From positions 1 to 64,000 of the IMG/VR virus record IMGVR_UViG_3300046318_000520: a stretch of DNA of 64,000 nucleotides. One strand, 5' to 3'. Shown here piece by piece: positions 1-64,000 of this stretch. The notes beneath the pieces were generated by a model. That model searched no databases and was not told the DNA's origin. It saw nothing but the letters and a program-made list of their open reading frames with translations. Origin of the DNA: a virus. A program made the position numbers and the translations under genes. Within the stretch, counting starts at the first letter, position 1. Each line of letters starts with the position of its first letter.

Positions 1-598
1 CTATAAGGTATTTGCGGATGACGTGTATAACTCATTCCGTCAGATGCGTTATGGTATCCACTCTGGCCGCCACGACTCAGAATATGAGGTGGCAGCTATT
101 AGAAAAGAACTAGTAGACTGGCAATCTAATGCAGATAATGATGCTCTTACTCAAACATCTATTAGTTATTATGGCTGGTTGCCAGTTACGTATAATAGCT
201 CAGATGAGTCTATTGTATTTAGCTCAAACATCAATGATCCATACCGCTATCTTAAACTATGCTCAACAAACCCAGTTAATGTAGGATTGAGTTATAACTA
301 TGGCACTAATAGTAACCAAAATCTTATAGATGTAAACGCCGGAGGTTGTGTAACAAGAATTAATTTAAACCCTGCTATTACTATAAATAATCCAACCACT
401 CAAAGTGCACAGTATACTTTCCACCAGCAGACAGCGGCTTCTACATGGACTATCAACCACTCTCTTGGTTTTGTTCCTAATGTGATGACACTAAATGAGT
501 CTGGCCAAGAAATTATGGGTGTTGTAAACTCTGCTACTACATCAACACTGGTGCTTCAATTCTCTGATCCTGTAACAGGATATGCATACTTATCTTAA
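1..598 (+). CDS. Phage tail/fibre structural protein, 5'-truncated by the window edge
   Basis: The reading frame is open from base 2 with no stop upstream of the first possible GTG (base 23), so this is the C-terminal part of a gene that begins outside the window. About 199 residues are visible. The last ~60 residues contain WTINHSLGFVPNVMTL followed by alternating beta-strand-like sequence ending in GYAYLS. That pattern (an aromatic/INH/LG motif, then a short beta domain) is a common C-terminal tip of phage tail fibre proteins and probably mediates binding or trimerisation. The N-terminal visible part is rich in charged and aromatic residues and I do not recognise it. It lies 8 bases upstream of the next fibre gene, so the two are probably co-transcribed. 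The fibre assignment is inferred from the C-terminal motif and the neighbours. Confidence 0.6.
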   Translation, partial: YKVFADDVYNSFRQMRYGIHSGRHDSEYEVAAIRKELVDWQSNADNDALTQTSISYYGWLPVTYNSSDESIVFSSNINDPYRYLKLCSTNPVNVGLSYNYGTNSNQNLIDVNAGGCVTRINLNPAITINNPTTQSAQYTFHQQTAASTWTINHSLGFVPNVMTLNESGQEIMGVVNSATTSTLVLQFSDPVTGYAYLS

Positions 599-606
599 AT
601 GTAATC

Positions 607-3600
607 ATGCCTACAGTAAATAAAAAATATTATCATAATATAGATCTTGACAACAACCAGTTGTTAAATGCTGTTATTGAGAACCTGGCTACGGCACCAA
701 CAAGTCCTGTGGACGGGCAGATTTATTATAACACGACTGATAAGGTAATATATTTTTATAATGCTACGTCGGCAATATGGAAACCTATACTTTCTGATAA
801 CATTTATTCTGCCAATGGTACTCTTACCGGCAATAGAACTGTAAATACAGGTATTTACCAAATAAGTTTTACAGGTTCTAGCTCAACACTAAACACTATA
901 TCAACAGGCACTAATGCATCAACAGATTATGCTGGTATGAATATGTGGGATTCTGCTGGAGCTCTTGTTGGTTCATTTCAGATAGGAGGAGTTAGTGCAG
1001 GAACACCAGAATTAAGAGGTAATTTCTTTTTTGGAGCCAGAAAAACCGGTGGTAAAGTTTATATAGTCAATCAAGATGGTACACCATTACATGCATTTTT
1101 TAATTCAACAGGTAATGTAACTTTTGGAGGTATAACAGATGCTGGATTTAGGGTTGATGTAATTGGAAAGGATGCTAGGATTAATGGTGTAACTATCGGT
1201 AAAGGAAACAATAGTATAGCAACGAATACTGTTCTTGGAGTTAGTGCAGGTTTTAGTATAGCAGCTGCAATAAGAAGTGTTTTAATAGGATATGAAGCTG
1301 GATATAGTATTACTACAGGGACATCTTACACAGGTAGTGTTTTAATTGGATATCAGGCTGGTTATAATATGACTACTGGATTTTGGAATGTAATCATAGG
1401 TGACCAGGCAGGATACAGCATGACATCAGGTACCAGGAATACCCTTGTTGGTGAAGCCAGTGGTTATAGGATCACAACAGCAAGTGGAAATACTTTAATT
1501 GGTGATGGAACAGGTACATTCATAACAACAGGTGCTTATAATACTGTTATTGGTGTTAATTCTGCTCAAAATTTAACTACAGGACAATACAATATTGTAT
1601 TAGGATCAATTCCTTCAGTAGTAACAACAGGGAGTTATAATGTATTTATTGGGAATACAATATCAAATATATCTTCGGCACTTTCTAATAATATAATAAT
1701 TGCAGATGGTCAAGGTAATATAAGATTCAGAGATGATGCAACAAGTACCATTTTAGCACGACTTGCTGGCACCGGTACAAGAATGGTTGTTGCAGGTACA
1801 AATGGAGAGTTGAGTACACAAGCTATTACACAGGGTAGTTCAAATACATACTCAGCAGGTCTTCAATTAATAGGTACAAATGTTAAACAGAAACTGTTTA
1901 CAACGATCTATCAAAAGTCATTATTTACTGATTTATCTGATTTTACTGCTACAGGATTTACTCCTACAATAGTAAATAATAGCATACAGCTAACAAGTGG
2001 AGCACTTGACTTCAATCAATATTTTACTCTCAATAATAATACCAATGCTGATGAGAATATTGACTTTGAGATAATTGTAAAAGTGTTGGCAACCGGCTAC
2101 GGATTTAGCATAGGAAAAAGAACTGCAAATACTTGGTATACAGCAAGCTCTAACCTACAAGTTAGTATGACCGAAAACCAAATAAAACTTGGTGGTCAAT
2201 TCAAAACATTAAGTACAGTTACAGTTAATGATATATTAAAGGTTAGGTATTTTCAGAGAGGTGGTAGATTAGTAGGTTCTGTTGAAAATTTAACTACAGG
2301 GACTTATAACTTTTTGACAATCCAACCTGAATTCAATCCGGTTAAAACCGTATTACGCCCCAATACCAATAACTATACTATTTGGAATCATCAAGGTACT
2401 TTCAATATAATGAGCATGAACATAAGGTCTGCAATACCTTATGCTCCAGATGTTGTATGTATTGGTGATAGCAAAACATTTGGTTATTCATCAACATCAC
2501 AAAACTTAAGATGGACATCTTTATTAAATAGCCTTGGAAATGTTATTACATATGCCGGTGATGGGGACAGAACTGTAGAGGCTGTACTATCCGTGAATTA
2601 TATTATAAAATTTAAGCCAAAGTATGTAATACTTGCAATAGGAAGAAATGACTTAGGATCTGGCGTGTCTACAAGTACATGGCAAAGTAATTACCAGAGT
2701 ATTGTAAATACATTGACTGCTGCTGGTACTACTGTAATACACTTGTTTGGGATGGGTGAACCAGGTCTAGATCAAACAGCATTATGGTCGTGGATTAACT
2801 CTACGTATTCTACAAATAAAATAGATATTAGCTCAGTATGGGTTAATGCTACAATGGTCAGTACGGATAATATACATCCAAATGAATTTGGTCATAGGTT
2901 TATTTCTTCTCAAGTTATTGCAAGTGGATTGATTCCATTGTCATCTAACTATATCTCAGATTATATAGATCATGTTCCCAAAGAACCTATAGATGCTAGC
3001 AGTATTGTAGTAGATACAAGCAATTTAGTAACACTTACTACTGCTCAATCTATATTTGGGGCTAAAACCTTTACCAACAAGGTAACCATTAATAATAGCA
3101 CAAATGGTTCATCTCAATTTGCTACTGCATTATCTGTAAATAATATAATGACATTGTCTTCATTTACCAATATATGGGGAATGGATGTGAATGTTGGTAA
3201 TAGTGCAGCAAGTGTAGCAATGACATCTGTAGGTTATTTACAATTTAAAGATGAAATAACACTTGGAGCTGGAGGAAGTATACAGAACGCTTATGGCTTG
3301 AAAATGCCATCAATTAATAAAGCGGTAAACAATGTATATATAAGTCTTGCTGGTGGAACCCCTACAGGAAACTGGGGAATATACAATGCATCAACAAATG
3401 ATAATTACTTTGCAGGTAAGATATCTATTAACGCTGTAACTCCAGCTGCTACAGCAATACTACAAGCAGATTCTACTAATAAAGGTTTCTTGCCTCCAAG
3501 GATGACTGCCACAGATCGTGGAAACATAGTTTCAGCTGCAACAGGTTTGATTGTGTATCAAACGGATGGTTTAGAGGGCTTATACGAAAAGATATCTACT

Positions 3601-4482
3601 GGTTGGAGGATATTAAATGGAAGTGGAAGTAGTGGCTCAATGGCTATTGGTGGAGCAATAACATCTGCAACTATTGGGAGTGTATTGTTTGCAAGTACTT
3701 CGGGAGTTTTGGCTCAAGATAATGCTAACTTTTTTTGGGATAACACAAACAAAAGATTAGGGATTGGTACTAATACACCACAATATCCATTACATGTTAT
3801 TGGTGATGGACAATTCATAAAAAATGTTAATTATGTAAATTTAATAGTTGGAAGCACAGAGACGAGAGCAGCTGGCATGACTTGGAATAATCTTGAAAGT
3901 CAGTTTAAGTTTCAAACATATAACGCTTCATTTCCGATAGCTTTTGACTCAAGTGAATTAAACTTTTATATAAACTTTAATTTAAAAGCAAAAGTATTTG
4001 CTTCAGGAAATTTAGCATTACAAAATGCTGGAACTTTTACTGACATTCCTACGGCAATATTACAGTTAAATTCTACTACACAAGGTTTCTTACCTCCTCG
4101 GATGACTTTATCTAATCGTACAGGAATAACCAGTGCCGCCACTGGTTTAGTTGTATACCAGACTGACGGAACAGAGGGATTGTATGAAAAAACATCTGCA
4201 GGTTGGAGATTAATAAATGCCGCAGCTAGCGGTGGTGGATTAACAGCTGCAAATTTTGTTTCAGATTATGACAGTGTAATTACTGGACTCAGAAACAGCT
4301 CAAACAAAGTGTACACACTTACCCAAAATTATCAGTCTGGTACTACTAAAGTGTATGTTAACGGTGTGCGGTACAGCCCGGGTGCCGGTAATGATTACAC
4401 AGAATCAGCAGCTAACCAAATCACTTTTACTAATGCTCCAGACAGTGGAGATCTTATACTTGTAGATTATATAAAATCTTAA
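607..4482 (+). CDS. Tail fibre/receptor-binding protein with embedded SGNH (GDSL) hydrolase domain
   Basis: Long modular fibre of 1,291 residues. Residues ~20-60 hold a module of the type PTSPVDGQIYYNTTDK, common at fibre ends. Residues ~222-350 are about seven 17-residue repeats of the form xLIGxxAGYxxTTGxxN, resembling beta-roll repeats. Residues ~615-780 form an SGNH/GDSL hydrolase: block I GDSK (nucleophile Ser622), GRND at 679-682, and DNIHP at 754-758 giving the catalytic Asp754/His757. Two GFLPPRM modules about 200 residues apart (from ~959 and ~1159) follow, then a C-terminal VYVNGVRYSPGAGNDYT domain also found in the next gene. The likely role is host surface binding plus deacylation (for example deacetylation) of a surface glycan; the substrate is inferred and unknown. 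The ATG lies in an A/T-rich leader with no Shine-Dalgarno sequence. Confidence 0.8.
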   Translation: MPTVNKKYYHNIDLDNNQLLNAVIENLATAPTSPVDGQIYYNTTDKVIYFYNATSAIWKPILSDNIYSANGTLTGNRTVNTGIYQISFTGSSSTLNTISTGTNASTDYAGMNMWDSAGALVGSFQIGGVSAGTPELRGNFFFGARKTGGKVYIVNQDGTPLHAFFNSTGNVTFGGITDAGFRVDVIGKDARINGVTIGKGNNSIATNTVLGVSAGFSIAAAIRSVLIGYEAGYSITTGTSYTGSVLIGYQAGYNMTTGFWNVIIGDQAGYSMTSGTRNTLVGEASGYRITTASGNTLIGDGTGTFITTGAYNTVIGVNSAQNLTTGQYNIVLGSIPSVVTTGSYNVFIGNTISNISSALSNNIIIADGQGNIRFRDDATSTILARLAGTGTRMVVAGTNGELSTQAITQGSSNTYSAGLQLIGTNVKQKLFTTIYQKSLFTDLSDFTATGFTPTIVNNSIQLTSGALDFNQYFTLNNNTNADENIDFEIIVKVLATGYGFSIGKRTANTWYTASSNLQVSMTENQIKLGGQFKTLSTVTVNDILKVRYFQRGGRLVGSVENLTTGTYNFLTIQPEFNPVKTVLRPNTNNYTIWNHQGTFNIMSMNIRSAIPYAPDVVCIGDSKTFGYSSTSQNLRWTSLLNSLGNVITYAGDGDRTVEAVLSVNYIIKFKPKYVILAIGRNDLGSGVSTSTWQSNYQSIVNTLTAAGTTVIHLFGMGEPGLDQTALWSWINSTYSTNKIDISSVWVNATMVSTDNIHPNEFGHRFISSQVIASGLIPLSSNYISDYIDHVPKEPIDASSIVVDTSNLVTLTTAQSIFGAKTFTNKVTINNSTNGSSQFATALSVNNIMTLSSFTNIWGMDVNVGNSAASVAMTSVGYLQFKDEITLGAGGSIQNAYGLKMPSINKAVNNVYISLAGGTPTGNWGIYNASTNDNYFAGKISINAVTPAATAILQADSTNKGFLPPRMTATDRGNIVSAATGLIVYQTDGLEGLYEKISTGWRILNGSGSSGSMAIGGAITSATIGSVLFASTSGVLAQDNANFFWDNTNKRLGIGTNTPQYPLHVIGDGQFIKNVNYVNLIVGSTETRAAGMTWNNLESQFKFQTYNASFPIAFDSSELNFYINFNLKAKVFASGNLALQNAGTFTDIPTAILQLNSTTQGFLPPRMTLSNRTGITSAATGLVVYQTDGTEGLYEKTSAGWRLINAAASGGGLTAANFVSDYDSVITGLRNSSNKVYTLTQNYQSGTTKVYVNGVRYSPGAGNDYTESAANQITFTNAPDSGDLILVDYIKS
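1273..1655 (+). repeat. Protein-coding tandem repeats, ~51-bp period (17-residue units)
   Basis: Within the 1,291-residue fibre gene, about seven degenerate units encode LIG or VIG, then xxAGY, then TTG, then xxN. Unit lengths counted from the translation are about 20, 18, 17, 17, 17, 17 and 16 residues. The DNA copies have diverged, so this is conserved as protein and not as recent DNA duplication. The pattern is reminiscent of the beta-roll head repeats of trimeric surface adhesins, but the period differs, so that is an analogy only. Confidence 0.7.
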
Positions 4483-4500
4483 ACTTATAAATTATTAGAG

Positions 4501-6147
4501 ATGGCAATTACACAAGTTAAATCTAAACAACAGCTTGTTATTACAGATAATGTTTCTTTTCAAGATACTTATCGTTTAACAAATCTTGTTAGCCCTACAA
4601 ATGCCCAGGATGCCGCCACCAAAGCTTATGTAGATACATTAAAGCAAGCACTTGACATTAAAGACTCAGTCAGAGTAGCTACATCTGGTGCTGAGACATA
4701 CACTATTGCTTCAGGAGCTGTAACACAGATTACAGGTACATCAGTAGATGGTATTTCTGTTGTTTTAAACGATCGTATTTTAATCAAGAATGCTCCAGCA
4801 ACATCTGGTGCAGGAGCAGGAGTTGGAACAGCAAATACTACACAGTCTGCAAATGGTATTTATATTGTCACCAATGCAACTACTAACCTTACAGTTCAAC
4901 GTGCTACTGATGCCGATGTAAGTGCTGATGTGACTGCAGGATTGTTTGTTTTTGTAGCGGAAGGTACTGCAGCTGCAGACAATGGTTATGTGCTTACCAC
5001 CAATGACTCTATTACATTAAATACGACAGGTCTTACTTTCACTCAGTTTTCTGGGGCAGGTCAGATTACAGCCGGTAACGGTTTGACAAAAACTGGTAAC
5101 ACCATAGATGCTGTCGGAACAAGCAACCGTATATCTGTTTCTGCAGACGCTATTGATATTGATGCTAACTACGTAGGACAAACTACGATTGTTACTCTTG
5201 GTACAGTAACCACAGGTACATGGAGTGCTACTGCTATAGCTGCTACAAGAGGCGGTACTGGACTTACTTCTTATGTACTTGGTGATTTAATTTATGCTTC
5301 CGCTGCTAATACTTTAGCATCACTTGCTGGTAGCATTGTAGCAACTAAGAGATTTCTTACCCAGACTGGTAACGGATCTATATCTGCAGCTCCAGTATGG
5401 AGTGTTATTGCTGCATCTGATATTGGATCTGGAGCGGCTCTTACTAAAACAGATGATACCAACGTAACCCTGACTCTTGGTGGCACACCAGCCAGTGCAT
5501 TGCTTACTGCTGCTTCTATAACAGTTGGCTGGTCTGGTACATTGTCTATTGCTCGTGGTGGTACTGCAGCAGCTTCTTTTACTGCATATATGCCAATTGT
5601 AGGCGGTACTACAACCACTGGTGCTTTCCAGAGTGTGGCTGTAGGATCTGCAACAGGTCAGCCTCTTACTTACCAGGGTACTGGAGCGGTTCCTACTTTT
5701 TCTGCATTAAACTTGGCTGGTACTTCTGTGGTAACAGGAACGCTTCCTGTTGCAAATGGAGGCACGGGGCAGTCTACATATACCGATGGTCAGCTTTTAA
5801 TTGGAAATACTACCGGTAGTACGCTTTCTAAAGCAACACTTACACAAGGAACAGGTATTGCCATTACAAATGGTAATGGTACAATTACCATTGCTGTATC
5901 AGCTTCTGTTCTTACAACTACAAACTTTGTTACCCGTGAAATTCCATCAGGAGCAATTAACGGAACTAACGCTGCATTTGTTTTAGCTAATACGCCAATT
6001 GCAGGCACAGAAGAATTGTATGTCAACGGTATACTTCAAAACGTAGGTGCAGGAAATGACTATACTATTGCAACTACTACAATTACATTTCAGACAGGAG
6101 CTATTCCTCAAACAGGAGATACGGTACTTGTAAATTATCGTAAGTAA
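4501..6147 (+). CDS. Tail fibre protein
   Basis: 548 residues, rich in Thr, Ala, Gly and Val with almost no Cys or Trp, typical of a beta-structured fibre shaft. Residues ~26-45 contain LVSPTNAQDAATKAYVD, a motif well known in tail fibre and collar-like proteins. Further on are repeated elements such as GTVTTGTWSATAIAATRGGTG and TLPVANGGTGQSTYTDGQLL, another common fibre signature. The C-terminal ~70 residues (LYVNGILQNVGAGNDYT, then a strand ending VLVNYRK) are homologous to the C-terminus of the preceding fibre (VYVNGVRYSPGAGNDYT), so both probably carry the same tip or trimerisation module. The gene starts 18 bases after the previous stop and ends 22 bases before the next start, so it is part of one fibre operon. 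Confidence 0.8.
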   Translation: MAITQVKSKQQLVITDNVSFQDTYRLTNLVSPTNAQDAATKAYVDTLKQALDIKDSVRVATSGAETYTIASGAVTQITGTSVDGISVVLNDRILIKNAPATSGAGAGVGTANTTQSANGIYIVTNATTNLTVQRATDADVSADVTAGLFVFVAEGTAAADNGYVLTTNDSITLNTTGLTFTQFSGAGQITAGNGLTKTGNTIDAVGTSNRISVSADAIDIDANYVGQTTIVTLGTVTTGTWSATAIAATRGGTGLTSYVLGDLIYASAANTLASLAGSIVATKRFLTQTGNGSISAAPVWSVIAASDIGSGAALTKTDDTNVTLTLGGTPASALLTAASITVGWSGTLSIARGGTAAASFTAYMPIVGGTTTTGAFQSVAVGSATGQPLTYQGTGAVPTFSALNLAGTSVVTGTLPVANGGTGQSTYTDGQLLIGNTTGSTLSKATLTQGTGIAITNGNGTITIAVSASVLTTTNFVTREIPSGAINGTNAAFVLANTPIAGTEELYVNGILQNVGAGNDYTIATTTITFQTGAIPQTGDTVLVNYRK

Positions 6148-6169
6148 AATCTAATTAATTAAAAAGTAC

Positions 6170-6802
6170 ATGGCAGTTACAGGCGTACGTGGCAGACAAA
6201 TACTTGATGGTTCAGTGGTAAGAGCAGATCTTAATACTACTGTAACGGGTGATGCTGTAATAAGAAAACTAATTCAAAGCACTGGTTTATCTATTTCTTC
6301 AACAGGAGTAGATGCAGGTACGGGGGATGTAACTATTACGTTGGCTACCTCAGGCGTTGGAGCTGGTGGAACATTTGGTTCTTCAACTTTAATTCCTGTT
6401 GTAACTGTTGATACATACGGACGCATTACTAGCATATCAACAGTTAGTGCTAGTGGTGGCGGAGGTGGTGGTGGCGGTATAACATGGTCTGAAATACTTA
6501 CAACAACAGCTACAGCTGCTATAAACACTGGATACATAGCTAACAATTTATCATTGGTAACCATCACTCTACCAGCCACAGCTGCTGTGGGATCTATAGT
6601 AGAAGTGACGGGTAAAGGAGCAGGTGGATGGAAGATAGCATATCCAACAGGAGACATAATTCACTTTGGAAACTTGGATACAACAATAAGCACAGGATAC
6701 TTACAGTCTACTCTTACTAGAGATTCTGTGCGTCTTGTATGCGTTGCAGCAGATACTGAATGGAACGTAATATCATCAATGGGTAACATAACAATAGTAT
6801 AA
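6170..6802 (+). CDS. Short fibre protein with shared N-terminal attachment module
   Basis: 210 residues. Residues 1-58 closely match the first 60 residues of the 744-residue fibre encoded at 9464-11698: a DGSVVRADLNTT-type segment, then AVIRKxI, then SISSTGVDxGTGDVTI. This points to a shared docking domain that places different fibres at the same virion site. Residues 96-103 are an uninterrupted glycine run (eight Gly), a flexible hinge, before a C-terminal beta domain (~105-210) that I do not recognise. The stop codon is followed at once by the next ATG (TAA-C-ATG), consistent with translational coupling. Virion location and docking are inferred; the sequence similarity is visible directly. 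Confidence 0.65.
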   Translation: MAVTGVRGRQILDGSVVRADLNTTVTGDAVIRKLIQSTGLSISSTGVDAGTGDVTITLATSGVGAGGTFGSSTLIPVVTVDTYGRITSISTVSASGGGGGGGGITWSEILTTTATAAINTGYIANNLSLVTITLPATAAVGSIVEVTGKGAGGWKIAYPTGDIIHFGNLDTTISTGYLQSTLTRDSVRLVCVAADTEWNVISSMGNITIV

Positions 6803-6803
6803 C

Positions 6804-7586
6804 ATGCCTGCACCAACATACGATGGCTCATATTCATTTACTAATGGATGGGGTACTTTAGAGACAACTAGTAGTACAACTACTGCAACATTTGTAGTCA
6901 ATCCAAATGATTTAATTGTTGTTTTTGCTGGACAGGCTAACTATGACCCAAGTGTTGGAGTGGATAGTGTTCCATCAATATCAGACAACTATAACTTACA
7001 GTGGAGTTTAGTATCTGTCAACCAAAATAATGTAGGGTGGTGTCCATTGCTTTGCTGGAGTGCTGTAAATAGTTATTCAACAAGTATTACAATTACAATT
7101 AAGCTAACACTATTTATTGTACAATCAACACCAGTTAAATTTGGTGGTAAGGCATATAAGTTTTCTTATGCAGATGGTATTGGGTTTACTGCAAACTATT
7201 TAGAAAATAATGCACCGGATGGGAGCTATGATTTAGCTATAACTCCATATAGAGGCAGTAGTTTATTTATTTTTTATGTATTAGATTGGGATACTTTTGA
7301 TTTACTAGATAGAACATACGGAACTAATAATGGATTTTCTCCAACAGAAATAGACTATGCATTAGAATCAAACTATAGTCTTGCTGCTGCTTTATATCAT
7401 GATACCGTTGATGGTAACTTGAGTTTTTTAACAGCACAAACTCCCAGAGTAACAGCAATGGCTGTAGAAATATTGGGATTTAACTTTGGGGCTGCTCCAG
7501 GTATATTACCTCCCTTACCCAATACTGGTGAAAGATGTGTAAGTAACATTTCTTCTATAACTAACATATCATCCATAACAATATAA
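6804..7586 (+). CDS. Uncharacterised beta-rich protein in the fibre cassette
   Basis: 260 residues, not recognised. The sequence is rich in Ser, Thr, Tyr and Asn, with alternating hydrophobic residues suggesting a beta-sandwich. An N-terminal segment TYDGSYSFTNGWGTLE is followed by strand-like stretches and a C-terminal tail with repeated SSITNISSITI. There is no signal peptide and no clear membrane helix. The start ATG follows the preceding stop by one base and the stop is followed by the next gene's ATG after one base, so it belongs to the same operon as the fibres. A virion fibre tip or carbohydrate-binding protein is the natural guess from context, with no domain evidence. Confidence 0.6.
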   Translation: MPAPTYDGSYSFTNGWGTLETTSSTTTATFVVNPNDLIVVFAGQANYDPSVGVDSVPSISDNYNLQWSLVSVNQNNVGWCPLLCWSAVNSYSTSITITIKLTLFIVQSTPVKFGGKAYKFSYADGIGFTANYLENNAPDGSYDLAITPYRGSSLFIFYVLDWDTFDLLDRTYGTNNGFSPTEIDYALESNYSLAAALYHDTVDGNLSFLTAQTPRVTAMAVEILGFNFGAAPGILPPLPNTGERCVSNISSITNISSITI

Positions 7587-7587
7587 C

Positions 7588-8643
7588 ATGGCAAAACGGA
7601 ACTCAAGTAATCAAGACTTTACCGTAAACATAGACGGGTGGGATTTAACAGCTGGGCTTGCTCCTAGAAAACTTGCTGTTAAAGGTGGTGATGTTACATT
7701 AACAGGTGGAGCATCTGCTACTACTTATACATTTCCTACAGTAACCAATTATTCCAGGTTAGTGGGAGCTAATGGTGGGGACAATGCTTATTTCAGCAAT
7801 GACGTAGGTAACTATGCTACTACTGTAAATGCTGGTACTACCACTACATTGACATTTGCTTCAAAAAGATATCAATATTTCACAGCTGGTACTGCTGTTT
7901 TAACTCAAACTTGTAAACTACCCGATGCAACTACTCTAGAACTAGGAACAGCTTATGAAATAATAAATGAGTCTTTAGGTAGCTTAAATGTTGTTGACGG
8001 TGGTACCATATCAGGTATTACTCCTAAAATACAATTACCTCAGAATACTAAGGTTATTGTTAGATGTATAGGTATAGGATCTGCAGGTGGCACATGGGAA
8101 TATCAAACATATAGTACGGAGGGTGTTGTTTTGGGATCCCAGTATATTATGATAGCAAGTACTACTACTCGTACTATGTTAGCTCAAGCTGCTGCTCAAA
8201 GTATATTTAACGTAACACAAGCAGGTACAACAGCAGGAGCTTTAAATAACATACCTGTTGGAAACTATGCATTTGAATGTCTAGTATATTTAACGAATTT
8301 GTCAACAACTGCAAGTTCATCATTTGGATTTGCCCTGGGAGGTACAGCCACATTTACTTCTAAATGGATGTCTACAGCATTGAAAGGAACTTTGACTACA
8401 GCTGCTGCACATCAAACCACCTTTAATATTACAAACGCTAACACAACTATAGCTACAGCCAGTAACTCTACTACAGGTTACTTCTTTATTAAAGGAACTA
8501 TTTCTTGTACAGTTACAGGAACTTTGATTCCTCAAATGACTCAGCTTTCTGCTTTTTCAACAGCTGCAGTAAATACTGGATCTTATTTTAAGATTGACAA
8601 ACTAGGTACAACTGCAATTCCTTCTGTAGGAAACTGGATTTAA
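7588..8643 (+). CDS. Putative fibre/structural protein
   Basis: 351 residues, not assigned to a family. The N-terminal third contains LAVKGGDVTLTGGASATTYTF, then a beta-rich stretch that looks like the shaft-to-knob module of phage fibres and ends near GTWEYQTYSTEG. The second half (from ~185) is a separate Thr/Ala-rich domain with an aromatic-containing C-terminal region YFKIDKLGTTAIPSVGNWI. The amino-acid bias (high Thr, Ala, Gly, very low Lys and Glu) is the same as in the flanking fibres and unlike the enzymes on the right of the window. It is coupled to the upstream gene through a TAA-C-ATG junction. A role in receptor binding or virion decoration is inferred. Confidence 0.6.
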   Translation: MAKRNSSNQDFTVNIDGWDLTAGLAPRKLAVKGGDVTLTGGASATTYTFPTVTNYSRLVGANGGDNAYFSNDVGNYATTVNAGTTTTLTFASKRYQYFTAGTAVLTQTCKLPDATTLELGTAYEIINESLGSLNVVDGGTISGITPKIQLPQNTKVIVRCIGIGSAGGTWEYQTYSTEGVVLGSQYIMIASTTTRTMLAQAAAQSIFNVTQAGTTAGALNNIPVGNYAFECLVYLTNLSTTASSSFGFALGGTATFTSKWMSTALKGTLTTAAAHQTTFNITNANTTIATASNSTTGYFFIKGTISCTVTGTLIPQMTQLSAFSTAAVNTGSYFKIDKLGTTAIPSVGNWI

Positions 8644-8666
8644 TAATTAAACATAAATAATAAATC

Positions 8667-9050
8667 ATGGTAAACGTAACGCTTAAAGCAAAACACTTGT
8701 ATTTTATCAGTAATGATCTTCGTAACTACTCAGCTGCTGAGTACTTTGCCCTTTTGGGTCGTATTAAAACAGTTTGCGTTGGTGTAGCAGACGATGATTC
8801 AGTTGCTGTTGATGTAGCGGTAATTGAACTCATCAAGATATTTAACATCATTGCATCTAAACCAGAAGGTCAAGCTAACAGGATTAATACTGAAATGATG
8901 GAGTTACTCACTCCACAATTGGAGGCAGGGGTGCTTAGTGAAGATCCTGAGTGGGTTGAAGCTGCAACTGCTATTAACAATATCCGTAATAACAACTGGG
9001 CTATTACTGACAACGCAATTGTTATTGGTAAGACTTTTATACAGGGATGA
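8667..9050 (+). CDS. Small helical protein of unknown function
   Basis: 127 residues, mostly predicted helical by residue pattern (repeated Ala, Leu, Ile and Glu), with segments such as VAVIELIKIFNIIASK and EWVEAATAINNIRNN. No domain is recognised. The start is preceded by an A/T-only leader without a Shine-Dalgarno sequence. The stop overlaps the start of the DUF1353 gene by 4 bases, so the two are translationally coupled. Its placement inside the fibre cassette suggests a chaperone or small virion component, but nothing in the sequence proves it. Confidence 0.6.
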   Translation: MVNVTLKAKHLYFISNDLRNYSAAEYFALLGRIKTVCVGVADDDSVAVDVAVIELIKIFNIIASKPEGQANRINTEMMELLTPQLEAGVLSEDPEWVEAATAINNIRNNNWAITDNAIVIGKTFIQG

Positions 9051-9457
9051 TAACCACAAGGAACGTCATAAAGAAACTTATGACAGATCTCCTGATCATA
9101 CAATCTTATGTCTACTCTAACGCAAGTTCTAAGTATTGGATGATCATTCAACCTTTAACTGTTGAGCTAAGTGATAAGTCCATCATAGAAATTCCCAGGA
9201 GGTTTATGTATGACATGGCAACAGTCCCTAAATGGTTGTGGAGCTTTGTAAGACCGTTTAACGACGGTCTACTGGCGTTTTTAATACACGATTATTTGTA
9301 CATACATCAGGAAGCTCACAATCTTACTAGAAAGCAGTGTGACCAGGAGATGCTCTTTTGGTTAAATATTATCAATAAACGGAATTCCATGGATAACTAT
9401 TTCAGGTATTTTATTGTAAGATGCCTGGGATGGTTATGGTGGAAAAAGATAGTCTAA
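9047..9457 (+). CDS. DUF1353 family protein
   Basis: 136 residues, matching the DUF1353 pattern: YDMATVPKWLW (Asp56, Pro61), then AFLIHDYLY (His81, Asp82), then a conserved Asp near 99 and a C-terminal aromatic region VRCLGWLWWKK. The His-Asp and Asp residues are the invariant positions I know for this phage and bacterial family; its biochemical role is unknown. Members often lie among phage tail or lysis genes. The ATG overlaps the upstream stop by 4 bases, and the gene ends 6 bases before the next fibre start. The Trp-rich C-terminus could contact a membrane or a partner; that is speculation. Confidence 0.75.
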   Translation: MITTRNVIKKLMTDLLIIQSYVYSNASSKYWMIIQPLTVELSDKSIIEIPRRFMYDMATVPKWLWSFVRPFNDGLLAFLIHDYLYIHQEAHNLTRKQCDQEMLFWLNIINKRNSMDNYFRYFIVRCLGWLWWKKIV

Positions 9458-9463
9458 TATCAA

Positions 9464-11698
9464 ATGGCAGAATACATTAATGGTACTACAGATATTTTAG
9501 GGGGCTCCGTAATAAGACATACGTTAAACACTACTACCCCCAACCAGGCTGTGATCAGAAAGATCATAGCCGGGAACGGGATATCTATATCCTCAACTGG
9601 AGTAGATCCTGGTACAGGTGATGTTACTATAAGTATTGATACTTCAGGCACGGGTGGATCAACAAGTGGTGGATCAGGAGGTAGTGGTAATAGTGGTACC
9701 CCTACAGCTGTAGGAACAGTCACGGCTGTAAATATGACTGCACCAGAAGGTATGTTTGTTATTGGAGCTCCTATTACCACAGCCGGCACTATTTCACTAA
9801 GACTTTCTAGTGGATATGTTATACCATTATATGATGATGTACAACAAGGTAAGACTGCTTATAGTTGGGGTAATCATGCAAATTATGGTTATGTAACAGG
9901 TAATATTTATACAACAAATGGAACACTTACAAGTAGCAGAAGTATTTTAAGTGGTGGTTTTACATTGACTATTAATCCTATAACAACCTTTTCTGGTTCT
10001 GTTACAGCATCAGCTAGTTTAGGGATTGGTCATAAATTTACTCCTACTATATCGGCTTCAGCAAATAATGATATATTAGTAGGTTTAGATATTTTACCAA
10101 CATTCACAGCAAATGGTTTTACACCTATTTATACTTATGGCACAAGAACTAAAAGTCTTTGGATAAATCATACTAGTTGGAATAGTGCTAATACAACTCC
10201 TGCTTTACATATAGGAGATACAGCCTCTACAATTTTTCAAATTCAACCTGGTGCAAGTAACTCTACTACATTATTTTTAAGAGGTAACAATCCTTTATTA
10301 TTTAATTGGTATTTACAAATTATAGCAGATTATAATGCAACAATTCAAACAGGTCCCTATGTAGAAAACATGTATTTTAAAATGGGTAGCACTACAGCTA
10401 TGACCATTAAAAGTTCGGGTAATGTTATTATAGGTACTGGCGTTACAGATACAACTTACAAAGTAGATGTTCAAGGTAATATTTCAGCAAAGATGCCATC
10501 ATACGCTTCAACTGGATTTAGATTATTAAATTCTGACTTAACCGTAGACTGGCAATTTACTAGCAATGGTAACAATAGCACAAATGGTAGACCATTTTTA
10601 CTTGTACCAAGATGGGGAGCTGGGACTCCAATACAAATAGGAAATATTGAACAGCTTGGGAATAATGCAAACTACGCAATAATGATTGGTGGTGGTATTT
10701 CAAATGGTTCATATTTAAGTAATAAGTCTATAAGGATTGGATATAATTCAAATGCAACAATAGGTGTAGGTTCTATAGTAATAGGAACTGGGAATGCACA
10801 AGGTAATTATAGTATTTCATTGTCAAGTGAACAGTATGGTGTACCTAGAGGTAATGTACCAAATAACAATTCATTTGTTATAGGTTCTACACATGAATCA
10901 ACAACTACAAATAATAATCAAGGGATATTAAATGCAACAGAAGTTTATATAGGTAGACCTGCAAGAAGCTTATCGTTTACTGGTGATACGTATCAAGGAA
11001 CTGCTACATCAATTAATGGTAATGGAGGATATGGATTTACAGATGCAACAGGTGGTGACTTGAGAATAAATGGCGGTATAGGTCTTGGTTCTGGTACTCC
11101 GGGAGATGTCATCATAGGTACTGCTACTCCAACTACTACAGGGACTACCCTACAAACATTAATAGATAGAGTCTGGATAAAGGGTGGAGGAACAAATGTA
11201 GGAATAGGAGCATCTCCTAATGTAATAAATTCATTAGAGATTAGTAAATCTAATCAATGGTCTGGAGCTTTTATAGGCAACATGGGAGGAGTAAGAATTC
11301 CGTCTGTTGCTTATGGTATTCATCTTGGATGGAACTATGCTACATCTGGTGATGCTAACATATTATGGGGCACAGGAGAAGGACTTTATCCATACCTGAC
11401 ATTTAGTTCTTGGGATGGAACAAATAAGGTAGATAGGATGGTGCTGTCTGATAGCGGTAAACTAACACTAAAACAATACTTAACTACTGCATCATTTACT
11501 GGTACTCCTGTTGGATATATTGCTTTTGATAGTACTGGCGGACTAATAACAGTACCAGTACCTTCTAATGTTGTATCTAGTATGAGATTTACCCCTACAA
11601 CTACACCGGTTTCTCCGTCAGCTGGTGATGTATATTATGATAGCAGTACAAACAAATTGAGATGTTATAATGGTACTACATGGAATGATCTATTCTAA
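9464..11698 (+). CDS. Large tail fibre protein sharing an N-terminal module with the 6170-6802 gene
   Basis: 744 residues. Residues 1-60 are the same attachment module as in the 210-residue fibre (GGSVIRHTLNTT, AVIRKII, SISSTGVDPGTGDVTI). A Gly/Ser linker (GGSTSGGSGGSGNSG, ~66-80) follows, then a YSWGNHANYGYVTG motif typical of fibre shafts. The middle consists of beta-helix-like sequence with weak repeats of the type IGxGNAxGNY. The extreme C-terminus is a PVSPSAGDVYYDSSTNKL module of the kind also seen at the N-terminus of the 1,291-residue fibre. This looks like a second long receptor-binding fibre. It is the last gene of the fibre cassette; a control region follows. No enzyme motif was found in the central part. 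Confidence 0.8.
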   Translation: MAEYINGTTDILGGSVIRHTLNTTTPNQAVIRKIIAGNGISISSTGVDPGTGDVTISIDTSGTGGSTSGGSGGSGNSGTPTAVGTVTAVNMTAPEGMFVIGAPITTAGTISLRLSSGYVIPLYDDVQQGKTAYSWGNHANYGYVTGNIYTTNGTLTSSRSILSGGFTLTINPITTFSGSVTASASLGIGHKFTPTISASANNDILVGLDILPTFTANGFTPIYTYGTRTKSLWINHTSWNSANTTPALHIGDTASTIFQIQPGASNSTTLFLRGNNPLLFNWYLQIIADYNATIQTGPYVENMYFKMGSTTAMTIKSSGNVIIGTGVTDTTYKVDVQGNISAKMPSYASTGFRLLNSDLTVDWQFTSNGNNSTNGRPFLLVPRWGAGTPIQIGNIEQLGNNANYAIMIGGGISNGSYLSNKSIRIGYNSNATIGVGSIVIGTGNAQGNYSISLSSEQYGVPRGNVPNNNSFVIGSTHESTTTNNNQGILNATEVYIGRPARSLSFTGDTYQGTATSINGNGGYGFTDATGGDLRINGGIGLGSGTPGDVIIGTATPTTTGTTLQTLIDRVWIKGGGTNVGIGASPNVINSLEISKSNQWSGAFIGNMGGVRIPSVAYGIHLGWNYATSGDANILWGTGEGLYPYLTFSSWDGTNKVDRMVLSDSGKLTLKQYLTTASFTGTPVGYIAFDSTGGLITVPVPSNVVSSMRFTPTTTPVSPSAGDVYYDSSTNKLRCYNGTTWNDLF

Positions 11699-11730
11699 GC
11701 ATAGTTAATGTTAATAAAAGGTGGATATGC

Positions 11731-11768
11731 TCTACATTTATTTTCTACAATATGTTATCTTTGTAGAA
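11731..11768 (+). promoter_or_regulatory. Putative promoter with inverted TTCTACAA/TTGTAGAA repeat
   Basis: The 89-bp gap between the last fibre gene and the next gene holds TCTACA at 11731-11736 and a perfect 8-bp inverted repeat: TTCTACAA at 11743-11750 and TTGTAGAA at 11761-11768, separated by 10 bases. The right half overlaps TATCTTTG, an exact match to the Bacteroidota -7 box TAnnTTTG. The start codon is 20 bases downstream. It could be a promoter, an operator, or both. The same hexamer recurs in the control regions at 12.35, 17.16 and 60.6 kb. No strong terminator was found in this gap. Confidence 0.5.
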
Positions 11769-11787
11769 GTTTAAACTAACCTCACGT

Positions 11788-12282
11788 ATGAATAAAACAA
11801 CACTAACCCTGGGTGAAATTTATGCCCTTGAATCAGAAGTGTCTGGTTCTGTAAATCAGCAGACTGGTGAAAAAACTTTAAAAGGACTTCTTTCTCAGCA
11901 GATTTCCTTACTACAAAAATATTGGCTTACGGATCTAGCTGAAGACTTGGCTAAGCACAAAAAAAATGTTGATAATCTGCGTAATGAGCTGATTCAAAAA
12001 CACGGAGAGCCTGTACAAGATGGTGGCATATCTATTTTGGTATCTATTGATAAGCTGGATGAAGAAGGTACGCCGGTGTTAAATGAAGAAGGCAAGCCTG
12101 TAAAGGTGCTTAATCCTAAGTTCCAAGAGTTCAACAATGAGATGGAAAAACTCTTTGCTGAAACCAATGAAATAGAACATTATCCTTTTAAAATAGAAGA
12201 CTTTGATTTTAAAACAGATGAGTCATACTCAGTGTTTTTTAAACTTATGAAACCTAAGAAAGAAGCTGAGCAATCTAAATAA
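11788..12282 (+). CDS. Uncharacterised coiled-coil-like protein
   Basis: 164 acidic, charged residues with long helical stretches (residues ~38-70 with a Leu/Asn/Lys/Glu pattern, and ~125-160). A short beta-hairpin-like piece near 85-110 contains LDEEGTPVLNEEGKPVKVL. Its composition is very different from the flanking Thr/Gly-rich fibre and surface proteins. It has its own promoter-like region upstream and a strong terminator 29 bases downstream, so it is probably a single-gene transcript. That isolation, and its position between two structural cassettes, would suit an assembly chaperone or scaffold-like factor, but no family is recognised. Confidence 0.65.
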   Translation: MNKTTLTLGEIYALESEVSGSVNQQTGEKTLKGLLSQQISLLQKYWLTDLAEDLAKHKKNVDNLRNELIQKHGEPVQDGGISILVSIDKLDEEGTPVLNEEGKPVKVLNPKFQEFNNEMEKLFAETNEIEHYPFKIEDFDFKTDESYSVFFKLMKPKKEAEQSK

Positions 12283-12310
12283 TTGCTTTTTGCGAGTCAT
12301 ACAGTGTTTT

Positions 12311-12341
12311 CCCCCTGGGCTTTTGCTTGGGGGTTTTTTTT
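12311..12341 (+). terminator. Rho-independent terminator
   Basis: A CCCCC arm at 12311-12315 pairs with GGGGG around 12329-12333, with a short inner stem and a TTTT loop, followed by eight T residues. It closes the transcript of the 164-residue gene and separates it from the Cys-rich cassette. Confidence 0.85.
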
Positions 12342-12350
12342 GGAAAAAAG

Positions 12351-12405
12351 TGTAGAATTTCTTATATTATATTGTAGACCTATCTTTTAGGAATAACTCT
12401 CTACA
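12351..12405 (+). promoter_or_regulatory. Putative promoter with TGTAGA repeats
   Basis: TGTAGA occurs at 12351-12356 and 12373-12378, and TCTACA at 12400-12405. The central part, TTATATTATATTGTAGACC from 12362, is almost identical to a site directly upstream of the gene at 35866. It lies between a terminator and the Cys-rich surface gene cassette, exactly where a new transcript must start. The distance from the second TGTAGA to the ATG is 48 bases. Confidence 0.6.
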
Positions 12406-12420
12406 AGTAATCCAAGCCCT

Positions 12421-13638
12421 ATGCTACCAATATCTTCCAATACTGCTGACCAGGGGTGTTCCCCAGTCTCTTCTAATTGTGTAATTTGGCAGGGTCCTAA
12501 CCTGTCCTGTATTAACCTTTGCAAGGGTGATACAGTATCTGACGTAGTTTATAAATTAGCTACGGAAGTATGCGCTCTTTCAGATAGCTTCGGGCTGACA
12601 GACTTGAATCTATCCCAGCTTGTGCAAGTCTGTACTACAACCGTAGAGCCAGCCAAAACCCTGGCAGCAGTATTGGATCTTTTGATTGACAAGGTGGTAT
12701 GCCTGGCTGATCTTGTAGATGCCATTGTACCAGGTGGTGCTACTTACACAGAACCTACGCTTAACCTTCCGGCATGCCTTCAGTACACCAATGCCCAGGG
12801 ACAGACCGTCACCCAGCTTATACACAACCAGTATTCCTTAACACTAGCCACCAAGATCTGTGAACTTAAAACTACAGTAGATCTTCATACTTCACAAATT
12901 GCCGGAGTTAGTGCAAGGGTAAGTGTTTTAGAAGCAAAGACTAATACTACATTACCCACACTTGCTGTACAGTGTCTTAACGGCAGTGCTACGGCACTTG
13001 ACCTGGATGATGCACTGGATGTAGTGGCAGACGAACTGTGTGCCCTTAAAGGTGTACTTGGTACAAACACAGCCATAACAACAGCAGCTGCCAAGCAGTG
13101 TGCCAGTTTAAGCAGTCTTCCTGCACTTAGTTCTACTGGAACAATGAGCAGTATTGCAGGCTGGAAACCTACCGTGACAACACTCTCTGATTCTATCTTT
13201 AATCTGTGGCTTACTATATGTGATATGAGAGGAGCCATGGCCACCCTTAAAAACTGTTGTGGAACATTGGATTGCAGTTCTGTTATAATAGATTTTGCAG
13301 CTTCAGCAAACTCAAACAGGGATCAAATTACGTTGAACTTTGCCGGTCTTACTACTATTCCTGTTACCCTTAGTGAATGCAGCCAGCAAGGAAGTAAACT
13401 TACTATTACAGATGGTAATAACAAAGAGTATGTAACCTATATTCAGGTGGTATCAAATAAGAACGGAAGTGTTGCTGTATCACTTGCTGGATCAGGTCTT
13501 AACACAGCCCTTAACTATACTGTAAAACTTGAGCCTTGTGTTAAAAACACTGAAGGTAAAACATGTGAAAAGGTAATTAGTAAATCACTCTTTGCACCAT
13601 GTACCAATATTACAATAGGCAGCGCAACAATATCATAA
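12421..13638 (+). CDS. Cys-rich virion surface protein candidate
   Basis: 405 residues with about twenty cysteines. The N-terminal segment NCVIWQGPNLSCINLCKGD followed by a KLATEVCALSDSFG helix is a pattern shared with the 210-residue protein two genes downstream (NCVKYTGPNLPSLGVISGE). The middle is built from repeated helical segments with the element VCxL or LCAL (for example ADELCALKG), suggesting an elongated, partly coiled-coil trimer. The last ~120 residues look like an immunoglobulin-like beta domain. Such proteins in Bacteroidota phages are probably head or tail surface fibres; function here is inferred. It is the first gene after the terminator/promoter region at 12.3-12.4 kb and begins a five-gene cassette. 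Confidence 0.6.
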   Translation: MLPISSNTADQGCSPVSSNCVIWQGPNLSCINLCKGDTVSDVVYKLATEVCALSDSFGLTDLNLSQLVQVCTTTVEPAKTLAAVLDLLIDKVVCLADLVDAIVPGGATYTEPTLNLPACLQYTNAQGQTVTQLIHNQYSLTLATKICELKTTVDLHTSQIAGVSARVSVLEAKTNTTLPTLAVQCLNGSATALDLDDALDVVADELCALKGVLGTNTAITTAAAKQCASLSSLPALSSTGTMSSIAGWKPTVTTLSDSIFNLWLTICDMRGAMATLKNCCGTLDCSSVIIDFAASANSNRDQITLNFAGLTTIPVTLSECSQQGSKLTITDGNNKEYVTYIQVVSNKNGSVAVSLAGSGLNTALNYTVKLEPCVKNTEGKTCEKVISKSLFAPCTNITIGSATIS

Positions 13639-13646
13639 AATAAACT

Positions 13647-14201
13647 ATGGCATCAGCAACTATAAACTGGACCCCTGGCGGTGGCGGTAACGTAACTACC
13701 CAGGAAGTACAGTACAGAATACAGGGAGCCAGTAACTGGACATCAGCTGTGACCGGGTTATCACCCAGCACAGCTACATATGTAGTTACCGGGCTTGCTG
13801 TAAATACCATTTATGAGTTTAAAGTGGTCAGCAACTGTTCCATAGGTGGCCCTATATCAAGTGGGACACTGACAGACATTGAATGGTTCTGTCCTACAAT
13901 CACGGTTACTCCTACACATAATACAATCACCTATAGTTTTTCTGCCTTAGGTGGATCTATAAGTGCATATTCTGTACAGTTGCTTAGCAATGATCTGAGT
14001 ACTGTAATTCAAACTCTGACTACAGTCAGTGGTGTTTTTAACAGTGTATCTATTGCACCAAGTACCTCTTACAAAGTCAGACTTACACTCACGGCAGGTA
14101 TATTTACAAATGTTTGTACTCCTGTTAGTACAGCAACCACAGCTGCTCCTACTTGTCCTATACCAACGCTTCTTGTAGCAAATCTTGGTCCCGATACTTA
14201 A
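13647..14201 (+). CDS. Fibronectin type III-like surface protein
   Basis: 184 residues. The N-terminal ~80 residues resemble an FN3 domain: ATINWTPGGGG, then VQYRIQGASNWTSA, then TGLSPSTATYVVTGLAVNT and YEFKVVSNC. The second half looks like another Ig/FN3 fold (ITVTPTHNTITYSFSALGG, later SYKVRLTLTAG). There is no signal peptide, as expected for a virion protein. FN3 and Ig-like domains on phage particles usually mediate weak carbohydrate or mucus binding; that role is inferred. It lies 8 bases after the previous stop, in the same transcript as its neighbours. Confidence 0.7.
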   Translation: MASATINWTPGGGGNVTTQEVQYRIQGASNWTSAVTGLSPSTATYVVTGLAVNTIYEFKVVSNCSIGGPISSGTLTDIEWFCPTITVTPTHNTITYSFSALGGSISAYSVQLLSNDLSTVIQTLTTVSGVFNSVSIAPSTSYKVRLTLTAGIFTNVCTPVSTATTAAPTCPIPTLLVANLGPDT

Positions 14202-14220
14202 TCTAATAAATTCTTAAAAC

Positions 14221-14853
14221 ATGGCCTGTAATCCTTGTAATGATTGTCCTCCGGATGTTTCATATACATATCCTGACTGTCCTGCCGGTGAAAGCTGTGA
14301 GGAAATACTGAACGGAAACTGTGTAAAATACACAGGACCCAATCTTCCGTCTTTAGGTGTAATCAGTGGTGAACGTTTAAAAGATGTATTGATTAAACTC
14401 TATAAGGCAATCAATACCACAGTGGCCACTAAGACCTATACCATTATAGTCAGCAGTGCACAGACAAAAACAACTGTAGAATACCTGGATGCTAACGAGG
14501 TGATTGCCTCAGTGAGTGTGAATGCTGATGACTCTACAACAATTTGTGCAATAGAAAATACACCGGTGGTTATGTCTGGTTCTGGGTTCCTTTTAAAAGG
14601 GCCTATTGTATATACCTCTTCTGCAGGTGCCACTTCTGTTGGAACTACTATAACCACAGCTTCTACTACAGGGCTGGTTGTCGGTCAGACAGTGATTGTA
14701 TTTTCAGGAACAGGTGCTTTTGCAGCCAATACCCTGGTAAGCTCTATTACCAATGCTACCACATTTGTGGTATCTGCAACACCAACGACAGCTCTCAGCG
14801 GTACAGCTGCTATTATCAAAGCTTACACTACAGGTTCCGTAACCTGCCCATAA
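14221..14853 (+). CDS. Cys-rich beta-structured surface protein
   Basis: 210 residues. Residues 1-36 are strongly Cys-rich (CNPCNDCPPD, then CPAGESCEEILNGNCV), followed by KYTGPNLPSLGVISGERLKDVLIKLYKAI. The latter resembles the N-terminal region of the 405-residue protein, suggesting a common docking or trimerisation element. The rest is Thr/Ser-rich beta sequence, with a YTSSAGATSVGTTIT segment like those found in virion proteins. No enzyme motif is visible. It is part of the five-gene cassette, with short A/T-rich spacers. Confidence 0.6.
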   Translation: MACNPCNDCPPDVSYTYPDCPAGESCEEILNGNCVKYTGPNLPSLGVISGERLKDVLIKLYKAINTTVATKTYTIIVSSAQTKTTVEYLDANEVIASVSVNADDSTTICAIENTPVVMSGSGFLLKGPIVYTSSAGATSVGTTITTASTTGLVVGQTVIVFSGTGAFAANTLVSSITNATTFVVSATPTTALSGTAAIIKAYTTGSVTCP

Positions 14854-14866
14854 AACCAAATAATCA

Positions 14867-15337
14867 ATGGCTACTTTAACTATTACTTTTTCGTCAGACA
14901 ATAATCCTACCAATGGATATATTGTCAAGTACCGTCAGGTAGGAACTACCCAGTACACAAAGATTGAACAGAATCCTACACGTTCTCCTATTATAATTTC
15001 AGGGCTTGGTTCCGGAGTAACTTATGAAGGAACTATTCAGGGAGATTGTGGTAACGGGCAGTATGGTGCAACCAGTACATTTACTGCAACGGTGGCAGCC
15101 AAGTTTGATATGTCCAGGGATCCTTCCAGTGCAGCCAACGCATGTGGCCTCACTAACTATAACTATACGTTCTATGCTGCTGTTCCTGTACTTATAGTAG
15201 GTTCACAGCTTTACGCAAATGCCGATCTGTCAACAGCTTATACTACAGGCGGATATTTTTCTAACGGCACTAATGTATACCAGGTTAGTTCACTGGGTAC
15301 CGTGCTTTCTGTTGCCACCTGTACTATTATTCCTTAA
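14867..15337 (+). CDS. FN3-like protein with distinctive C-terminal module
   Basis: 156 residues. Residues 1-75 form a short FN3-like domain (YIVKYRQVGTTQYTKIEQNP, then ITISGL-like ISGLGSGVTYEG). Residues ~90-156 are a second module ending with LYANADLSTAYTTGGYF and a VSSLGTVLSVATC tail. I recall similar tails in Bacteroidota phage proteins but have no family name for them. It neighbours another FN3-like gene, 13 bases downstream. A surface or adhesion role is inferred from domains and context. Confidence 0.65.
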   Translation: MATLTITFSSDNNPTNGYIVKYRQVGTTQYTKIEQNPTRSPIIISGLGSGVTYEGTIQGDCGNGQYGATSTFTATVAAKFDMSRDPSSAANACGLTNYNYTFYAAVPVLIVGSQLYANADLSTAYTTGGYFSNGTNVYQVSSLGTVLSVATCTIIP

Positions 15338-15350
15338 AATATTATAAACT

Positions 15351-16643
15351 ATGTCTGGTATAATTACTTGTGGTTGTCCTGTTACTAAAACATTGACGGT
15401 TGCCTTTACAGGTAGCACGCCTGCACCGGCCAGTGGGTACATTGTAAAATGGGCTATTCCTAACGGTGCCTGGAACTATGTTACGCCTAATCCTACCAGC
15501 TCACCCGTAACTATTAACAATGTACCGGCTTGTGAAAACATTAGTGTTGTGGTACAAAGTCAGTGTGATAATTCCCAGGTAAGTTCTGAAGTAACAGCTA
15601 CAGCTACAGGAAATACATTGTATGATTGCGGAGATACTATTACAGGATCTAACACACATAATGGATTATATACCTATACTCCATACATACTGGATGTACG
15701 GGCAGCTACTTCAGAAATTAATTTATCCTATGATGTTATAGATAGACCTAATAGAATAAGGGTTTTTGATGATAATAATAATGAAGTAGCCAATAGTGAT
15801 TGGAGGGGAGTAGCTGCTTATCCTTATACGTGGGGAGCCACTTTGAATACACCCACTACAGGAATAGTTAATTTTACTAAGACAGCTGGTAAATGTTTTT
15901 ACAAGATGGTTGTAGAATCATATACAAACATAAGTACTCAGGACAGCTGGACTGTAAATATTTCTTGTCCTACAACTGTAACACCTGTTACACCTACTAT
16001 TACTTATGAAAGTTGTTCAAACGGATACGGACAATATCGTATTGATGCTCCTGCAGGTACAGTACTAAAGCTATCTCTTTCTGCTACTGATAGTTTAATT
16101 AATAATTCTACTACTGGATCATGTGCCCGTATAGATGGAAATATTACTTCCAGTACAGGACCAACCGCATCTGCTGTTTCTGGTGTTATTGTCTCAAGCG
16201 GTACAGCCACACTTGGTGCAGCCAATGCTCTATTTGTAAGTGTTACAGTTCCTGGTACAGGGTATCTTGTAGTAAATACTACAGTGGATATTAAAAATTC
16301 ACCCATTTCTGAATCTGTATCAGCACTGTTAAAAATATTTGAGGTCAATGGCTCAACAGTTAATATTATGCAAAGTGTTTGTGTTACCTCATCTTCTGCT
16401 ACAGTAAGCTGCGGTGTAAGTACAAACTACCAGTATTCTGCAGTTCAATGTTCAAATGGTTTGACAGTAACAATAGTAACGTCATCTCTGAATACAATTA
16501 ACGCCACCTATAAAGGATCTAACAGTCCGATCAGTGAGTGTTACACTATCCTTACATACTTAGGCTTTACTAACCAAACACCTACACATACATTGTTCAG
16601 TACAGTGTCTGGTTGCGGATCATCACAATGTGTACAGCTTTAA
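15351..16643 (+). CDS. Large FN3/Ig-like surface protein
   Basis: 430 residues. The N-terminal ~85 residues are FN3-like and parallel to the preceding gene: YIVKWAIPNGAWNYVTPNP, then PVTINNVPACENISVVVQSQC. Residues ~95-205 form a beta-sandwich (DCGDTITGSNTHNGLYTYTP, then a WTVNISC end) that looks like a carbohydrate-binding or Ig-like domain. The remaining ~220 residues hold further Cys-containing beta domains. It closes the surface cassette and is followed 43 bases later by a terminator hairpin. The tandem arrangement of FN3 starts in successive genes suggests expansion by duplication. Confidence 0.65.
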   Translation: MSGIITCGCPVTKTLTVAFTGSTPAPASGYIVKWAIPNGAWNYVTPNPTSSPVTINNVPACENISVVVQSQCDNSQVSSEVTATATGNTLYDCGDTITGSNTHNGLYTYTPYILDVRAATSEINLSYDVIDRPNRIRVFDDNNNEVANSDWRGVAAYPYTWGATLNTPTTGIVNFTKTAGKCFYKMVVESYTNISTQDSWTVNISCPTTVTPVTPTITYESCSNGYGQYRIDAPAGTVLKLSLSATDSLINNSTTGSCARIDGNITSSTGPTASAVSGVIVSSGTATLGAANALFVSVTVPGTGYLVVNTTVDIKNSPISESVSALLKIFEVNGSTVNIMQSVCVTSSSATVSCGVSTNYQYSAVQCSNGLTVTIVTSSLNTINATYKGSNSPISECYTILTYLGFTNQTPTHTLFSTVSGCGSSQCVQL

Positions 16644-16685
16644 AATAAAAGTCAGTGGTTTTGTTGGTTTCCACAATGACAAACA

Positions 16686-16724
16686 AAAGCCCCTTAGTTT
16701 CTACTCGGGGGCTATATTTTTTTA
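16686..16724 (+). terminator. Rho-independent terminator
   Basis: AGCCCC at 16688-16693 pairs with GGGGCT at 16708-16713, followed by ATA and a run of seven T residues. It ends the surface-protein transcript just before the HNH gene. Confidence 0.8.
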
Positions 16725-16739
16725 CATAACATAATAACT

Positions 16740-17144
16740 ATGATTGAAAATTTATTTAACTACATCATTGACTCTAGTGGAGTGATTCAAAACAAAACTA
16801 CTGGCAAGATTCTTAAAGCTCACCTGTTAAAAGGTTATCCAACAATAAGTTTACGAGACCAAGAAGGAAAGAAAAAAAACTATCTAGTTCACAGACTTGT
16901 AGCAATGACCTACATACCTAATCCAGATAACAAACCTTTTGTGAACCACTTAGATGGAGATACTACAAACTTTAAAGTAGATAATCTTGAATGGTGCACG
17001 CAGAAAGAAAACATATATCATTCTAGAAATTTAACTGGAAACGGTTCAGTTATTTCAAAAAAGAAGTTACTGGAACTATACAGTGAAAATCCTGAACTGA
17101 CTCTTGAAGCTTTTATCAAAGTGGTTACAGAAAACTGCAACTAA
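16740..17144 (+). CDS. Free-standing HNH endonuclease (homing type)
   Basis: 134 residues. An N-terminal NUMOD-like part (residues 1-50, YIIDSSGVIQNKTTGKIL) leads into the HNH core: VHRLVAMTYIPNPDN (His51), VNHLDGD (His70) and VDNLEWCTQKEN (Asn82, Glu84, Trp85). This is the usual architecture of phage homing HNH nucleases that make a nick or double-strand break in an allele lacking the gene. It is not inside an intron: the flanking genes are intact and lie on either side of terminator and promoter sequence. The C-terminus is short (~40 residues), so a specific DNA-recognition domain is limited. Confidence 0.85.
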   Translation: MIENLFNYIIDSSGVIQNKTTGKILKAHLLKGYPTISLRDQEGKKKNYLVHRLVAMTYIPNPDNKPFVNHLDGDTTNFKVDNLEWCTQKENIYHSRNLTGNGSVISKKKLLELYSENPELTLEAFIKVVTENCN

Positions 17145-17152
17145 AAAATTCT

Positions 17153-17206
17153 ATATTTTTGTAGAACTGTTAATAGAATGTGTACAAATGTAGAACTACA
17201 TCTACA
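17153..17206 (+). promoter_or_regulatory. Putative promoter/operator region
   Basis: This 114-bp gap contains TATTTTTG (matching TAnnTTTG) running into TGTAGA at 17160-17165. A second TGTAGA at 17189-17194 forms an inverted repeat with TCTACA at 17201-17206 (6-bp spacer). It lies upstream of the block that begins with the metallophosphoesterase and the tail/connector genes, so it is a likely start of that transcript. Confidence 0.5.
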
Positions 17207-17258
17207 ATATAAACTAACTTCACCCTCCATATACTCTTCTGTACCAAATAAATAACCT

Positions 17259-18572
17259 ATGAATTTAATCAACGATGTATATGGCTCTTTGAGATGGAAA
17301 AAGTCTGACGATTACTGTGCTGCTAAGATAGGAATTTCTATTGGCAAATACCAGGATCTGAAAAAACAAGTCCTGGAAATTAAGAACCATTTGCACGATG
17401 AGCTAGAAGGCTCCATGATGGAGCTGGTCAATAAAAGAATGCTTGACCTGATTGATGACAACACCATTAAGTCTCAGTACATAGGTGACTTAGAAGATCA
17501 ATTAGTAGATGCTATTAACCAGCAGCGGGAAAAAGTGGTGGAGTTTAAAGAGAACCTGGAAGAAGGCACCGCTGAAATCAAAGGCATAGCCTTTGCAGAA
17601 CCCAAGAGCCCGGAGGAGATTATTCGTATTCTAAAGATAGACACCGAAAAATGGAAGCTCAGTTCATATTGGAACAAACAACATAAAGATTACTGGCTCA
17701 TATCAGCCATGATCACTCAGAACAAACTTGAAGCAAAGGACATGCTGGAAGAGACCCTTAAATCTTTCAAGCCTTTGTACGTTCCCGTAAAAGATAAGTA
17801 TATTAATGAAAAGTTTCAGTCTGCCACAGTAGGGGTGCTTAGTATACAGGACCTGCACTTTGGCAAGGAAGGAAACTTTTCTGTTATAGAAGATTTTAAA
17901 AATGCCGTTGTTAACCTAACCCTTAGAGCTTACCACTCACACCGGATGAGTAAAATCATCTACGTCTTTGGTGGGGATCTGCTAAACATGGATACATTCA
18001 TGGGGCAGACCACCAAAGGCACTCCGGTGGATAATGACCAGCGGGCACAGGACGCGTACAATGACGCCTTTGATGCCCTCTACTGGAGTGTCAATCACAT
18101 CTCACAGTTCTGTGATGAACTAGACGTGGTATACCTGCCGGGTAACCATGACCGCTTGAGTTCCTATCATCTTGCCCACGGACTCAGTAAATGTTTTAAG
18201 AGTCCCAGTATAACCTTTCATGTTGAGTATGCAGAGCGTAAGGTGCTCACATGGGGAGAGAACTTCTTTGCTTTTGAACACGGAGATGTAAGTAGTAAAA
18301 ACACTCCGCTGGTATACGCTACAGAATTTTCCACACAGTGGGGCCAGACAAAATACCGTACCTGTTACACTGGTCACTGGCACCGTAAGAAGACCATGGA
18401 ATATGTCACCGAAGACGAGCAGCATGGTTTTGCTATCAAACAACTTCCCTCTCTTTCCCGCTCAGATTACTGGCACTATCACAACAAGTTTGTAGGAGCC
18501 AAAAGACAAGCCGTTATGGAACTGCATGACCTTACAAAAGGTAAGGTTTGTGAGCTGACTCATAATGTCTAA
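17259..18572 (+). CDS. Calcineurin-like metallophosphoesterase with helical N-terminal extension
   Basis: 437 residues. All metallophosphoesterase metal motifs are present: DLHFG (Asp198, His200), GGDLLN (Asp240), GNHDR (Asn296, His297, Asp298) and GHWH (His373, His375). The first ~190 residues are a charged helical extension that is not part of the catalytic fold; its beginning (KSDDYCAAKIGISIGKYQDLKK) could be a small DNA-binding or protein-binding element. Members of this fold include SbcD/Mre11-type nucleases and phosphodiesterases; the substrate cannot be told from sequence. It heads the connector/tail block with its own promoter region, and no SbcC-like ATPase is adjacent. Confidence 0.85.
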   Translation: MNLINDVYGSLRWKKSDDYCAAKIGISIGKYQDLKKQVLEIKNHLHDELEGSMMELVNKRMLDLIDDNTIKSQYIGDLEDQLVDAINQQREKVVEFKENLEEGTAEIKGIAFAEPKSPEEIIRILKIDTEKWKLSSYWNKQHKDYWLISAMITQNKLEAKDMLEETLKSFKPLYVPVKDKYINEKFQSATVGVLSIQDLHFGKEGNFSVIEDFKNAVVNLTLRAYHSHRMSKIIYVFGGDLLNMDTFMGQTTKGTPVDNDQRAQDAYNDAFDALYWSVNHISQFCDELDVVYLPGNHDRLSSYHLAHGLSKCFKSPSITFHVEYAERKVLTWGENFFAFEHGDVSSKNTPLVYATEFSTQWGQTKYRTCYTGHWHRKKTMEYVTEDEQHGFAIKQLPSLSRSDYWHYHNKFVGAKRQAVMELHDLTKGKVCELTHNV

Positions 18573-18610
18573 ACCCTGGAAGTTTACCTAGGAAACCTGC
18601 CAGATTTTTT

Positions 18611-18631
18611 GTATATTATTAATGTAGAGAT
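18611..18631 (+). promoter_or_regulatory. Putative promoter immediately upstream of a GTG start
   Basis: TATATTATTAATGTAGAGA ends at the GTG start codon of the next gene, with TGTAGA at 18623-18628. It resembles the sites at 12362 and 35846. If it is a promoter, the mRNA would be nearly leaderless. Confidence 0.35.
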
Positions 18632-19219
18632 GTGGTAAAGAAATTCAATAAACCTGATCTTAATGCTCCCCGGTACAGACCCAAAAAACTGAATATCTGT
18701 AACCAGAACTTTTATGAAAAGTTCATACAGGATAACCCCAAGTATTCCGGCATAAGCGTTTCTCAGTTTAAAGATGTTATTAAAACTTTTAATGGTTTGA
18801 TTTGGCAGCAAGCTGTTGACTGCCGTGACGGAGTAGAACTTCCCGAACAGCTTGGTTATTTGTTCATAGGCACCTGCCAGCGCAGAAAGAAAATATCAGT
18901 AGACTATAAAAAAAGTGCTGATTGTGGTGTCAATGTCCAGAACCAAAACTGGGAAAGTGATAACTACATGGCCAAGATCTTCTACACCAACTTTGAAACC
19001 AGGTACAGGTTTAAGCACCATGACCTTTGGGGCTTTACAGCGGTAAGGGATTTTAAGAGAACAGTGGCAGCTACTTACCCCGTGCAATGGAAAATGTATG
19101 TAGTGGTGGACAGCTTTATGAAAATATCAAAACTGTTTAGACTCTATAAATATAAAGAATATAAGAAACAGGAAACAATAACTCTTCTTGAAACATATGA
19201 CGAGTTCAACTTAGATTAA
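18632..19219 (+). CDS. Putative virion/tail assembly protein of unknown family
   Basis: 195 residues. The start is GTG: the frame is closed by a TAA at 18620-18622 and the next in-frame Met is far inside the protein. The sequence is basic and aromatic (YKYKEYKK, RFKHHDLWGFTAV), with an N-terminal NAPRYRPKKLNICNQNFYEKF segment. It leads a set of genes joined by TAACATG or TAATG junctions to the connector and tail proteins, and a small protein at this place is usual before the ring proteins of crAss-like phages. I do not recognise a defined domain. Confidence 0.65.
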   Translation: MVKKFNKPDLNAPRYRPKKLNICNQNFYEKFIQDNPKYSGISVSQFKDVIKTFNGLIWQQAVDCRDGVELPEQLGYLFIGTCQRRKKISVDYKKSADCGVNVQNQNWESDNYMAKIFYTNFETRYRFKHHDLWGFTAVRDFKRTVAATYPVQWKMYVVVDSFMKISKLFRLYKYKEYKKQETITLLETYDEFNLD

Positions 19220-19220
19220 C

Positions 19221-19895
19221 ATGGCCAGACCTACTATTGGAAATATCATATCCCGTATCCGCAATCAGATCAAGGCCTCCAAGCAGGACTTCTTCCTGAC
19301 TGACAGGGTATTGTACAGCTTTATATTAAAGCATGCCCAGTGGCTGATGAAACGTGAGGACTCTAAAAGCAAGCTGCTGAGTTTTAACTCCGTTATCCAG
19401 ACATTGGAATTTGTTGAGTTGGTTGATGTTGACAAAGTGCTTGCCTGTTGCACCGGTATAAAGAGTGACATTCTTATTAAACGCACCAAGGAAAAGCTTC
19501 CCACATTTATGCAGGGATACTGGGGGCCGCTAATCAGAACCATTGCCTCTATAGACGGATCAGAAGAACTACAGCCTATTTTGCCCAGCACGTTTATAAA
19601 GATGGCCAATTCTAAAAACTTCAGGTTTAACAATACCCAGTACTACTGGTTCCTGGATGACTATATCTATTTTCCTAACCTGGACTGGGACGCCGTCAGA
19701 ATAGAAGGAATCTTCCAGGATGATATACAGTTATTTACCTGTAAGGAAGATGACTGCATTATACGTTCTGACCAGCCTTTGAATGTCCCTGATTATTTGT
19801 TTGGTGAACTGGAATCTGCTGTCATCAAAGACCTTGGTTCTATGGCTCAGTTTCCTACTGACCTACCTAATGACAAACAAAACGCACTTAGATAA
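19221..19895 (+). CDS. Putative head-tail connector/ring protein
   Basis: 224 residues. The layout matches the connector or adaptor proteins of podovirus-like phages: an N-terminal helix pair (ISRIRNQIKASKQDFFLTDR, then YSFILKHAQWLMKRE), a central beta domain (NNTQYYWFLDDYIYFPNLD, then VRIEGIFQDD) and a C-terminal helix (LFGELESAVIKDLGSMAQF). In crAss-like phages a gene of this size and order precedes the tail hub and encodes a ring between portal and tail; I infer the same here. The gene overlaps the next by one base (TAATG), indicating coupled synthesis. No enzymatic motif is visible. Confidence 0.65.
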   Translation: MARPTIGNIISRIRNQIKASKQDFFLTDRVLYSFILKHAQWLMKREDSKSKLLSFNSVIQTLEFVELVDVDKVLACCTGIKSDILIKRTKEKLPTFMQGYWGPLIRTIASIDGSEELQPILPSTFIKMANSKNFRFNNTQYYWFLDDYIYFPNLDWDAVRIEGIFQDDIQLFTCKEDDCIIRSDQPLNVPDYLFGELESAVIKDLGSMAQFPTDLPNDKQNALR

Positions 19896-20755
19896 TGAAG
19901 ACAGAGATTAAATACCGCACGTTTGATGAATTACTCAGTGAGGTGAGTGCTGACTTCTATATGTATAATAACGAAGGGATGATAGAACCCGGGGCTTTGA
20001 TTAAAATAGCTCAGCGGGTAAACTATGATCTTGGATTGCGTATACACGGAACTAAAGAAATACTACTTGATATTCAGAACCAGAAGATCAAACTTCCGGA
20101 TGATTTTTATGTACTAAACTTTTCTTACCTGTGTGGTCAGTATAAAGTTGTGGACAAAGCTCCAATGGGCAGGCACACAGAAAACGTCATACTGGATTCT
20201 GCGGCTTGTGGAACCTGCGGTAACCTTGATCCCCATTGCACCTGTGAGAAAACATATTCTGTAGAATGTCAGACCGGGGAAAAGATACATGTGCAAGTCG
20301 TAGAAAAAAGAATTAATGAGACTAGGGTGTATGATCACTTTGAAAAACTCATGATATCCGGAGTGAAGAACATGAGCCCGCATGACAAGAACCTGGCAGG
20401 CTATATCAAAAACGGATTTATATATACCAACCTGGAATCAGGAAAGGTGTTTATTAACTACCAGGGTGCCCTGGAAGATAACAACGGAAACCTCTTGGTG
20501 CTGGATCATCCACTCATCAATGAGTATTATGAATATGCCATCAAGCAGCGTATCCTGGAAAACCTTTTCATGAACGGTGAAGATGTTACCAACAAGATGC
20601 AGCTTATAGAACAGCGTCTACGCTCTGCCCGTAACAATGCCTTGAGTATAGTAAACACACCTGATTTTTCAGAGATGTACAAGGTATGGGAGATGAACAG
20701 AAAAGCCATGTATAATAAATACTATGACATGTTCAAAAGTTCTGAAGGCTGGTAA
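19895..20755 (+). CDS. Putative tail tubular/ring protein
   Basis: 286 residues. The N-terminus IKIAQRVNYDLGLRIHGTKE is followed by beta strands, a Cys-rich insertion (CGTCGNLDPHCTCEK, residues ~107-121) that may bind zinc, a central region GYIKNGFIYTNLESGKVFIN, and a C-terminal helical stretch ending MYNKYYDMFKS. Proteins with this order next to a connector are tail tubular or ring proteins in crAss-like phages; the assignment rests on context and overall layout. The CxxC...CxC insertion is unusual for a structural ring protein and is worth testing for metal. Confidence 0.65.
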   Translation: MKTEIKYRTFDELLSEVSADFYMYNNEGMIEPGALIKIAQRVNYDLGLRIHGTKEILLDIQNQKIKLPDDFYVLNFSYLCGQYKVVDKAPMGRHTENVILDSAACGTCGNLDPHCTCEKTYSVECQTGEKIHVQVVEKRINETRVYDHFEKLMISGVKNMSPHDKNLAGYIKNGFIYTNLESGKVFINYQGALEDNNGNLLVLDHPLINEYYEYAIKQRILENLFMNGEDVTNKMQLIEQRLRSARNNALSIVNTPDFSEMYKVWEMNRKAMYNKYYDMFKSSEGW

Positions 20756-20758
20756 ACT

Positions 20759-21118
20759 ATGAAACTATTTTCAACAGTAAAACTTTCTACTTACAGTTGC
20801 CAGTTTACAATCATGGTAACCGATGAACTAATTCAACAAGTTAATGCTGTTTATAAAAAACACAAACTTAATGCTGAGTTTGATATACCGGCAGAAGGTG
20901 TGATGGTTTCACCTACTATGAGTCACTACTATATAATCATAGACGAGGACTGTCTCTCTCACAATACAATAGCCCATGAAGCTTTTCACACAGTGAACAG
21001 GATTATGACAGACCGGGACATACATGATGAGGAATCAGGAGCGTGGTTATCCGGACATATTGCAAGTGTTATTTACAAGTTTTTAGACAAGAAGAAGTTA
21101 CAAATAAAACATGGCTGA
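20759..21118 (+). CDS. Small zincin-like metallopeptidase
   Basis: 119 residues. HEAFH at 73-77 provides the two His ligands and catalytic Glu74 of a gluzincin; a third acidic ligand is probably Glu91 or Glu92 in HDEESGAW. Hydrophobic segments flank it. This looks like a stand-alone minimal phage metallopeptidase. Its stop overlaps the start of the 1,568-residue tail gene by 8 bases, so it is made together with the tail proteins and might process a virion protein. The catalytic motif is seen; the substrate is inferred. Other HExxH motifs occur in the giant proteins downstream. Confidence 0.75.
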   Translation: MKLFSTVKLSTYSCQFTIMVTDELIQQVNAVYKKHKLNAEFDIPAEGVMVSPTMSHYYIIIDEDCLSHNTIAHEAFHTVNRIMTDRDIHDEESGAWLSGHIASVIYKFLDKKKLQIKHG

Positions 21119-24100
21119 GCAATCACAAAATCCAGGGACGGTGACCAACACCTTTACTAAGGGTATGGTCAAAGACTTAAATGAAACTTTCCAACCGGAA
21201 GGGATGTGGACTCATGCCCGCAATGCCGTAAATAATTCTCATGAAGGGCAGATGGGTGTAATTGGTAATGAACCTGCCAATCTTAAGTGCGTACAACTTC
21301 CCTATACATTAATAGGCGTTATTAGTTTGAGAGAAGGAGAGTGGGCTATTTTTACCACTGATGATATTAACTCTGAGATAGGAATTTTTAATGAACTTAA
21401 GTGCACTTATACCAAGGTTGTCAATGATGCATGTCTTTCTTTTAAAAAGTCCTACCTGATTACAGGTGTTTCCCGTAATAGGTTTGACTGTGAAACAGTG
21501 CTCTATTGGGATGACGGGCTTAACCCAAGCAGGTATATGGATGTTCATAAACCTCCATTCAAATATACAGATAAGATAGTAGACGGTTGTATTAACCGCA
21601 CCTATAGCACTCAGCTTGATTGTGAGAAAATCAGGCTGGCTCCGTTGCTCAGTCACCCGTGCCTGGAGCTTTCTAAAGGTAAAGGAGCCGGTACACTGGC
21701 TAATGGATCCTACCAGGTATGCATGGCCTACACTATTAATCAAAACCGTATATCTGATTATATTGGGCTTTCCAATATACAGTCTATATTCTCACATCAG
21801 AATCTTGGGGGTGCCCTGGAAATAAAAGTTCAGAGTGTAGATGTTGACTTTGACGAGTTTGAATTGATAATTATTTCTACTGTTAATGCACAGACCGTTG
21901 CTAAAAGACTGGGTTATTATAATACCATCCAGGGAACCATATACATTGACACCATTTCTCCGGAGCTTATAACCGTTCCGCTAAGCCTTGTTTCTTTAAG
22001 GACAGAGCCTGTAGAAAAAAGTGATGCCATGTACCAGGTAAATAACTACCTGCTAAGACTGGGTACTTATTCTAATTTTCAATTTAACTACCAGAAGCAG
22101 GCTAACAGTATCCGTACCAAATGGCAGGCTGTACAGTATCCTGCTAACTTTTATTACAAAGGCGGTAATAATGCATCCTATCTTAGGGATGAGCAATATT
22201 CCTTTTTTATTCGTTGGATATATAATACAGGCAGCCGTTCTGCAAGTTTTCATATTCCTGGACGTAGTTCTTTTCCTGATGAACTTACACCAGTTATAGG
22301 TGGAGATGCTTTTGAGACATCTGATCCGGAGTCTGCTGAACAGAAAAAACTTTGGCAGGTACAAAATACAGCAACCATTGATAGCCTTGCTTCCAAAGTT
22401 TTAAAAGACGGTGGCGTTGTAATAGCATCAGGTAAGATGGCTTATTGGGAAAGTACGGAACGTTATCCTGCAGACCGTCCTGATATATGGGGTGATCTGT
22501 GCGGTAAACCTATCCGTCATCATAAGTTTCCTGATGAAACCAAAGATGAAATTCTTAATCACTATAATACAGATGGTCAGAATATTGTTTTGATGGGTGT
22601 AAGTTTTGAAAACATCACACATCCTTTGGACAATACAGGCAAACCGATTACTTCTATTGTTGGTTATGAAATACTCAGAGGATCCAGGGAAGGTAACAAG
22701 TCTATCATAGCTAAAGGTCTCATGAACAACATGAGAGAGTATAACATTCCGGGAAACACAACTGTTGAAGGCCTCTATCAGAACTATCCTTATAACGATC
22801 TTAATGCTGATTACTATCTTACATCAGATCAGTCTATACTAGATGTCAAACTTAAAAACATAACGGATCCTGAAAATCCTGATTTTAATATTGATGACAC
22901 GGATGATGATGGTAATGTTGACGGAGAAACCAGAAAACAGGCTAAGGCCAGGCTGAAAGCACAAAGAAACAAACTTAAAGAAGGTGACAGTTCACCTGGT
23001 GATGTAAACCTTTCTTTTCCTTTATCCAAATACCGTAAAGATTATTTCTCATTTCATAGTCCTGATACCACATTTACACAACCCTTTCTTGGTATCAACG
23101 AGGTAAAAATTTACCAGGAAGTATACGGTGAATCTGTTGGTAAGTTTGTCACTCCATACAAGCATCCTAAGTTTAAGACCGTAACAAACTTTGCAGCTAT
23201 ATTTAGCAGTGTAATATCTACCATTGCTGCTATTGGAAACACTATAAGCATTCTTGCCCAGGATAGCAACATCACTTTACAAGGAACAGATAAGCTACCG
23301 TTTACCAAGAAGCTTACCTTGACTAAGGTGCCTAACCACAGTGTGGCAGCAAGTGCTTTTGGTACAGGAGTGACTGTACCTAATCCTGCTATTGTGGCAA
23401 TAAATACCGTGATAGGTGTTTACAATGGTGTTGCAGCAGTTGCCATGACCTTTATAGAATCTCAGGCAATAGGTGAACAGCTTATGAATATTATTTACGG
23501 TATGATTCCCAGGCGTCAGAATGCTTTGCAATATGACAGCTATGGATTTTATAATCAAAGCCGTATTAATAACCTGGACAACCGCAGATTTAAAATAGAT
23601 AACGCTTTATATGTAGGGCCTAATCAGCATTCTTTTGATACCAAGTATGTTATTAATAACTTATTTCGTTCAAACTTTGTTGCCTTAAAACTAGGTAGTG
23701 ATGTGACAGATCCTGTAAACCCGGACAATAGCCGTTTTAGAATCGGTGAAAAGGGCGGGGCCTTAAATACACCATACAAAAGTAAAATCTCAGGATACTA
23801 TGGTTCACTAAAAGTGAGTATACCATCCCAGTATGGTCAGCTGGAAAGCATAAAGCAGGTTCCTATTTCTGATTGCATTCATCCTGCAACTAATCCTGAC
23901 ACTAAATATTCAACAGAAATACTCTTTGGTGGTGACACTTATATTAACCGCTTTACAGAAAAGAACTCTTTCTTTTTCTTTAATTCCTGGCTGATGGGTG
24001 AACCGGATGAAGCAGAGACAGACTACAGGGATTATGTAAATGTAGCCTATCCTCGTTTCTGGATAGATTCCAACCGTCAGAGCTTTAAATTATTTACCAA

Positions 24101-25817
24101 CGCTTCTAACTTTCGTCACCTGGATGAACGTGAAAGCTCTGTGTTTTTTGTAAGCAAGGGATATTTTTATCTGTTTAACAGTGGTGTGCGTGACTTCTTT
24201 GTAGAGAGTGAGATCAACCTGGCCCAGCGTGACTGGGAAGAGGACATAAGTAAAAGACACTATGATCCAAATAACTTTGTTGATTATGAGAGCATGTTCC
24301 GCTCCGATATAATCCGCAGTGGAAACTATTATAAGTACGACTATTCACTGAGTGCATCCAGGCTTTTTAATAACTTTTCTTCATGGGGAACAATGCTTCC
24401 CAGGGATTATGATCCTAAGATTGCAGATACCTGTTATATATACAAGCCTAATAATGTTGTCTATTCTCTGCCCCAGGAACTGGAGCTTAAGAAAGATAAC
24501 TGGAGAATATTCTTAGCCAATAACTATAAAGACTTTGTAAGCCGTGTTACGTCCATTAAGTCTGTAAACAAAACAGGTGCTTTGTTTATGATGAAAAGCA
24601 AAAGTCCATTCCAGTTTATGGGTGTGGACCAGCTGCAGACTGATGCCGGTACAAAGATAACTATTGGGGACGGTGGGCTTTTTAATCAGCCGTTGCAAAG
24701 TATAGTGAATGCAGACGATAGTTTTGAGTATGCTTCATGTCAGAACAGATATGCTGTACTTGGAACAACCTATGGTGTGTTCTGGGTTAGCCAGAACCAG
24801 GGTAAGGTTTTTAACTATGCCGGCCAGATAAATGAAATCTCCAAGGACGGTATGAAATGGTGGTTTGCCAACTACCTGCCTAGTGAACTTTTAAAAGTGT
24901 ATCCTGACTATCCCTTGTATGATAATCCTGTAAAGGGTGTGGGTGTGCAGATGATCTATGATAACACAAATGAAATTATATACATATCAAAAAAGGATTA
25001 TAAACCTATCTTCAAAGATCTATTGTACGATGACGGAGGTTTCTACAAATACGTCAATGCAGTCAAAACCTATTTTGACTTTAACAGTGCAGCTTTTGAA
25101 AACGCTTCTTGGACTATAAGCTACGACCCTAAGATTAAAAGCTGGATATCTTTCCATGACTGGAAACCCACCTTTGTTATTCCCGGCAAGAATCACTTTA
25201 TGTCTGTTAATACGGACAGTATTTGGAAACACAATGAACGCTGTGATCTGTTCTGTAACTATTATGACAAGAGTTATCCCTTTGATATAGAGTTTGTATC
25301 AGCCACAGGTCAGTCAGTGAATTCAGTGAGAAACATTGAGTACTTGCTGGAGACATACAAATATCATAATAACTGCAGGGATAAGTTCCATGTGCTGGAT
25401 GCTAACTTTGATCAGGCACTCATCTACAACTCAGAGCAGATTTCAGGTATACTGGAGCTGGAGCTTAAGAGTAAAACCAATCCTGTAGCATTGCTTGCCT
25501 ATCCTCAGGTCAGGACACAGTCTATTGGAATTAATTTCTCTAAAGAGGAAAACAAATACCGGTTCAACCAGTTCTGGGATATTACTAAAAACAGGGGAGA
25601 GTTTGACGCATCTGTAAACATTCCGATGTTTAATACATCTGCCAATGGGTATGAGTACCAGATCAACCCACAGTATGTTAACTATAATAAAATCAGTCTT
25701 GAGCGTAAGAAGTTCCGCCATCATATAAACAAAGTCTTTTTGCGTAAGTATAGTTCAGGCAACCTAAAGTTTTTGTTTAAAATTTCTAACCAGAAGATCC
25801 TAACATCACCCAGATAA
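21111..25817 (+). CDS. Large tail protein (putative tail hub/muzzle or stabilisation protein)
   Basis: 1,568 residues. It begins NTFTKGMVKDLNETFQPEGM, a start typical of the largest tail protein of crAss-like phages, annotated there as tail stabilisation or muzzle protein. Beta-rich sequence with many aromatic residues dominates (for example YLRDEQYSFFIRWIYNTGS and FSFHSPDTTF). A low-complexity, charged stretch lies near residues 595-625 (DDTDDDGNVDGETRKQAKAR), probably exposed or a linker, and a hydrophobic patch with Ala/Ile repeats lies near 690-800. It is preceded by the connector, ring and peptidase genes and shares the TAATG junction with the next giant gene. Identity as the muzzle or hub component is inferred from size, start and order. 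Confidence 0.7.
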   Translation: MAEQSQNPGTVTNTFTKGMVKDLNETFQPEGMWTHARNAVNNSHEGQMGVIGNEPANLKCVQLPYTLIGVISLREGEWAIFTTDDINSEIGIFNELKCTYTKVVNDACLSFKKSYLITGVSRNRFDCETVLYWDDGLNPSRYMDVHKPPFKYTDKIVDGCINRTYSTQLDCEKIRLAPLLSHPCLELSKGKGAGTLANGSYQVCMAYTINQNRISDYIGLSNIQSIFSHQNLGGALEIKVQSVDVDFDEFELIIISTVNAQTVAKRLGYYNTIQGTIYIDTISPELITVPLSLVSLRTEPVEKSDAMYQVNNYLLRLGTYSNFQFNYQKQANSIRTKWQAVQYPANFYYKGGNNASYLRDEQYSFFIRWIYNTGSRSASFHIPGRSSFPDELTPVIGGDAFETSDPESAEQKKLWQVQNTATIDSLASKVLKDGGVVIASGKMAYWESTERYPADRPDIWGDLCGKPIRHHKFPDETKDEILNHYNTDGQNIVLMGVSFENITHPLDNTGKPITSIVGYEILRGSREGNKSIIAKGLMNNMREYNIPGNTTVEGLYQNYPYNDLNADYYLTSDQSILDVKLKNITDPENPDFNIDDTDDDGNVDGETRKQAKARLKAQRNKLKEGDSSPGDVNLSFPLSKYRKDYFSFHSPDTTFTQPFLGINEVKIYQEVYGESVGKFVTPYKHPKFKTVTNFAAIFSSVISTIAAIGNTISILAQDSNITLQGTDKLPFTKKLTLTKVPNHSVAASAFGTGVTVPNPAIVAINTVIGVYNGVAAVAMTFIESQAIGEQLMNIIYGMIPRRQNALQYDSYGFYNQSRINNLDNRRFKIDNALYVGPNQHSFDTKYVINNLFRSNFVALKLGSDVTDPVNPDNSRFRIGEKGGALNTPYKSKISGYYGSLKVSIPSQYGQLESIKQVPISDCIHPATNPDTKYSTEILFGGDTYINRFTEKNSFFFFNSWLMGEPDEAETDYRDYVNVAYPRFWIDSNRQSFKLFTNASNFRHLDERESSVFFVSKGYFYLFNSGVRDFFVESEINLAQRDWEEDISKRHYDPNNFVDYESMFRSDIIRSGNYYKYDYSLSASRLFNNFSSWGTMLPRDYDPKIADTCYIYKPNNVVYSLPQELELKKDNWRIFLANNYKDFVSRVTSIKSVNKTGALFMMKSKSPFQFMGVDQLQTDAGTKITIGDGGLFNQPLQSIVNADDSFEYASCQNRYAVLGTTYGVFWVSQNQGKVFNYAGQINEISKDGMKWWFANYLPSELLKVYPDYPLYDNPVKGVGVQMIYDNTNEIIYISKKDYKPIFKDLLYDDGGFYKYVNAVKTYFDFNSAAFENASWTISYDPKIKSWISFHDWKPTFVIPGKNHFMSVNTDSIWKHNERCDLFCNYYDKSYPFDIEFVSATGQSVNSVRNIEYLLETYKYHNNCRDKFHVLDANFDQALIYNSEQISGILELELKSKTNPVALLAYPQVRTQSIGINFSKEENKYRFNQFWDITKNRGEFDASVNIPMFNTSANGYEYQINPQYVNYNKISLERKKFRHHINKVFLRKYSSGNLKFLFKISNQKILTSPR

Positions 25818-28800
25818 TGAACAAGCTTTTACAACACCTTATTGATTCAGGAGATGTATCTCATAAAGTCTTGCCTTCACTTATGAAGTTCCAGATGAAA
25901 GGAGAGGTACCTGCTAGTTTAAAACCCATACCCAGGTCTGTTGGAGATATTGCCGGAATGAAAAAACCGGTTATACAGATGACAGCTGAAGAAGCTAAAA
26001 AGCGTCAGCTTCAAATGATGGCTCAACAAGCATTAGCTAATCAGGCAACAGTAACATCACCATTAATGACATCTATCCCAATGGATAGAAATGCTATCAT
26101 AGAAAGAAACAGACAGCATGCTGCAGCAACTGGTAAAAGGTTTAATCCTAACACAGGAGCAGTGACTCAGTTGTTATCTGATAACACAGATAGAACAATG
26201 AGACGTGCACAAGAAAACATAGTAGATCCTATGTTAGAATTAGAGATGGCTTTATCTGGTGCAAAGTTTGTTGGTCAAGGTTTAAAAGCTGCCGGTAAAT
26301 TTGCCCTAAATAAAAGTGCTAATAAAGTTTCTGGAATATCAAATAGTGTTCCTGCAAATAGTGCAAACAGAGTTAACTGGGAGTTAAGTGTACCTGATGC
26401 TCCAACAGCCATTAAAATTAGAGAGGGAGTAGGTAATGCTAATGCAACAATTCAGAATGAAGGTTCAGGTATATATAGTGAATTGTCTAGTCCTGAAGGA
26501 ATGAGAAGACTAAAAGAACAGTTTAGAAAAGTTGATCCTAATTATACAGAACAGCAACTTCAATGGTTAGTATCTAGCAGGCTTGGTGAGGTACATGATG
26601 CAATTAGGTTAAATAAAAACAGATATTTTTTAGAACACGGTGAAGGAGCTGCTGGTTCACGTACAGAAAATATGTTAAGGGACTTTTATCCTTTTCAGAA
26701 TGCTCATTTTAGTAGTTACAATCCTTATCCTGTTCAAACCATGGATGCACCACTATCGTTGTTTCCTAATAAACCAGTAAGTCAATTAAATACATCTGGG
26801 CAATATAAACAATTTAATCTGTTTAAAACTAATGGTAGAGAGGTTTTTGTTGATCCACAAAATAAAGCAGGAACAATTGCACTAGGTGAGGGTTTAGAAA
26901 ATAACCTTAGAGTGTTAGACCATGAAATAGGACACGGCATACAGAAAGGAGGCAGTATGCCTATTGATGAAGAGTTGTTACAGTTACTAAAACCTAAGTC
27001 TGCTGCGGATCGTATCTGGAATAAAAAGTTACCTAAACAGTCTATAGGTGATTTAGATTACTTTACAAATTCTGGTGGTAGAACAATTAAGAATGAGCCT
27101 TACGCTTTTATGTCAGAACAAAGAAGGCGTATGATGGAAGATGGTGTGTTAGCTCACAGATATGATAAAGTAACACCACTAAAACTTTTAAAAGCCAGGT
27201 TCAATGCTTCATATCTTCCTGACAGAAACTTTTTAGAAGGAACCAGATTGATTAGATTTACCCCACCATGGAAATATGGAAAGCTTGCTAAAATAATGAA
27301 TACAGCCCCAGCTGCTGTACCTGCTATGGGAGCTGCTACTTATCTTGGAACACAAGGTAATGATCAAGAAATAAAACAAGAAGGTGGTCAGTATAAGGGA
27401 CCAAGTATAGTAGACTTTCTAGCTACCAAAGGTTACTCTGGAAAAAAATCTTTTAGAAAAGAACTTGCTGAAAAATATGGAGTGGAAGGTTATAATTTTT
27501 CTGCTAAAAAGAATACAGAGCTAATGAATAGAATACAGGAGAATGATGATCTCCTGGAAACCTATAAACAAACTATGCAACCCATTCCTGTTCAACGTAT
27601 GATGGAAATGGAAAGGCAGCAAGAGTTAAGACGCAGTGCACCTCAAAATACCAATCCTGTAGTACAAGCTAGGGATATTCCACAAGTTGAAAATAATGTG
27701 CCACAGAATCGTGGTGAAATTAAACGTAATCAACAAGTATTTCCAGTACCTAGCAACAATCAGGAGCTACAAATGTATCAGCCTCCAAGATGGAATACAA
27801 CACCTCAACCAAGTACTACTGCATCAACACCTGGTATAAATCCTAACACTGTTTGGAATACTTCAGGTAGAAATCCTAGAGTGGTTAGACCACAAAGCAG
27901 CAGTCCTCTTCCTGGTATTGATCCAAATATGATTTGGAATACAACTGGCAGAAGTCCTAGAGTTATTACAGAACAACAAGGTAATTCATCTTTACCCAAT
28001 ATTGATCCTAATGTTATATGGAATAGATCAGGTGTTAGTCCTAGAGTTGTAAATACACAACCGAATCCTAACTTACCAACTAAAAGCCAAGATTGGGGAT
28101 ATGATAAAGTTCCTAATGCAGAATCATTTTTTCCTTTTGAAACATTTCCTGGATATCCTGATCAACCAGCTAAAGCTCCGGTTGCTCAACCAGCTGCAGC
28201 TCCTGACTGGCGGTATGTACAACCAGGAAAAGCACTTCCTCAAGATCCTTTTCAGCAGTTTCCTGCTTATCCTGAATCTAAAGTAAAACAGTTACCTAAG
28301 AAAAATACAGCACAAGCCGCTGCTATTAATAGGACAAGTCCTGTTAACTATTCTATGGTATCAGATCCTTCTGCATTTAATGATTTGGTTAGTCTTACTG
28401 CCAACTATGCAAAGAGGCAGTATTACAAAATGTTTGGAGATGATGATAGCCAGGTAAGTGTACTTAACCAACCTGTTGTAAATACACCTAAAAAACTTCC
28501 AGGTAACAAACCTAGTCAAGTTGTTATACCGCCTCAAGAACTTCCTCCTGCTATCATTAAAGGAAACAACCTATGGGATGAAGGTAACAGGGTATATCAT
28601 GCTCCGGAAATTATTGATCTAAACCGTACTAAATGGGGACATAGAAATAGGGGAGACAGGACCGAGGTAAATTCTGCAGGTTACGAGTTTGGTGTCATTG
28701 ACGATCCTAAGAATCCAAATAGAATTAAAAGTACTAAAAGCATAAATCTTGATGATTCCGCTACATATGTCGGTATTGACAAGGAAGGTAAGATGAAAGT

Positions 28801-31096
28801 GGGTACCGGAAAGATGTTTAGAGACAAGGAATACTTTGTTGGTAGATTCAACTCACTTAATGATGTAACAGGTTTTAAAAGAAAAGCATCTGGTGATTAT
28901 GATCTTATAGATGCAAGTGAAGCTGCTGCTAATCATGTTAGTCCTCAGATGGTAAATGAAAATGGGGAGACCAGGTCTGCTGGTCTATTGATAAAGAAAA
29001 ACTCTCCCAATAACTATAACCTATACGGCAATATAACAGGAGGGCATATCATTGTTACTTCTCCTGATTATAAAAAGCAAATTCTTATCAGTGGTAGTCT
29101 TACCGATGTAGATACTGCCATGAACAAGTTTATGAAAGATAACAAGCTTACAAAGGTAAATTTTGTACAGCTGGATAACGGATCTTTTAGCAGAAACTTT
29201 AAAACAGCTGATAACAAAATTACTGCTAATGACTGGCAAAAGTTTGATGATAGAAATACATCAGGTGGTAGCGGTTTCTTTTTACAGGGATCGGGTATGA
29301 AAAATGGCGGCCCTATTGTAGATCAGCGTGGTCAATGGGCTCATCCTGGTAAAGTGACCAGGATACCTTCTAATCAAATCACTATGCAGGGAGTACCGTA
29401 TCCTGTATATGGTGTAGGGAATAACGGCAAGTCTCAAATGATGTACCCAGGACAAGACTATAGTTTTGGTGGAGCATCTTATGTAGATGAATATCCAATG
29501 ATGCAAAAGGGCGGTAGTCTACCTGCTTATCAAATGAGAGGACAGGTTGCACCTACTTATACAGATAATACAAGAGTAGTAAGTCCAATAAGAAAAAATA
29601 ATTTTCCAATAGGTATTGTAAATGAACCTGATACTTTAAAATATCTTAAAGTTAAAGATGATCCACTTTGGGGTGATCCATATAAGTTTTTGATGAATTG
29701 GTATAATGATCCGGCAACTAAAAAAAGATTAGAAGCAGATAATCTTCCAGAAAGACCAATGACTCATGCATTAAATCAAAAAAGATATGATAATTATGAG
29801 GACTGGTATTTAGCAACAAAGGATAAAAATAAAAAGGATGCTCAAACAAAATATGGAGATAATTTTTCTAAAGTTCGTGAATACACTAATAAACTTGATA
29901 AATATACAGAAACTGAGTTTGACCACCTTAGTACAACAACTAATGGTTTTCACAATCCTTGGGACTCACTTGTAGCTCTGAATACAAGTTTTATTAATAG
30001 GACTAAAGACGAGCAAATGCGTACTGCAGTCCATGAACTAACTCATGCTACAGGTTTAGATTATTATTATAAAAATTACTTTACAGAGAATAAACCTAAA
30101 AACCCAGGCAGTGAAGCAGGTGATTATTTTAATAGTAATCCTGAAGAAATATATCCACGTATTCAAGATATCAGATTTCAGATGTGGAATAAAAGTAAAA
30201 TAGCACCTGGTACAAAAATTACCCCACAGATGTTAGAAGGTTATAATAATAATAATACTATAAACTTACGAGAGTATTATTCTCCAGAGGAACTAGCTAA
30301 AATAATGAATGAGGTAGCATCTTCATCTGGTAATAAAAAACCAATGGCTGAAGCTAAGTATGGTGGTGGATTACTTAGTAAAACAGTAAGCTGTTCTAGC
30401 TGTGGTCATTCCTGGAAATCTGTAGACGGTGGTGGAGATCCTCTGCATTGTCACAAGTGTGGTGGTATGGTAAAGATGCAAGTAGGTGGTCAGCAAAATT
30501 TATGGAATACTAACAGAACTCAATGGGTGGATAGCGTCAACAACGCTAACATGGTTAAGAACTTTGTACAGAGAGAGTACCTAAAGAACGGACCTAGTAT
30601 GCAAATTCCTGGCAAACCAGGTAGAAGTACTCATTACATGGAGGAATCTGACGGTATGGTTTATCCTACTGTCGTACAATTTCCTGGTCAACAGGGTGTA
30701 CAATATCTGAACAAGTCTGATAAAAATGGAGCTTATAACTATGCAAAAAAGACCGGTGAGTTTATAAAGTTCCCTACTGTAGAACAAGCTTTATGGTATG
30801 CTAGTGATGGTTATAAAACTGGTACTGGTGTAACAATAGGTAATAAAAAAAGTGGCGGACAACATGGTGGACTAGATCGTTGGTTTGCAGAAAAGTGGGT
30901 GGATGTAAAGACAGGTAAAGCATGTGGCAGACAAGAGGGTGAAAGTAGAGCTGGTTACCCGGCATGTCGTCCTTCCAGAAGAGTATCATCCCAGACACCA
31001 AAGACTTCTTCAGAAATGAGTGCTGCTGAAAAAGCTAAGTTTAAAAGAAACAAGACAGGCAGTGAACGCATAAACTATAATCACAAAAGAAATTAA
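25817..31096 (+). CDS. Giant internal/cargo protein with two HExxH metallopeptidase motifs and a zinc ribbon
   Basis: 1,759 residues. Two metallopeptidase-like motifs are present: HEIGH (369-373), with an EPYAFMSEQRR segment (Glu427) as probable third ligand, and HELTH (1406-1410), with NPEEIYPRI (Glu1443/1444). Between them lie three ~27-residue repeats (~673-745), a Pro-rich stretch (~755-830), a beta domain (~930-1150) and the phage-typical WAHPGKVTRIPSNQITMQG region (~1175-1230). A zinc ribbon with Cys1526, 1529, 1545 and 1548 follows. The C-terminus, GLDRWFAEKWVDVKTGKACG then NKTGSERINY, resembles the DUF5872-type tails of Bacteroidota phage virion proteins. It is probably a packaged cargo protein that acts during DNA entry or is itself processed. 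It overlaps the tail gene by one base. Confidence 0.7.
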   Translation: MNKLLQHLIDSGDVSHKVLPSLMKFQMKGEVPASLKPIPRSVGDIAGMKKPVIQMTAEEAKKRQLQMMAQQALANQATVTSPLMTSIPMDRNAIIERNRQHAAATGKRFNPNTGAVTQLLSDNTDRTMRRAQENIVDPMLELEMALSGAKFVGQGLKAAGKFALNKSANKVSGISNSVPANSANRVNWELSVPDAPTAIKIREGVGNANATIQNEGSGIYSELSSPEGMRRLKEQFRKVDPNYTEQQLQWLVSSRLGEVHDAIRLNKNRYFLEHGEGAAGSRTENMLRDFYPFQNAHFSSYNPYPVQTMDAPLSLFPNKPVSQLNTSGQYKQFNLFKTNGREVFVDPQNKAGTIALGEGLENNLRVLDHEIGHGIQKGGSMPIDEELLQLLKPKSAADRIWNKKLPKQSIGDLDYFTNSGGRTIKNEPYAFMSEQRRRMMEDGVLAHRYDKVTPLKLLKARFNASYLPDRNFLEGTRLIRFTPPWKYGKLAKIMNTAPAAVPAMGAATYLGTQGNDQEIKQEGGQYKGPSIVDFLATKGYSGKKSFRKELAEKYGVEGYNFSAKKNTELMNRIQENDDLLETYKQTMQPIPVQRMMEMERQQELRRSAPQNTNPVVQARDIPQVENNVPQNRGEIKRNQQVFPVPSNNQELQMYQPPRWNTTPQPSTTASTPGINPNTVWNTSGRNPRVVRPQSSSPLPGIDPNMIWNTTGRSPRVITEQQGNSSLPNIDPNVIWNRSGVSPRVVNTQPNPNLPTKSQDWGYDKVPNAESFFPFETFPGYPDQPAKAPVAQPAAAPDWRYVQPGKALPQDPFQQFPAYPESKVKQLPKKNTAQAAAINRTSPVNYSMVSDPSAFNDLVSLTANYAKRQYYKMFGDDDSQVSVLNQPVVNTPKKLPGNKPSQVVIPPQELPPAIIKGNNLWDEGNRVYHAPEIIDLNRTKWGHRNRGDRTEVNSAGYEFGVIDDPKNPNRIKSTKSINLDDSATYVGIDKEGKMKVGTGKMFRDKEYFVGRFNSLNDVTGFKRKASGDYDLIDASEAAANHVSPQMVNENGETRSAGLLIKKNSPNNYNLYGNITGGHIIVTSPDYKKQILISGSLTDVDTAMNKFMKDNKLTKVNFVQLDNGSFSRNFKTADNKITANDWQKFDDRNTSGGSGFFLQGSGMKNGGPIVDQRGQWAHPGKVTRIPSNQITMQGVPYPVYGVGNNGKSQMMYPGQDYSFGGASYVDEYPMMQKGGSLPAYQMRGQVAPTYTDNTRVVSPIRKNNFPIGIVNEPDTLKYLKVKDDPLWGDPYKFLMNWYNDPATKKRLEADNLPERPMTHALNQKRYDNYEDWYLATKDKNKKDAQTKYGDNFSKVREYTNKLDKYTETEFDHLSTTTNGFHNPWDSLVALNTSFINRTKDEQMRTAVHELTHATGLDYYYKNYFTENKPKNPGSEAGDYFNSNPEEIYPRIQDIRFQMWNKSKIAPGTKITPQMLEGYNNNNTINLREYYSPEELAKIMNEVASSSGNKKPMAEAKYGGGLLSKTVSCSSCGHSWKSVDGGGDPLHCHKCGGMVKMQVGGQQNLWNTNRTQWVDSVNNANMVKNFVQREYLKNGPSMQIPGKPGRSTHYMEESDGMVYPTVVQFPGQQGVQYLNKSDKNGAYNYAKKTGEFIKFPTVEQALWYASDGYKTGTGVTIGNKKSGGQHGGLDRWFAEKWVDVKTGKACGRQEGESRAGYPACRPSRRVSSQTPKTSSEMSAAEKAKFKRNKTGSERINYNHKRN
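27833..28063 (+). repeat. Three tandem ~27-residue coding repeats
   Basis: Units beginning near residues 673, 700 and 728 of the 1,759-residue protein share the pattern [G/N]I[D/N]PN, then [V/I]WN, then SG or TG, then PRV. The spacing is 27 and 28 residues. They lie in a linker between the first peptidase motif and the Pro-rich region. Confidence 0.8.
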
Positions 31097-31107
31097 GAGT
31101 ATATACT

Positions 31108-33813
31108 ATGGCAAACAAACCTAATAACCCCAGCTTGTGGTCCCGTGCTAAGTCTTTAGCCAGGCAGAAATTTGATGTATATCCTTCTGCTTATGCTAAC
31201 GGCTGGGCCGCTAAGTGGTATAAAGGTAAAGGTGGTACCTGGCGTAAAGCCGAGTATGGCATGGAAGTAATGGAAGAAGGTGGTGTCCCTGATAATGAAG
31301 GCTTCAACGCTCTTCCTGAAAGGGTTCAGCAAATGATTATTAGCCGTATGGAACAAGGTGGAGAAAAGATGCCACCTGAAATAGCTCGTGCCCGTTTTGC
31401 AGCAGCAGGAAACATGGATCAAATGTCGGACTATGGTTATGCCTATGGTGGTATGACCTATCCTTTTATGGCAGATGGTGGTGAACCTAATGGTGGAATG
31501 GCTCTTGGTCAGATGGCAGCTGTACAGGATAAGATGAATAAGCTTTTACAGTTTGTTAAACCTGATGATAATCTGGATCCCTGGATAGCTTCTAAGCTGG
31601 CTGTTATGGATCATTCTGCTGATGCTATTGCTGACTACATGATGTACAACCCTGAAGCTCAGCAAGAAGATCAAATGATGGCTAATGGTGGATATGTAGT
31701 GAGCAGAAGCAATGACAGAAAAGGAAAGACCCATAAAGTAACAGGGCCTGATGGCACAGTAAAATACTTTGGTGATTCTAAACTAGGTCAGCATCCTAAA
31801 GATCCGGGAAGAAAAAAAGCGTTCTATGCCAGGCATAAAAAGAACTTAGCCGGTAACCCTTACTTTAGAGCATTTGCCAGAAAGACTTGGGAAGAAGGTG
31901 GTGAGATAGAAGAAATGAAAAATGGCGGAAGCACTTATGCTAATGGAGTGTGGTATCAAGAAGGCGGTCAAAACCAAGACTCAATTGTAGAAAACATAAC
32001 TGAGATATTTGATCCTACAGGTATTAGTTCATGGGATGATGTTTATCGTTCTTATAAGAAAAGTGGTTTTTCACCAGAAACTAATTTAGAAATATTTGGA
32101 GCAATACCTTTATTAGGAAAAGTAGCTAAAGCAGGTCAGTATTTAGGAAAACTGGGTAAAGCTGCTGCCGTTACTGCCAGGCAAAAAAACAATGTAAAAG
32201 CTGTATCTAAAGGTTTACAGGCTGCACCATATATTGGTCGTGGTACGGATGGTGCTCAAGCAGCACAGTCATTACCTTCTGCTCCCATAATGCCAAATTT
32301 TGGTATGGATAATATGCCTTTTGGTATGGGTGGGTATATTCCAGATTTATCTAAATATCAGTCTAAAGGTCAGGTGGATGAGAATGATACAGATTATATA
32401 CAAAGTATGTTTAGCATGGAGCAGCCTCAGAAGATGCCTGCTTTAAATCCTATTCCAGGCAGCATGCCTCCACAGGTAAACTATAATGGAAAGCAACAGG
32501 CTTACCTATCTGATATGTACGGATCTGGTATGATGACTTTTGATAACAAGCAGCAGATGGACCTTACAGGTCAGGGGGTAAATAACTATGCCTGGGATTC
32601 TTACGGTCAAAATCAAAGTGCATCTGGTAAGACTGCAGCAATGAGAGAAGCTGATAAGCCGTTTCAGATTGAGCAGCAAGAGGCTATTAATCCTATATAT
32701 GGAGATGTAGAAAAATTACAAGGTATGCTTAATGTTGCTTCCAGAAAAGATCTAAAATCATCTGTTCAAGAGTTTAATAATACATATGGCTCAGACATGA
32801 AGGTGCCTGGTTCTTATATGGGAGCGGATGGTAAAAAGGCTACCAGGAGAATAAACAACCTTTCTGATTTTCTGAGAAAGGGTATAAGCACCGCTTCTGG
32901 TGTTACGGATGTTTTCAACATGAGAAAAGGTAAAAGAGAACAGGAATGGAGAGACCGTAACCTGGGATCAACCAGTTCACTATATCCTGTTGTTCCTGAG
33001 AACATGTCTGGAAACAGAGGGGATTATGTTGTCACCGGCAGTCGGTATGGAGATTTTCGTCCTGATGAAAAAACAGTAAACCTGGGACAGTATACCGGTA
33101 AGTTTTACCCACAGTCAAATATGCAATTTGGTGGTGGTATAATAGATGAACAACTTTCTTTACCAGAAGAACTTATGCAGGATCCAGCAGCTTCAATGGA
33201 AATACCAGAGGAGTCTAACGCAGCTTATGAAAATAATACAACGCCTGTAAATTTTAATCTGACTAAGGACTATAAAGAATACGCTACTATTGCCAACAAC
33301 TTTATAAAACAAGTTAATCCTGATACAGATATTACAGGTGAAATGCTTGCCTACGGGGCTCAGATGGCAGAAAAGAAATATGGTAAAACAGTACCGGTAG
33401 AACTTGCATTAGCTCAGTTGCAACAAGAAGGGTATCTGGCTAAAACAAATAAACCAAACCGTCCTCAAAGAACCAAGAACCCATTTAATGTAGGTAATAC
33501 AGATGATGGAAGCAACATACCACATAATGATCTGCAGAGTGGTATTGATAGTTACTATAAATTAATGGCTACTAATTATCTGTCTACAAGAACACCTGAT
33601 CAGCTACTGCAAAATTTTGTAAATAAAAGCGGAAACAGGTATGCCTCAGCTGAGAATTATGAGTCCAGTCTCAGAAACATAATAGCAAAGATTAATAAAA
33701 CCCGTCAGACTAAGTTTGAGGAAGGCGGCTTTGTAGAGGGAGATGTCTATGAACTATCCGAAGAACAGATAAGGTCTATACTTTCCACTGGTGGGAATGT
33801 AGAATTTTTGTAA
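31108..33813 (+). CDS. Virion protein with C-terminal muralytic (lysozyme/glucosaminidase-like) domain
   Basis: 901 residues. The N-terminal SLWSRAKSLARQKFDVYPSA segment, followed by GWAAKWYKGKGGTW, is a motif shared by virion proteins of Bacteroidota phages, and a related WF/EKW element ends the protein encoded just upstream. The middle is low-complexity, Gly- and Met-rich. Residues ~740-880 look like a peptidoglycan hydrolase: LALAQLQQEGY with candidate catalytic Glu774, then NPFNVGNTDDGS, SGIDSYYKLMATNYL and NRYASAENYESSL, a layout of glucosaminidase/lysozyme-fold domains. A virion-borne hydrolase would help DNA delivery across the murein. The start follows the previous stop by 11 bases. 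The hydrolase call is by motif layout only. Confidence 0.7.
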   Translation: MANKPNNPSLWSRAKSLARQKFDVYPSAYANGWAAKWYKGKGGTWRKAEYGMEVMEEGGVPDNEGFNALPERVQQMIISRMEQGGEKMPPEIARARFAAAGNMDQMSDYGYAYGGMTYPFMADGGEPNGGMALGQMAAVQDKMNKLLQFVKPDDNLDPWIASKLAVMDHSADAIADYMMYNPEAQQEDQMMANGGYVVSRSNDRKGKTHKVTGPDGTVKYFGDSKLGQHPKDPGRKKAFYARHKKNLAGNPYFRAFARKTWEEGGEIEEMKNGGSTYANGVWYQEGGQNQDSIVENITEIFDPTGISSWDDVYRSYKKSGFSPETNLEIFGAIPLLGKVAKAGQYLGKLGKAAAVTARQKNNVKAVSKGLQAAPYIGRGTDGAQAAQSLPSAPIMPNFGMDNMPFGMGGYIPDLSKYQSKGQVDENDTDYIQSMFSMEQPQKMPALNPIPGSMPPQVNYNGKQQAYLSDMYGSGMMTFDNKQQMDLTGQGVNNYAWDSYGQNQSASGKTAAMREADKPFQIEQQEAINPIYGDVEKLQGMLNVASRKDLKSSVQEFNNTYGSDMKVPGSYMGADGKKATRRINNLSDFLRKGISTASGVTDVFNMRKGKREQEWRDRNLGSTSSLYPVVPENMSGNRGDYVVTGSRYGDFRPDEKTVNLGQYTGKFYPQSNMQFGGGIIDEQLSLPEELMQDPAASMEIPEESNAAYENNTTPVNFNLTKDYKEYATIANNFIKQVNPDTDITGEMLAYGAQMAEKKYGKTVPVELALAQLQQEGYLAKTNKPNRPQRTKNPFNVGNTDDGSNIPHNDLQSGIDSYYKLMATNYLSTRTPDQLLQNFVNKSGNRYASAENYESSLRNIIAKINKTRQTKFEEGGFVEGDVYELSEEQIRSILSTGGNVEFL

Positions 33814-33833
33814 ATTTACAATATAAATAACGT

Positions 33834-35807
33834 ATGAAAACTTTCAAAGTTAGAATCACTAAATCCCCTGTAGAGCAGATGGCATACGGCGGTCAGTCCG
33901 GTTACGGGCTGGATCTCGGAAGAAGCAAGCTCTACACTGATATGGCTGAACTTCCTTCTGAAGGTGTAAGTTCTACAATGTCTGAAGAAGATGTATCTAA
34001 TGACGAGTATGTACTGGAAGCAGAAGGTGGAGAAACTATTGTACGCCCTGATGGTTCTCATTTTAATATTAACGGACCCAGGCATACGGCTAACGGGGTA
34101 AAACTTACAAACGAACAAGCTCCGGAAGGTTCTTTTATATTTTCTGATACTAAGAAAATGCGTATGAGTGGCCCGATGCTTTCCATGTTTGGCAAATCAG
34201 AGGCTTCTAAAAACAAGTATACTCCGGCTGAGCTGGCTAAGCAATACCCTACCAACAAGTATAGAGCTTTGGTAGATGACCCTAATGTAGACCCGCTTAC
34301 AAAAAAGACAGCTAACATGATGATTAAAAACAATATGACCAAGCTTGCACAGCTTGCCCTGGCTCAGGAGGGTATGAAAGGATTTCCTTCTGGTATTCCT
34401 GATATTGCCCAGAGCATCATGCCTATGGGAAACAGTCAGGAGATGGCTGAAGCAATGTATGGTGGGTATTACGCAGATGGTGGTGAACTTGACTTATACC
34501 AGGATAAGGGTCAGGTAACTCCTAAAAAACCTCAGTTAGTTGATAAAAAAGATATTGCCAGATATGAAGCTGATGGCTATAAAAAAGTTGGTCCAAATCT
34601 GTGGAGAAAACAAGGTAGTACCATAGAAACAAAAGATCCTATTATAACCAAAGGATCATCTACTACAAAAACTTCTCCGGGAATACCGGCACAAAAGGAT
34701 CAGTATAAAGGTCCAAAAATGTCTAACAGTGACTGGTTAAAGTTTTTACAAACTTCACAGGGTCAAAAGTACAAACAAAAATATATTACAGGCACACCAG
34801 GGGTTACTGAGAATGTTGTCATACCTGATAAAACAAATTGTCCTGACGGTTATACCCTAAATCCTACCACAGGTGTTTGTGAAAAAACTAATCCATACTC
34901 AGAAGAGATTACTATTAAAGATTCTTTAACACCAGGAAATCCTTCTAATCCTGTTTATCCAAACTATACATCAGGCAGGCTTCCTTTCTTTGGTTCCAGC
35001 TTGGGTGTTGCTCCATATAAGGAACAGTTCTACGGAGCTGACATGGACGCCATGATACCGGAGCCTACTTTTTATGATCCTGAGCGTGAGCTGGCGGCTA
35101 ATGCTGAGCAGGCTAACATAACACAGGGCTATGCAGCTAACTTTAGCAATCCCCAGGCTTTTATGGCCAATGCATCAGCCGTTCAGGGTAATGCCAGCAA
35201 GGCTGCTGCAGATACGTTAGGTAGATATAATAATCTAAATGTAGGTGTTGCCAATCAGTTTAGCCCGCTACAGACAGATATTATGAACAAGGTGATGGCT
35301 TATAGGGCAGACAGGGCTGATAAGCTTTTCTTTAATAATCAGCAGGGAAATAAGATGGATAAAAACAACCTGCGTCAATGGATGAATAACATAGAAAAGT
35401 ATAGAATAAATGACTATGTTACCAAGACCGGCATTGGTATGGAAAATGCAACCAATCCATACTTTGATCTGGTGCCTGGCAGAGGACAGATGAACATGCA
35501 AATGAAACCGGGAACTGACTGGTACAGTGCTGTAACAGGACAGAGTGCAGCTACTCCTGCAAGTTCAGAGCAAGATCTTGCTGAATATCTTAAAGCTGCT
35601 AAAGAATATGAATCACAAGGTATAAAGGAAAGCGTATTTATGCCTGCCCTGAAAAGAAGATTTCCAGGAATGTTTACAACTGTAACTGCCAACTCCGGCA
35701 GGGGTAATCAAATGGCTAACTATGCAAACCCTTACATGAATCTTTTAAACATGTACGGGGCCAGGGCAGCTTCTCCACTTAGCATGATAGATGCAGATTA
35801 CGAGTAA
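33834..35807 (+). CDS. Conserved crAss-like-type virion protein
   Basis: 657 residues. Near the N-terminus is a block with DEYVLEAEGGETIVRPDG, FNINGPRHTANGVKL, then EGSFIFSDTKKMRM and GPMLSMFGK, which I recognise as a recurrent module of virion proteins in Bacteroidota phages, without known biochemical function. Residues ~115-190 are helical (YTPAELAKQYP, then TKKTANMMIKNNMTKLAQL). The centre is a low-complexity linker, and residues ~400-655 are Ala-, Asn- and Tyr-rich and helical. It neighbours the muralytic protein upstream and a large cargo-like protein downstream, so an internal or structural role is likely. The next gene is separated by an A/T hairpin and a promoter-like site. Confidence 0.65.
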   Translation: MKTFKVRITKSPVEQMAYGGQSGYGLDLGRSKLYTDMAELPSEGVSSTMSEEDVSNDEYVLEAEGGETIVRPDGSHFNINGPRHTANGVKLTNEQAPEGSFIFSDTKKMRMSGPMLSMFGKSEASKNKYTPAELAKQYPTNKYRALVDDPNVDPLTKKTANMMIKNNMTKLAQLALAQEGMKGFPSGIPDIAQSIMPMGNSQEMAEAMYGGYYADGGELDLYQDKGQVTPKKPQLVDKKDIARYEADGYKKVGPNLWRKQGSTIETKDPIITKGSSTTKTSPGIPAQKDQYKGPKMSNSDWLKFLQTSQGQKYKQKYITGTPGVTENVVIPDKTNCPDGYTLNPTTGVCEKTNPYSEEITIKDSLTPGNPSNPVYPNYTSGRLPFFGSSLGVAPYKEQFYGADMDAMIPEPTFYDPERELAANAEQANITQGYAANFSNPQAFMANASAVQGNASKAAADTLGRYNNLNVGVANQFSPLQTDIMNKVMAYRADRADKLFFNNQQGNKMDKNNLRQWMNNIEKYRINDYVTKTGIGMENATNPYFDLVPGRGQMNMQMKPGTDWYSAVTGQSAATPASSEQDLAEYLKAAKEYESQGIKESVFMPALKRRFPGMFTTVTANSGRGNQMANYANPYMNLLNMYGARAASPLSMIDADYE

Positions 35808-35810
35808 ACC

Positions 35811-35836
35811 TTAAAAGTTTAGTTTTAAACTTTTAA
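35811..35836. terminator. A/T-rich perfect hairpin, possible weak terminator
   Basis: TTAAAAGTTT at 35811-35820 is the exact reverse complement of AAACTTTTAA at 35827-35836 (six-base loop). It follows the 657-residue gene at once and precedes a promoter-like site. The stem has few G-C pairs, so strong termination is doubtful. Confidence 0.4.
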
Positions 35837-35845
35837 TATTTTAAG

Positions 35846-35867
35846 TTATATTATATTATAGACCTAT
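35846..35867 (+). promoter_or_regulatory. Promoter-like element that runs into the start codon
   Basis: This 22-bp stretch (TTATATTATATT, A, then TAGACCTAT) differs at one position from 12362-12383 upstream of the surface cassette, where the middle base is G. Its last two bases are the A and T of the ATG at 35866. If the box fixes the transcription start, the mRNA of the 1,049-residue gene would be leaderless or nearly so. Confidence 0.5.
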
Positions 35868-38800
35868 GGCACAATACGTACCCTATGTAGCTGAAGTTTT
35901 TCCAGAGCCCGCGTTATACAAACCGGACTTTAACTTTTTTGAACGAATGCTTCAAAAGAAGCAGTCTCTTTATGAACAGGGGGTAAGCCGAGTTCGTTCT
36001 TCTTATAACTCTGTACTGTCAGCTCCCTTGTCTGATGAGGCTAACATACCTCTTCGTGATCAGTATGTCAAAGATGCCAGGGAAAAACTTAAGAGTATAT
36101 CCTCAGCGGATCTCTCAATGCCTCAAAACATTGCGTCAGCTGAAGGTATATTTGCTCCATTCTGGGAAGACAAGATGATATTGCAGGATGCCAGTCTTAC
36201 AAAATGGTACCAGGGTGAGGCACAAAAACTCAGTGCCTGGAAAAATTCTACAGATCCAAAGATTCGTTCAAAGTATAACGGTATAGCTGAACAGTATCTA
36301 ATGGATGGTCATGAAAAGCTTAGAAAGGCAGGACGTAATGAGCAGGCTTACGCCAGCATTGAAAAACGCCAGGCCACACCTTTTGAAAACATACAGGAAT
36401 ACTTGCAACAGCAGGCTAAAGATCAGGGTATGGACATCAAAAATGATGACCCGGCTGGTCCATATTTAATTCAGACAATTAACGGAGAGCGTTCTAAAAA
36501 GAAATATGCTACCTGGGCATCTGCCATGATGGGTAATAACTTCTATGAGCAGTTTAAAGTGACCGGTATTGTAGAAAAAGAACAGCGTGCCAAAGCTTTT
36601 AAAAAGATGAACCCCAATCTTTCTGATCAGGATATAGACAAAATGATTGGTGATGATGCTATTTACGAACTGGACAAAGGTTTCAAAAAACGTGTAGAGG
36701 AAGTAGATGTTGAACTGGCTAAAGTAAACTCTTTGCTTGGCTCACTGCCTGCACAAGGTGGTGAAAAGGAAGCTCAAATCTATGAAAGACTTATAGATGA
36801 AAGAACACAGCTCTTGTCTAAGAAGTCAGGCATAAATGAAGAATATAAATACTTTGATGAGCCGTCTAAGACAAGATTAAAAGAAGCTATTGCAGGTAAC
36901 CCGGATGCTTATTTTGCACAACTTGCAAAACAACGTACAGTGGATAACTGGGCTACAGGCAGGGCAAGTGTTGATAGCAAGCTTGTAAAAGAAAATAGTG
37001 CATGGACAGCTGCTGAAGGTATTCAGTTAAGAAGGCAAGAGTTAGCAGTAACTAAGCAAAAAGCTGAATGGGACAGAGAGCAAAATCTTTGGGAACGTGC
37101 AAACCCCACTGCAGGAAAAGGTACTAAGACAACTACACTTAAAAATGCCAATGGTGATGATATAACACCTCCTGTAGAAGGGCTTGACAGGGAAAATTCT
37201 ATGATGTACCGTGGTTTGTCAGGTATTGACATTACTAAAAATGCAGGTACGGCTTTGGATGTTTTTAACAAAATTCAGACCAGGGATTATATGGAAAGTT
37301 ATAATCTGATATTTGATCAAAGAGGTATTTTAGGTCTTGCTAAAAAAGGTCTTGGTCTAAACGAATCAGAAATATCTTATGTAGCCACTGCGTTGCAAAA
37401 AGAAAATGAATCAGCAGGTGCTCATAAGTTTACTAAAGAAGAAAGAGAAGCCAGTAATAAGCTGACAAAAGCTCTTGAAAGTAATGAAGCTGTAAAAAAC
37501 TCAGGTATTAAAGTAGCAGGACCCGCCACTTTACGACAAGCTATGCTTGTATATGCTAAAGATTATTTTAGCCAAAGAAACGCTAACAGTAAAGATGGTA
37601 ATGATATAGCGTTGGATAAAAATGAGCTTGATATGCTGCTCAGGTATACAACAGCTGTACAAAAACTTGACAGGTATAATCAGAATGAAACCAAGCGTGA
37701 AGAGCTTATTAAAAAGAATATACTTACAAATAAAAACTATGCTCCATTAGTTGTTGACAGGGGTGGAAAAAAAGATCTGATTTCTATTTCTGACATGTCT
37801 AAAAACTTTAAATCTACAAAATTTCAAACAGAAGACGGGGAGTCAATGGACTTTTCAAGTGAAGATATTGCCAGGGCTTATTTTAATGGATCATTATCTA
37901 CTTATATGCCTACTGGATTTGCTGCACTAAATGCATCAGCAGGAGCGCAGGGTGGTAATGTTATTGCAGGTTATACAATTACAGGAGCTGACGGTAAAAA
38001 ATATAATGCCATAGCATCTACTAACTTGTTTAAGTCAGCTTTAAATACCCAATCTCAAGGTCTTGCTGAACTGGACAATGGAGTCAGAGAATTAGATAAA
38101 AGATTTAAGTCATCACAGGACTTTTCAAAACTTATAAGAGGCGCCCAGGAGTCTGTTGTACCTGATCTATTGATGTACAAAGGACAAACAGGTAAACAGG
38201 GTACAGCATGGACATTGATAACCAAACCTAATAAATCAATGGCTGATGGTGACACAGCTGCTGCTGTAATAGACCAGGCTTTGAATATTTCAAATGGTGA
38301 TATTTATAATGAAAATGGTAGTAGAGTAGATGCAACTACTGTGCGTGATATCAGAGCCCTTTTGAAATCTGAAAAAAACATGGAAGATTTTGTCTCTGTG
38401 GAATATATTCCCCAGGGTGTAAATGGACAGCGTACACTCAGGTTATATTTTAACAACGCCATGTCTAATGATGCAAAGACAACAATTGGTGCAACCAATA
38501 TTGCCAGTTTATCCGAACAAACATTTGATGTTGTGATTAAAGATGGGGCAACCGCTCCTGCTTTGGACAACTTACCTAACAGTACCGGTTACCAGGTTTA
38601 TGATATGCTTGCCAGGGGAAAGGTTTTTAAAAGTGATGAAGTAATCAATGCCTCAGGTTTTAAATTCAGCATTACACCTAACAAACTTACAAGTGAAGGT
38701 TCTGCAGATGAAAAGCCTGAATATGTAACTGTTGATCTTGAGTATAACCTGCGTGTTAATAAAAAAGATGCGTCAGGAAAAATTGTCAGTACTGTTGAAC

Positions 38801-39015
38801 CCAAGACAGTCAGTGATAAATTTAATCTTTCCGGCACAGGTGCCAAAAGCCCTGATGAAATAGTTGGTTACCTCTATAAGCTATACTATGACAACCTATT
38901 GCAAAATAGAAGTACACAGGAAGAGTATGAATCTTATATAAAAAATACACCAGCTGCTCGTGTATTTAACCGTGACGAATTTTTCAAACGTGATGGTGTT
39001 GTGTTATCAAAATAA
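35866..39015 (+). CDS. Large internal virion protein of unknown fold
   Basis: 1,049 residues, mostly helical and charged in the first half. The start (YVAEVFPEPALYKPDFNFFE, then MLQKKQSLYEQGVSRVRSSY) matches the beginning of cargo-type proteins that stand directly upstream of the virion RNA polymerase gene in crAss-like phages. A helical middle part (~60-420) contains repeated Glu/Lys/Ala heptads. A C-terminal beta domain (~640-1000) contains YTITGADGKKYNAIAS and VTVDLEYNLRVNKKDASG. No catalytic motif was found. It starts right after a promoter-like box and ends 23 bases before the giant polymerase gene, so both are probably transcribed and packaged together. Confidence 0.65.
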   Translation: MAQYVPYVAEVFPEPALYKPDFNFFERMLQKKQSLYEQGVSRVRSSYNSVLSAPLSDEANIPLRDQYVKDAREKLKSISSADLSMPQNIASAEGIFAPFWEDKMILQDASLTKWYQGEAQKLSAWKNSTDPKIRSKYNGIAEQYLMDGHEKLRKAGRNEQAYASIEKRQATPFENIQEYLQQQAKDQGMDIKNDDPAGPYLIQTINGERSKKKYATWASAMMGNNFYEQFKVTGIVEKEQRAKAFKKMNPNLSDQDIDKMIGDDAIYELDKGFKKRVEEVDVELAKVNSLLGSLPAQGGEKEAQIYERLIDERTQLLSKKSGINEEYKYFDEPSKTRLKEAIAGNPDAYFAQLAKQRTVDNWATGRASVDSKLVKENSAWTAAEGIQLRRQELAVTKQKAEWDREQNLWERANPTAGKGTKTTTLKNANGDDITPPVEGLDRENSMMYRGLSGIDITKNAGTALDVFNKIQTRDYMESYNLIFDQRGILGLAKKGLGLNESEISYVATALQKENESAGAHKFTKEEREASNKLTKALESNEAVKNSGIKVAGPATLRQAMLVYAKDYFSQRNANSKDGNDIALDKNELDMLLRYTTAVQKLDRYNQNETKREELIKKNILTNKNYAPLVVDRGGKKDLISISDMSKNFKSTKFQTEDGESMDFSSEDIARAYFNGSLSTYMPTGFAALNASAGAQGGNVIAGYTITGADGKKYNAIASTNLFKSALNTQSQGLAELDNGVRELDKRFKSSQDFSKLIRGAQESVVPDLLMYKGQTGKQGTAWTLITKPNKSMADGDTAAAVIDQALNISNGDIYNENGSRVDATTVRDIRALLKSEKNMEDFVSVEYIPQGVNGQRTLRLYFNNAMSNDAKTTIGATNIASLSEQTFDVVIKDGATAPALDNLPNSTGYQVYDMLARGKVFKSDEVINASGFKFSITPNKLTSEGSADEKPEYVTVDLEYNLRVNKKDASGKIVSTVEPKTVSDKFNLSGTGAKSPDEIVGYLYKLYYDNLLQNRSTQEEYESYIKNTPAARVFNRDEFFKRDGVVLSK

Positions 39016-39038
39016 TTAATCATTAAAGATAGATATAA

Positions 39039-42000
39039 ATGGCAGTTCCTACTGGTGTTATTCCTGAAGAATTAATGGGTGCGTATTCAGAAGATCCTTT
39101 TCTTTCTTTACCGGCTCAATCAGAGCTTGGTATGTTAGACCTGATAGGTAACACAGGTATGAGTCAGGGACCTGCTGTACAGGATGCTGTACAAAACGGC
39201 CTGGATGCATTTGCAAAACAACCAACAAGTATGGAAACCTTGTCGGCTCCCAGGTTTTTTGACTATGAAGGAGCTCAGACAGACAGGTACAAGCAATCTG
39301 ATAATTTCAGGGAGCTTGGATTTGATCCATTTGGAGGAACAGAAAACGAATACAAGTACGGTGCCCGCCAGACATGGGGTGACGTATGGAGTAATGGTTT
39401 AAGCGGTATGTTTAAGCTGGCCGGTAATACTTATTTGGAAGGATGGAAAGGCTGGGGTAACCTGGCTGATGCTGTTTATTCTGACGGCAACTGGTTTAAT
39501 GCTGATAAGTTAATGGGTTCTTCTGAAGAACTTTTGGCTCAGGATAAGGCTACTAAGGATATTATGAACAAGTATGCCATCTTTTCTACACCTGAAAGTG
39601 AAGAAGGTTTGTTCAACAGGAAGTTCTTTGGTGACATGTTGCAGCAATCAGGTTTTGCCGTAGGCGCCATAGGACAGTTTCTGACAGAGGAGCTTATAAC
39701 CATGGGACTTTCTACAGAATTTTCCCTGGCTAAACTGGGTATAAAGGCACCGGCGTGGGCTGGTAAAGTTGTAACTAAAGCTGACATAGCTGCTGATATT
39801 GTTAAGTTGGGTAATCCTGTAGTGCAGTCAACAAGATTATCTGAGGCACTTGTACAAGGTGCTCGTAGCATAGTTCCGTTTGCTGACATGGCTTATGATA
39901 TTAACCGGTATAAAAAAGCCGGAGCTGGAGCCTTACAAATAGCTTCTATTGGAGCAGGTGGTGTAAGGCGTTTTTTATCAGAGGCCAACATGGCTATGAC
40001 TGAGGCTCGTATGGAGGCTGCCGGTACTTATGGAGAGCTGTATAATAAACTTTATGATGAGTCTTTAAATGCAACAGGTCAGGCACCTTCTGGTCTAGAG
40101 CTTAACAATATGGAAAAGACAGCTAAAGATGCTGCCTTTGATAACTTTATGGTAAACACCGGCATTTTGATGCTGTCTAATCGTCTGCAGTTTGATAATC
40201 TGTTCAGCAAATTTGGTGTTGGTAGAAATGTATTGGGAGCTGCCGGTGAATACGCTGATGATGTATTAAAAGTAACAGGAAAAAGAGCAGGTCAGGAGGC
40301 CGTAGAAAACTTTACCAAGACATATGCCAAAGGTCGTTTTGGTACATTAGGTGTCCTTGGAGGTATAGCTGCTGATTTTGGAAAGAAACGTGCAGCCTGG
40401 GAAGCTACAAAGTCTTTTGGTAAGAATTTGTTTAAATGGGAAGCTTCCGAAGGTATCCAGGAACTATTACAAGAGGGATCAAACAAGGGACTGCAGGACT
40501 ACTACTATGATCTATACCATGGTAACAAGGGATATGACAGTAAAACGGATGCTATGCTTAGCAGCATTCAGAATCCTTTGACAGACCTGGAAGGTGCAAA
40601 GACATTTCTTATGGGTGCCCTTACAGGAAGGTTGCTTTCCCCGATTAACTTTGCAATGGGCTCTGCTAAAAAGTATGCAAGTACCACGGCTGAACAAAGA
40701 GCAGAACGTACAGCAGATCTTGAAAAGACTGTTTTTACAATAAATGCGTTTTATGAAAATCCTCAGCTGTTTTTAAACGAACATATTGCCAACGTAAAGG
40801 TCCAGGACAGGGCAGCTAAAAATATGGAAGAGGCGGTTGTTAACCGTGACAAGTACCAGTTTGTGAATAACAAAGACGGTGCGTTTGCCAAGCTTATGTC
40901 TGCAGCCATGAAAACAGATATGTACAAGGCTGTAACAGATACTATTCGTGGCTATGGAGAAAACTTCAACGATGAGGATTTCAAGAAAGCTTTTGGTATT
41001 GACAAGACAGAAGAAAACATGTCTTCTGTAAAGGATTATTTTAATAAGATAGCAGACGAAACAGACAGCTTCCAGAAAAACTGGAAGGCGTTAAAAGAAA
41101 AATACGGTGACAGGGTGCTACTGGATTTATACAAAGAGGGTACACCTGAGCGTAAAACAGCTCTGATGGCTAAGCGTGCTTTGGATGACGCCTTGGAAAT
41201 ACTGGCTACTAATAATTATAAGGCAACCAGGTCTGCAGAAAGAGCTGTTAAGTTACAAACAGATATGGCTGCTATTCCTGTATTGGGTAGTTCTGCCGCA
41301 GCTGCATTCCGTAACCTGGCCGTTGTACAAAACACGGCTAAGGAAACAGAGCTTATAGAGCAAGAGTTAAAGAGCCTGGAGCTTGTAGAGAAAAAAGACA
41401 GGGCCACTAAAGAGCTTATCAAAACAAAAAAAGAACAGCTTAAGAGTCTAAAAGACTGGAGTGAAAACTATGAGGTTCTGAAAGGCCAGGGGGTCAAGCA
41501 AAAACGCAAGTTTAAAAAAGCTGTTAAGGCATTTGAAAACTATTTCAGGTCTAAGAACATGGAGTCTGGTATTACCCAGGAAGTTAAACTTGATCAGATA
41601 GATGAGATTTATACTAATCTGATAGATTACATTGAGCTTAATAATGATAGCAAAGACTATATAGATGCTTATAATATAATAGCTAATCCTATTAAGTTTG
41701 CCCAGGTGCATGCTAGATTATTAGATGCCATGGAAGTGACAGGTAATAAGCTAAATGCAGAACACCTTCAAGAAGCAGCAAATGCATTAAATCCACAGGC
41801 ACCTCCTGCTGGTAACCCTCAACAACCTGGTGGATCACCTTCTACTGAGGCTCCTGATTTTATGCAGTATTTAAAAGATGCATGGGATTCACAGACTGTT
41901 ACAGGATCCACTACATTACCATTTGATGAATGGTTAAAATCTCCTGTAGCCAAAACATTTACAGAGCTTTATAATAAAAAGTATAACAAGACTGAAAAAT

Positions 42001-45000
42001 TGGGCAGTACCAGCAATGAATTAGCTGTCCTTAAAAATGATCTATTAAACAATACACTCACAAAGGAATATTTAGAAAGCTTTAATGAAAGGCTTAGTAA
42101 AATACTTAACCTGCCTATTATAAAAGTACAAGAACTTTATGATCAGTTTCAGAAAGCATTAGACCCTAAGCAGGTAGAAAAAGATATTGCTGAAATGGGC
42201 TTTCCTGAAAACCCTACAGCTGAACAGGTTTTCCAGACAGTTAGCAAATACCTGCTGCCTAAATTTATTGATAGCCTTATTAACGCCGGATCTACTGAAG
42301 GTGGTAATATAGTTGGCTCTGATAAAGCCAACATGGAAGTTATAGAACTTCCTGCAATGAAAATAAAGTTAACAAAGCCTGCTCTTTTTGAAGGGGAAAA
42401 ACTTGTTGATGACGGTAAAAACGGAGTGTTTATTATAGAGACCGGTTTAGTAGCTGATCAGGCTAAACGTGATGAACTTATGAAGTTGATGGGTGCTGGC
42501 TCAACGGCAGGTGCCCCGGTTACAGCATTTATTGTTGTTAACTCTGATAGAGTAGATCCTGTAACATTAAGCAGTGATCTTGTAAGGTATCAAAAGAAAT
42601 CTGAAGCTTATACCGTAAGGGATGAGGCAATTAAAAACAGGGAACTGCAGGATAAAAAATCCAGATCATGGTACCAATTTGATGGTAAGGAAGTAAGAGC
42701 AGGCCTTGTTCTTACAAATAAGGATGGTAAATCCTTTGTTGTTGCCACAACGGGGCAGCCTTATTTTGCAAAGGATGATGTAGACAAAAAAGTTCCTTTA
42801 ATTAAAATTACCATGCTGCGTAATAACTCACGCACTAATACACATAGTTTTATATCCAGCTTAGAAGGATATAACATCAAACAAAAGGTTGAAAAGTTAA
42901 GCACAGGAGAACCTGTAGACACCAATACCTTTCGTTTATTTCGTACAGAAGAGCTGTCTCGTATCTTTCCTAACAAAGCAGCTAATGAGAGTAAGGAGGA
43001 TGCACAGAAAAGACTGGATACTCTTTTGAAAAACACAGATCCTAAAGAACTTCTTGCTGGTCTGTCTATTACTGTTTCAGAAAACCCAGGAACTCGTAGT
43101 TCAAAAAATGCAGGTGCTGATAGTGATAAAACACCTAATTCCAACCTTATACAATATGGTGATAAGTATCAGATTCAGATTAGTTATAAAGGACAAACTA
43201 TTGGTTTTTTAACTAACTATGATCATTTAAGGTTTGTAACTGCCAATGGTACACCTGTACCTATGAGCAATCTTACGCTTGATCAGTTTAGAAGCATTTT
43301 TGATTCTCAGGGTAAGGATCCAAAAGAACAAATGGAACTGTTCAAACGTGCGTATGAAAATTCCAGAAAAGTATATATTGCGCTGACCAAGAACATAAAG
43401 CCTGGTCAACCTGTATCTTTTACACCTGAACAAGTAGCTAAGATCTTAACAGTAAATATTGGGGCCGGTGAGTTTGACTTTGTACCAAAGACAGAAAAGG
43501 GAGTAACTTATGATGAGCTTCCTTTTAAAACAATCAATGGTTATTATTATATACTGGATCGTTCCAAGCGTTATGGCAAAGGTTACACTTTCTCAGTGAC
43601 TGAAAATGCTATTACCAATGCAAAAGGTGATGACCGTAAACAGATTGAAAAAGAAATAAAACTAATCAGGCAGCAGCGTGATGCTACAGAACAGCTTGGT
43701 CGTTACGTAGCTGTTATAAAACTACCCAATGGTAAGATAAGGTTTGTTGAACTGAATACAGAAGCAATGGCTGATACTCAGTTGAATGATATAATCACCA
43801 AGTTGAATGAACGCAGTGAAATCACTAAACGTGATAACCTGCAGGAAGGGCTCAATGAAAAGAAAGAGGTTATTCAAAACCGTAAGAAGATAGATTTTAA
43901 TGAAGAGCTAAATTCAGAGCTTGCTCAACAGTTGTTTCTTTCTGTACCCCAGGCTAATAAAGGAACCTACATAAACTTTTCTATTACAGATACTGGTAAC
44001 CTGGAACTTGCTTTTCATAAAAAAGTGGATAATAAAGATATCCGCAGGTCAGTTGTGGTCATGGGTAAGTCTGGCAAGGATCCAATTAATATCAAAAATA
44101 TTGATGATTTAATTAGCAGGATAAATGCTGCTATAGAGCGTCATGATAAATCATTTGCCAAGCGTGAAGTTGATCAGATTGGAATTACATTAAAAAAAGA
44201 AAACTTTAAACAGTCTACTCCGGATACATCTTATATTGATGATGTAAAAGGACTGAGGTCTAATGTTTCTGCAGATATTAGTAAGAATATACCTTTAACC
44301 ATTAAAGCGTCTTCAGATCTTAATATTCCGGAAATAACACCTGCACCTGCAGGAAATGCAGCCAACAAAGGTCAGGCTGATAGCAGTGGTATTGATCCAG
44401 CTATGAGAGCTGCCTTTTTTAAGGAAATGGGTGTAGAGGATACTACTAAGGGGCAGTCTCCTGCTCCAGGACAGCAACCTACTGAAACACCACTTCAGGC
44501 TTTATACGCACAACTTAATAGTCTTAAAAGTGAAAAAGAACTTGAGACTATAAAGCGCAGGGATGAAAAGATTGCTGCCGGTCAAAGACCATCTTTGGCA
44601 ATGCTTGAAGCTAATGATGAATCTTCTGCTATATATGATAAAAAGATTAAAGAGGCACAAGCCAAGGTAAATGCAGAAAAGAACTCAAACAAAGGTTCTG
44701 CACTTAAAGTTCTTGATAAACCATTCTTTGATCAGAACAGTATTGTAAGCATAGACAGGTTTCGTAAATACATCAGTAGAGTTTTAGGTGATAAAGTATC
44801 TGTCCAGGAAATGGATATGATAGCTGATAACTTAAAAAATAACAACATTACAGTAGGTAAGTTTATTGCCTACATGGAGTCAGTAAGAAAGGGAAGTCCT
44901 GTTGTAAAAGGTCGTATTGAGGTGGGTGAAAACACACCTTTTAAATACCATGAGGCATTTCACGCTGTATTCCGTTTGATGCTTACTGATGCACAAGTGG

Positions 45001-48000
45001 ACAAGCTGCTGGCCTATGCAAAAATGGAGTTTAAGAAAAGCCTTCTTCCTGGTCAGACTGTTGTATCTAAGATGGCTGAGATGCGTCAGCTGCATAAAGT
45101 ATATGCAGAGATGACAGATGTAGAGTTAGAAGAAAGAATGTATGAAGAATATATGGCCGATCAGTTTGATACATGGAAGATAAACCAGGATTCTAAAAAG
45201 GTTATTCCAGGTATTCGTGGCTTTTTTATGAAGCTCTGGGACATGATTACTTCTTTATTTAAGGGTGGCAAGAATCAATTAGAATCACTCTTTAAAGAAA
45301 TTGAACGTGGTAAGTACAGAAACGCCAAGATAGCGGACAATCGTTTTACCAAAGCTGACGCTCTTAGTGTTAGTGAGCCTGTGCTCAAAGCAATACAGGT
45401 GGGTACAATAGATGTACAGGATGAGAATGGTCAGTTTATTACTATACCTAAGTACCTGTCTCAGCAGGACGGGGATCAGATGGCAAGTACAGTAGCTTCT
45501 TTGTATCATAGCAGGGTTTTGAATAACACAAACAGCGGCTATAATAAGAAAGAAGTTTTAAATAATATATATGCAGATTTCCAGGAGCTCTATGACATCA
45601 ATGGAGCCAATCGTGAGTTTTATCTTAATGAAGCAGATGCTCTTTTTGAAACTGATCCTAACCTGGCAAAAGAATATCTTAACAGACTTGAACAAAGACA
45701 TACTATATTCTTAGAAAAAGACAATCGTCAGACTCTTTCTGAGTCAGTAGATATCCATCTTCGTGTAATGGGATACCAGCAGGAACTGGAAGATGATGAA
45801 TATATATCCATGGAAGACGAGTTTGGTTCCAGGGTTACTACTGAAAACTGGAAAGAAGCACATTCTATTGGTGGCTTTGGAAGCTTGAGTAAGTTTTTAC
45901 GTCAGTATATAGCATCTACTACTTTTATTCTGGACCGTGATGAGTTTGGAAATACCCAAATGGTTAACGGAGAACCATTGATCCAGGCTGTTAATGCCAA
46001 CCTTGTTTACAGCGGTATTTTAAAAGCCGTTGCTAACATTACAGATCAGAAAAAATTTGTCAACAGGCTTCTTGAATTAAAAAGTGCTGATACAGAAACC
46101 AGTAAGTTTCTAAATAAATTCTTTGATGAAGTTGGTCTGGAAATAGATCCTGATACAGGAGAGTTTGCAGTTACAAATTCAAAGCAGGCTACTTTATTTC
46201 AGATGGTTCTTAAAGGTTTTCAGCAGTATACAGTGGATTACATCTTTATAAACAAGGATGTACGTAAGTCTAAGAAGGTGTCAAGGCTTATGATTGCCAA
46301 CCGTATGGGAGCTGTTAAAGCACAGTTTACACAGTGGCAGAATGCGTATGTACATGTTTTTGAAGAACCTGTATTAAGACTTCGTTCTATTGAGGAGAGA
46401 AAAGAATTTGCTAAAGAAAAAACAGGGGCCCTGCAAGACTTGTTAACAAATCTTAATCCTACTGGATACATTTCTGATGAAGAACTGGCACTTGATTCTG
46501 AGATGTTAAGCAATCAGCTTAAGACAGATTTAGGTATTTCTTTATCTCCTTTGTATATTAAGTACGCCATAGCAGCATCTAAGAATGCTGATATAAAAAC
46601 TGAGGCTCAAAGAAAACTTAGTGAAAGCTATAGTGACGTTGTTGGTATTGATCCGGATGCTATAAAACAATTGATCAAGTCTGTACAGGCTCTGGAAAAT
46701 CCTTTTGCTAAAAACATTGAACCATCAAACCAGGATTTGGATGTTCCCGGACAAGATGATGACCAACAGGAAAAAGAGGCTATTGACAGCCTGGGAGAAG
46801 GAGGAGCTATAAAACGTGTTAGTGAGCTGGCTGCCGGTAATGCCGTCTTTGATGAGACAGTAAGCACTACTTCCTATAAAAATGCAGAAGGTGAACTTGT
46901 GTATGCGCATCAGCTTCCTACATATCATTTGGTTAAAGTAAATGAGTTCAACAATGATACTGAGCTGACTAACATGCAAGTATCTGACGAATTTATGCAG
47001 GGTAATATGTTGCTGGATTCTGCCAAGTTCCGTTCTATGAGCGGTGACTTTGTTGTAGAAAGAATTGAAGGAATGAAAAGCTCTATTCTTTCTGAAGATG
47101 AAGATGGTAATTTAAGAGAGGATAAAACAATTCAGAGTAACCAAAATGAGGGGATCACTTATGGATCATTCTCTGACCGTGAGTTCATTGTTTCTTTGTT
47201 GGATCTGTATGCTTATAATAAAACATATAAGAATACAGCAGGTACATTTAGAACAACACAGCATCTTATAAGAGTTATTGAAGCCTCTAATACAGGAGAT
47301 ACTATTTCACTGCCTGCAATTTCTGCTGTTACTTCTGATCAAAACGGCAAAGTAACATTAAGTCAGGAAGCGTTGACTATCCTGATGCAGGAAGTTGCCC
47401 GTGAGTTTGAACGTATCAAGCGTGTACGCAGAGAACTTGCCACTGGTGTATATGAGAATGGAGAAATTGAGGGATATCATTACGCTGTAGATGGGGATGG
47501 CCGCAGGACTAATAAAAAGGTTCCAAGGGGTCTGAAGTTTTACAAGACGGCTAATATGCTTGGAAGCCTTGCTTTGGAACTGGAAGAGTCATCCAGGAGC
47601 GGATCATTTGATTTAAGCTCCCGTGCAGCAGAAATCAATGCCCAATTTAAAAGATACTGGGAAGCCAGGATGGAAGAATTTGTAGACAAGCTTGATAACA
47701 TTGGTGTAGTAAGTACTGTAAAAAGTGAAGACCCTGAAGAAAACGGTAGGCTTATTAACAACCTGGTTGATGATTTTATTGAAATTGGTTTTACTGTTAA
47801 AGATGACGGTAAAGAAATACTGGATGAAAAAAGGAATCAAGATCTGAATATTATCCCAGGTAATATGAAACACAACCTGGGTCAGATCATGATGAATGAT
47901 TATCTAAACACAATGGCTGTAAATCAGCTTTTGTATGGAGATGAAGCCCGTGCCTTTAAAGATGAGATTGATCAGGTCAAGCGTGCAAAAGGAGCTAACG

Positions 48001-51000
48001 GTTCTGGTCAGTCTTTGGAGTCCTTGGTAACTAATGAAGAATTGGGTATTACAGAATCCTTCACTGAAAGTTATATATTAACTTTTACAGATCCTAAATA
48101 TAACGCCCGTTTTGCAGGTGGACTTAAAGATAAAGCAGATGCTCAGTCTTACCAGAGTGTGAAGTCAATGAGGTATACACTTCATGGACTTGGAAAACTT
48201 ACTCCGTATGCTGCCAAGATCCTTGATAAACTTGAGCGTGGTGACAAGCTTACCAAAGAAGAGGTATTTGGTCCTAGTGGTCTCAAAGCCATGGAAGCTA
48301 TGTTTAACTCTGAAAAGCTTGTTTACTTTGATGGTCCTCAGTATATCAAGACTTCTACAGTAATGCTTACAAAGGAATTGACTTCTGTATTGGTGAATGG
48401 TAAATGGCTTGCACGTCCTGGATATGAAGATCTGCACGACTTACGTGAGCGTCTTGAAAAGTTTGAAAAAGACAATAACACAGTAACTTTTGCTGCTCCT
48501 AAAAGTGCCAGCAAGGGACTTAAGAGAAATGTTTTTGATCATAATGAAGGGTTTCGTAATGCAAAAGATGATAACTTTTCCCGCCAAGAAACCAAATACT
48601 GGAGACTACAGTTGGTAAATCCTTCTAATAAAGTTATGATAACAGATCCTACGCAGGCAAAACAAATCATTATTGCAGAACAGAATGATGATACCTCTGT
48701 AGAATTTATGGGTGTTAACACCACTATTGGTGAACTTAAAAAAGCTTATTTAAACGATACAGCTCAGCGTGTCAACAATAACTATACAAGAACCAGAGAT
48801 GAAATATTTGACATAGAAGAAGGTTTCTCTGAACTTGGTAAAGCTATTCAGCAAGATAAAATATCTTCAAAGCTTGAAAAATTCCAGGCCAGGGCTATAG
48901 AAAATCTTAGGTCTACTGGGGCTGACAGCCAGCTTATTGAATTTTTCTCATTGGATCCGGAAACAGGAAAACCTAATTACAACCTGAACAATCCTGTCAC
49001 TCTGGAAAAATACACACAGCTGTTTCTGGCTTATTTTTCAAAAGGAGTACTTAGTGAAAAAATTCCTGGTCACTCTGTTGCTTTGATGTCTAACTACGGT
49101 ATAAAAGTAGTTAAAGTATTTACAGGTAAGTTTGACGAAAGCGGAGCACCTATTGGTCAGATTGTATCCAGGGATGAGGTTGAAAGAAACTACAACAAGT
49201 ACAAGAGCGTTAAAAAGTGGAACAACGATGTTGATCGTCAGTTTACAGGTCTTGTTGCCGGTGACATATACCTTGATGATTTAAGGCATAATGTACCAGA
49301 GTTTGATAGCAAGGGTAAAATCATAGGACGGTATACAGAGTTTATGATGCCTCCTCACTTCATGGAAGATATGGGTCTGAAACCAGGGGATAAAATACCT
49401 GACCATATAGCCAAAGCATTTGGAGTGCGTATTCCTTCACAGGATAAACATAGCTTTATTTCTCTTAAACTGGTAGATTTTCTACCTGCTTATTACGGAT
49501 CTACAGGTGTGTTCCCACATGAGCTGATTGAAATATCCGGAGCTGACTTTGACATTGATAAACTCTATATGCACATTGCAGATACGTATTCCAAAAATGG
49601 TAAGCGTATAGCATATGGTACAGAGAAATCCAAGACAGGCCGGTTTGAAGAATATGTACGCTGGAATGATAAAAACAATAAAGCATTTAGAGATACTTTA
49701 GATAAACTTAAAAAAGAGAATGTAAGATACCAGGAGCTTTTACAAAAGCAGGCTGCTATGAAACGTCTTGAAAAAGATATTGACAAAGCGTTTGATAATG
49801 TCCAGCAGAGTGATGGGTCAATTAAAGAAGGTTTTAACACGGCTATTTTGAGTGCAAGACTTGTAGATCAGGTTATAATGGGGCTTCTTGGTCAGGACCA
49901 AAATCTTGATGTAAAACAATATGACACTGAGTATGGTCTTATTGAGAGTGTCTACTTTATGAAAGATCTCAATGAGATGTTGAACAAGTTGGAAGAAAAA
50001 GACAAACGTGATTACTTGTTAGCAATGGGTTCTGACTTCTTCAATCAATTTGAAGACATCACAGCAAAGCTTGCAGATGTAGAAACAAGGCTTATTTCTG
50101 AGACACTTGCTGAATTAAAACTCCCCAGTTCTATTACTAAATATGCTGAGTCAGCTGAAGAATTGAACAACGGCGTGCTAAACAACCGTATCCTGGATCA
50201 AAAGATTGCAATGCTTAACAATGAGCATATGGTTAGCGGTGGAGAAAAGGCCATTGCTTATCAGGTAGCTTCTGTGGATGCATTAAAAAATCTTCTTGAT
50301 GAAAGCAAAGAAGGTAATTTGTTAGAGCTGCTCTCTATAGGTGTGGATGAAAATGGTAAAAAAATATATCCGGAAGGGCTTGCTGAGATCTTGTTGGAGG
50401 GTGGGGTAGATACTGACTCTATGCTTGGTAAGTATAAGGCATTTAAAAACAATAAGGAGGGTAGTCGTCTTATCGGTCCTGCTGTAAATTCAATGCTTAC
50501 ATATGCAGTGTTTAATAACTTTGGTATTTCATTACGTGATACAGCTATTGATCCAATAACCGGTGAGACTATTCAAATGTTCAAGTTTAAACTGAATGGA
50601 CATGTGTTCACAGGGTATAATGAAACCCGTAGTGCAAGGTTTGATGCTGAAGGCAAGTTCCAGGGCTATGATGGAGAGCGTGTATTTAATACTATTTCCA
50701 CTATTGTATCAGCTATGACCGATAACGCCAAAGAACGTTTGGCTGCTCGTCTTGGTTTGAATATAGAAGCTATAGGATATGTATCCAACATGGTTGCACA
50801 GGGTGTACCTATACAGTCTGCTATTATGTTTATGCTTCAGCCTGTAGTGCGTGAGTACTTTGAGCTTACAAAGATTGCATCTAATAATATTAAGACTGGT
50901 GCAGAAAGTGAAATTTACAAATCACAAGTTGCTAAAGAACTCAGGAATAAATATCTTGAACTGGCAGGTGAGGACTTTGTAAAAGAAGATATCACTGATG

Positions 51001-53414
51001 AAATATTAGTTGAAAATATAAAAAACAAAGGTGCCAGTGCTAACTATCAAGCTTCTGTTCTGTTAGACTTTATAGGTATTATAGATCAAAGTAAATATTA
51101 TGCAGCTGTAGCTCAGGTGTTAAAACTTACTAAGGGTCTTGGTACAAGTTTTGAAGACTATGATGCTATCAATGACAAAATTGAGATGCTGGGTCTAAGA
51201 GTTAGTGACGATAAACAATTTGAAAAGTTTATTCCGCAAGGACAGACAACACCTCCGCCTTTTGATCTCAGACAGATTCTCATGGGCTATGATAATGATA
51301 AACCTTATCATACAATTATTCAGCGTTATATCAAAATTGCTGATCAGATCAGTGAGATCAGTAAAGGTATGTTCCTTGAAAGAACTGCTGTGTTTAAAAG
51401 GATTGAAAATATCATTAAAGATAACTTGACAGTAAGATCCAGCTTGAAACAAAAGTTTAATTCAGATCTGAAAAAAGATCTGCTGTCATATCTTTCTATT
51501 AAAGCATATCGTAAATACCTTGCTGAAAATGGAAGATCAGGAACTCTTTCCACTATGACCAATGCTTTGATTTATGATGAAGCAGCTGTAGCAAAGGGTG
51601 ACAAGTTTAGTGATATAGTAGACGTTTTACGTGTAATCAGGGAGAAAATGCCAAATAACTATTTGGCCTCTAACTTTTTAAACATGATAAAGACCACTGT
51701 GGTGGACGCATCAGGTAATGCATCTCTTAATCCTAAAAACCGTGATGGTATTAATAAGATTGAGTCTAATACCTGGGCAAAACTTAGTGAGTATCAGGTA
51801 GAAAAGCTCCGTGATTCCTTTATAGAGATTTACCAGTCTGACATGGACTTTGATGGACAGGGTGCTAATGGACGTGACATGGCTAATGCTTTGTTTAACT
51901 ACCTGCTTGTAAAAGATGGTGGTCAGTTTAGAAGTGGTTCATTTATCAGGTATGTTCCCAATTTTATGTTCAATGATCTGTTGATGTCCACTGGTTTGGC
52001 TAATGATGTTATGAAGCTTTCTGTAAAGGCTGATAACGTAGATCAGATGGACGAGGCGTATAAAAAAGTGTTTGGTATTACTGCTGTAGAACTGTTCAAC
52101 GAGTTTATGGAAAACTATACCACACATGTAGGAAACTCTTACTATGTTAAAAAGCTTAGCTTAAATAATGAAACTAAGTTTGATCCTACAGGAAACTCTG
52201 AAATAGATGGTTTTGAACCTCAGTCTGTGGTTCCCAGCAAGAAAGAAGGATTTATTATTAACATATTTAAAGGTGTAAGAAAAAAGGAGCAGGCTGTATC
52301 TGAAATTACCCTTGAGGAACAAGCAGGTATTACATGGATGAGTGATGAAGATTATTTAGAGTATGTGGATAGCTTGACTGATGAACAAAAAGAGTTAGTT
52401 AAAGAACAACAGGCTAAATCCAAAAAGTATAATGATGTAGAGAAAGGTAAGTTTGCTAAGAACATGCAGTCTCTCAGGGATAAAGGGTTTAGAACAAACA
52501 CCAAGAACGAGGTAGAGTTTCCTTACATTATCAGGGTACCCGCCGGTGAAATGTTTACTGCAGATAGTTATTACATTCTTAAGTCTGTAAGAAAAGCTGG
52601 TCAGAACAAGGATAAAAAAATAGATTCTAAAAAGCTGATTCAGAAAAATGAAACTATTGCAGCAGGTGTTTCTGCAGTGTATGAGCCAGTTGAAAGAAAA
52701 GGATCCAGAAAAACCTTTAAAGGAGCTGCTATGTTTGATGCAATTCCTGAAACAGCTAAGCTTCCACGTTACCGTAAAGCGGTTGATAACAATTCAAGTT
52801 ATTCTCCTTTTTACCAGACAATGAATGCAGATGCTGAAAAAGAAGAGCTCTGGATGCAGAATCATGGTTTTGCACCAAAAGATTCTACTAAGGCGGCACC
52901 TGTTTCTGCACCTGTAGATACAGGCTCAAGGTCTCCAAAGGATGTACTTTTACAAGACTATGGTATCCAAATGAAGTATGACAGTGTTTTAAAAATGTTT
53001 ACCTTTGTTGGAGATATTTTGAATGATATTCCAGATGATATAAAATCCTCAGTAGGAGGTAATCCAAAAACACTTCTTTCTATGCTTGGATACAAACCTA
53101 CAGCTCCTGCTCCTCAGGTTCAGCAAGCTTCTCCACTACCTGCAGGCGTTCCAAAAATCAGCAAAGAAGCTGGAAAAGGAATATCAGATATGAACATGCG
53201 TAATAGCTTAATGGCCGCCATGTTTGGTCAACCTGCAACGTCTACTCCGGAGTCTACTCCTGGTGCAGGATCTCCTTCTGCAGGAACTAAAGTTGATGAT
53301 GTTACATTGAGTGAAACAGCGGCTAAAGGTATCTCTGATATGGAGAAGTATAAACAGCTTATGAGAGCAATGAATGGTGAAAATCCACTCAATGATGAGT
53401 GTGCCCAGCCATAA
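39039..53414 (+). CDS. Giant virion-associated RNA polymerase polypeptide (crAss-like type) with metallopeptidase motif
   Basis: 4,791 residues in one frame. The N-terminal part (1-~910) is helical and contains a hydrophobic stretch AVGAIGQFLTEELITMG (~210), as in internal ejection proteins. Pro/Gly linkers near 920 and 1765-1820 mark domain borders. HEAFH at 1971-1975, with EEYMADQF (Glu2036/2037) as likely third ligand, is a gluzincin signature. The polymerase signature is GADFDIDKLYMHI: Asp3503, Asp3505 and Asp3507 form the metal-binding DxDxD triad, and the context FPHELIEIS...ADFDID aligns with beta-prime HPLVCKAFN...ADFDGD. Crass-like phages package such a polymerase (phi14:2 gp66) to transcribe early genes. 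The normal DFDGD has Ile for Gly here. The C-terminus carries two copies of a KGISDM motif. Which part is cleaved or injected is inferred. Confidence 0.8.
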   Translation: MAVPTGVIPEELMGAYSEDPFLSLPAQSELGMLDLIGNTGMSQGPAVQDAVQNGLDAFAKQPTSMETLSAPRFFDYEGAQTDRYKQSDNFRELGFDPFGGTENEYKYGARQTWGDVWSNGLSGMFKLAGNTYLEGWKGWGNLADAVYSDGNWFNADKLMGSSEELLAQDKATKDIMNKYAIFSTPESEEGLFNRKFFGDMLQQSGFAVGAIGQFLTEELITMGLSTEFSLAKLGIKAPAWAGKVVTKADIAADIVKLGNPVVQSTRLSEALVQGARSIVPFADMAYDINRYKKAGAGALQIASIGAGGVRRFLSEANMAMTEARMEAAGTYGELYNKLYDESLNATGQAPSGLELNNMEKTAKDAAFDNFMVNTGILMLSNRLQFDNLFSKFGVGRNVLGAAGEYADDVLKVTGKRAGQEAVENFTKTYAKGRFGTLGVLGGIAADFGKKRAAWEATKSFGKNLFKWEASEGIQELLQEGSNKGLQDYYYDLYHGNKGYDSKTDAMLSSIQNPLTDLEGAKTFLMGALTGRLLSPINFAMGSAKKYASTTAEQRAERTADLEKTVFTINAFYENPQLFLNEHIANVKVQDRAAKNMEEAVVNRDKYQFVNNKDGAFAKLMSAAMKTDMYKAVTDTIRGYGENFNDEDFKKAFGIDKTEENMSSVKDYFNKIADETDSFQKNWKALKEKYGDRVLLDLYKEGTPERKTALMAKRALDDALEILATNNYKATRSAERAVKLQTDMAAIPVLGSSAAAAFRNLAVVQNTAKETELIEQELKSLELVEKKDRATKELIKTKKEQLKSLKDWSENYEVLKGQGVKQKRKFKKAVKAFENYFRSKNMESGITQEVKLDQIDEIYTNLIDYIELNNDSKDYIDAYNIIANPIKFAQVHARLLDAMEVTGNKLNAEHLQEAANALNPQAPPAGNPQQPGGSPSTEAPDFMQYLKDAWDSQTVTGSTTLPFDEWLKSPVAKTFTELYNKKYNKTEKLGSTSNELAVLKNDLLNNTLTKEYLESFNERLSKILNLPIIKVQELYDQFQKALDPKQVEKDIAEMGFPENPTAEQVFQTVSKYLLPKFIDSLINAGSTEGGNIVGSDKANMEVIELPAMKIKLTKPALFEGEKLVDDGKNGVFIIETGLVADQAKRDELMKLMGAGSTAGAPVTAFIVVNSDRVDPVTLSSDLVRYQKKSEAYTVRDEAIKNRELQDKKSRSWYQFDGKEVRAGLVLTNKDGKSFVVATTGQPYFAKDDVDKKVPLIKITMLRNNSRTNTHSFISSLEGYNIKQKVEKLSTGEPVDTNTFRLFRTEELSRIFPNKAANESKEDAQKRLDTLLKNTDPKELLAGLSITVSENPGTRSSKNAGADSDKTPNSNLIQYGDKYQIQISYKGQTIGFLTNYDHLRFVTANGTPVPMSNLTLDQFRSIFDSQGKDPKEQMELFKRAYENSRKVYIALTKNIKPGQPVSFTPEQVAKILTVNIGAGEFDFVPKTEKGVTYDELPFKTINGYYYILDRSKRYGKGYTFSVTENAITNAKGDDRKQIEKEIKLIRQQRDATEQLGRYVAVIKLPNGKIRFVELNTEAMADTQLNDIITKLNERSEITKRDNLQEGLNEKKEVIQNRKKIDFNEELNSELAQQLFLSVPQANKGTYINFSITDTGNLELAFHKKVDNKDIRRSVVVMGKSGKDPINIKNIDDLISRINAAIERHDKSFAKREVDQIGITLKKENFKQSTPDTSYIDDVKGLRSNVSADISKNIPLTIKASSDLNIPEITPAPAGNAANKGQADSSGIDPAMRAAFFKEMGVEDTTKGQSPAPGQQPTETPLQALYAQLNSLKSEKELETIKRRDEKIAAGQRPSLAMLEANDESSAIYDKKIKEAQAKVNAEKNSNKGSALKVLDKPFFDQNSIVSIDRFRKYISRVLGDKVSVQEMDMIADNLKNNNITVGKFIAYMESVRKGSPVVKGRIEVGENTPFKYHEAFHAVFRLMLTDAQVDKLLAYAKMEFKKSLLPGQTVVSKMAEMRQLHKVYAEMTDVELEERMYEEYMADQFDTWKINQDSKKVIPGIRGFFMKLWDMITSLFKGGKNQLESLFKEIERGKYRNAKIADNRFTKADALSVSEPVLKAIQVGTIDVQDENGQFITIPKYLSQQDGDQMASTVASLYHSRVLNNTNSGYNKKEVLNNIYADFQELYDINGANREFYLNEADALFETDPNLAKEYLNRLEQRHTIFLEKDNRQTLSESVDIHLRVMGYQQELEDDEYISMEDEFGSRVTTENWKEAHSIGGFGSLSKFLRQYIASTTFILDRDEFGNTQMVNGEPLIQAVNANLVYSGILKAVANITDQKKFVNRLLELKSADTETSKFLNKFFDEVGLEIDPDTGEFAVTNSKQATLFQMVLKGFQQYTVDYIFINKDVRKSKKVSRLMIANRMGAVKAQFTQWQNAYVHVFEEPVLRLRSIEERKEFAKEKTGALQDLLTNLNPTGYISDEELALDSEMLSNQLKTDLGISLSPLYIKYAIAASKNADIKTEAQRKLSESYSDVVGIDPDAIKQLIKSVQALENPFAKNIEPSNQDLDVPGQDDDQQEKEAIDSLGEGGAIKRVSELAAGNAVFDETVSTTSYKNAEGELVYAHQLPTYHLVKVNEFNNDTELTNMQVSDEFMQGNMLLDSAKFRSMSGDFVVERIEGMKSSILSEDEDGNLREDKTIQSNQNEGITYGSFSDREFIVSLLDLYAYNKTYKNTAGTFRTTQHLIRVIEASNTGDTISLPAISAVTSDQNGKVTLSQEALTILMQEVAREFERIKRVRRELATGVYENGEIEGYHYAVDGDGRRTNKKVPRGLKFYKTANMLGSLALELEESSRSGSFDLSSRAAEINAQFKRYWEARMEEFVDKLDNIGVVSTVKSEDPEENGRLINNLVDDFIEIGFTVKDDGKEILDEKRNQDLNIIPGNMKHNLGQIMMNDYLNTMAVNQLLYGDEARAFKDEIDQVKRAKGANGSGQSLESLVTNEELGITESFTESYILTFTDPKYNARFAGGLKDKADAQSYQSVKSMRYTLHGLGKLTPYAAKILDKLERGDKLTKEEVFGPSGLKAMEAMFNSEKLVYFDGPQYIKTSTVMLTKELTSVLVNGKWLARPGYEDLHDLRERLEKFEKDNNTVTFAAPKSASKGLKRNVFDHNEGFRNAKDDNFSRQETKYWRLQLVNPSNKVMITDPTQAKQIIIAEQNDDTSVEFMGVNTTIGELKKAYLNDTAQRVNNNYTRTRDEIFDIEEGFSELGKAIQQDKISSKLEKFQARAIENLRSTGADSQLIEFFSLDPETGKPNYNLNNPVTLEKYTQLFLAYFSKGVLSEKIPGHSVALMSNYGIKVVKVFTGKFDESGAPIGQIVSRDEVERNYNKYKSVKKWNNDVDRQFTGLVAGDIYLDDLRHNVPEFDSKGKIIGRYTEFMMPPHFMEDMGLKPGDKIPDHIAKAFGVRIPSQDKHSFISLKLVDFLPAYYGSTGVFPHELIEISGADFDIDKLYMHIADTYSKNGKRIAYGTEKSKTGRFEEYVRWNDKNNKAFRDTLDKLKKENVRYQELLQKQAAMKRLEKDIDKAFDNVQQSDGSIKEGFNTAILSARLVDQVIMGLLGQDQNLDVKQYDTEYGLIESVYFMKDLNEMLNKLEEKDKRDYLLAMGSDFFNQFEDITAKLADVETRLISETLAELKLPSSITKYAESAEELNNGVLNNRILDQKIAMLNNEHMVSGGEKAIAYQVASVDALKNLLDESKEGNLLELLSIGVDENGKKIYPEGLAEILLEGGVDTDSMLGKYKAFKNNKEGSRLIGPAVNSMLTYAVFNNFGISLRDTAIDPITGETIQMFKFKLNGHVFTGYNETRSARFDAEGKFQGYDGERVFNTISTIVSAMTDNAKERLAARLGLNIEAIGYVSNMVAQGVPIQSAIMFMLQPVVREYFELTKIASNNIKTGAESEIYKSQVAKELRNKYLELAGEDFVKEDITDEILVENIKNKGASANYQASVLLDFIGIIDQSKYYAAVAQVLKLTKGLGTSFEDYDAINDKIEMLGLRVSDDKQFEKFIPQGQTTPPPFDLRQILMGYDNDKPYHTIIQRYIKIADQISEISKGMFLERTAVFKRIENIIKDNLTVRSSLKQKFNSDLKKDLLSYLSIKAYRKYLAENGRSGTLSTMTNALIYDEAAVAKGDKFSDIVDVLRVIREKMPNNYLASNFLNMIKTTVVDASGNASLNPKNRDGINKIESNTWAKLSEYQVEKLRDSFIEIYQSDMDFDGQGANGRDMANALFNYLLVKDGGQFRSGSFIRYVPNFMFNDLLMSTGLANDVMKLSVKADNVDQMDEAYKKVFGITAVELFNEFMENYTTHVGNSYYVKKLSLNNETKFDPTGNSEIDGFEPQSVVPSKKEGFIINIFKGVRKKEQAVSEITLEEQAGITWMSDEDYLEYVDSLTDEQKELVKEQQAKSKKYNDVEKGKFAKNMQSLRDKGFRTNTKNEVEFPYIIRVPAGEMFTADSYYILKSVRKAGQNKDKKIDSKKLIQKNETIAAGVSAVYEPVERKGSRKTFKGAAMFDAIPETAKLPRYRKAVDNNSSYSPFYQTMNADAEKEELWMQNHGFAPKDSTKAAPVSAPVDTGSRSPKDVLLQDYGIQMKYDSVLKMFTFVGDILNDIPDDIKSSVGGNPKTLLSMLGYKPTAPAPQVQQASPLPAGVPKISKEAGKGISDMNMRNSLMAAMFGQPATSTPESTPGAGSPSAGTKVDDVTLSETAAKGISDMEKYKQLMRAMNGENPLNDECAQP

Positions 53415-53442
53415 GATTTATTAATAACAAAACGTACCCTAT

Positions 53443-56400
53443 ATGCCCTGCCAGCTATTTAGAACAGATGGTAAAGTTGACCGTGTGCTTGCTCCTAATG
53501 AGCAGCCTTCCAACTTGTACAAGGAAATTTTAACTACTGTAGAAAAAGAAGGACCTAAAAAATTTATTGATCAGATGCCGTACCTGCGTGATCGTTTGGA
53601 TGACGGCACTCTTTTAAATGAATCTGCAGAAGAAATAGCTGTTGGTATATGGAGCATTGCGTATAGTCCGGAGTATCAGACTTTTTTTACAAACATGAAC
53701 AAGGCTCTTGGCATCTTTGCAGATGAGAACGGGGAACCTAAGTATAATGTTTTTCAGGCTAATGTTTTAAATCAGGGATCTAATTTTAACAGGGTTAGTC
53801 CAGGATACGTTTTGGATCCGGAAAGAGCAGCTTTTGTAAAAGGTGCCACTAAGAGAGGTAATGCTTTACAGCAGAAGATTGTTGAAGAATTAATTGAAAA
53901 ACCAGCTAATCCTGTAGTGCTTGAACCCAATGAGCATGTTTATATTGATCAGGACGGAGAAGTATATACATCTGTAACAACTGCCATTAAAGGTAAACTT
54001 GAGAACGATGCCTATGCTGTAAACAGGGATTATGGTACTTCTATTGATAAGCTGCTGCAAGGTGTTATCCTGGGTCAGTCTTTTGATGTGGCTACTAAAG
54101 ATATAACTAATATTGATAAGCAGAAGCTAAGCACATTATTTACTCTGTTACAAGTTTATGTGGAAGGTCTTACCAGAGACGGATCAATTATTATGACGCA
54201 GGTTGCTTTAGGTGATAAAACATCCAGGATTGCCGGTTCTTTAGATATGCTGGTAATATCACCATCAGGTAAAATGAAAGTGGTAGATTTAAAAGTATCA
54301 AAAAATAGTGTAAAAAACGAAGGATACAACAGACCCTATGATGTAAAAGCAGGATCTGTATTTCCTGGTCAGAAACTTTCAACAAGGCAACAGCACGGTA
54401 TACAGGTAGGTACTTATAAAAAACTCATTGAGCTTGCAGGTTTTGAAGTAGAACAGGTTCAAACACTTCATATCAAGCTTGATCTGAATTCTGATAAAAG
54501 TATAAATGATATCAAGTGGGAAGGTGAACTAACACATCCCTTGTCTCTTAATAAAAACTTTGTAGATGCTGTTATTCCTACTGAAATAGAACCAAGGAAC
54601 AGAACAAATGAACTCAAAAAAGAACTGGGTGTAGATAATCCTGCAGAAGATGAGGATTTTTTGAATGACGATGAAAGTAAACCTGAAAGAGAAGTTTTTG
54701 GTGATATGTATGAACGCATGTACCAGGAAGCTAAAAGTGTTGTAAACCTTCTTGATTCCCGTAAAAAGTATTTGGAAAAAATCCGTAAGGGCAAGACTCA
54801 TCTTGATAAGGAAGTAATGATTGATAAAATCAATGAGATCATTGTCATGATGGGGTCTGAGCTAAAAATTGAAAGACCTTCCGTAGCCTATGGTGCCTTT
54901 TTAAGATTTGCCATATCAGAGGTTAAAGATTATCTCAAAGAGATTACAGATCCTAAAAATGCAACTAATTCTGATTATGTGGCAATGCTTCTAGAAGTAG
55001 ATAAGTACATAGAGTCTTACAGAGGTATTGTAAACGTAAAAGGAGTTGGTAGTAAAGAACAGCAGCTTATGCTGTTGGAACTGATGGATTTGCTGGACGA
55101 TACCAAAGAGGCTATAGATGACAATCTGGAAACTTATGTAAAAAATGTTATAAGCAAAAATACATCCAGGGATCTTACCAAAGAAGAGTTAGACAGTATT
55201 GTAAAAGAAGTCTATGATATCAAAACTGAGGATTATTATCTTGGTGACATGGCTACCAGTACCGATACATTATTAGCTATTGCTGACAAAATATTTAAGG
55301 CAGCTTCAAACAGAGCTAAAGATACTTCTGAAGCTACCACATCCAGAATTCTTAAGCTTGGTGCTTCTTTATTAAAGATATCAGGATTTTCCAAACCTCC
55401 AGCCAACTTTTATGACTTCATGAAAGTCTTTGATAAAGCTGGTAAGTTTACAGGGCGTTTTGTTTCAAGAGTAGGGTCTGCATACTGGGAGAAATACTAT
55501 GAATTAAAAAATAAAACCAAGGAAAAAAACGGTGAAACTAAGCAGTACATACCTATTCTTGATCCTGCTAATGCCAGCCAGGATGATATTAACTACAACA
55601 TAACCCTGTTTTACGATAAGAGTAACTATCGTGATTTTATGAATGCTGAAATACTTGGTCCCAATGGAGCAGAAGACGGCAAGTTTCATAAATATTCTGA
55701 TTCTTTTAAAACTATACGGGCCCGTTACCAGGAACTGGTACAATATGATAAGCCTGATGGTACTGTATTTTACAAGTGGGAAAAGAAAACAGGTGTAACT
55801 GATGATCAGTATGAGCAGTTTCGTTTAAAATACTTTAATGAAGTAGATTATTGGGGTGCCCAGATGGAAACAGACGGTACATTTAAAGGTAGAGTAACTT
55901 TAAAGACCGGCTATTTTGCAAAGTATGAGTTTATAGAAGTGCGGGATATTGCAGAAGATGGTACTGATCTAAGAGATTCAAAGTATACAAAACTGATGGA
56001 TCCAAAAACTGAACTGGAAAAAGCCCAGTCTGACTTTTATAAGGCATGGGTTGAAGAATATAGCAACGCCCTGGAAAAACTTCCTCCTGATGTAGCAGCA
56101 CAAATGAGGGGAAAGGTAAGCCGGGTCAGGGGATCTTTTATGGATACCCTTAAAAGCAAAGGTCCTGGTTTTACCAAAGCTGTTTCAAAAAGCTTAAAGC
56201 AATTTTTTTCTTCAGAGGTGTATACTAATCAACGATTGGTAGATGAGCTTGGACAAATAGACCGTGGTTTACCTATTCTATATGTGGGAAAGCTTCAGAA
56301 TGAGGGCCGTGTAGAGTATCTAAAAAATGAAATAAACAAGCTTAAAGAAAAAAGAGCTACAGGAAAGATTGGTTTAAAACCATATCAGGAAGAAAAAAAG

Positions 56401-57999
56401 AAACTCAAAGAGTATCTCAAAATAGAGGAAGGTAAAGTTAAAGCTGGTGAGATAGAAAGTGATTTGGTTACAAACCTGATTGCTTTTACTACAATGGCTG
56501 AGAACTTTGAAGTGATGAGTAATATTGAATCTGATCTGCAGGCTATTGCCAAGGTGATGGATGACCGTATATACTATGAAACAGATTCTTTAGGAAATAA
56601 ACTGATACGTAAGGGATCTAAAGCTACCAAAGATGATGAAGGTAAACCGGTTATCAAGCGTAGTGAAGATGTCATGGCTACAAAAAGATTGCGTAAATGG
56701 TTTAAAATGGTGTATTATAATAACCAGGAATTTAACCGCAGCACTGTTGCAATGGTTGCTTCCAGGATACAGAATCTTACATCATTGAAAGGAGTTGGTT
56801 TTAACGTTTTTGGTAACATAAACAACTACATCATGGGTCGTATAAACACCTCAATAGAAACAGCAGGTGCCTTATACTATGACCGTCCGGCTGCCAACAG
56901 AGCAGTAGGGGAATATAACAAAGATTATTTACCTGGTGTATTCAGGGGTCTGGGGAAAAGCAAAGATAGCTACTATGCTGAAAAAGAATCCAACAGTAAG
57001 TATGAGGCTTTAGTGGATAGATTTAGAATAGTACGGAAATTTCAGGCTGATTCAGGTAAAGTAGATCCAATGTCATGGGCCTACATGCTGCAGGAAGGCG
57101 GTGAATATAACGTACAAAGTAAAACTGGTATTGCTATTCTGATGTCTAAACAGATTACTAATAGTATTACAGGTGAGACCCTTAGTATTTATGATGCCTT
57201 TGACTTTAATTCAAACACTGGTGAGGTTAAACTTAAGACCGGTTATAATCTTTCAGATAAAGAACGGTATGATATCACCAATTATATATTGGAAGTTAAT
57301 AAGCAGATACACGGTAACTATGCCTTTGAAGATCGTATGATTATTCAGGAAGGCTGGCTTGGTCAGCTTGCTGCTCAGTTTCACAAATGGGTATATCCTG
57401 CTTATAAAGTGAGATTTAAAGGCCGTTACCAGGATGAAAATCTTGGTGATGTAGAAGGCAGGTATGTAACCGTCATGAACTTCATCAAGTACATGAAAGA
57501 GTCAGAGGGAAACTTCTTTGAAAAGATGAGAGAAGGTTGGCAGTCAATGGATGCCGTACAGGTAAAAAACATGTATAAGAATCTGGCAGAATTGGCATTT
57601 TTTGCTGGAAGCTTTGCTATGTACGGTATATTTAAAGCATTGGCTGAAGGTGTTGATGATGATGATGTAACGCTAAAACGCTGGATAAATTTTATGTCAT
57701 ATCAGCAAAGTCGTCAGATGAATGAGGTTTCTACAATGATGCCTGTAGTAGGTTTTGAAGAACAGTATTTATTAGCCAAGTCACCAATAGCAATTTTAAC
57801 AACTTTAAAAGACTTTGGTCAGGCTTTGAAATCAACATTGCTTTTACCTTTCCCACCGTATGATAAAAACTATTATGAACGCGGGCCAAGAGATGGTGAT
57901 TTAAAAGCATGGAAAGAATGGAAAGATATTATTCCGGCTCTAAGTGTCCTTAACAAATGGGAATCTTATGATCAGGTAAAAAGTTTCTATATCAAATAA
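53443..57999 (+). CDS. Large internal virion protein with N-terminal PD-(D/E)XK nuclease domain
   Basis: 1,518 residues. Residues ~165-345 form a RecB/Cas4-like nuclease: GTSIDKLLQGVI (helix), AGSLDMLV with Asp268, VVDLKVSK with Asp282-x-Lys284, then TRQQHGIQVGTYKKLIE (Gln316-Tyr) as the QxxxY-like motif. The rest is long and helical; near the C-terminus QFHKWVYPAYKVRF and LGDVEGRYVTV occur, sequences I associate with C-terminal parts of giant crAss-like virion proteins. It follows the RNA polymerase gene by 28 bases and ends the rightward transcript at a strong terminator. A virion nuclease could trim or degrade DNA at entry, or the domain may be structural; the active residues are present. 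Confidence 0.75.
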   Translation: MPCQLFRTDGKVDRVLAPNEQPSNLYKEILTTVEKEGPKKFIDQMPYLRDRLDDGTLLNESAEEIAVGIWSIAYSPEYQTFFTNMNKALGIFADENGEPKYNVFQANVLNQGSNFNRVSPGYVLDPERAAFVKGATKRGNALQQKIVEELIEKPANPVVLEPNEHVYIDQDGEVYTSVTTAIKGKLENDAYAVNRDYGTSIDKLLQGVILGQSFDVATKDITNIDKQKLSTLFTLLQVYVEGLTRDGSIIMTQVALGDKTSRIAGSLDMLVISPSGKMKVVDLKVSKNSVKNEGYNRPYDVKAGSVFPGQKLSTRQQHGIQVGTYKKLIELAGFEVEQVQTLHIKLDLNSDKSINDIKWEGELTHPLSLNKNFVDAVIPTEIEPRNRTNELKKELGVDNPAEDEDFLNDDESKPEREVFGDMYERMYQEAKSVVNLLDSRKKYLEKIRKGKTHLDKEVMIDKINEIIVMMGSELKIERPSVAYGAFLRFAISEVKDYLKEITDPKNATNSDYVAMLLEVDKYIESYRGIVNVKGVGSKEQQLMLLELMDLLDDTKEAIDDNLETYVKNVISKNTSRDLTKEELDSIVKEVYDIKTEDYYLGDMATSTDTLLAIADKIFKAASNRAKDTSEATTSRILKLGASLLKISGFSKPPANFYDFMKVFDKAGKFTGRFVSRVGSAYWEKYYELKNKTKEKNGETKQYIPILDPANASQDDINYNITLFYDKSNYRDFMNAEILGPNGAEDGKFHKYSDSFKTIRARYQELVQYDKPDGTVFYKWEKKTGVTDDQYEQFRLKYFNEVDYWGAQMETDGTFKGRVTLKTGYFAKYEFIEVRDIAEDGTDLRDSKYTKLMDPKTELEKAQSDFYKAWVEEYSNALEKLPPDVAAQMRGKVSRVRGSFMDTLKSKGPGFTKAVSKSLKQFFSSEVYTNQRLVDELGQIDRGLPILYVGKLQNEGRVEYLKNEINKLKEKRATGKIGLKPYQEEKKKLKEYLKIEEGKVKAGEIESDLVTNLIAFTTMAENFEVMSNIESDLQAIAKVMDDRIYYETDSLGNKLIRKGSKATKDDEGKPVIKRSEDVMATKRLRKWFKMVYYNNQEFNRSTVAMVASRIQNLTSLKGVGFNVFGNINNYIMGRINTSIETAGALYYDRPAANRAVGEYNKDYLPGVFRGLGKSKDSYYAEKESNSKYEALVDRFRIVRKFQADSGKVDPMSWAYMLQEGGEYNVQSKTGIAILMSKQITNSITGETLSIYDAFDFNSNTGEVKLKTGYNLSDKERYDITNYILEVNKQIHGNYAFEDRMIIQEGWLGQLAAQFHKWVYPAYKVRFKGRYQDENLGDVEGRYVTVMNFIKYMKESEGNFFEKMREGWQSMDAVQVKNMYKNLAELAFFAGSFAMYGIFKALAEGVDDDDVTLKRWINFMSYQQSRQMNEVSTMMPVVGFEEQYLLAKSPIAILTTLKDFGQALKSTLLLPFPPYDKNYYERGPRDGDLKAWKEWKDIIPALSVLNKWESYDQVKSFYIK

Positions 58000-58000
58000 A

Positions 58001-58030
58001 AAAGAAGGGGTTTATGCCCCTTCTTTTTTT
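58001..58030. terminator. Bidirectional terminator between convergent blocks
   Basis: AAGAAGGGG (58002-58010) pairs with CCCCTTCTT (58017-58025) over a six-base loop, followed by a T run. The upstream side has an A run, so the reverse strand also shows a stem then U run. It separates the rightward virion genes (ending at 57999) from the leftward metabolic operon. Confidence 0.9.
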
Positions 58031-58185
58031 TTGTACTTGGCTATTCTAAAATAGATAAAGATGAGACCAATAGCAACTTCTGTAAACTCTCGTTTCTCTT
58101 CATCTAAAATTTCAGAACCTCTTTGAAAAAAGATACCTAGTAGGCATCTGTATTCACTTGCAAACTCTAACTGTATACCTATCAT
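58012..58185 (-). CDS. Small protein of unknown function, last gene of the minus-strand operon
   Basis: 57 residues (MIGIQLEFASEYRCLLGIFF...KYKKKEGA). It starts 4 bases after the cREC-domain gene and its TAA stop lies in the loop of the shared terminator, so terminator and coding sequence overlap. The pattern (charged amphipathic start, one hydrophobic segment AIGLIFIYFRI, basic end) resembles small proteins at the ends of Bacteroidota phage operons. It was found by reading the minus strand; I do not recognise a family. Confidence 0.6.
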   Translation of the reverse strand: MIGIQLEFASEYRCLLGIFFQRGSEILDEEKREFTEVAIGLIFIYFRIAKYKKKEGA

Positions 58186-58188
58186 AAA

Positions 58189-58782
58189 TCATAATTTTTC
58201 TACTTTAAAAGGATGCCTCATAGTAAAGCAATCCTGTTCTTGGCCCATGTGTTTTTTAAATCCATTAAGCATACTCTGAATATTAGCCGCTCCTACAGGA
58301 TTGTGGGAGTGAACACAGCATTTCTTCAGACTTGTTTTATTATCCTGGCAATAAGATATCAACCAGTCTGCACAGTTAAGCCCGGTCTTTTCTGTAAAAA
58401 GCTCATAGCTGGGATGCTGGTATCCTTGTTGGGCTATCTGCTGATAGTAATCATCCATGTGTTCGTCAGCCAGGTCATGGTCAAAAGAGATCATGTCAGG
58501 GACCCCGTTCTCTGTGATCCAGGCAGTAAACTCATCATAGTTTCTCACTACGTACCAGGGTTCATACCCGGCCATGGTTTCTGTTGGTGTTCTCACGTCA
58601 TCTAAGTATAATGCTTTCTTCATTAGTTCCAGTTTAGTGTTTCCTTTCTTTGGTGGTTTTTCATAAGGACAGTGACGGCATTTATTTCCACAGCAGGAAC
58701 CTCTGTTTAGGAGGAACCTTGCTGTGAAAATGTACATTCTGCCTTCTCTATAGTAGTCTTCGTTACTGTCTGTAGTTTTCAT
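58189..58782 (-). CDS. DUF5522 - cyclic-phosphate processing receiver (cREC) domain fusion
   Basis: 197 residues if started at the ATG at 58782. A longer frame opens at 58842, but the shorter start overlaps the upstream dCTP deaminase gene by only 20 bases. Residues ~10-45 form a DUF5522-type Cys cluster: CCGNKCRHCPYE with Cys30, 31, 35 and 38. Residues ~57-180 match the cyclic-phosphate processing receiver domain: LYLDDVRTP (Asp61/62), VRNYDEF, ISFDHDLADEH (Asp101, His102, Asp103), then CADWLISYC and VHSHNPVGAANI (His158, His160). Such receiver domains are proposed to handle cyclic-phosphate-containing molecules. The fusion partners and the setting beside nucleotide-metabolism genes are interesting; the substrate is unknown. 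Confidence 0.75.
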   Translation of the reverse strand: MKTTDSNEDYYREGRMYIFTARFLLNRGSCCGNKCRHCPYEKPPKKGNTKLELMKKALYLDDVRTPTETMAGYEPWYVVRNYDEFTAWITENGVPDMISFDHDLADEHMDDYYQQIAQQGYQHPSYELFTEKTGLNCADWLISYCQDNKTSLKKCCVHSHNPVGAANIQSMLNGFKKHMGQEQDCFTMRHPFKVEKL

Positions 58783-59308
58783 GGTACTTAGATTCCTGTA
58801 CGCCGGTTTGACCATGGTACTTACTACCTGCTTTTTGGTCATAAGTCTCCAGGATCTCTCCTTCTACCCGGGCAAATTCTATCTGGCAGATCTTCATATT
58901 GGGGTAAACAACCACTCTACGGGTAGCCACTAGTTCCAGTACTAGGCTTCCTTCAAAGCCAGTATCTATAAAACCCGCTGTGACATGAATAAAGAGCCCC
59001 AGTCTTCCCAGTGAGCTCTTACCCTCAACCTTAGCTCTGATGTTATTCTTGACCCCTATGCGCTCGTTACAGGCATATAGGTAGACTTCACCTGGTTCCA
59101 AGATGTATCCGTTCTCTGGAATGACCATTTCTATGAACTTGTTTTCTTTGCGTGGATCCAATACACGTTCAGTATAAACTTTAAACGTGGGAGCCAATGT
59201 AAGATCTACACTGTTGGGGTTTACATAAGCCGGGTTTAAAGGGCTGATGATAATATTTCCTTTCTCTATCTCTTGTAGTATTGTCTTATCACTCAGGATC
59301 ATAACCAA
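58763..59308 (-). CDS. dcd: dCTP deaminase (Dcd/dUTPase superfamily)
   Basis: 181 residues. It converts dCTP to dUTP (and in bifunctional members on to dUMP), feeding dTMP synthesis. The family core is visible: GKSSLGRLGLFIHVTAGFID (Ser98/Ser99, Arg102), then GFEGSLVLEL with Glu125 at the place of the catalytic Glu138 of E. coli Dcd, and a C-terminal KYHGQTGVQESKY, the lid-forming nucleotide-binding tail. The start can be at Met1 or at Met3, whose MILSDKTI is the usual family beginning; both overlap the end of thyX (20 or 14 bases). No separate dUTPase is seen here, so a bifunctional enzyme is possible. Confidence 0.9.
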   Translation of the reverse strand: MVMILSDKTILQEIEKGNIIISPLNPAYVNPNSVDLTLAPTFKVYTERVLDPRKENKFIEMVIPENGYILEPGEVYLYACNERIGVKNNIRAKVEGKSSLGRLGLFIHVTAGFIDTGFEGSLVLELVATRRVVVYPNMKICQIEFARVEGEILETYDQKAGSKYHGQTGVQESKYHENYRQ

Positions 59309-59954
59309 ATGCTTTTAAAGATTGTTCAAAAGGGTTACCAGGGATTTCTTGCACAAGCTTCAACATTTGCTTGGCTATGTCATGAATCTCCAGCTGGGCA
59401 TGTTCAGAGTATCTGAGATCCTGAAAGTGCATAAAGCTTCTAAAGTTAAACTGTACGTCAGCTGCTATCTGTGAGTTATAGGTCTTGAAAAACCTGGCTG
59501 ATTCCTTAGCGCGCTTGCGTCCCAGGATAGGAGTGAGGTCTGCTAAACATTCATGATATAACCGGTTGCAGTCTTCTGTATTTTCTTTAAGCGTTTTAGC
59601 CCATTCTGTTAATACTTTATCGTGACCACTAGTTTCATGACCCATACTCCAGTCTTCAGGTAGATACATTTTATCTTCCTTTAGCTCTTTATACCGGGCT
59701 GATTCACCGTTTACACTAACACCTATACGGTGTTTAATGATATGAATGTGTGACGCTATGTCACAGTTTACCAAAAAGTGTAAACTGCTTTTCTCAAAAG
59801 GAGTGTGGTGCTCGTCTCTTGCCAGCATTTCAAGTAATGCAGGCATTCTATCTTTTTTACTTTCATAATCACGGGAAGTAGACGTCCATGCCGAGATGGC
59901 ATGGGTCTGGTCTCCTCCATAATATCCTAATAGTTCTACTGAGTTATTTGTCAT
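59289..59954 (-). CDS. thyX: Flavin-dependent thymidylate synthase
   Basis: 221 residues. It methylates dUMP to dTMP with methylene-tetrahydrofolate and FAD. HHTPFEKSSLHFLVNCDIAS and the ThyX signature KHRIGVSVNGESARYKE (Lys74-His75-Arg76, Ser85) are clear, and the C-terminal FRSFMHFQDLRYSEHAQLEI supplies the conserved Arg and AQxEI. The signature has eight residues between KHR and Ser, while many bacterial ThyX proteins have seven (RHRx7S). The gene overlaps its upstream small gene by 4 bases and its downstream neighbour dcd by 20. Both enzymes are consecutive in the dUMP/dTMP pathway. Its start is fixed by the ATGA overlap. Confidence 0.92.
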   Translation of the reverse strand: MTNNSVELLGYYGGDQTHAISAWTSTSRDYESKKDRMPALLEMLARDEHHTPFEKSSLHFLVNCDIASHIHIIKHRIGVSVNGESARYKELKEDKMYLPEDWSMGHETSGHDKVLTEWAKTLKENTEDCNRLYHECLADLTPILGRKRAKESARFFKTYNSQIAADVQFNFRSFMHFQDLRYSEHAQLEIHDIAKQMLKLVQEIPGNPFEQSLKAFGYDPE

Positions 59955-60115
59955 TTTTCTTTTTTAAGATGCTCTTTTATAGTGTACTCCATCCAGAATC
60001 CAAAAGCAGTTATGGCCAGTATACCCCAGGCTGCAGCTGTTGTACCGCAGTGGTAATAGTCATAAGCTGCAGCTGCTCCGAAGAGCGTAAATAGCACAGT
60101 GCTTAATCTTTTCAT
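59951..60115 (-). CDS. Small membrane protein (54 aa)
   Basis: 54 residues, found by reading the minus strand. MKRLSTVLFTLFGAAAAYDY is followed by a second hydrophobic stretch TTAAAWGILAITAFGFW and a basic end EHLKKEK, so one or two membrane segments are likely. Overlaps are perfect at both ends: ATGA with the HAD gene upstream and ATGA with thyX downstream. That fit, and the coding-like composition, support it as a real gene. Function is unknown; a membrane anchor or lysis/immunity protein is possible. Confidence 0.75.
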   Translation of the reverse strand: MKRLSTVLFTLFGAAAAYDYYHCGTTAAAWGILAITAFGFWMEYTIKEHLKKEK

Positions 60116-60507
60116 GTTGTAGGTGTTTGATTTTCAATAAGCCTGTCACATTTAATCTGCCATCCGTTAGAGTCTACCTGGATCATGGGTACGGAACATC
60201 CGTGAGACTTGGCTTTAGTAAACTCTTCCGGGTTATCATCCAAGTGCCAGGTAAAGTTTGTGCCGTTCAGGTATGTGTACTTCCATTCCATACAGGTAAA
60301 TCTTACTTGGTGTCTTGGTATACCTATTCTATCTACTACTTCCCACAGATCGTCTAGCGTGGCGTTCAGGGGATACTTGTGTTTGTGGTTTTCATCCCAC
60401 CGGGTAGTCACTACCCATACTTCATGACCTTTGTCAATAAGTTCTTTGGCATAATTTTGCACATCCTGAAATTCCAGGGTGCCGTCAAAATCAAAAGATA
60501 GCTTCAT
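60112..60507 (-). CDS. HAD-superfamily hydrolase (phosphatase)
   Basis: 131 residues. Motif I DFDGT (Asp6, Asp8) at the N-terminus, motif II TTRW near residues 34-37, and motif IV-like WHLDDNPEE (Asp90, Asp91) show a minimal HAD phosphatase without a large cap, similar to small phage HAD proteins and 5'-nucleotidase-like enzymes. A motif-III Lys is uncertain. In an operon with thyX, dcd and dNMP kinase, a nucleotide or sugar phosphate is the probable substrate; this is inferred. It overlaps the 54-residue gene (ATGA) downstream and a possible 35-residue ORF upstream. Confidence 0.8.
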   Translation of the reverse strand: MKLSFDFDGTLEFQDVQNYAKELIDKGHEVWVVTTRWDENHKHKYPLNATLDDLWEVVDRIGIPRHQVRFTCMEWKYTYLNGTNFTWHLDDNPEEFTKAKSHGCSVPMIQVDSNGWQIKCDRLIENQTPTT

Positions 60508-60598
60508 GTAATAGTTTAAAAAGTGATCTCCATAAAAGAAAGGTGAAAAAAATAATTGTTGTCCAGGTCACAATAAAAGTCCAGTTGTACCGTTTCAT
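60491..60598 (-). CDS. Possible single-span membrane peptide (35 aa)
   Basis: 35 residues: MKRYNWTFIVTWTTIIFFTF followed by LLWRSLFKLLHEAIF. This is one strong transmembrane helix with a basic N-terminus. It overlaps the HAD start by 17 bases and begins 3 bases after a TGTAGA element. It is too short to be certain; the fit into the overlapping operon is the main support. Confidence 0.45.
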   Translation of the reverse strand: MKRYNWTFIVTWTTIIFFTFLLWRSLFKLLHEAIF

Positions 60599-60600
60599 AC

Positions 60601-60658
60601 TCTACAATTTAGACAGCTAATGTAGAAATTATTTGTGACATCTACAAATGGTTCTACA
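60601..60658 (-). promoter_or_regulatory. Regulatory region with four TGTAGA/TCTACA copies
   Basis: Between the 76-residue gene and the HAD/membrane gene group, TCTACA occurs at 60601-60606, 60641-60646 and 60653-60658, and TGTAGA at 60621-60626. Three of the four are exactly 20 bp apart (60601, 60621, 60641), about two helical turns. It is the only sizeable gap in the minus-strand operon and probably an internal promoter or operator. Confidence 0.5.
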
Positions 60659-60661
60659 TTA

Positions 60662-60892
60662 TTATTGTACATCGTCAAAAGATATATGGTTTTCACTCAT
60701 GATTTCATGGAGCTTAGTTCTTGTTTGGTCAAGAGCTTCATCTGCGGAGTCTGAGAGACCTTCTTCATATTTAAGCCTGGACCGTAGGTGCTGGTCAAGC
60801 TCATAAAGTGCAGAGTACCAACGACTGGCATGGGAAGCCAGTAAAAACTCTGCATTGTCATCGGGAAGGTTGAATTCAAGGATAGCTTTCAT
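60662..60892 (-). CDS. Small phage protein of unknown function
   Basis: 76 residues, starting MKAILEFNLPDDNAEFLLAS, then SALYELDQHLRSRLKYEE and a C-terminal HEIMSENHISFDD. I recognise this layout (a beta-strand start, a helix with LRxxLKYEE, a short tail) as a small protein that occurs in many phages, but with no function known to me. It overlaps the start-side neighbour by 17 bases and ends just before the regulatory gap. Confidence 0.7.
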   Translation of the reverse strand: MKAILEFNLPDDNAEFLLASHASRWYSALYELDQHLRSRLKYEEGLSDSADEALDQTRTKLHEIMSENHISFDDVQ

Positions 60893-61106
60893 AATATAAT
60901 TTTCTTACTTTTTCACCCAGTTCCATATCATTGGGTGTGTCTACAATTAATTTTTTAGAAACATGGAGATCAGGGCTTACGTGATTGCCCTTAAAGCAAT
61001 TAATACATAACTGACCAGCTCCTTCTATGTACCCATATCTGAGATCAATATGAGTGTCTACATTAAAGCTGGTGTCTTTACCGCAGGAGATGCATTTATC
61101 TTTCAT
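60876..61106 (-). CDS. Small zinc-binding protein
   Basis: 76 residues. Cys5-x2-Cys8 and Cys34-x2-Cys37 (KCISCGKD and QLCINCFKG) form a treble-clef or rubredoxin-like four-Cys site. The C-terminal half is basic with a VSKKLIVDTPNDMELGEKVR segment. Small phage zinc-finger proteins often bind nucleic acid or a host protein; nothing more specific can be said. It sits between the helix-turn-helix gene and the 76-residue gene, 6 and -17 bases apart. Confidence 0.7.
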   Translation of the reverse strand: MKDKCISCGKDTSFNVDTHIDLRYGYIEGAGQLCINCFKGNHVSPDLHVSKKLIVDTPNDMELGEKVRKLYYESYP

Positions 61107-61112
61107 AGATTA

Positions 61113-61358
61113 TTATTTAGGAATTACATAATTGAAATCAAATATAAAATCATAGAGCTCTTCCTTAGGAATGTTTGTCATTTTAAAAAGCTCCTTTATC
61201 GTATCCAAGTTAGGCTGACAACGCCCAGACTCATAAGCCTGAGTAACATGCCTGGTAATATTTAAAGCTTTACCAAAGGTGTCTTGTGTTACTCCTAACT
61301 TGTGCCTGACTTTCATAAAATTTACATTGATAGGACGTCTGTTGTATATGTTTTTCAT
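61113..61358 (-). CDS. XRE-type helix-turn-helix transcription regulator
   Basis: 81 residues. FMKVRHKLGVTQDTFGKALN and HVTQAYESGRCQPNLDTIKE form a classical Cro/CI (XRE) helix-turn-helix with the canonical AYESGRxxPN segment after the recognition helix. The C-terminal part (residues ~65-81) is hydrophobic and may dimerise. It is the only DNA-binding regulator seen in the window and is a candidate for recognising the TGTAGA repeats in the neighbouring control regions; that link is inference. Confidence 0.85.
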   Translation of the reverse strand: MKNIYNRRPINVNFMKVRHKLGVTQDTFGKALNITRHVTQAYESGRCQPNLDTIKELFKMTNIPKEELYDFIFDFNYVIPK

Positions 61359-61364
61359 AATCTA

Positions 61365-61580
61365 TTATGCAAGTAAGTCTAGCTGATCACCAATAGACCG
61401 GATAGTTCTGCCCAGCTGTTTAGCTAAATTCTTCACAGCTTCTTCATCTAGTGAGTTAAGCCACTCATCTTGTCTATCTTCAGGACAGTCTTCAAATACT
61501 GTGGGTTCTCTACGTTCTTCATCTTCAAACTTGTGAAAGATGTAAATACCTGATATATTTCTACGATTCAGTTTTTCCAT
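61365..61580 (-). CDS. Uncharacterised small acidic protein
   Basis: 71 residues: a charged N-terminal half (FEDEERREPTVFEDCPEDRQ) and a C-terminal helix EEAVKNLAKQLGRTIRSIGDQ. No family is recognised. Its start shares its first base with the last base of the phosphoesterase gene (61580) and the next gene (helix-turn-helix) follows 6 bases on, so it is certainly part of the operon. Confidence 0.6.
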   Translation of the reverse strand: MEKLNRRNISGIYIFHKFEDEERREPTVFEDCPEDRQDEWLNSLDEEAVKNLAKQLGRTIRSIGDQLDLLA

Positions 61581-62272
61581 TATAGTGTTATTATGTTTCC
61601 GTGTGAAGTTAGCCCGTAGTCAAACTTGCCGTCATAGACGCAGGCTGCATTAGAGAAAATAGTGGGTGTACTAGAGTAGTGAGATACACCCTGGTTGGTG
61701 ATGACACCGTCCATGTTATGAATGTGACCAAAAGCTACCAGCTTTAAAGAGTCTTTAAGGGCCCAGCAGCGTTTGGTTAACGCTCCACAGCCACACATCT
61801 CAAGGTCACCTTGCTGATCAAAGCTTAGGTCTCTGACACCTTTAGGCGGGCCGTGTACAATGAGAACATTAGTGTCATCTGGGATACCTTCCCAGACTCT
61901 GTTAATCTTCTCACGTCTTTTCATAAAGGCCCACTCACCATAAGTAGGCGTGTGAGGAGATCCCCAGAATTTAAGTCCGTCTATCGTAGTGCTTGCGTTC
62001 TCTAAGTACGTAATACCGGCAGCATGAAAATCTGCAGGTGTAACCATGCGTCTTTCTATAGACGTATCATGATTACCGGCTACAAATATTTTATGCTTGA
62101 CAGGTATGGATTCATACCAGGTAATAAATGATCTCACTTCAGGCTCGTTCCGGTATGGGTCTCTCCAGTTAGAGCAGTCACCACTGTGGATGACTACGTC
62201 TATATCTTTAAAGCGTTCATCAGGAAACGTACCATGAAATCCATGGGTGTCAGATATGTGCAGAATTTTCAT
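61580..62272 (-). CDS. MPPED-like calcineurin metallophosphoesterase
   Basis: 230 residues. Metal ligands are complete: ISDTHG (Asp8, His10), HSGDC (Asp32), GNHD (Asn67, His68, Asp69), VHGPP (His140) and GHIH (His183, His185). The WGSPHTPTYGEWAF segment and LIVHGPPKGVRD are typical of the MPPED1/MPPED2 (239AB-like) branch, whose members are phosphodiesterases of unclear natural substrate. It overlaps the 72-residue gene upstream by 23 bases. This is the second metallophosphoesterase in the window and is unrelated in layout to the one at 17259-18572, which has a long N-terminal extension. Confidence 0.88.
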   Translation of the reverse strand: MKILHISDTHGFHGTFPDERFKDIDVVIHSGDCSNWRDPYRNEPEVRSFITWYESIPVKHKIFVAGNHDTSIERRMVTPADFHAAGITYLENASTTIDGLKFWGSPHTPTYGEWAFMKRREKINRVWEGIPDDTNVLIVHGPPKGVRDLSFDQQGDLEMCGCGALTKRCWALKDSLKLVAFGHIHNMDGVITNQGVSHYSSTPTIFSNAACVYDGKFDYGLTSHGNIITL

Positions 62273-62468
62273 AATGTTTGGTTATATAGTTTTTAGCAAA
62301 CTTGATCTTCCATTCACCGGTGTGACCGTCTTCATCAAGAGTATACATAATAGCATCTTCTACTTTTCTTTTTTCTATCTCTATAAGATTAGATACCAGG
62401 TTTTCAAAGACTTCATTGGTCTCGTACCTGGATCTTACATAATCAGCTAAGCGTTGTACTGGGGTCAT
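62250..62468 (-). CDS. Small helical protein of unknown function
   Basis: 72 residues. The N-terminal helix (LADYVRSRYETNEVFENLVS) is followed by IEIEKRKVEDAIMYTLDEDG and a basic C-terminus. Small proteins of this type, with an Asp/Glu-rich turn, are common in phage early operons; none has a known function. It overlaps the dNMP kinase gene by 26 bases and the phosphoesterase gene by 23 bases, supporting it as a real operon member. Confidence 0.65.
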   Translation of the reverse strand: MTPVQRLADYVRSRYETNEVFENLVSNLIEIEKRKVEDAIMYTLDEDGHTGEWKIKFAKNYITKHYENSAHI

Positions 62469-63264
62469 ATCCTTCTTTTTTAAGAATGGTGTTAACAGTA
62501 AACATTAAAGACAATATATCAGAGCCATTCATGATCTTGTGATCAAAGTTCCAATCATCTAGTCCGGTCTCTGATGGGTGAGCGTTGATAGCTTTTACAC
62601 CAGGACGGTCTACACGTATGACAATACCACCGGCATCTTTGATAGCCTGGGCTTCATTAGGAAACCGGGTGTCTGTGATGATCCAGTTGGGTAACTTAGC
62701 ATGATCTTCTGCTCGTACTTGAGGATAGTATTCTCCTGGTTTGTAATCTGCCATCAGAGCATTAACCCAGGTATTAGGATGTAGTCCGTTACGGCAGGCG
62801 TCAGTACCCAGCTCTTGTAAAAACTGTCTGACAGTCATCTGTTGCATACCTACTGCGTATTCCATTCTGAACTCACCGTAGATTTGTTTAAGCATAGGAA
62901 TAAAAGCTTCAGCTTCTTCTTTTGTAGTATACCTGCCCTTCTGAACTAATAGTTTACCATTGTCTATAAGAGATATAGTATAATAATTCCACTGTTCAGG
63001 TAAGTAAGTTTTCTTAAACTCTTGGTCTTCAAACTTGTCTGCTGGAATACCAGTAAGATAGCCAGCTATCATTTTAAGTTTACCTGCCCATTTCTTAATT
63101 TCCCAGCCAGACTCTTCCTCTAACCACCACTCATGTTGTGTATGATAAAAAGTAATAAGCTCTTCTATAGTATACTGGTCAGGAATCTTTGAGTTTGCTA
63201 TTTGTATCAGCTTACCTATAGTGTCTTTGCCAGTTCCAGAGTAACCATTAATTCCAATAATCAT
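62443..63264 (-). CDS. Deoxynucleoside monophosphate kinase
   Basis: 273 residues. The Walker A loop INGYSGTGKDT (Lys13) begins the protein, and WIITDTRFPNEAQAIKDAGG and VIRVDRPG with a downstream HPSETGLDDWNFDHKIMNG segment match phage dNMP kinases of the T4 gene 1 type. A middle insertion (~50-150) is likely the nucleotide-binding lid. It phosphorylates dNMPs, including the dTMP made by ThyX in the same operon. The gene follows the DNA ligase by a spacer with a GGGAGGG/CCCTCCC hairpin. Confidence 0.88.
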   Translation of the reverse strand: MIIGINGYSGTGKDTIGKLIQIANSKIPDQYTIEELITFYHTQHEWWLEEESGWEIKKWAGKLKMIAGYLTGIPADKFEDQEFKKTYLPEQWNYYTISLIDNGKLLVQKGRYTTKEEAEAFIPMLKQIYGEFRMEYAVGMQQMTVRQFLQELGTDACRNGLHPNTWVNALMADYKPGEYYPQVRAEDHAKLPNWIITDTRFPNEAQAIKDAGGIVIRVDRPGVKAINAHPSETGLDDWNFDHKIMNGSDILSLMFTVNTILKKEGYDPSTTLS

Positions 63265-63280
63265 AATATGTTTTTAAGGA

Positions 63281-63301
63281 GGGAGGGTAGTTAACCCTCC
63301 C
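63281..63301. terminator. Stem-loop between ligase and dNMP kinase genes
   Basis: GGGAGGG (63281-63287) pairs with CCCTCCC (63295-63301) over a seven-base loop. No T run follows on the minus strand, so it could be a weak terminator, an RNA processing site or a stabilising stem. Confidence 0.45.
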
Positions 63302-63312
63302 TTGTTATTTAT

Positions 63313-64000
63313 TTACTTATCTAATCTGATTCCAACTGTTACCGGAAACCTGGGTAATCCATCATCAGTGTATTCAAAGAATCTGATTTCAGCAGTCTTG
63401 CCGATGTATTGATCTTTAAACATGAGCCAATGCCTACGCTCGTCATGGGAAAACTTCATACCTGAGCTAAACCTCTTTCCGTTTAGTTCATAGATAGGTT
63501 GACCCCATTCTGGTCTGGCATCAGAGGGAACAATATCAATGATAGGTAGTGCCATATCTTTGAAGTCTTTATACTTTAAAAGATTTTCACTTCGTGCATT
63601 AACCTTGTAACTTTCAGAACCCCATCTTACAATGCTTCCTTCAAAACCTTCAGTAAGGTTAAGAGCATGAAATTTGATAAGTTCTTCTTCTGTAGTAATT
63701 CTTATAGTATCAACCAGTTCAATATGCTCACATTGGATATCCCAGCGTTGACTTATTACATCAAACCTGTCAGAGAAAGAATCATCACCTATCATGTCGT
63801 AGTTGTGAAACTTTACCAACTCTGTTTCGTCTGGTCTGTATTTCTTAATGAGCCTCATGTTGTCTTGAAAAGATTTACCATGAGCATAAAGCTCACCATC
63901 CAGTATAAAACCTTCAGGAAGTTTACGCAGGTCAGCCAGGATGTGTTCACAAGTGTCAATAGGAGATCCGGTTCTGGAAGTCAGACTGGCATTAGGACCA
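63313..64000 (-). CDS. ATP-dependent DNA ligase, partial at the window edge
   Basis: About 229 residues are visible; the frame is open to the window end and the true N-terminus, with the KxDG nucleotidyl-transfer lysine (motif I), is outside. Visible motifs: LTSRTG (Ia), FILDGELYAHG (III), FEGSIVRW (IV), then LLKYKDF (V), followed by a C-terminal OB-fold with a KTAEIRFFEYTDDG segment. It joins nicks in phage DNA and is the first gene of the minus-strand operon that can be seen. An internal ATG at 63858 is not the true start because motifs Ia and III lie before it. Confidence 0.9.
   Translation of the reverse strand, partial: GPNASLTSRTGSPIDTCEHILADLRKLPEGFILDGELYAHGKSFQDNMRLIKKYRPDETELVKFHNYDMIGDDSFSDRFDVISQRWDIQCEHIELVDTIRITTEEELIKFHALNLTEGFEGSIVRWGSESYKVNARSENLLKYKDFKDMALPIIDIVPSDARPEWGQPIYELNGKRFSSGMKFSHDERRHWLMFKDQYIGKTAEIRFFEYTDDGLPRFPVTVGIRLDK

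Follow-up and report, generated by a model that had tools for sequence, protein, structure and literature searches.

The window analysed here, a 64,000-nucleotide stretch of viral DNA, contains a giant gene that raises the question of what kind of protein it encodes, and whether the length and the polymerase motif of this protein are as unusual as the initial annotation had suggested. Reading of the open reading frames confirmed the single uninterrupted frame described there, which runs from an ATG at 39039 to 53414 on the plus strand with zero internal stops and 4,791 codons. The translation also bore out the positions assigned to its two motifs, HEAFH at residue 1971 and DFDID at residues 3503–3507. 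Taken alone, a DxDxD pattern in the giant protein is weak evidence: shuffles of the same protein gave a chance expectation of 1.5, 42% of the shuffles held two or more copies, and the protein itself carries a second, unrelated one (DMDFD at 4268). The expectation for HExxH was only 0.02, and none of 1000 shuffles contained the G[AS]DxDxDK context in full (searched as G[AS]D[FYH]DxDK). In 18 aligned sequences G662, D664, F665, D666, I667, D668, K669, L670, Y671 and M672 (numbered within the segment 2840–4039 of the giant protein) were invariant. We thus considered the DFDID motif to be real, because it is conserved in aligned relatives.

The identity of the surrounding domain emerged from profile and structure comparisons. 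A tblastn search with residues 3201–4200 matched 116 phage records, mainly crAss-like, with crAssphage gp44 and Cellulophaga phage phi14:2 among them. When the PDB was searched with an 18-sequence profile of residues 2840–4039, the sole significant chain was 6VR4 (E = 9e-32), the phi14:2 virion RNA polymerase; the match extended over three collinear stretches and paired GADFDIDKLYM with GSDFDIDKMYV residue for residue. Only this profile reached 6VR4, as a single-sequence PDB search with 1,400 residues gave no match; the giant protein had no significant match in PHROGs or Pfam, and a nucleotide search against phage records returned no match. Alignment of residues 2116–4791 with Steigviridae polymerases by hhalign (100%, 2e-40, 1697 columns) paired residues 2268–4355 with residues 225–2006 of phi14:2 gp66; the first ~150–200 residues behind the zincin and the C-terminal ~430 had no phi14:2 counterpart. 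The cross controls, N-terminal part against polymerase and polymerase part against gp47, gave no match. An AlphaFold2 model of residues 2840–4039 (pLDDT 71, pTM 0.67) had 6VR4 as its best PDB match in Foldseek (3e-24, prob 1.00, TM 0.56 of query), with QDE-1 next and P23-45 gp96 and RDR2 further down the list, while a second model (residues 1880–2870) again placed 6VR4 on top (2.5e-11). In a viral library the top matches were Virus NIOZ-UU157, cr118_1 and cr50_1. Sequence identity to solved relatives was low, at some 15% by structural alignment. The structure prediction around residue 3503 that the initial annotation had proposed as a check thus yielded, as judged by Foldseek, the fold of a two-barrel polymerase, and its reading as a crAss-like virion RNA polymerase was upheld by profile match, hhalign and Foldseek alike. 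The Asp loop itself (segment positions 663–667) was modeled with a pLDDT below 50, so that the clustering of the three aspartates is predicted from homology rather than from the model. The alternative that an unrelated giant protein carries the motif by chance, for which the frequency expected of bare DxDxD could be cited, is excluded for practical purposes by the invariant context, the collinear 6VR4 alignment and the fold match.

The pentad had been described as an atypical variant of DFDGD, whose isoleucine could change metal or nucleotide geometry. A census of 87 crAss-like sequences yielded DFDID 77 times, DFDVD six times, DFDLD twice, and DNDVD and DHDGD once each; crAss001 and crAssphage have DFDVD, and phi14:2 has the same DFDID within GSDFDIDKMYV. 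Since the phi14:2 polymerase, which has been solved and is reported to be active (PMC7886860; PMC10136315), carries the identical pentad, and since this is the majority form of the group, DFDID gives no basis for assuming an unusual metal geometry, and we rejected a catalytically altered triad. The contrast with DFDGD is correct with respect to cellular-type enzymes, but it holds for the family at large and is nothing special to the giant protein. Judged from these sequences DFDID is the family consensus, and the claim of its oddity is to be dropped. The two single forms belong to locus L052 (DNDVD) and locus L096 (DHDGD), the latter retaining the cellular-type glycine within the environmental clade described below. 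The features of the locus are collected in Table 1.

Table 1 Features of the giant gene and of neighbouring genes, with positions in the window
Feature	Position	Strand	Basis or remark
Giant ORF: N-terminal cargo module, zincin and virion RNA polymerase	39039..53414	+	4,791 aa
N-terminal module, conserved part (residues ~281-860)	39879..41618	+	hhalign; profile positions, close to residue numbers
Predicted zincin domain (residues ~1912-2098; HEAFH at 44949-44963)	44772..45332	+	17-sequence alignment
Fusion junction (residues 2072-2116), apparently a flexible linker	45252..45386	+	AlphaFold2 pLDDT <50
Virion RNA polymerase moiety (residues 2268-4355)	45840..52103	+	hhalign, PDB profile and Foldseek matches to phi14:2/6VR4
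Catalytic DFDID (Asp3503, Asp3505, Asp3507) in GADFDIDKLYMH	49545..49559	+	Aligned with phi14:2 GSDFDIDKMYV in 6VR4
gp49/gp76-type partner, 1,518 aa, separate gene	53443..57999	+	Downstream of giant gene
Tail/virion structural protein	21111..25817	+	Same gene block; Lbo-JY46 and csAssE-Sib homologues over 99% of length

Residues 1 to ~2100 proved to be the counterpart of crAss001 gp47 and crAssphage gp45 by blastp and hhalign. In hhalign, the N-terminal module matched a 1,552-aa protein of Leptolyngbya phage Lbo-JY46 (98.7%, 4e-16), the Carjivirus gp45 family (96.7%, 4e-10) and the crAss001 gp47 family (96.2%, 3e-9), and the record of crAssphage gp45 bears the label 'RNAP associated protein fused to zincin protease'. 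The N-terminus may thus be called ejection-protein-like, as it had been, by virtue of its homology to the crAss001 virion cargo protein gp47, and in no further sense. A 2-residue hhalign match between an Intestiviridae profile and Lbo-JY46 was dismissed as meaningless. HEAFH was invariant in 17 aligned sequences, and so was a Glu pair at 2036–2037, a candidate for the third metal ligand; the gluzincin-type motif recognized initially is therefore present, a downstream Glu accompanies it, and a metallopeptidase is predicted. The zincin matched Suoliviridae sequences in hhalign (96.4%, 1e-9) and residues 2156–2294 of crAss001 gp47 in blastp (E = 0.002), with no match in Pfam. Just after it follows a conserved junction element, GKYxN at ~2091–2096 and then NRFT at 2101–2104 (window 45309–45350). 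In crAss001 gp47 its counterpart GRYSN precedes the C-terminus by about 55 residues, and from this the junction was put at ~2100–2120. In the model of residues 1880–2870 the pLDDT fell below 50 at segment positions 193–237 (residues 2072–2116), apparently fitting a flexible linker, while a thin alignment may also explain the low confidence.

When IMG/VR was scanned with the zincin alignment, 80 loci were retrieved, several of them near copies and not all independent. The zincin (HEAFH) and a DxDxD motif shared one frame in 73 of these; six were truncated contigs, and one (L118) was split by a frame change. Frames of uncut loci measured 4,305 to 5,810 residues from stop to stop, with one short frame of 3,136 (L054), and the giant proteins of Suoliviridae comprised 4,774 aa (cr50_1), 4,946 aa (cr118_1) and 5,443 aa (cr7_1, with TAG read as Gln). 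A review gives ~6000 aa as the length that crAss-like polymerases reach (PMC10136315). The description as an extreme fusion form was thus not sustained, although the fusion does bring the protein to roughly twice the length of phi14:2 gp66. The split frame of L118 indicates that errors large enough to join two genes by assembly or frame artefact do occur in such records; this explanation of the fusion is refuted, with next to no probability left to it, by 73 of 80 loci with variable spacing from mainly separate samples, by the GenBank genomes of Suoliviridae and by the intact frame of L120, a near copy of L118. In L014 we observed an insert of ~900–1000 residues in the polymerase moiety (frame residues ~1750–2990, at about window residue 2800), in which another HExxH (HEYAH) occurs, as well as a region that by eye resembles a SLOG/DprA-type domain; Pfam gave no match for it. 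With homology, domain order, motif conservation, fold match and common fusion all observed, the giant chain is very probably the virion RNA polymerase of an uncultured crAss-like phage, joined to a zincin-ending cargo protein. Its fusion and its DFDID are family norms, and the protein is a new representative of an uncultured lineage.

Comparison with known systems clarified how the parts are arranged elsewhere. The polymerase of phi14:2 (gp66; KC821624 gp077, 2,180 aa, PDB 6VR4) is homologous over residues 225–2006, shares the DFDID context and lies in the same gene block, but it is free-standing, whereas that of the window forms one chain with the zincin-bearing cargo protein, and identity is low. 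The Suoliviridae cr50_1, cr118_1 and cr7_1 show the same order of N-terminal module, HEAFH/HEAWH zincin, DFDID/DFDVD polymerase and separate downstream partner; local matches reach only about 23–34% identity, and the window falls into a separate environmental clade. All three modules have homologues in crAss001 gp47, gp50 and gp49, and gp47 likewise ends in HEAFH and GRYSN; there each module has a gene of its own, that for gp47 lying on the opposite strand, whereas in the window the gp47-like protein and the polymerase are fused. Virions of crAss001 contain gp47, gp49 and gp50 (PMC10172136). In crAssphage (Carjivirus), gp45 corresponds to the N-terminal module plus zincin and gp44 to the polymerase; there the polymerase is joined with the partner downstream and not with the zincin protein upstream. 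The cargo/zincin and polymerase parts are separate genes in Steigviridae and Intestiviridae, and the N-terminal module stands alone in the homologous protein of Lbo-JY46, in whose genome no polymerase was detected within the 100 kb examined. In P23-45 gp96, a virion protein of 5,002 residues, an RNA polymerase occurs together with a metallopeptidase and transmembrane segments (PMC10770324). It shares with the window protein a size of ~5,000 residues and the presence of both a polymerase and a metallopeptidase in a giant virion chain, and differs from it in its N-terminal polymerase, its DFDGD and its nature as a tail tape measure, the Foldseek match being remote (E 0.09).

The source record of 127,703 bases includes genes for TerL, portal, capsid and DNA polymerase. 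PHROG matches were obtained for TerL, portal and major capsid protein, and tblastn with TerL, portal and tail protein mainly matched Crassvirales and neighbouring Flavobacterium/Cellulophaga phages of Bacteroidetes. Going by these matches, the phage carries the hallmark genes of Crassvirales (TerL, portal, major capsid protein, tail protein). ORF layout and homologies indicate that several genes for giant proteins form a transcription block adjoining the virion block, as in Crassvirales. The partner gene downstream matched crAss001 gp49 (1e-23), the C-terminal part of Carjivirus gp44 (2e-13) and phi14:2 gp76 (4e-12) in blastp and 76 phage records in tblastn, while the 1,049-aa protein directly upstream of the giant gene (35866–39015) had no match among phage records. 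The structural block also holds an HNH_3 endonuclease gene (16740–17144), likely a homing endonuclease, and an exonuclease-like gene (17259–18572, PHROG 704), possibly the PDDEXK nuclease that has been reported from this block in crAss-like phages (PMC7886860).

On a quick polymerase tree, with long branches and an assumed root, the window fell into a 40-row environmental clade (SH-aLRT 100), with the three Suoliviridae apart (100); its deeper splits are uncertain, given the long branches of phi14:2 and two loci. Membership in Suoliviridae (delta group) was rejected, as the window lies outside that family on this tree. The nearest relative of portal, tail protein and N-terminal module was Lbo-JY46. 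The portal (L039:12018–14771) and the tail protein lie near this cyanophage and epsilon crAss-like phages, csAssE-Sib in the case of the tail protein, and the N-terminal module lies near Lbo-JY46. With the polymerase grouping with Steigviridae and Suoliviridae and portal, tail and N-terminus placed elsewhere, a mosaic or a deep lineage is possible.

By analogy with phi14:2 and crAss001, the giant chain would be packaged into virions, travel down the tail along with the DNA and refold in the cell, where the polymerase would transcribe early genes off the entering genome via its DFDID metal site; packaging, injection and RNA synthesis are here extrapolated from these relatives. The fusion would fix a 1:1 ratio and have the polymerase delivered jointly with the N-terminal cargo. 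Two proposals for the fate of the chain fall within the reading as a fused virion RNA polymerase and are no alternatives to it. Tentatively, the zincin may act on the host envelope or host proteins at injection, while the polymerase remains bound to the N-terminal module where the DNA enters. Such tethering of a polymerase at the entry site has been proposed for the tape-measure fusion of P23-45 (PMC10770324), and gp96 with its metallopeptidase and transmembrane segments offers a precedent, albeit one with a different domain order and no homology detected outside the barrels; the near-universal retention of the fusion across the environmental clade also fits a tether. More doubtful is a polyprotein in which the zincin or another protease cuts the chain at the linker after ~2100, so that a gp66-like polymerase is freed from a gp47-like protein. 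Here, the N-terminal module ends precisely with the zincin, next to the low-confidence linker, the GKYxN...NRFT element in this linker recurs near the C-terminus of free crAss001 gp47, though it may be a mere part of the zincin fold, and the same parts are encoded separately in Steigviridae, Intestiviridae and Lbo-JY46. Yet unfused gp47 ends in the same zincin, where no cut is needed to free the polymerase, so that the zincin must have had a different job ancestrally. That the zincin itself cuts the conserved junction after ~2100, in the virion or on entry, and releases active polymerase appears quite improbable; if true, it would provide a protease-timed switch for early phage transcription. 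The remaining probability within the reading as a fused virion RNA polymerase goes to an intact chain whose zincin has an unrelated role or none.

Among the gut genomes read, fusion of zincin and polymerase was confined to Suoliviridae, yet it is standard in a broad IMG/VR clade. The arrangement of the blocks differs among phi14:2, crAss001, crAssphage, Suoliviridae and the environmental clade: crAss-like phages keep the three blocks as three genes, join the upstream protein to the polymerase, or join the polymerase to the downstream protein. Because these natural arrangements vary, the role of the fusion and the function of the zincin can be tested by comparing them.
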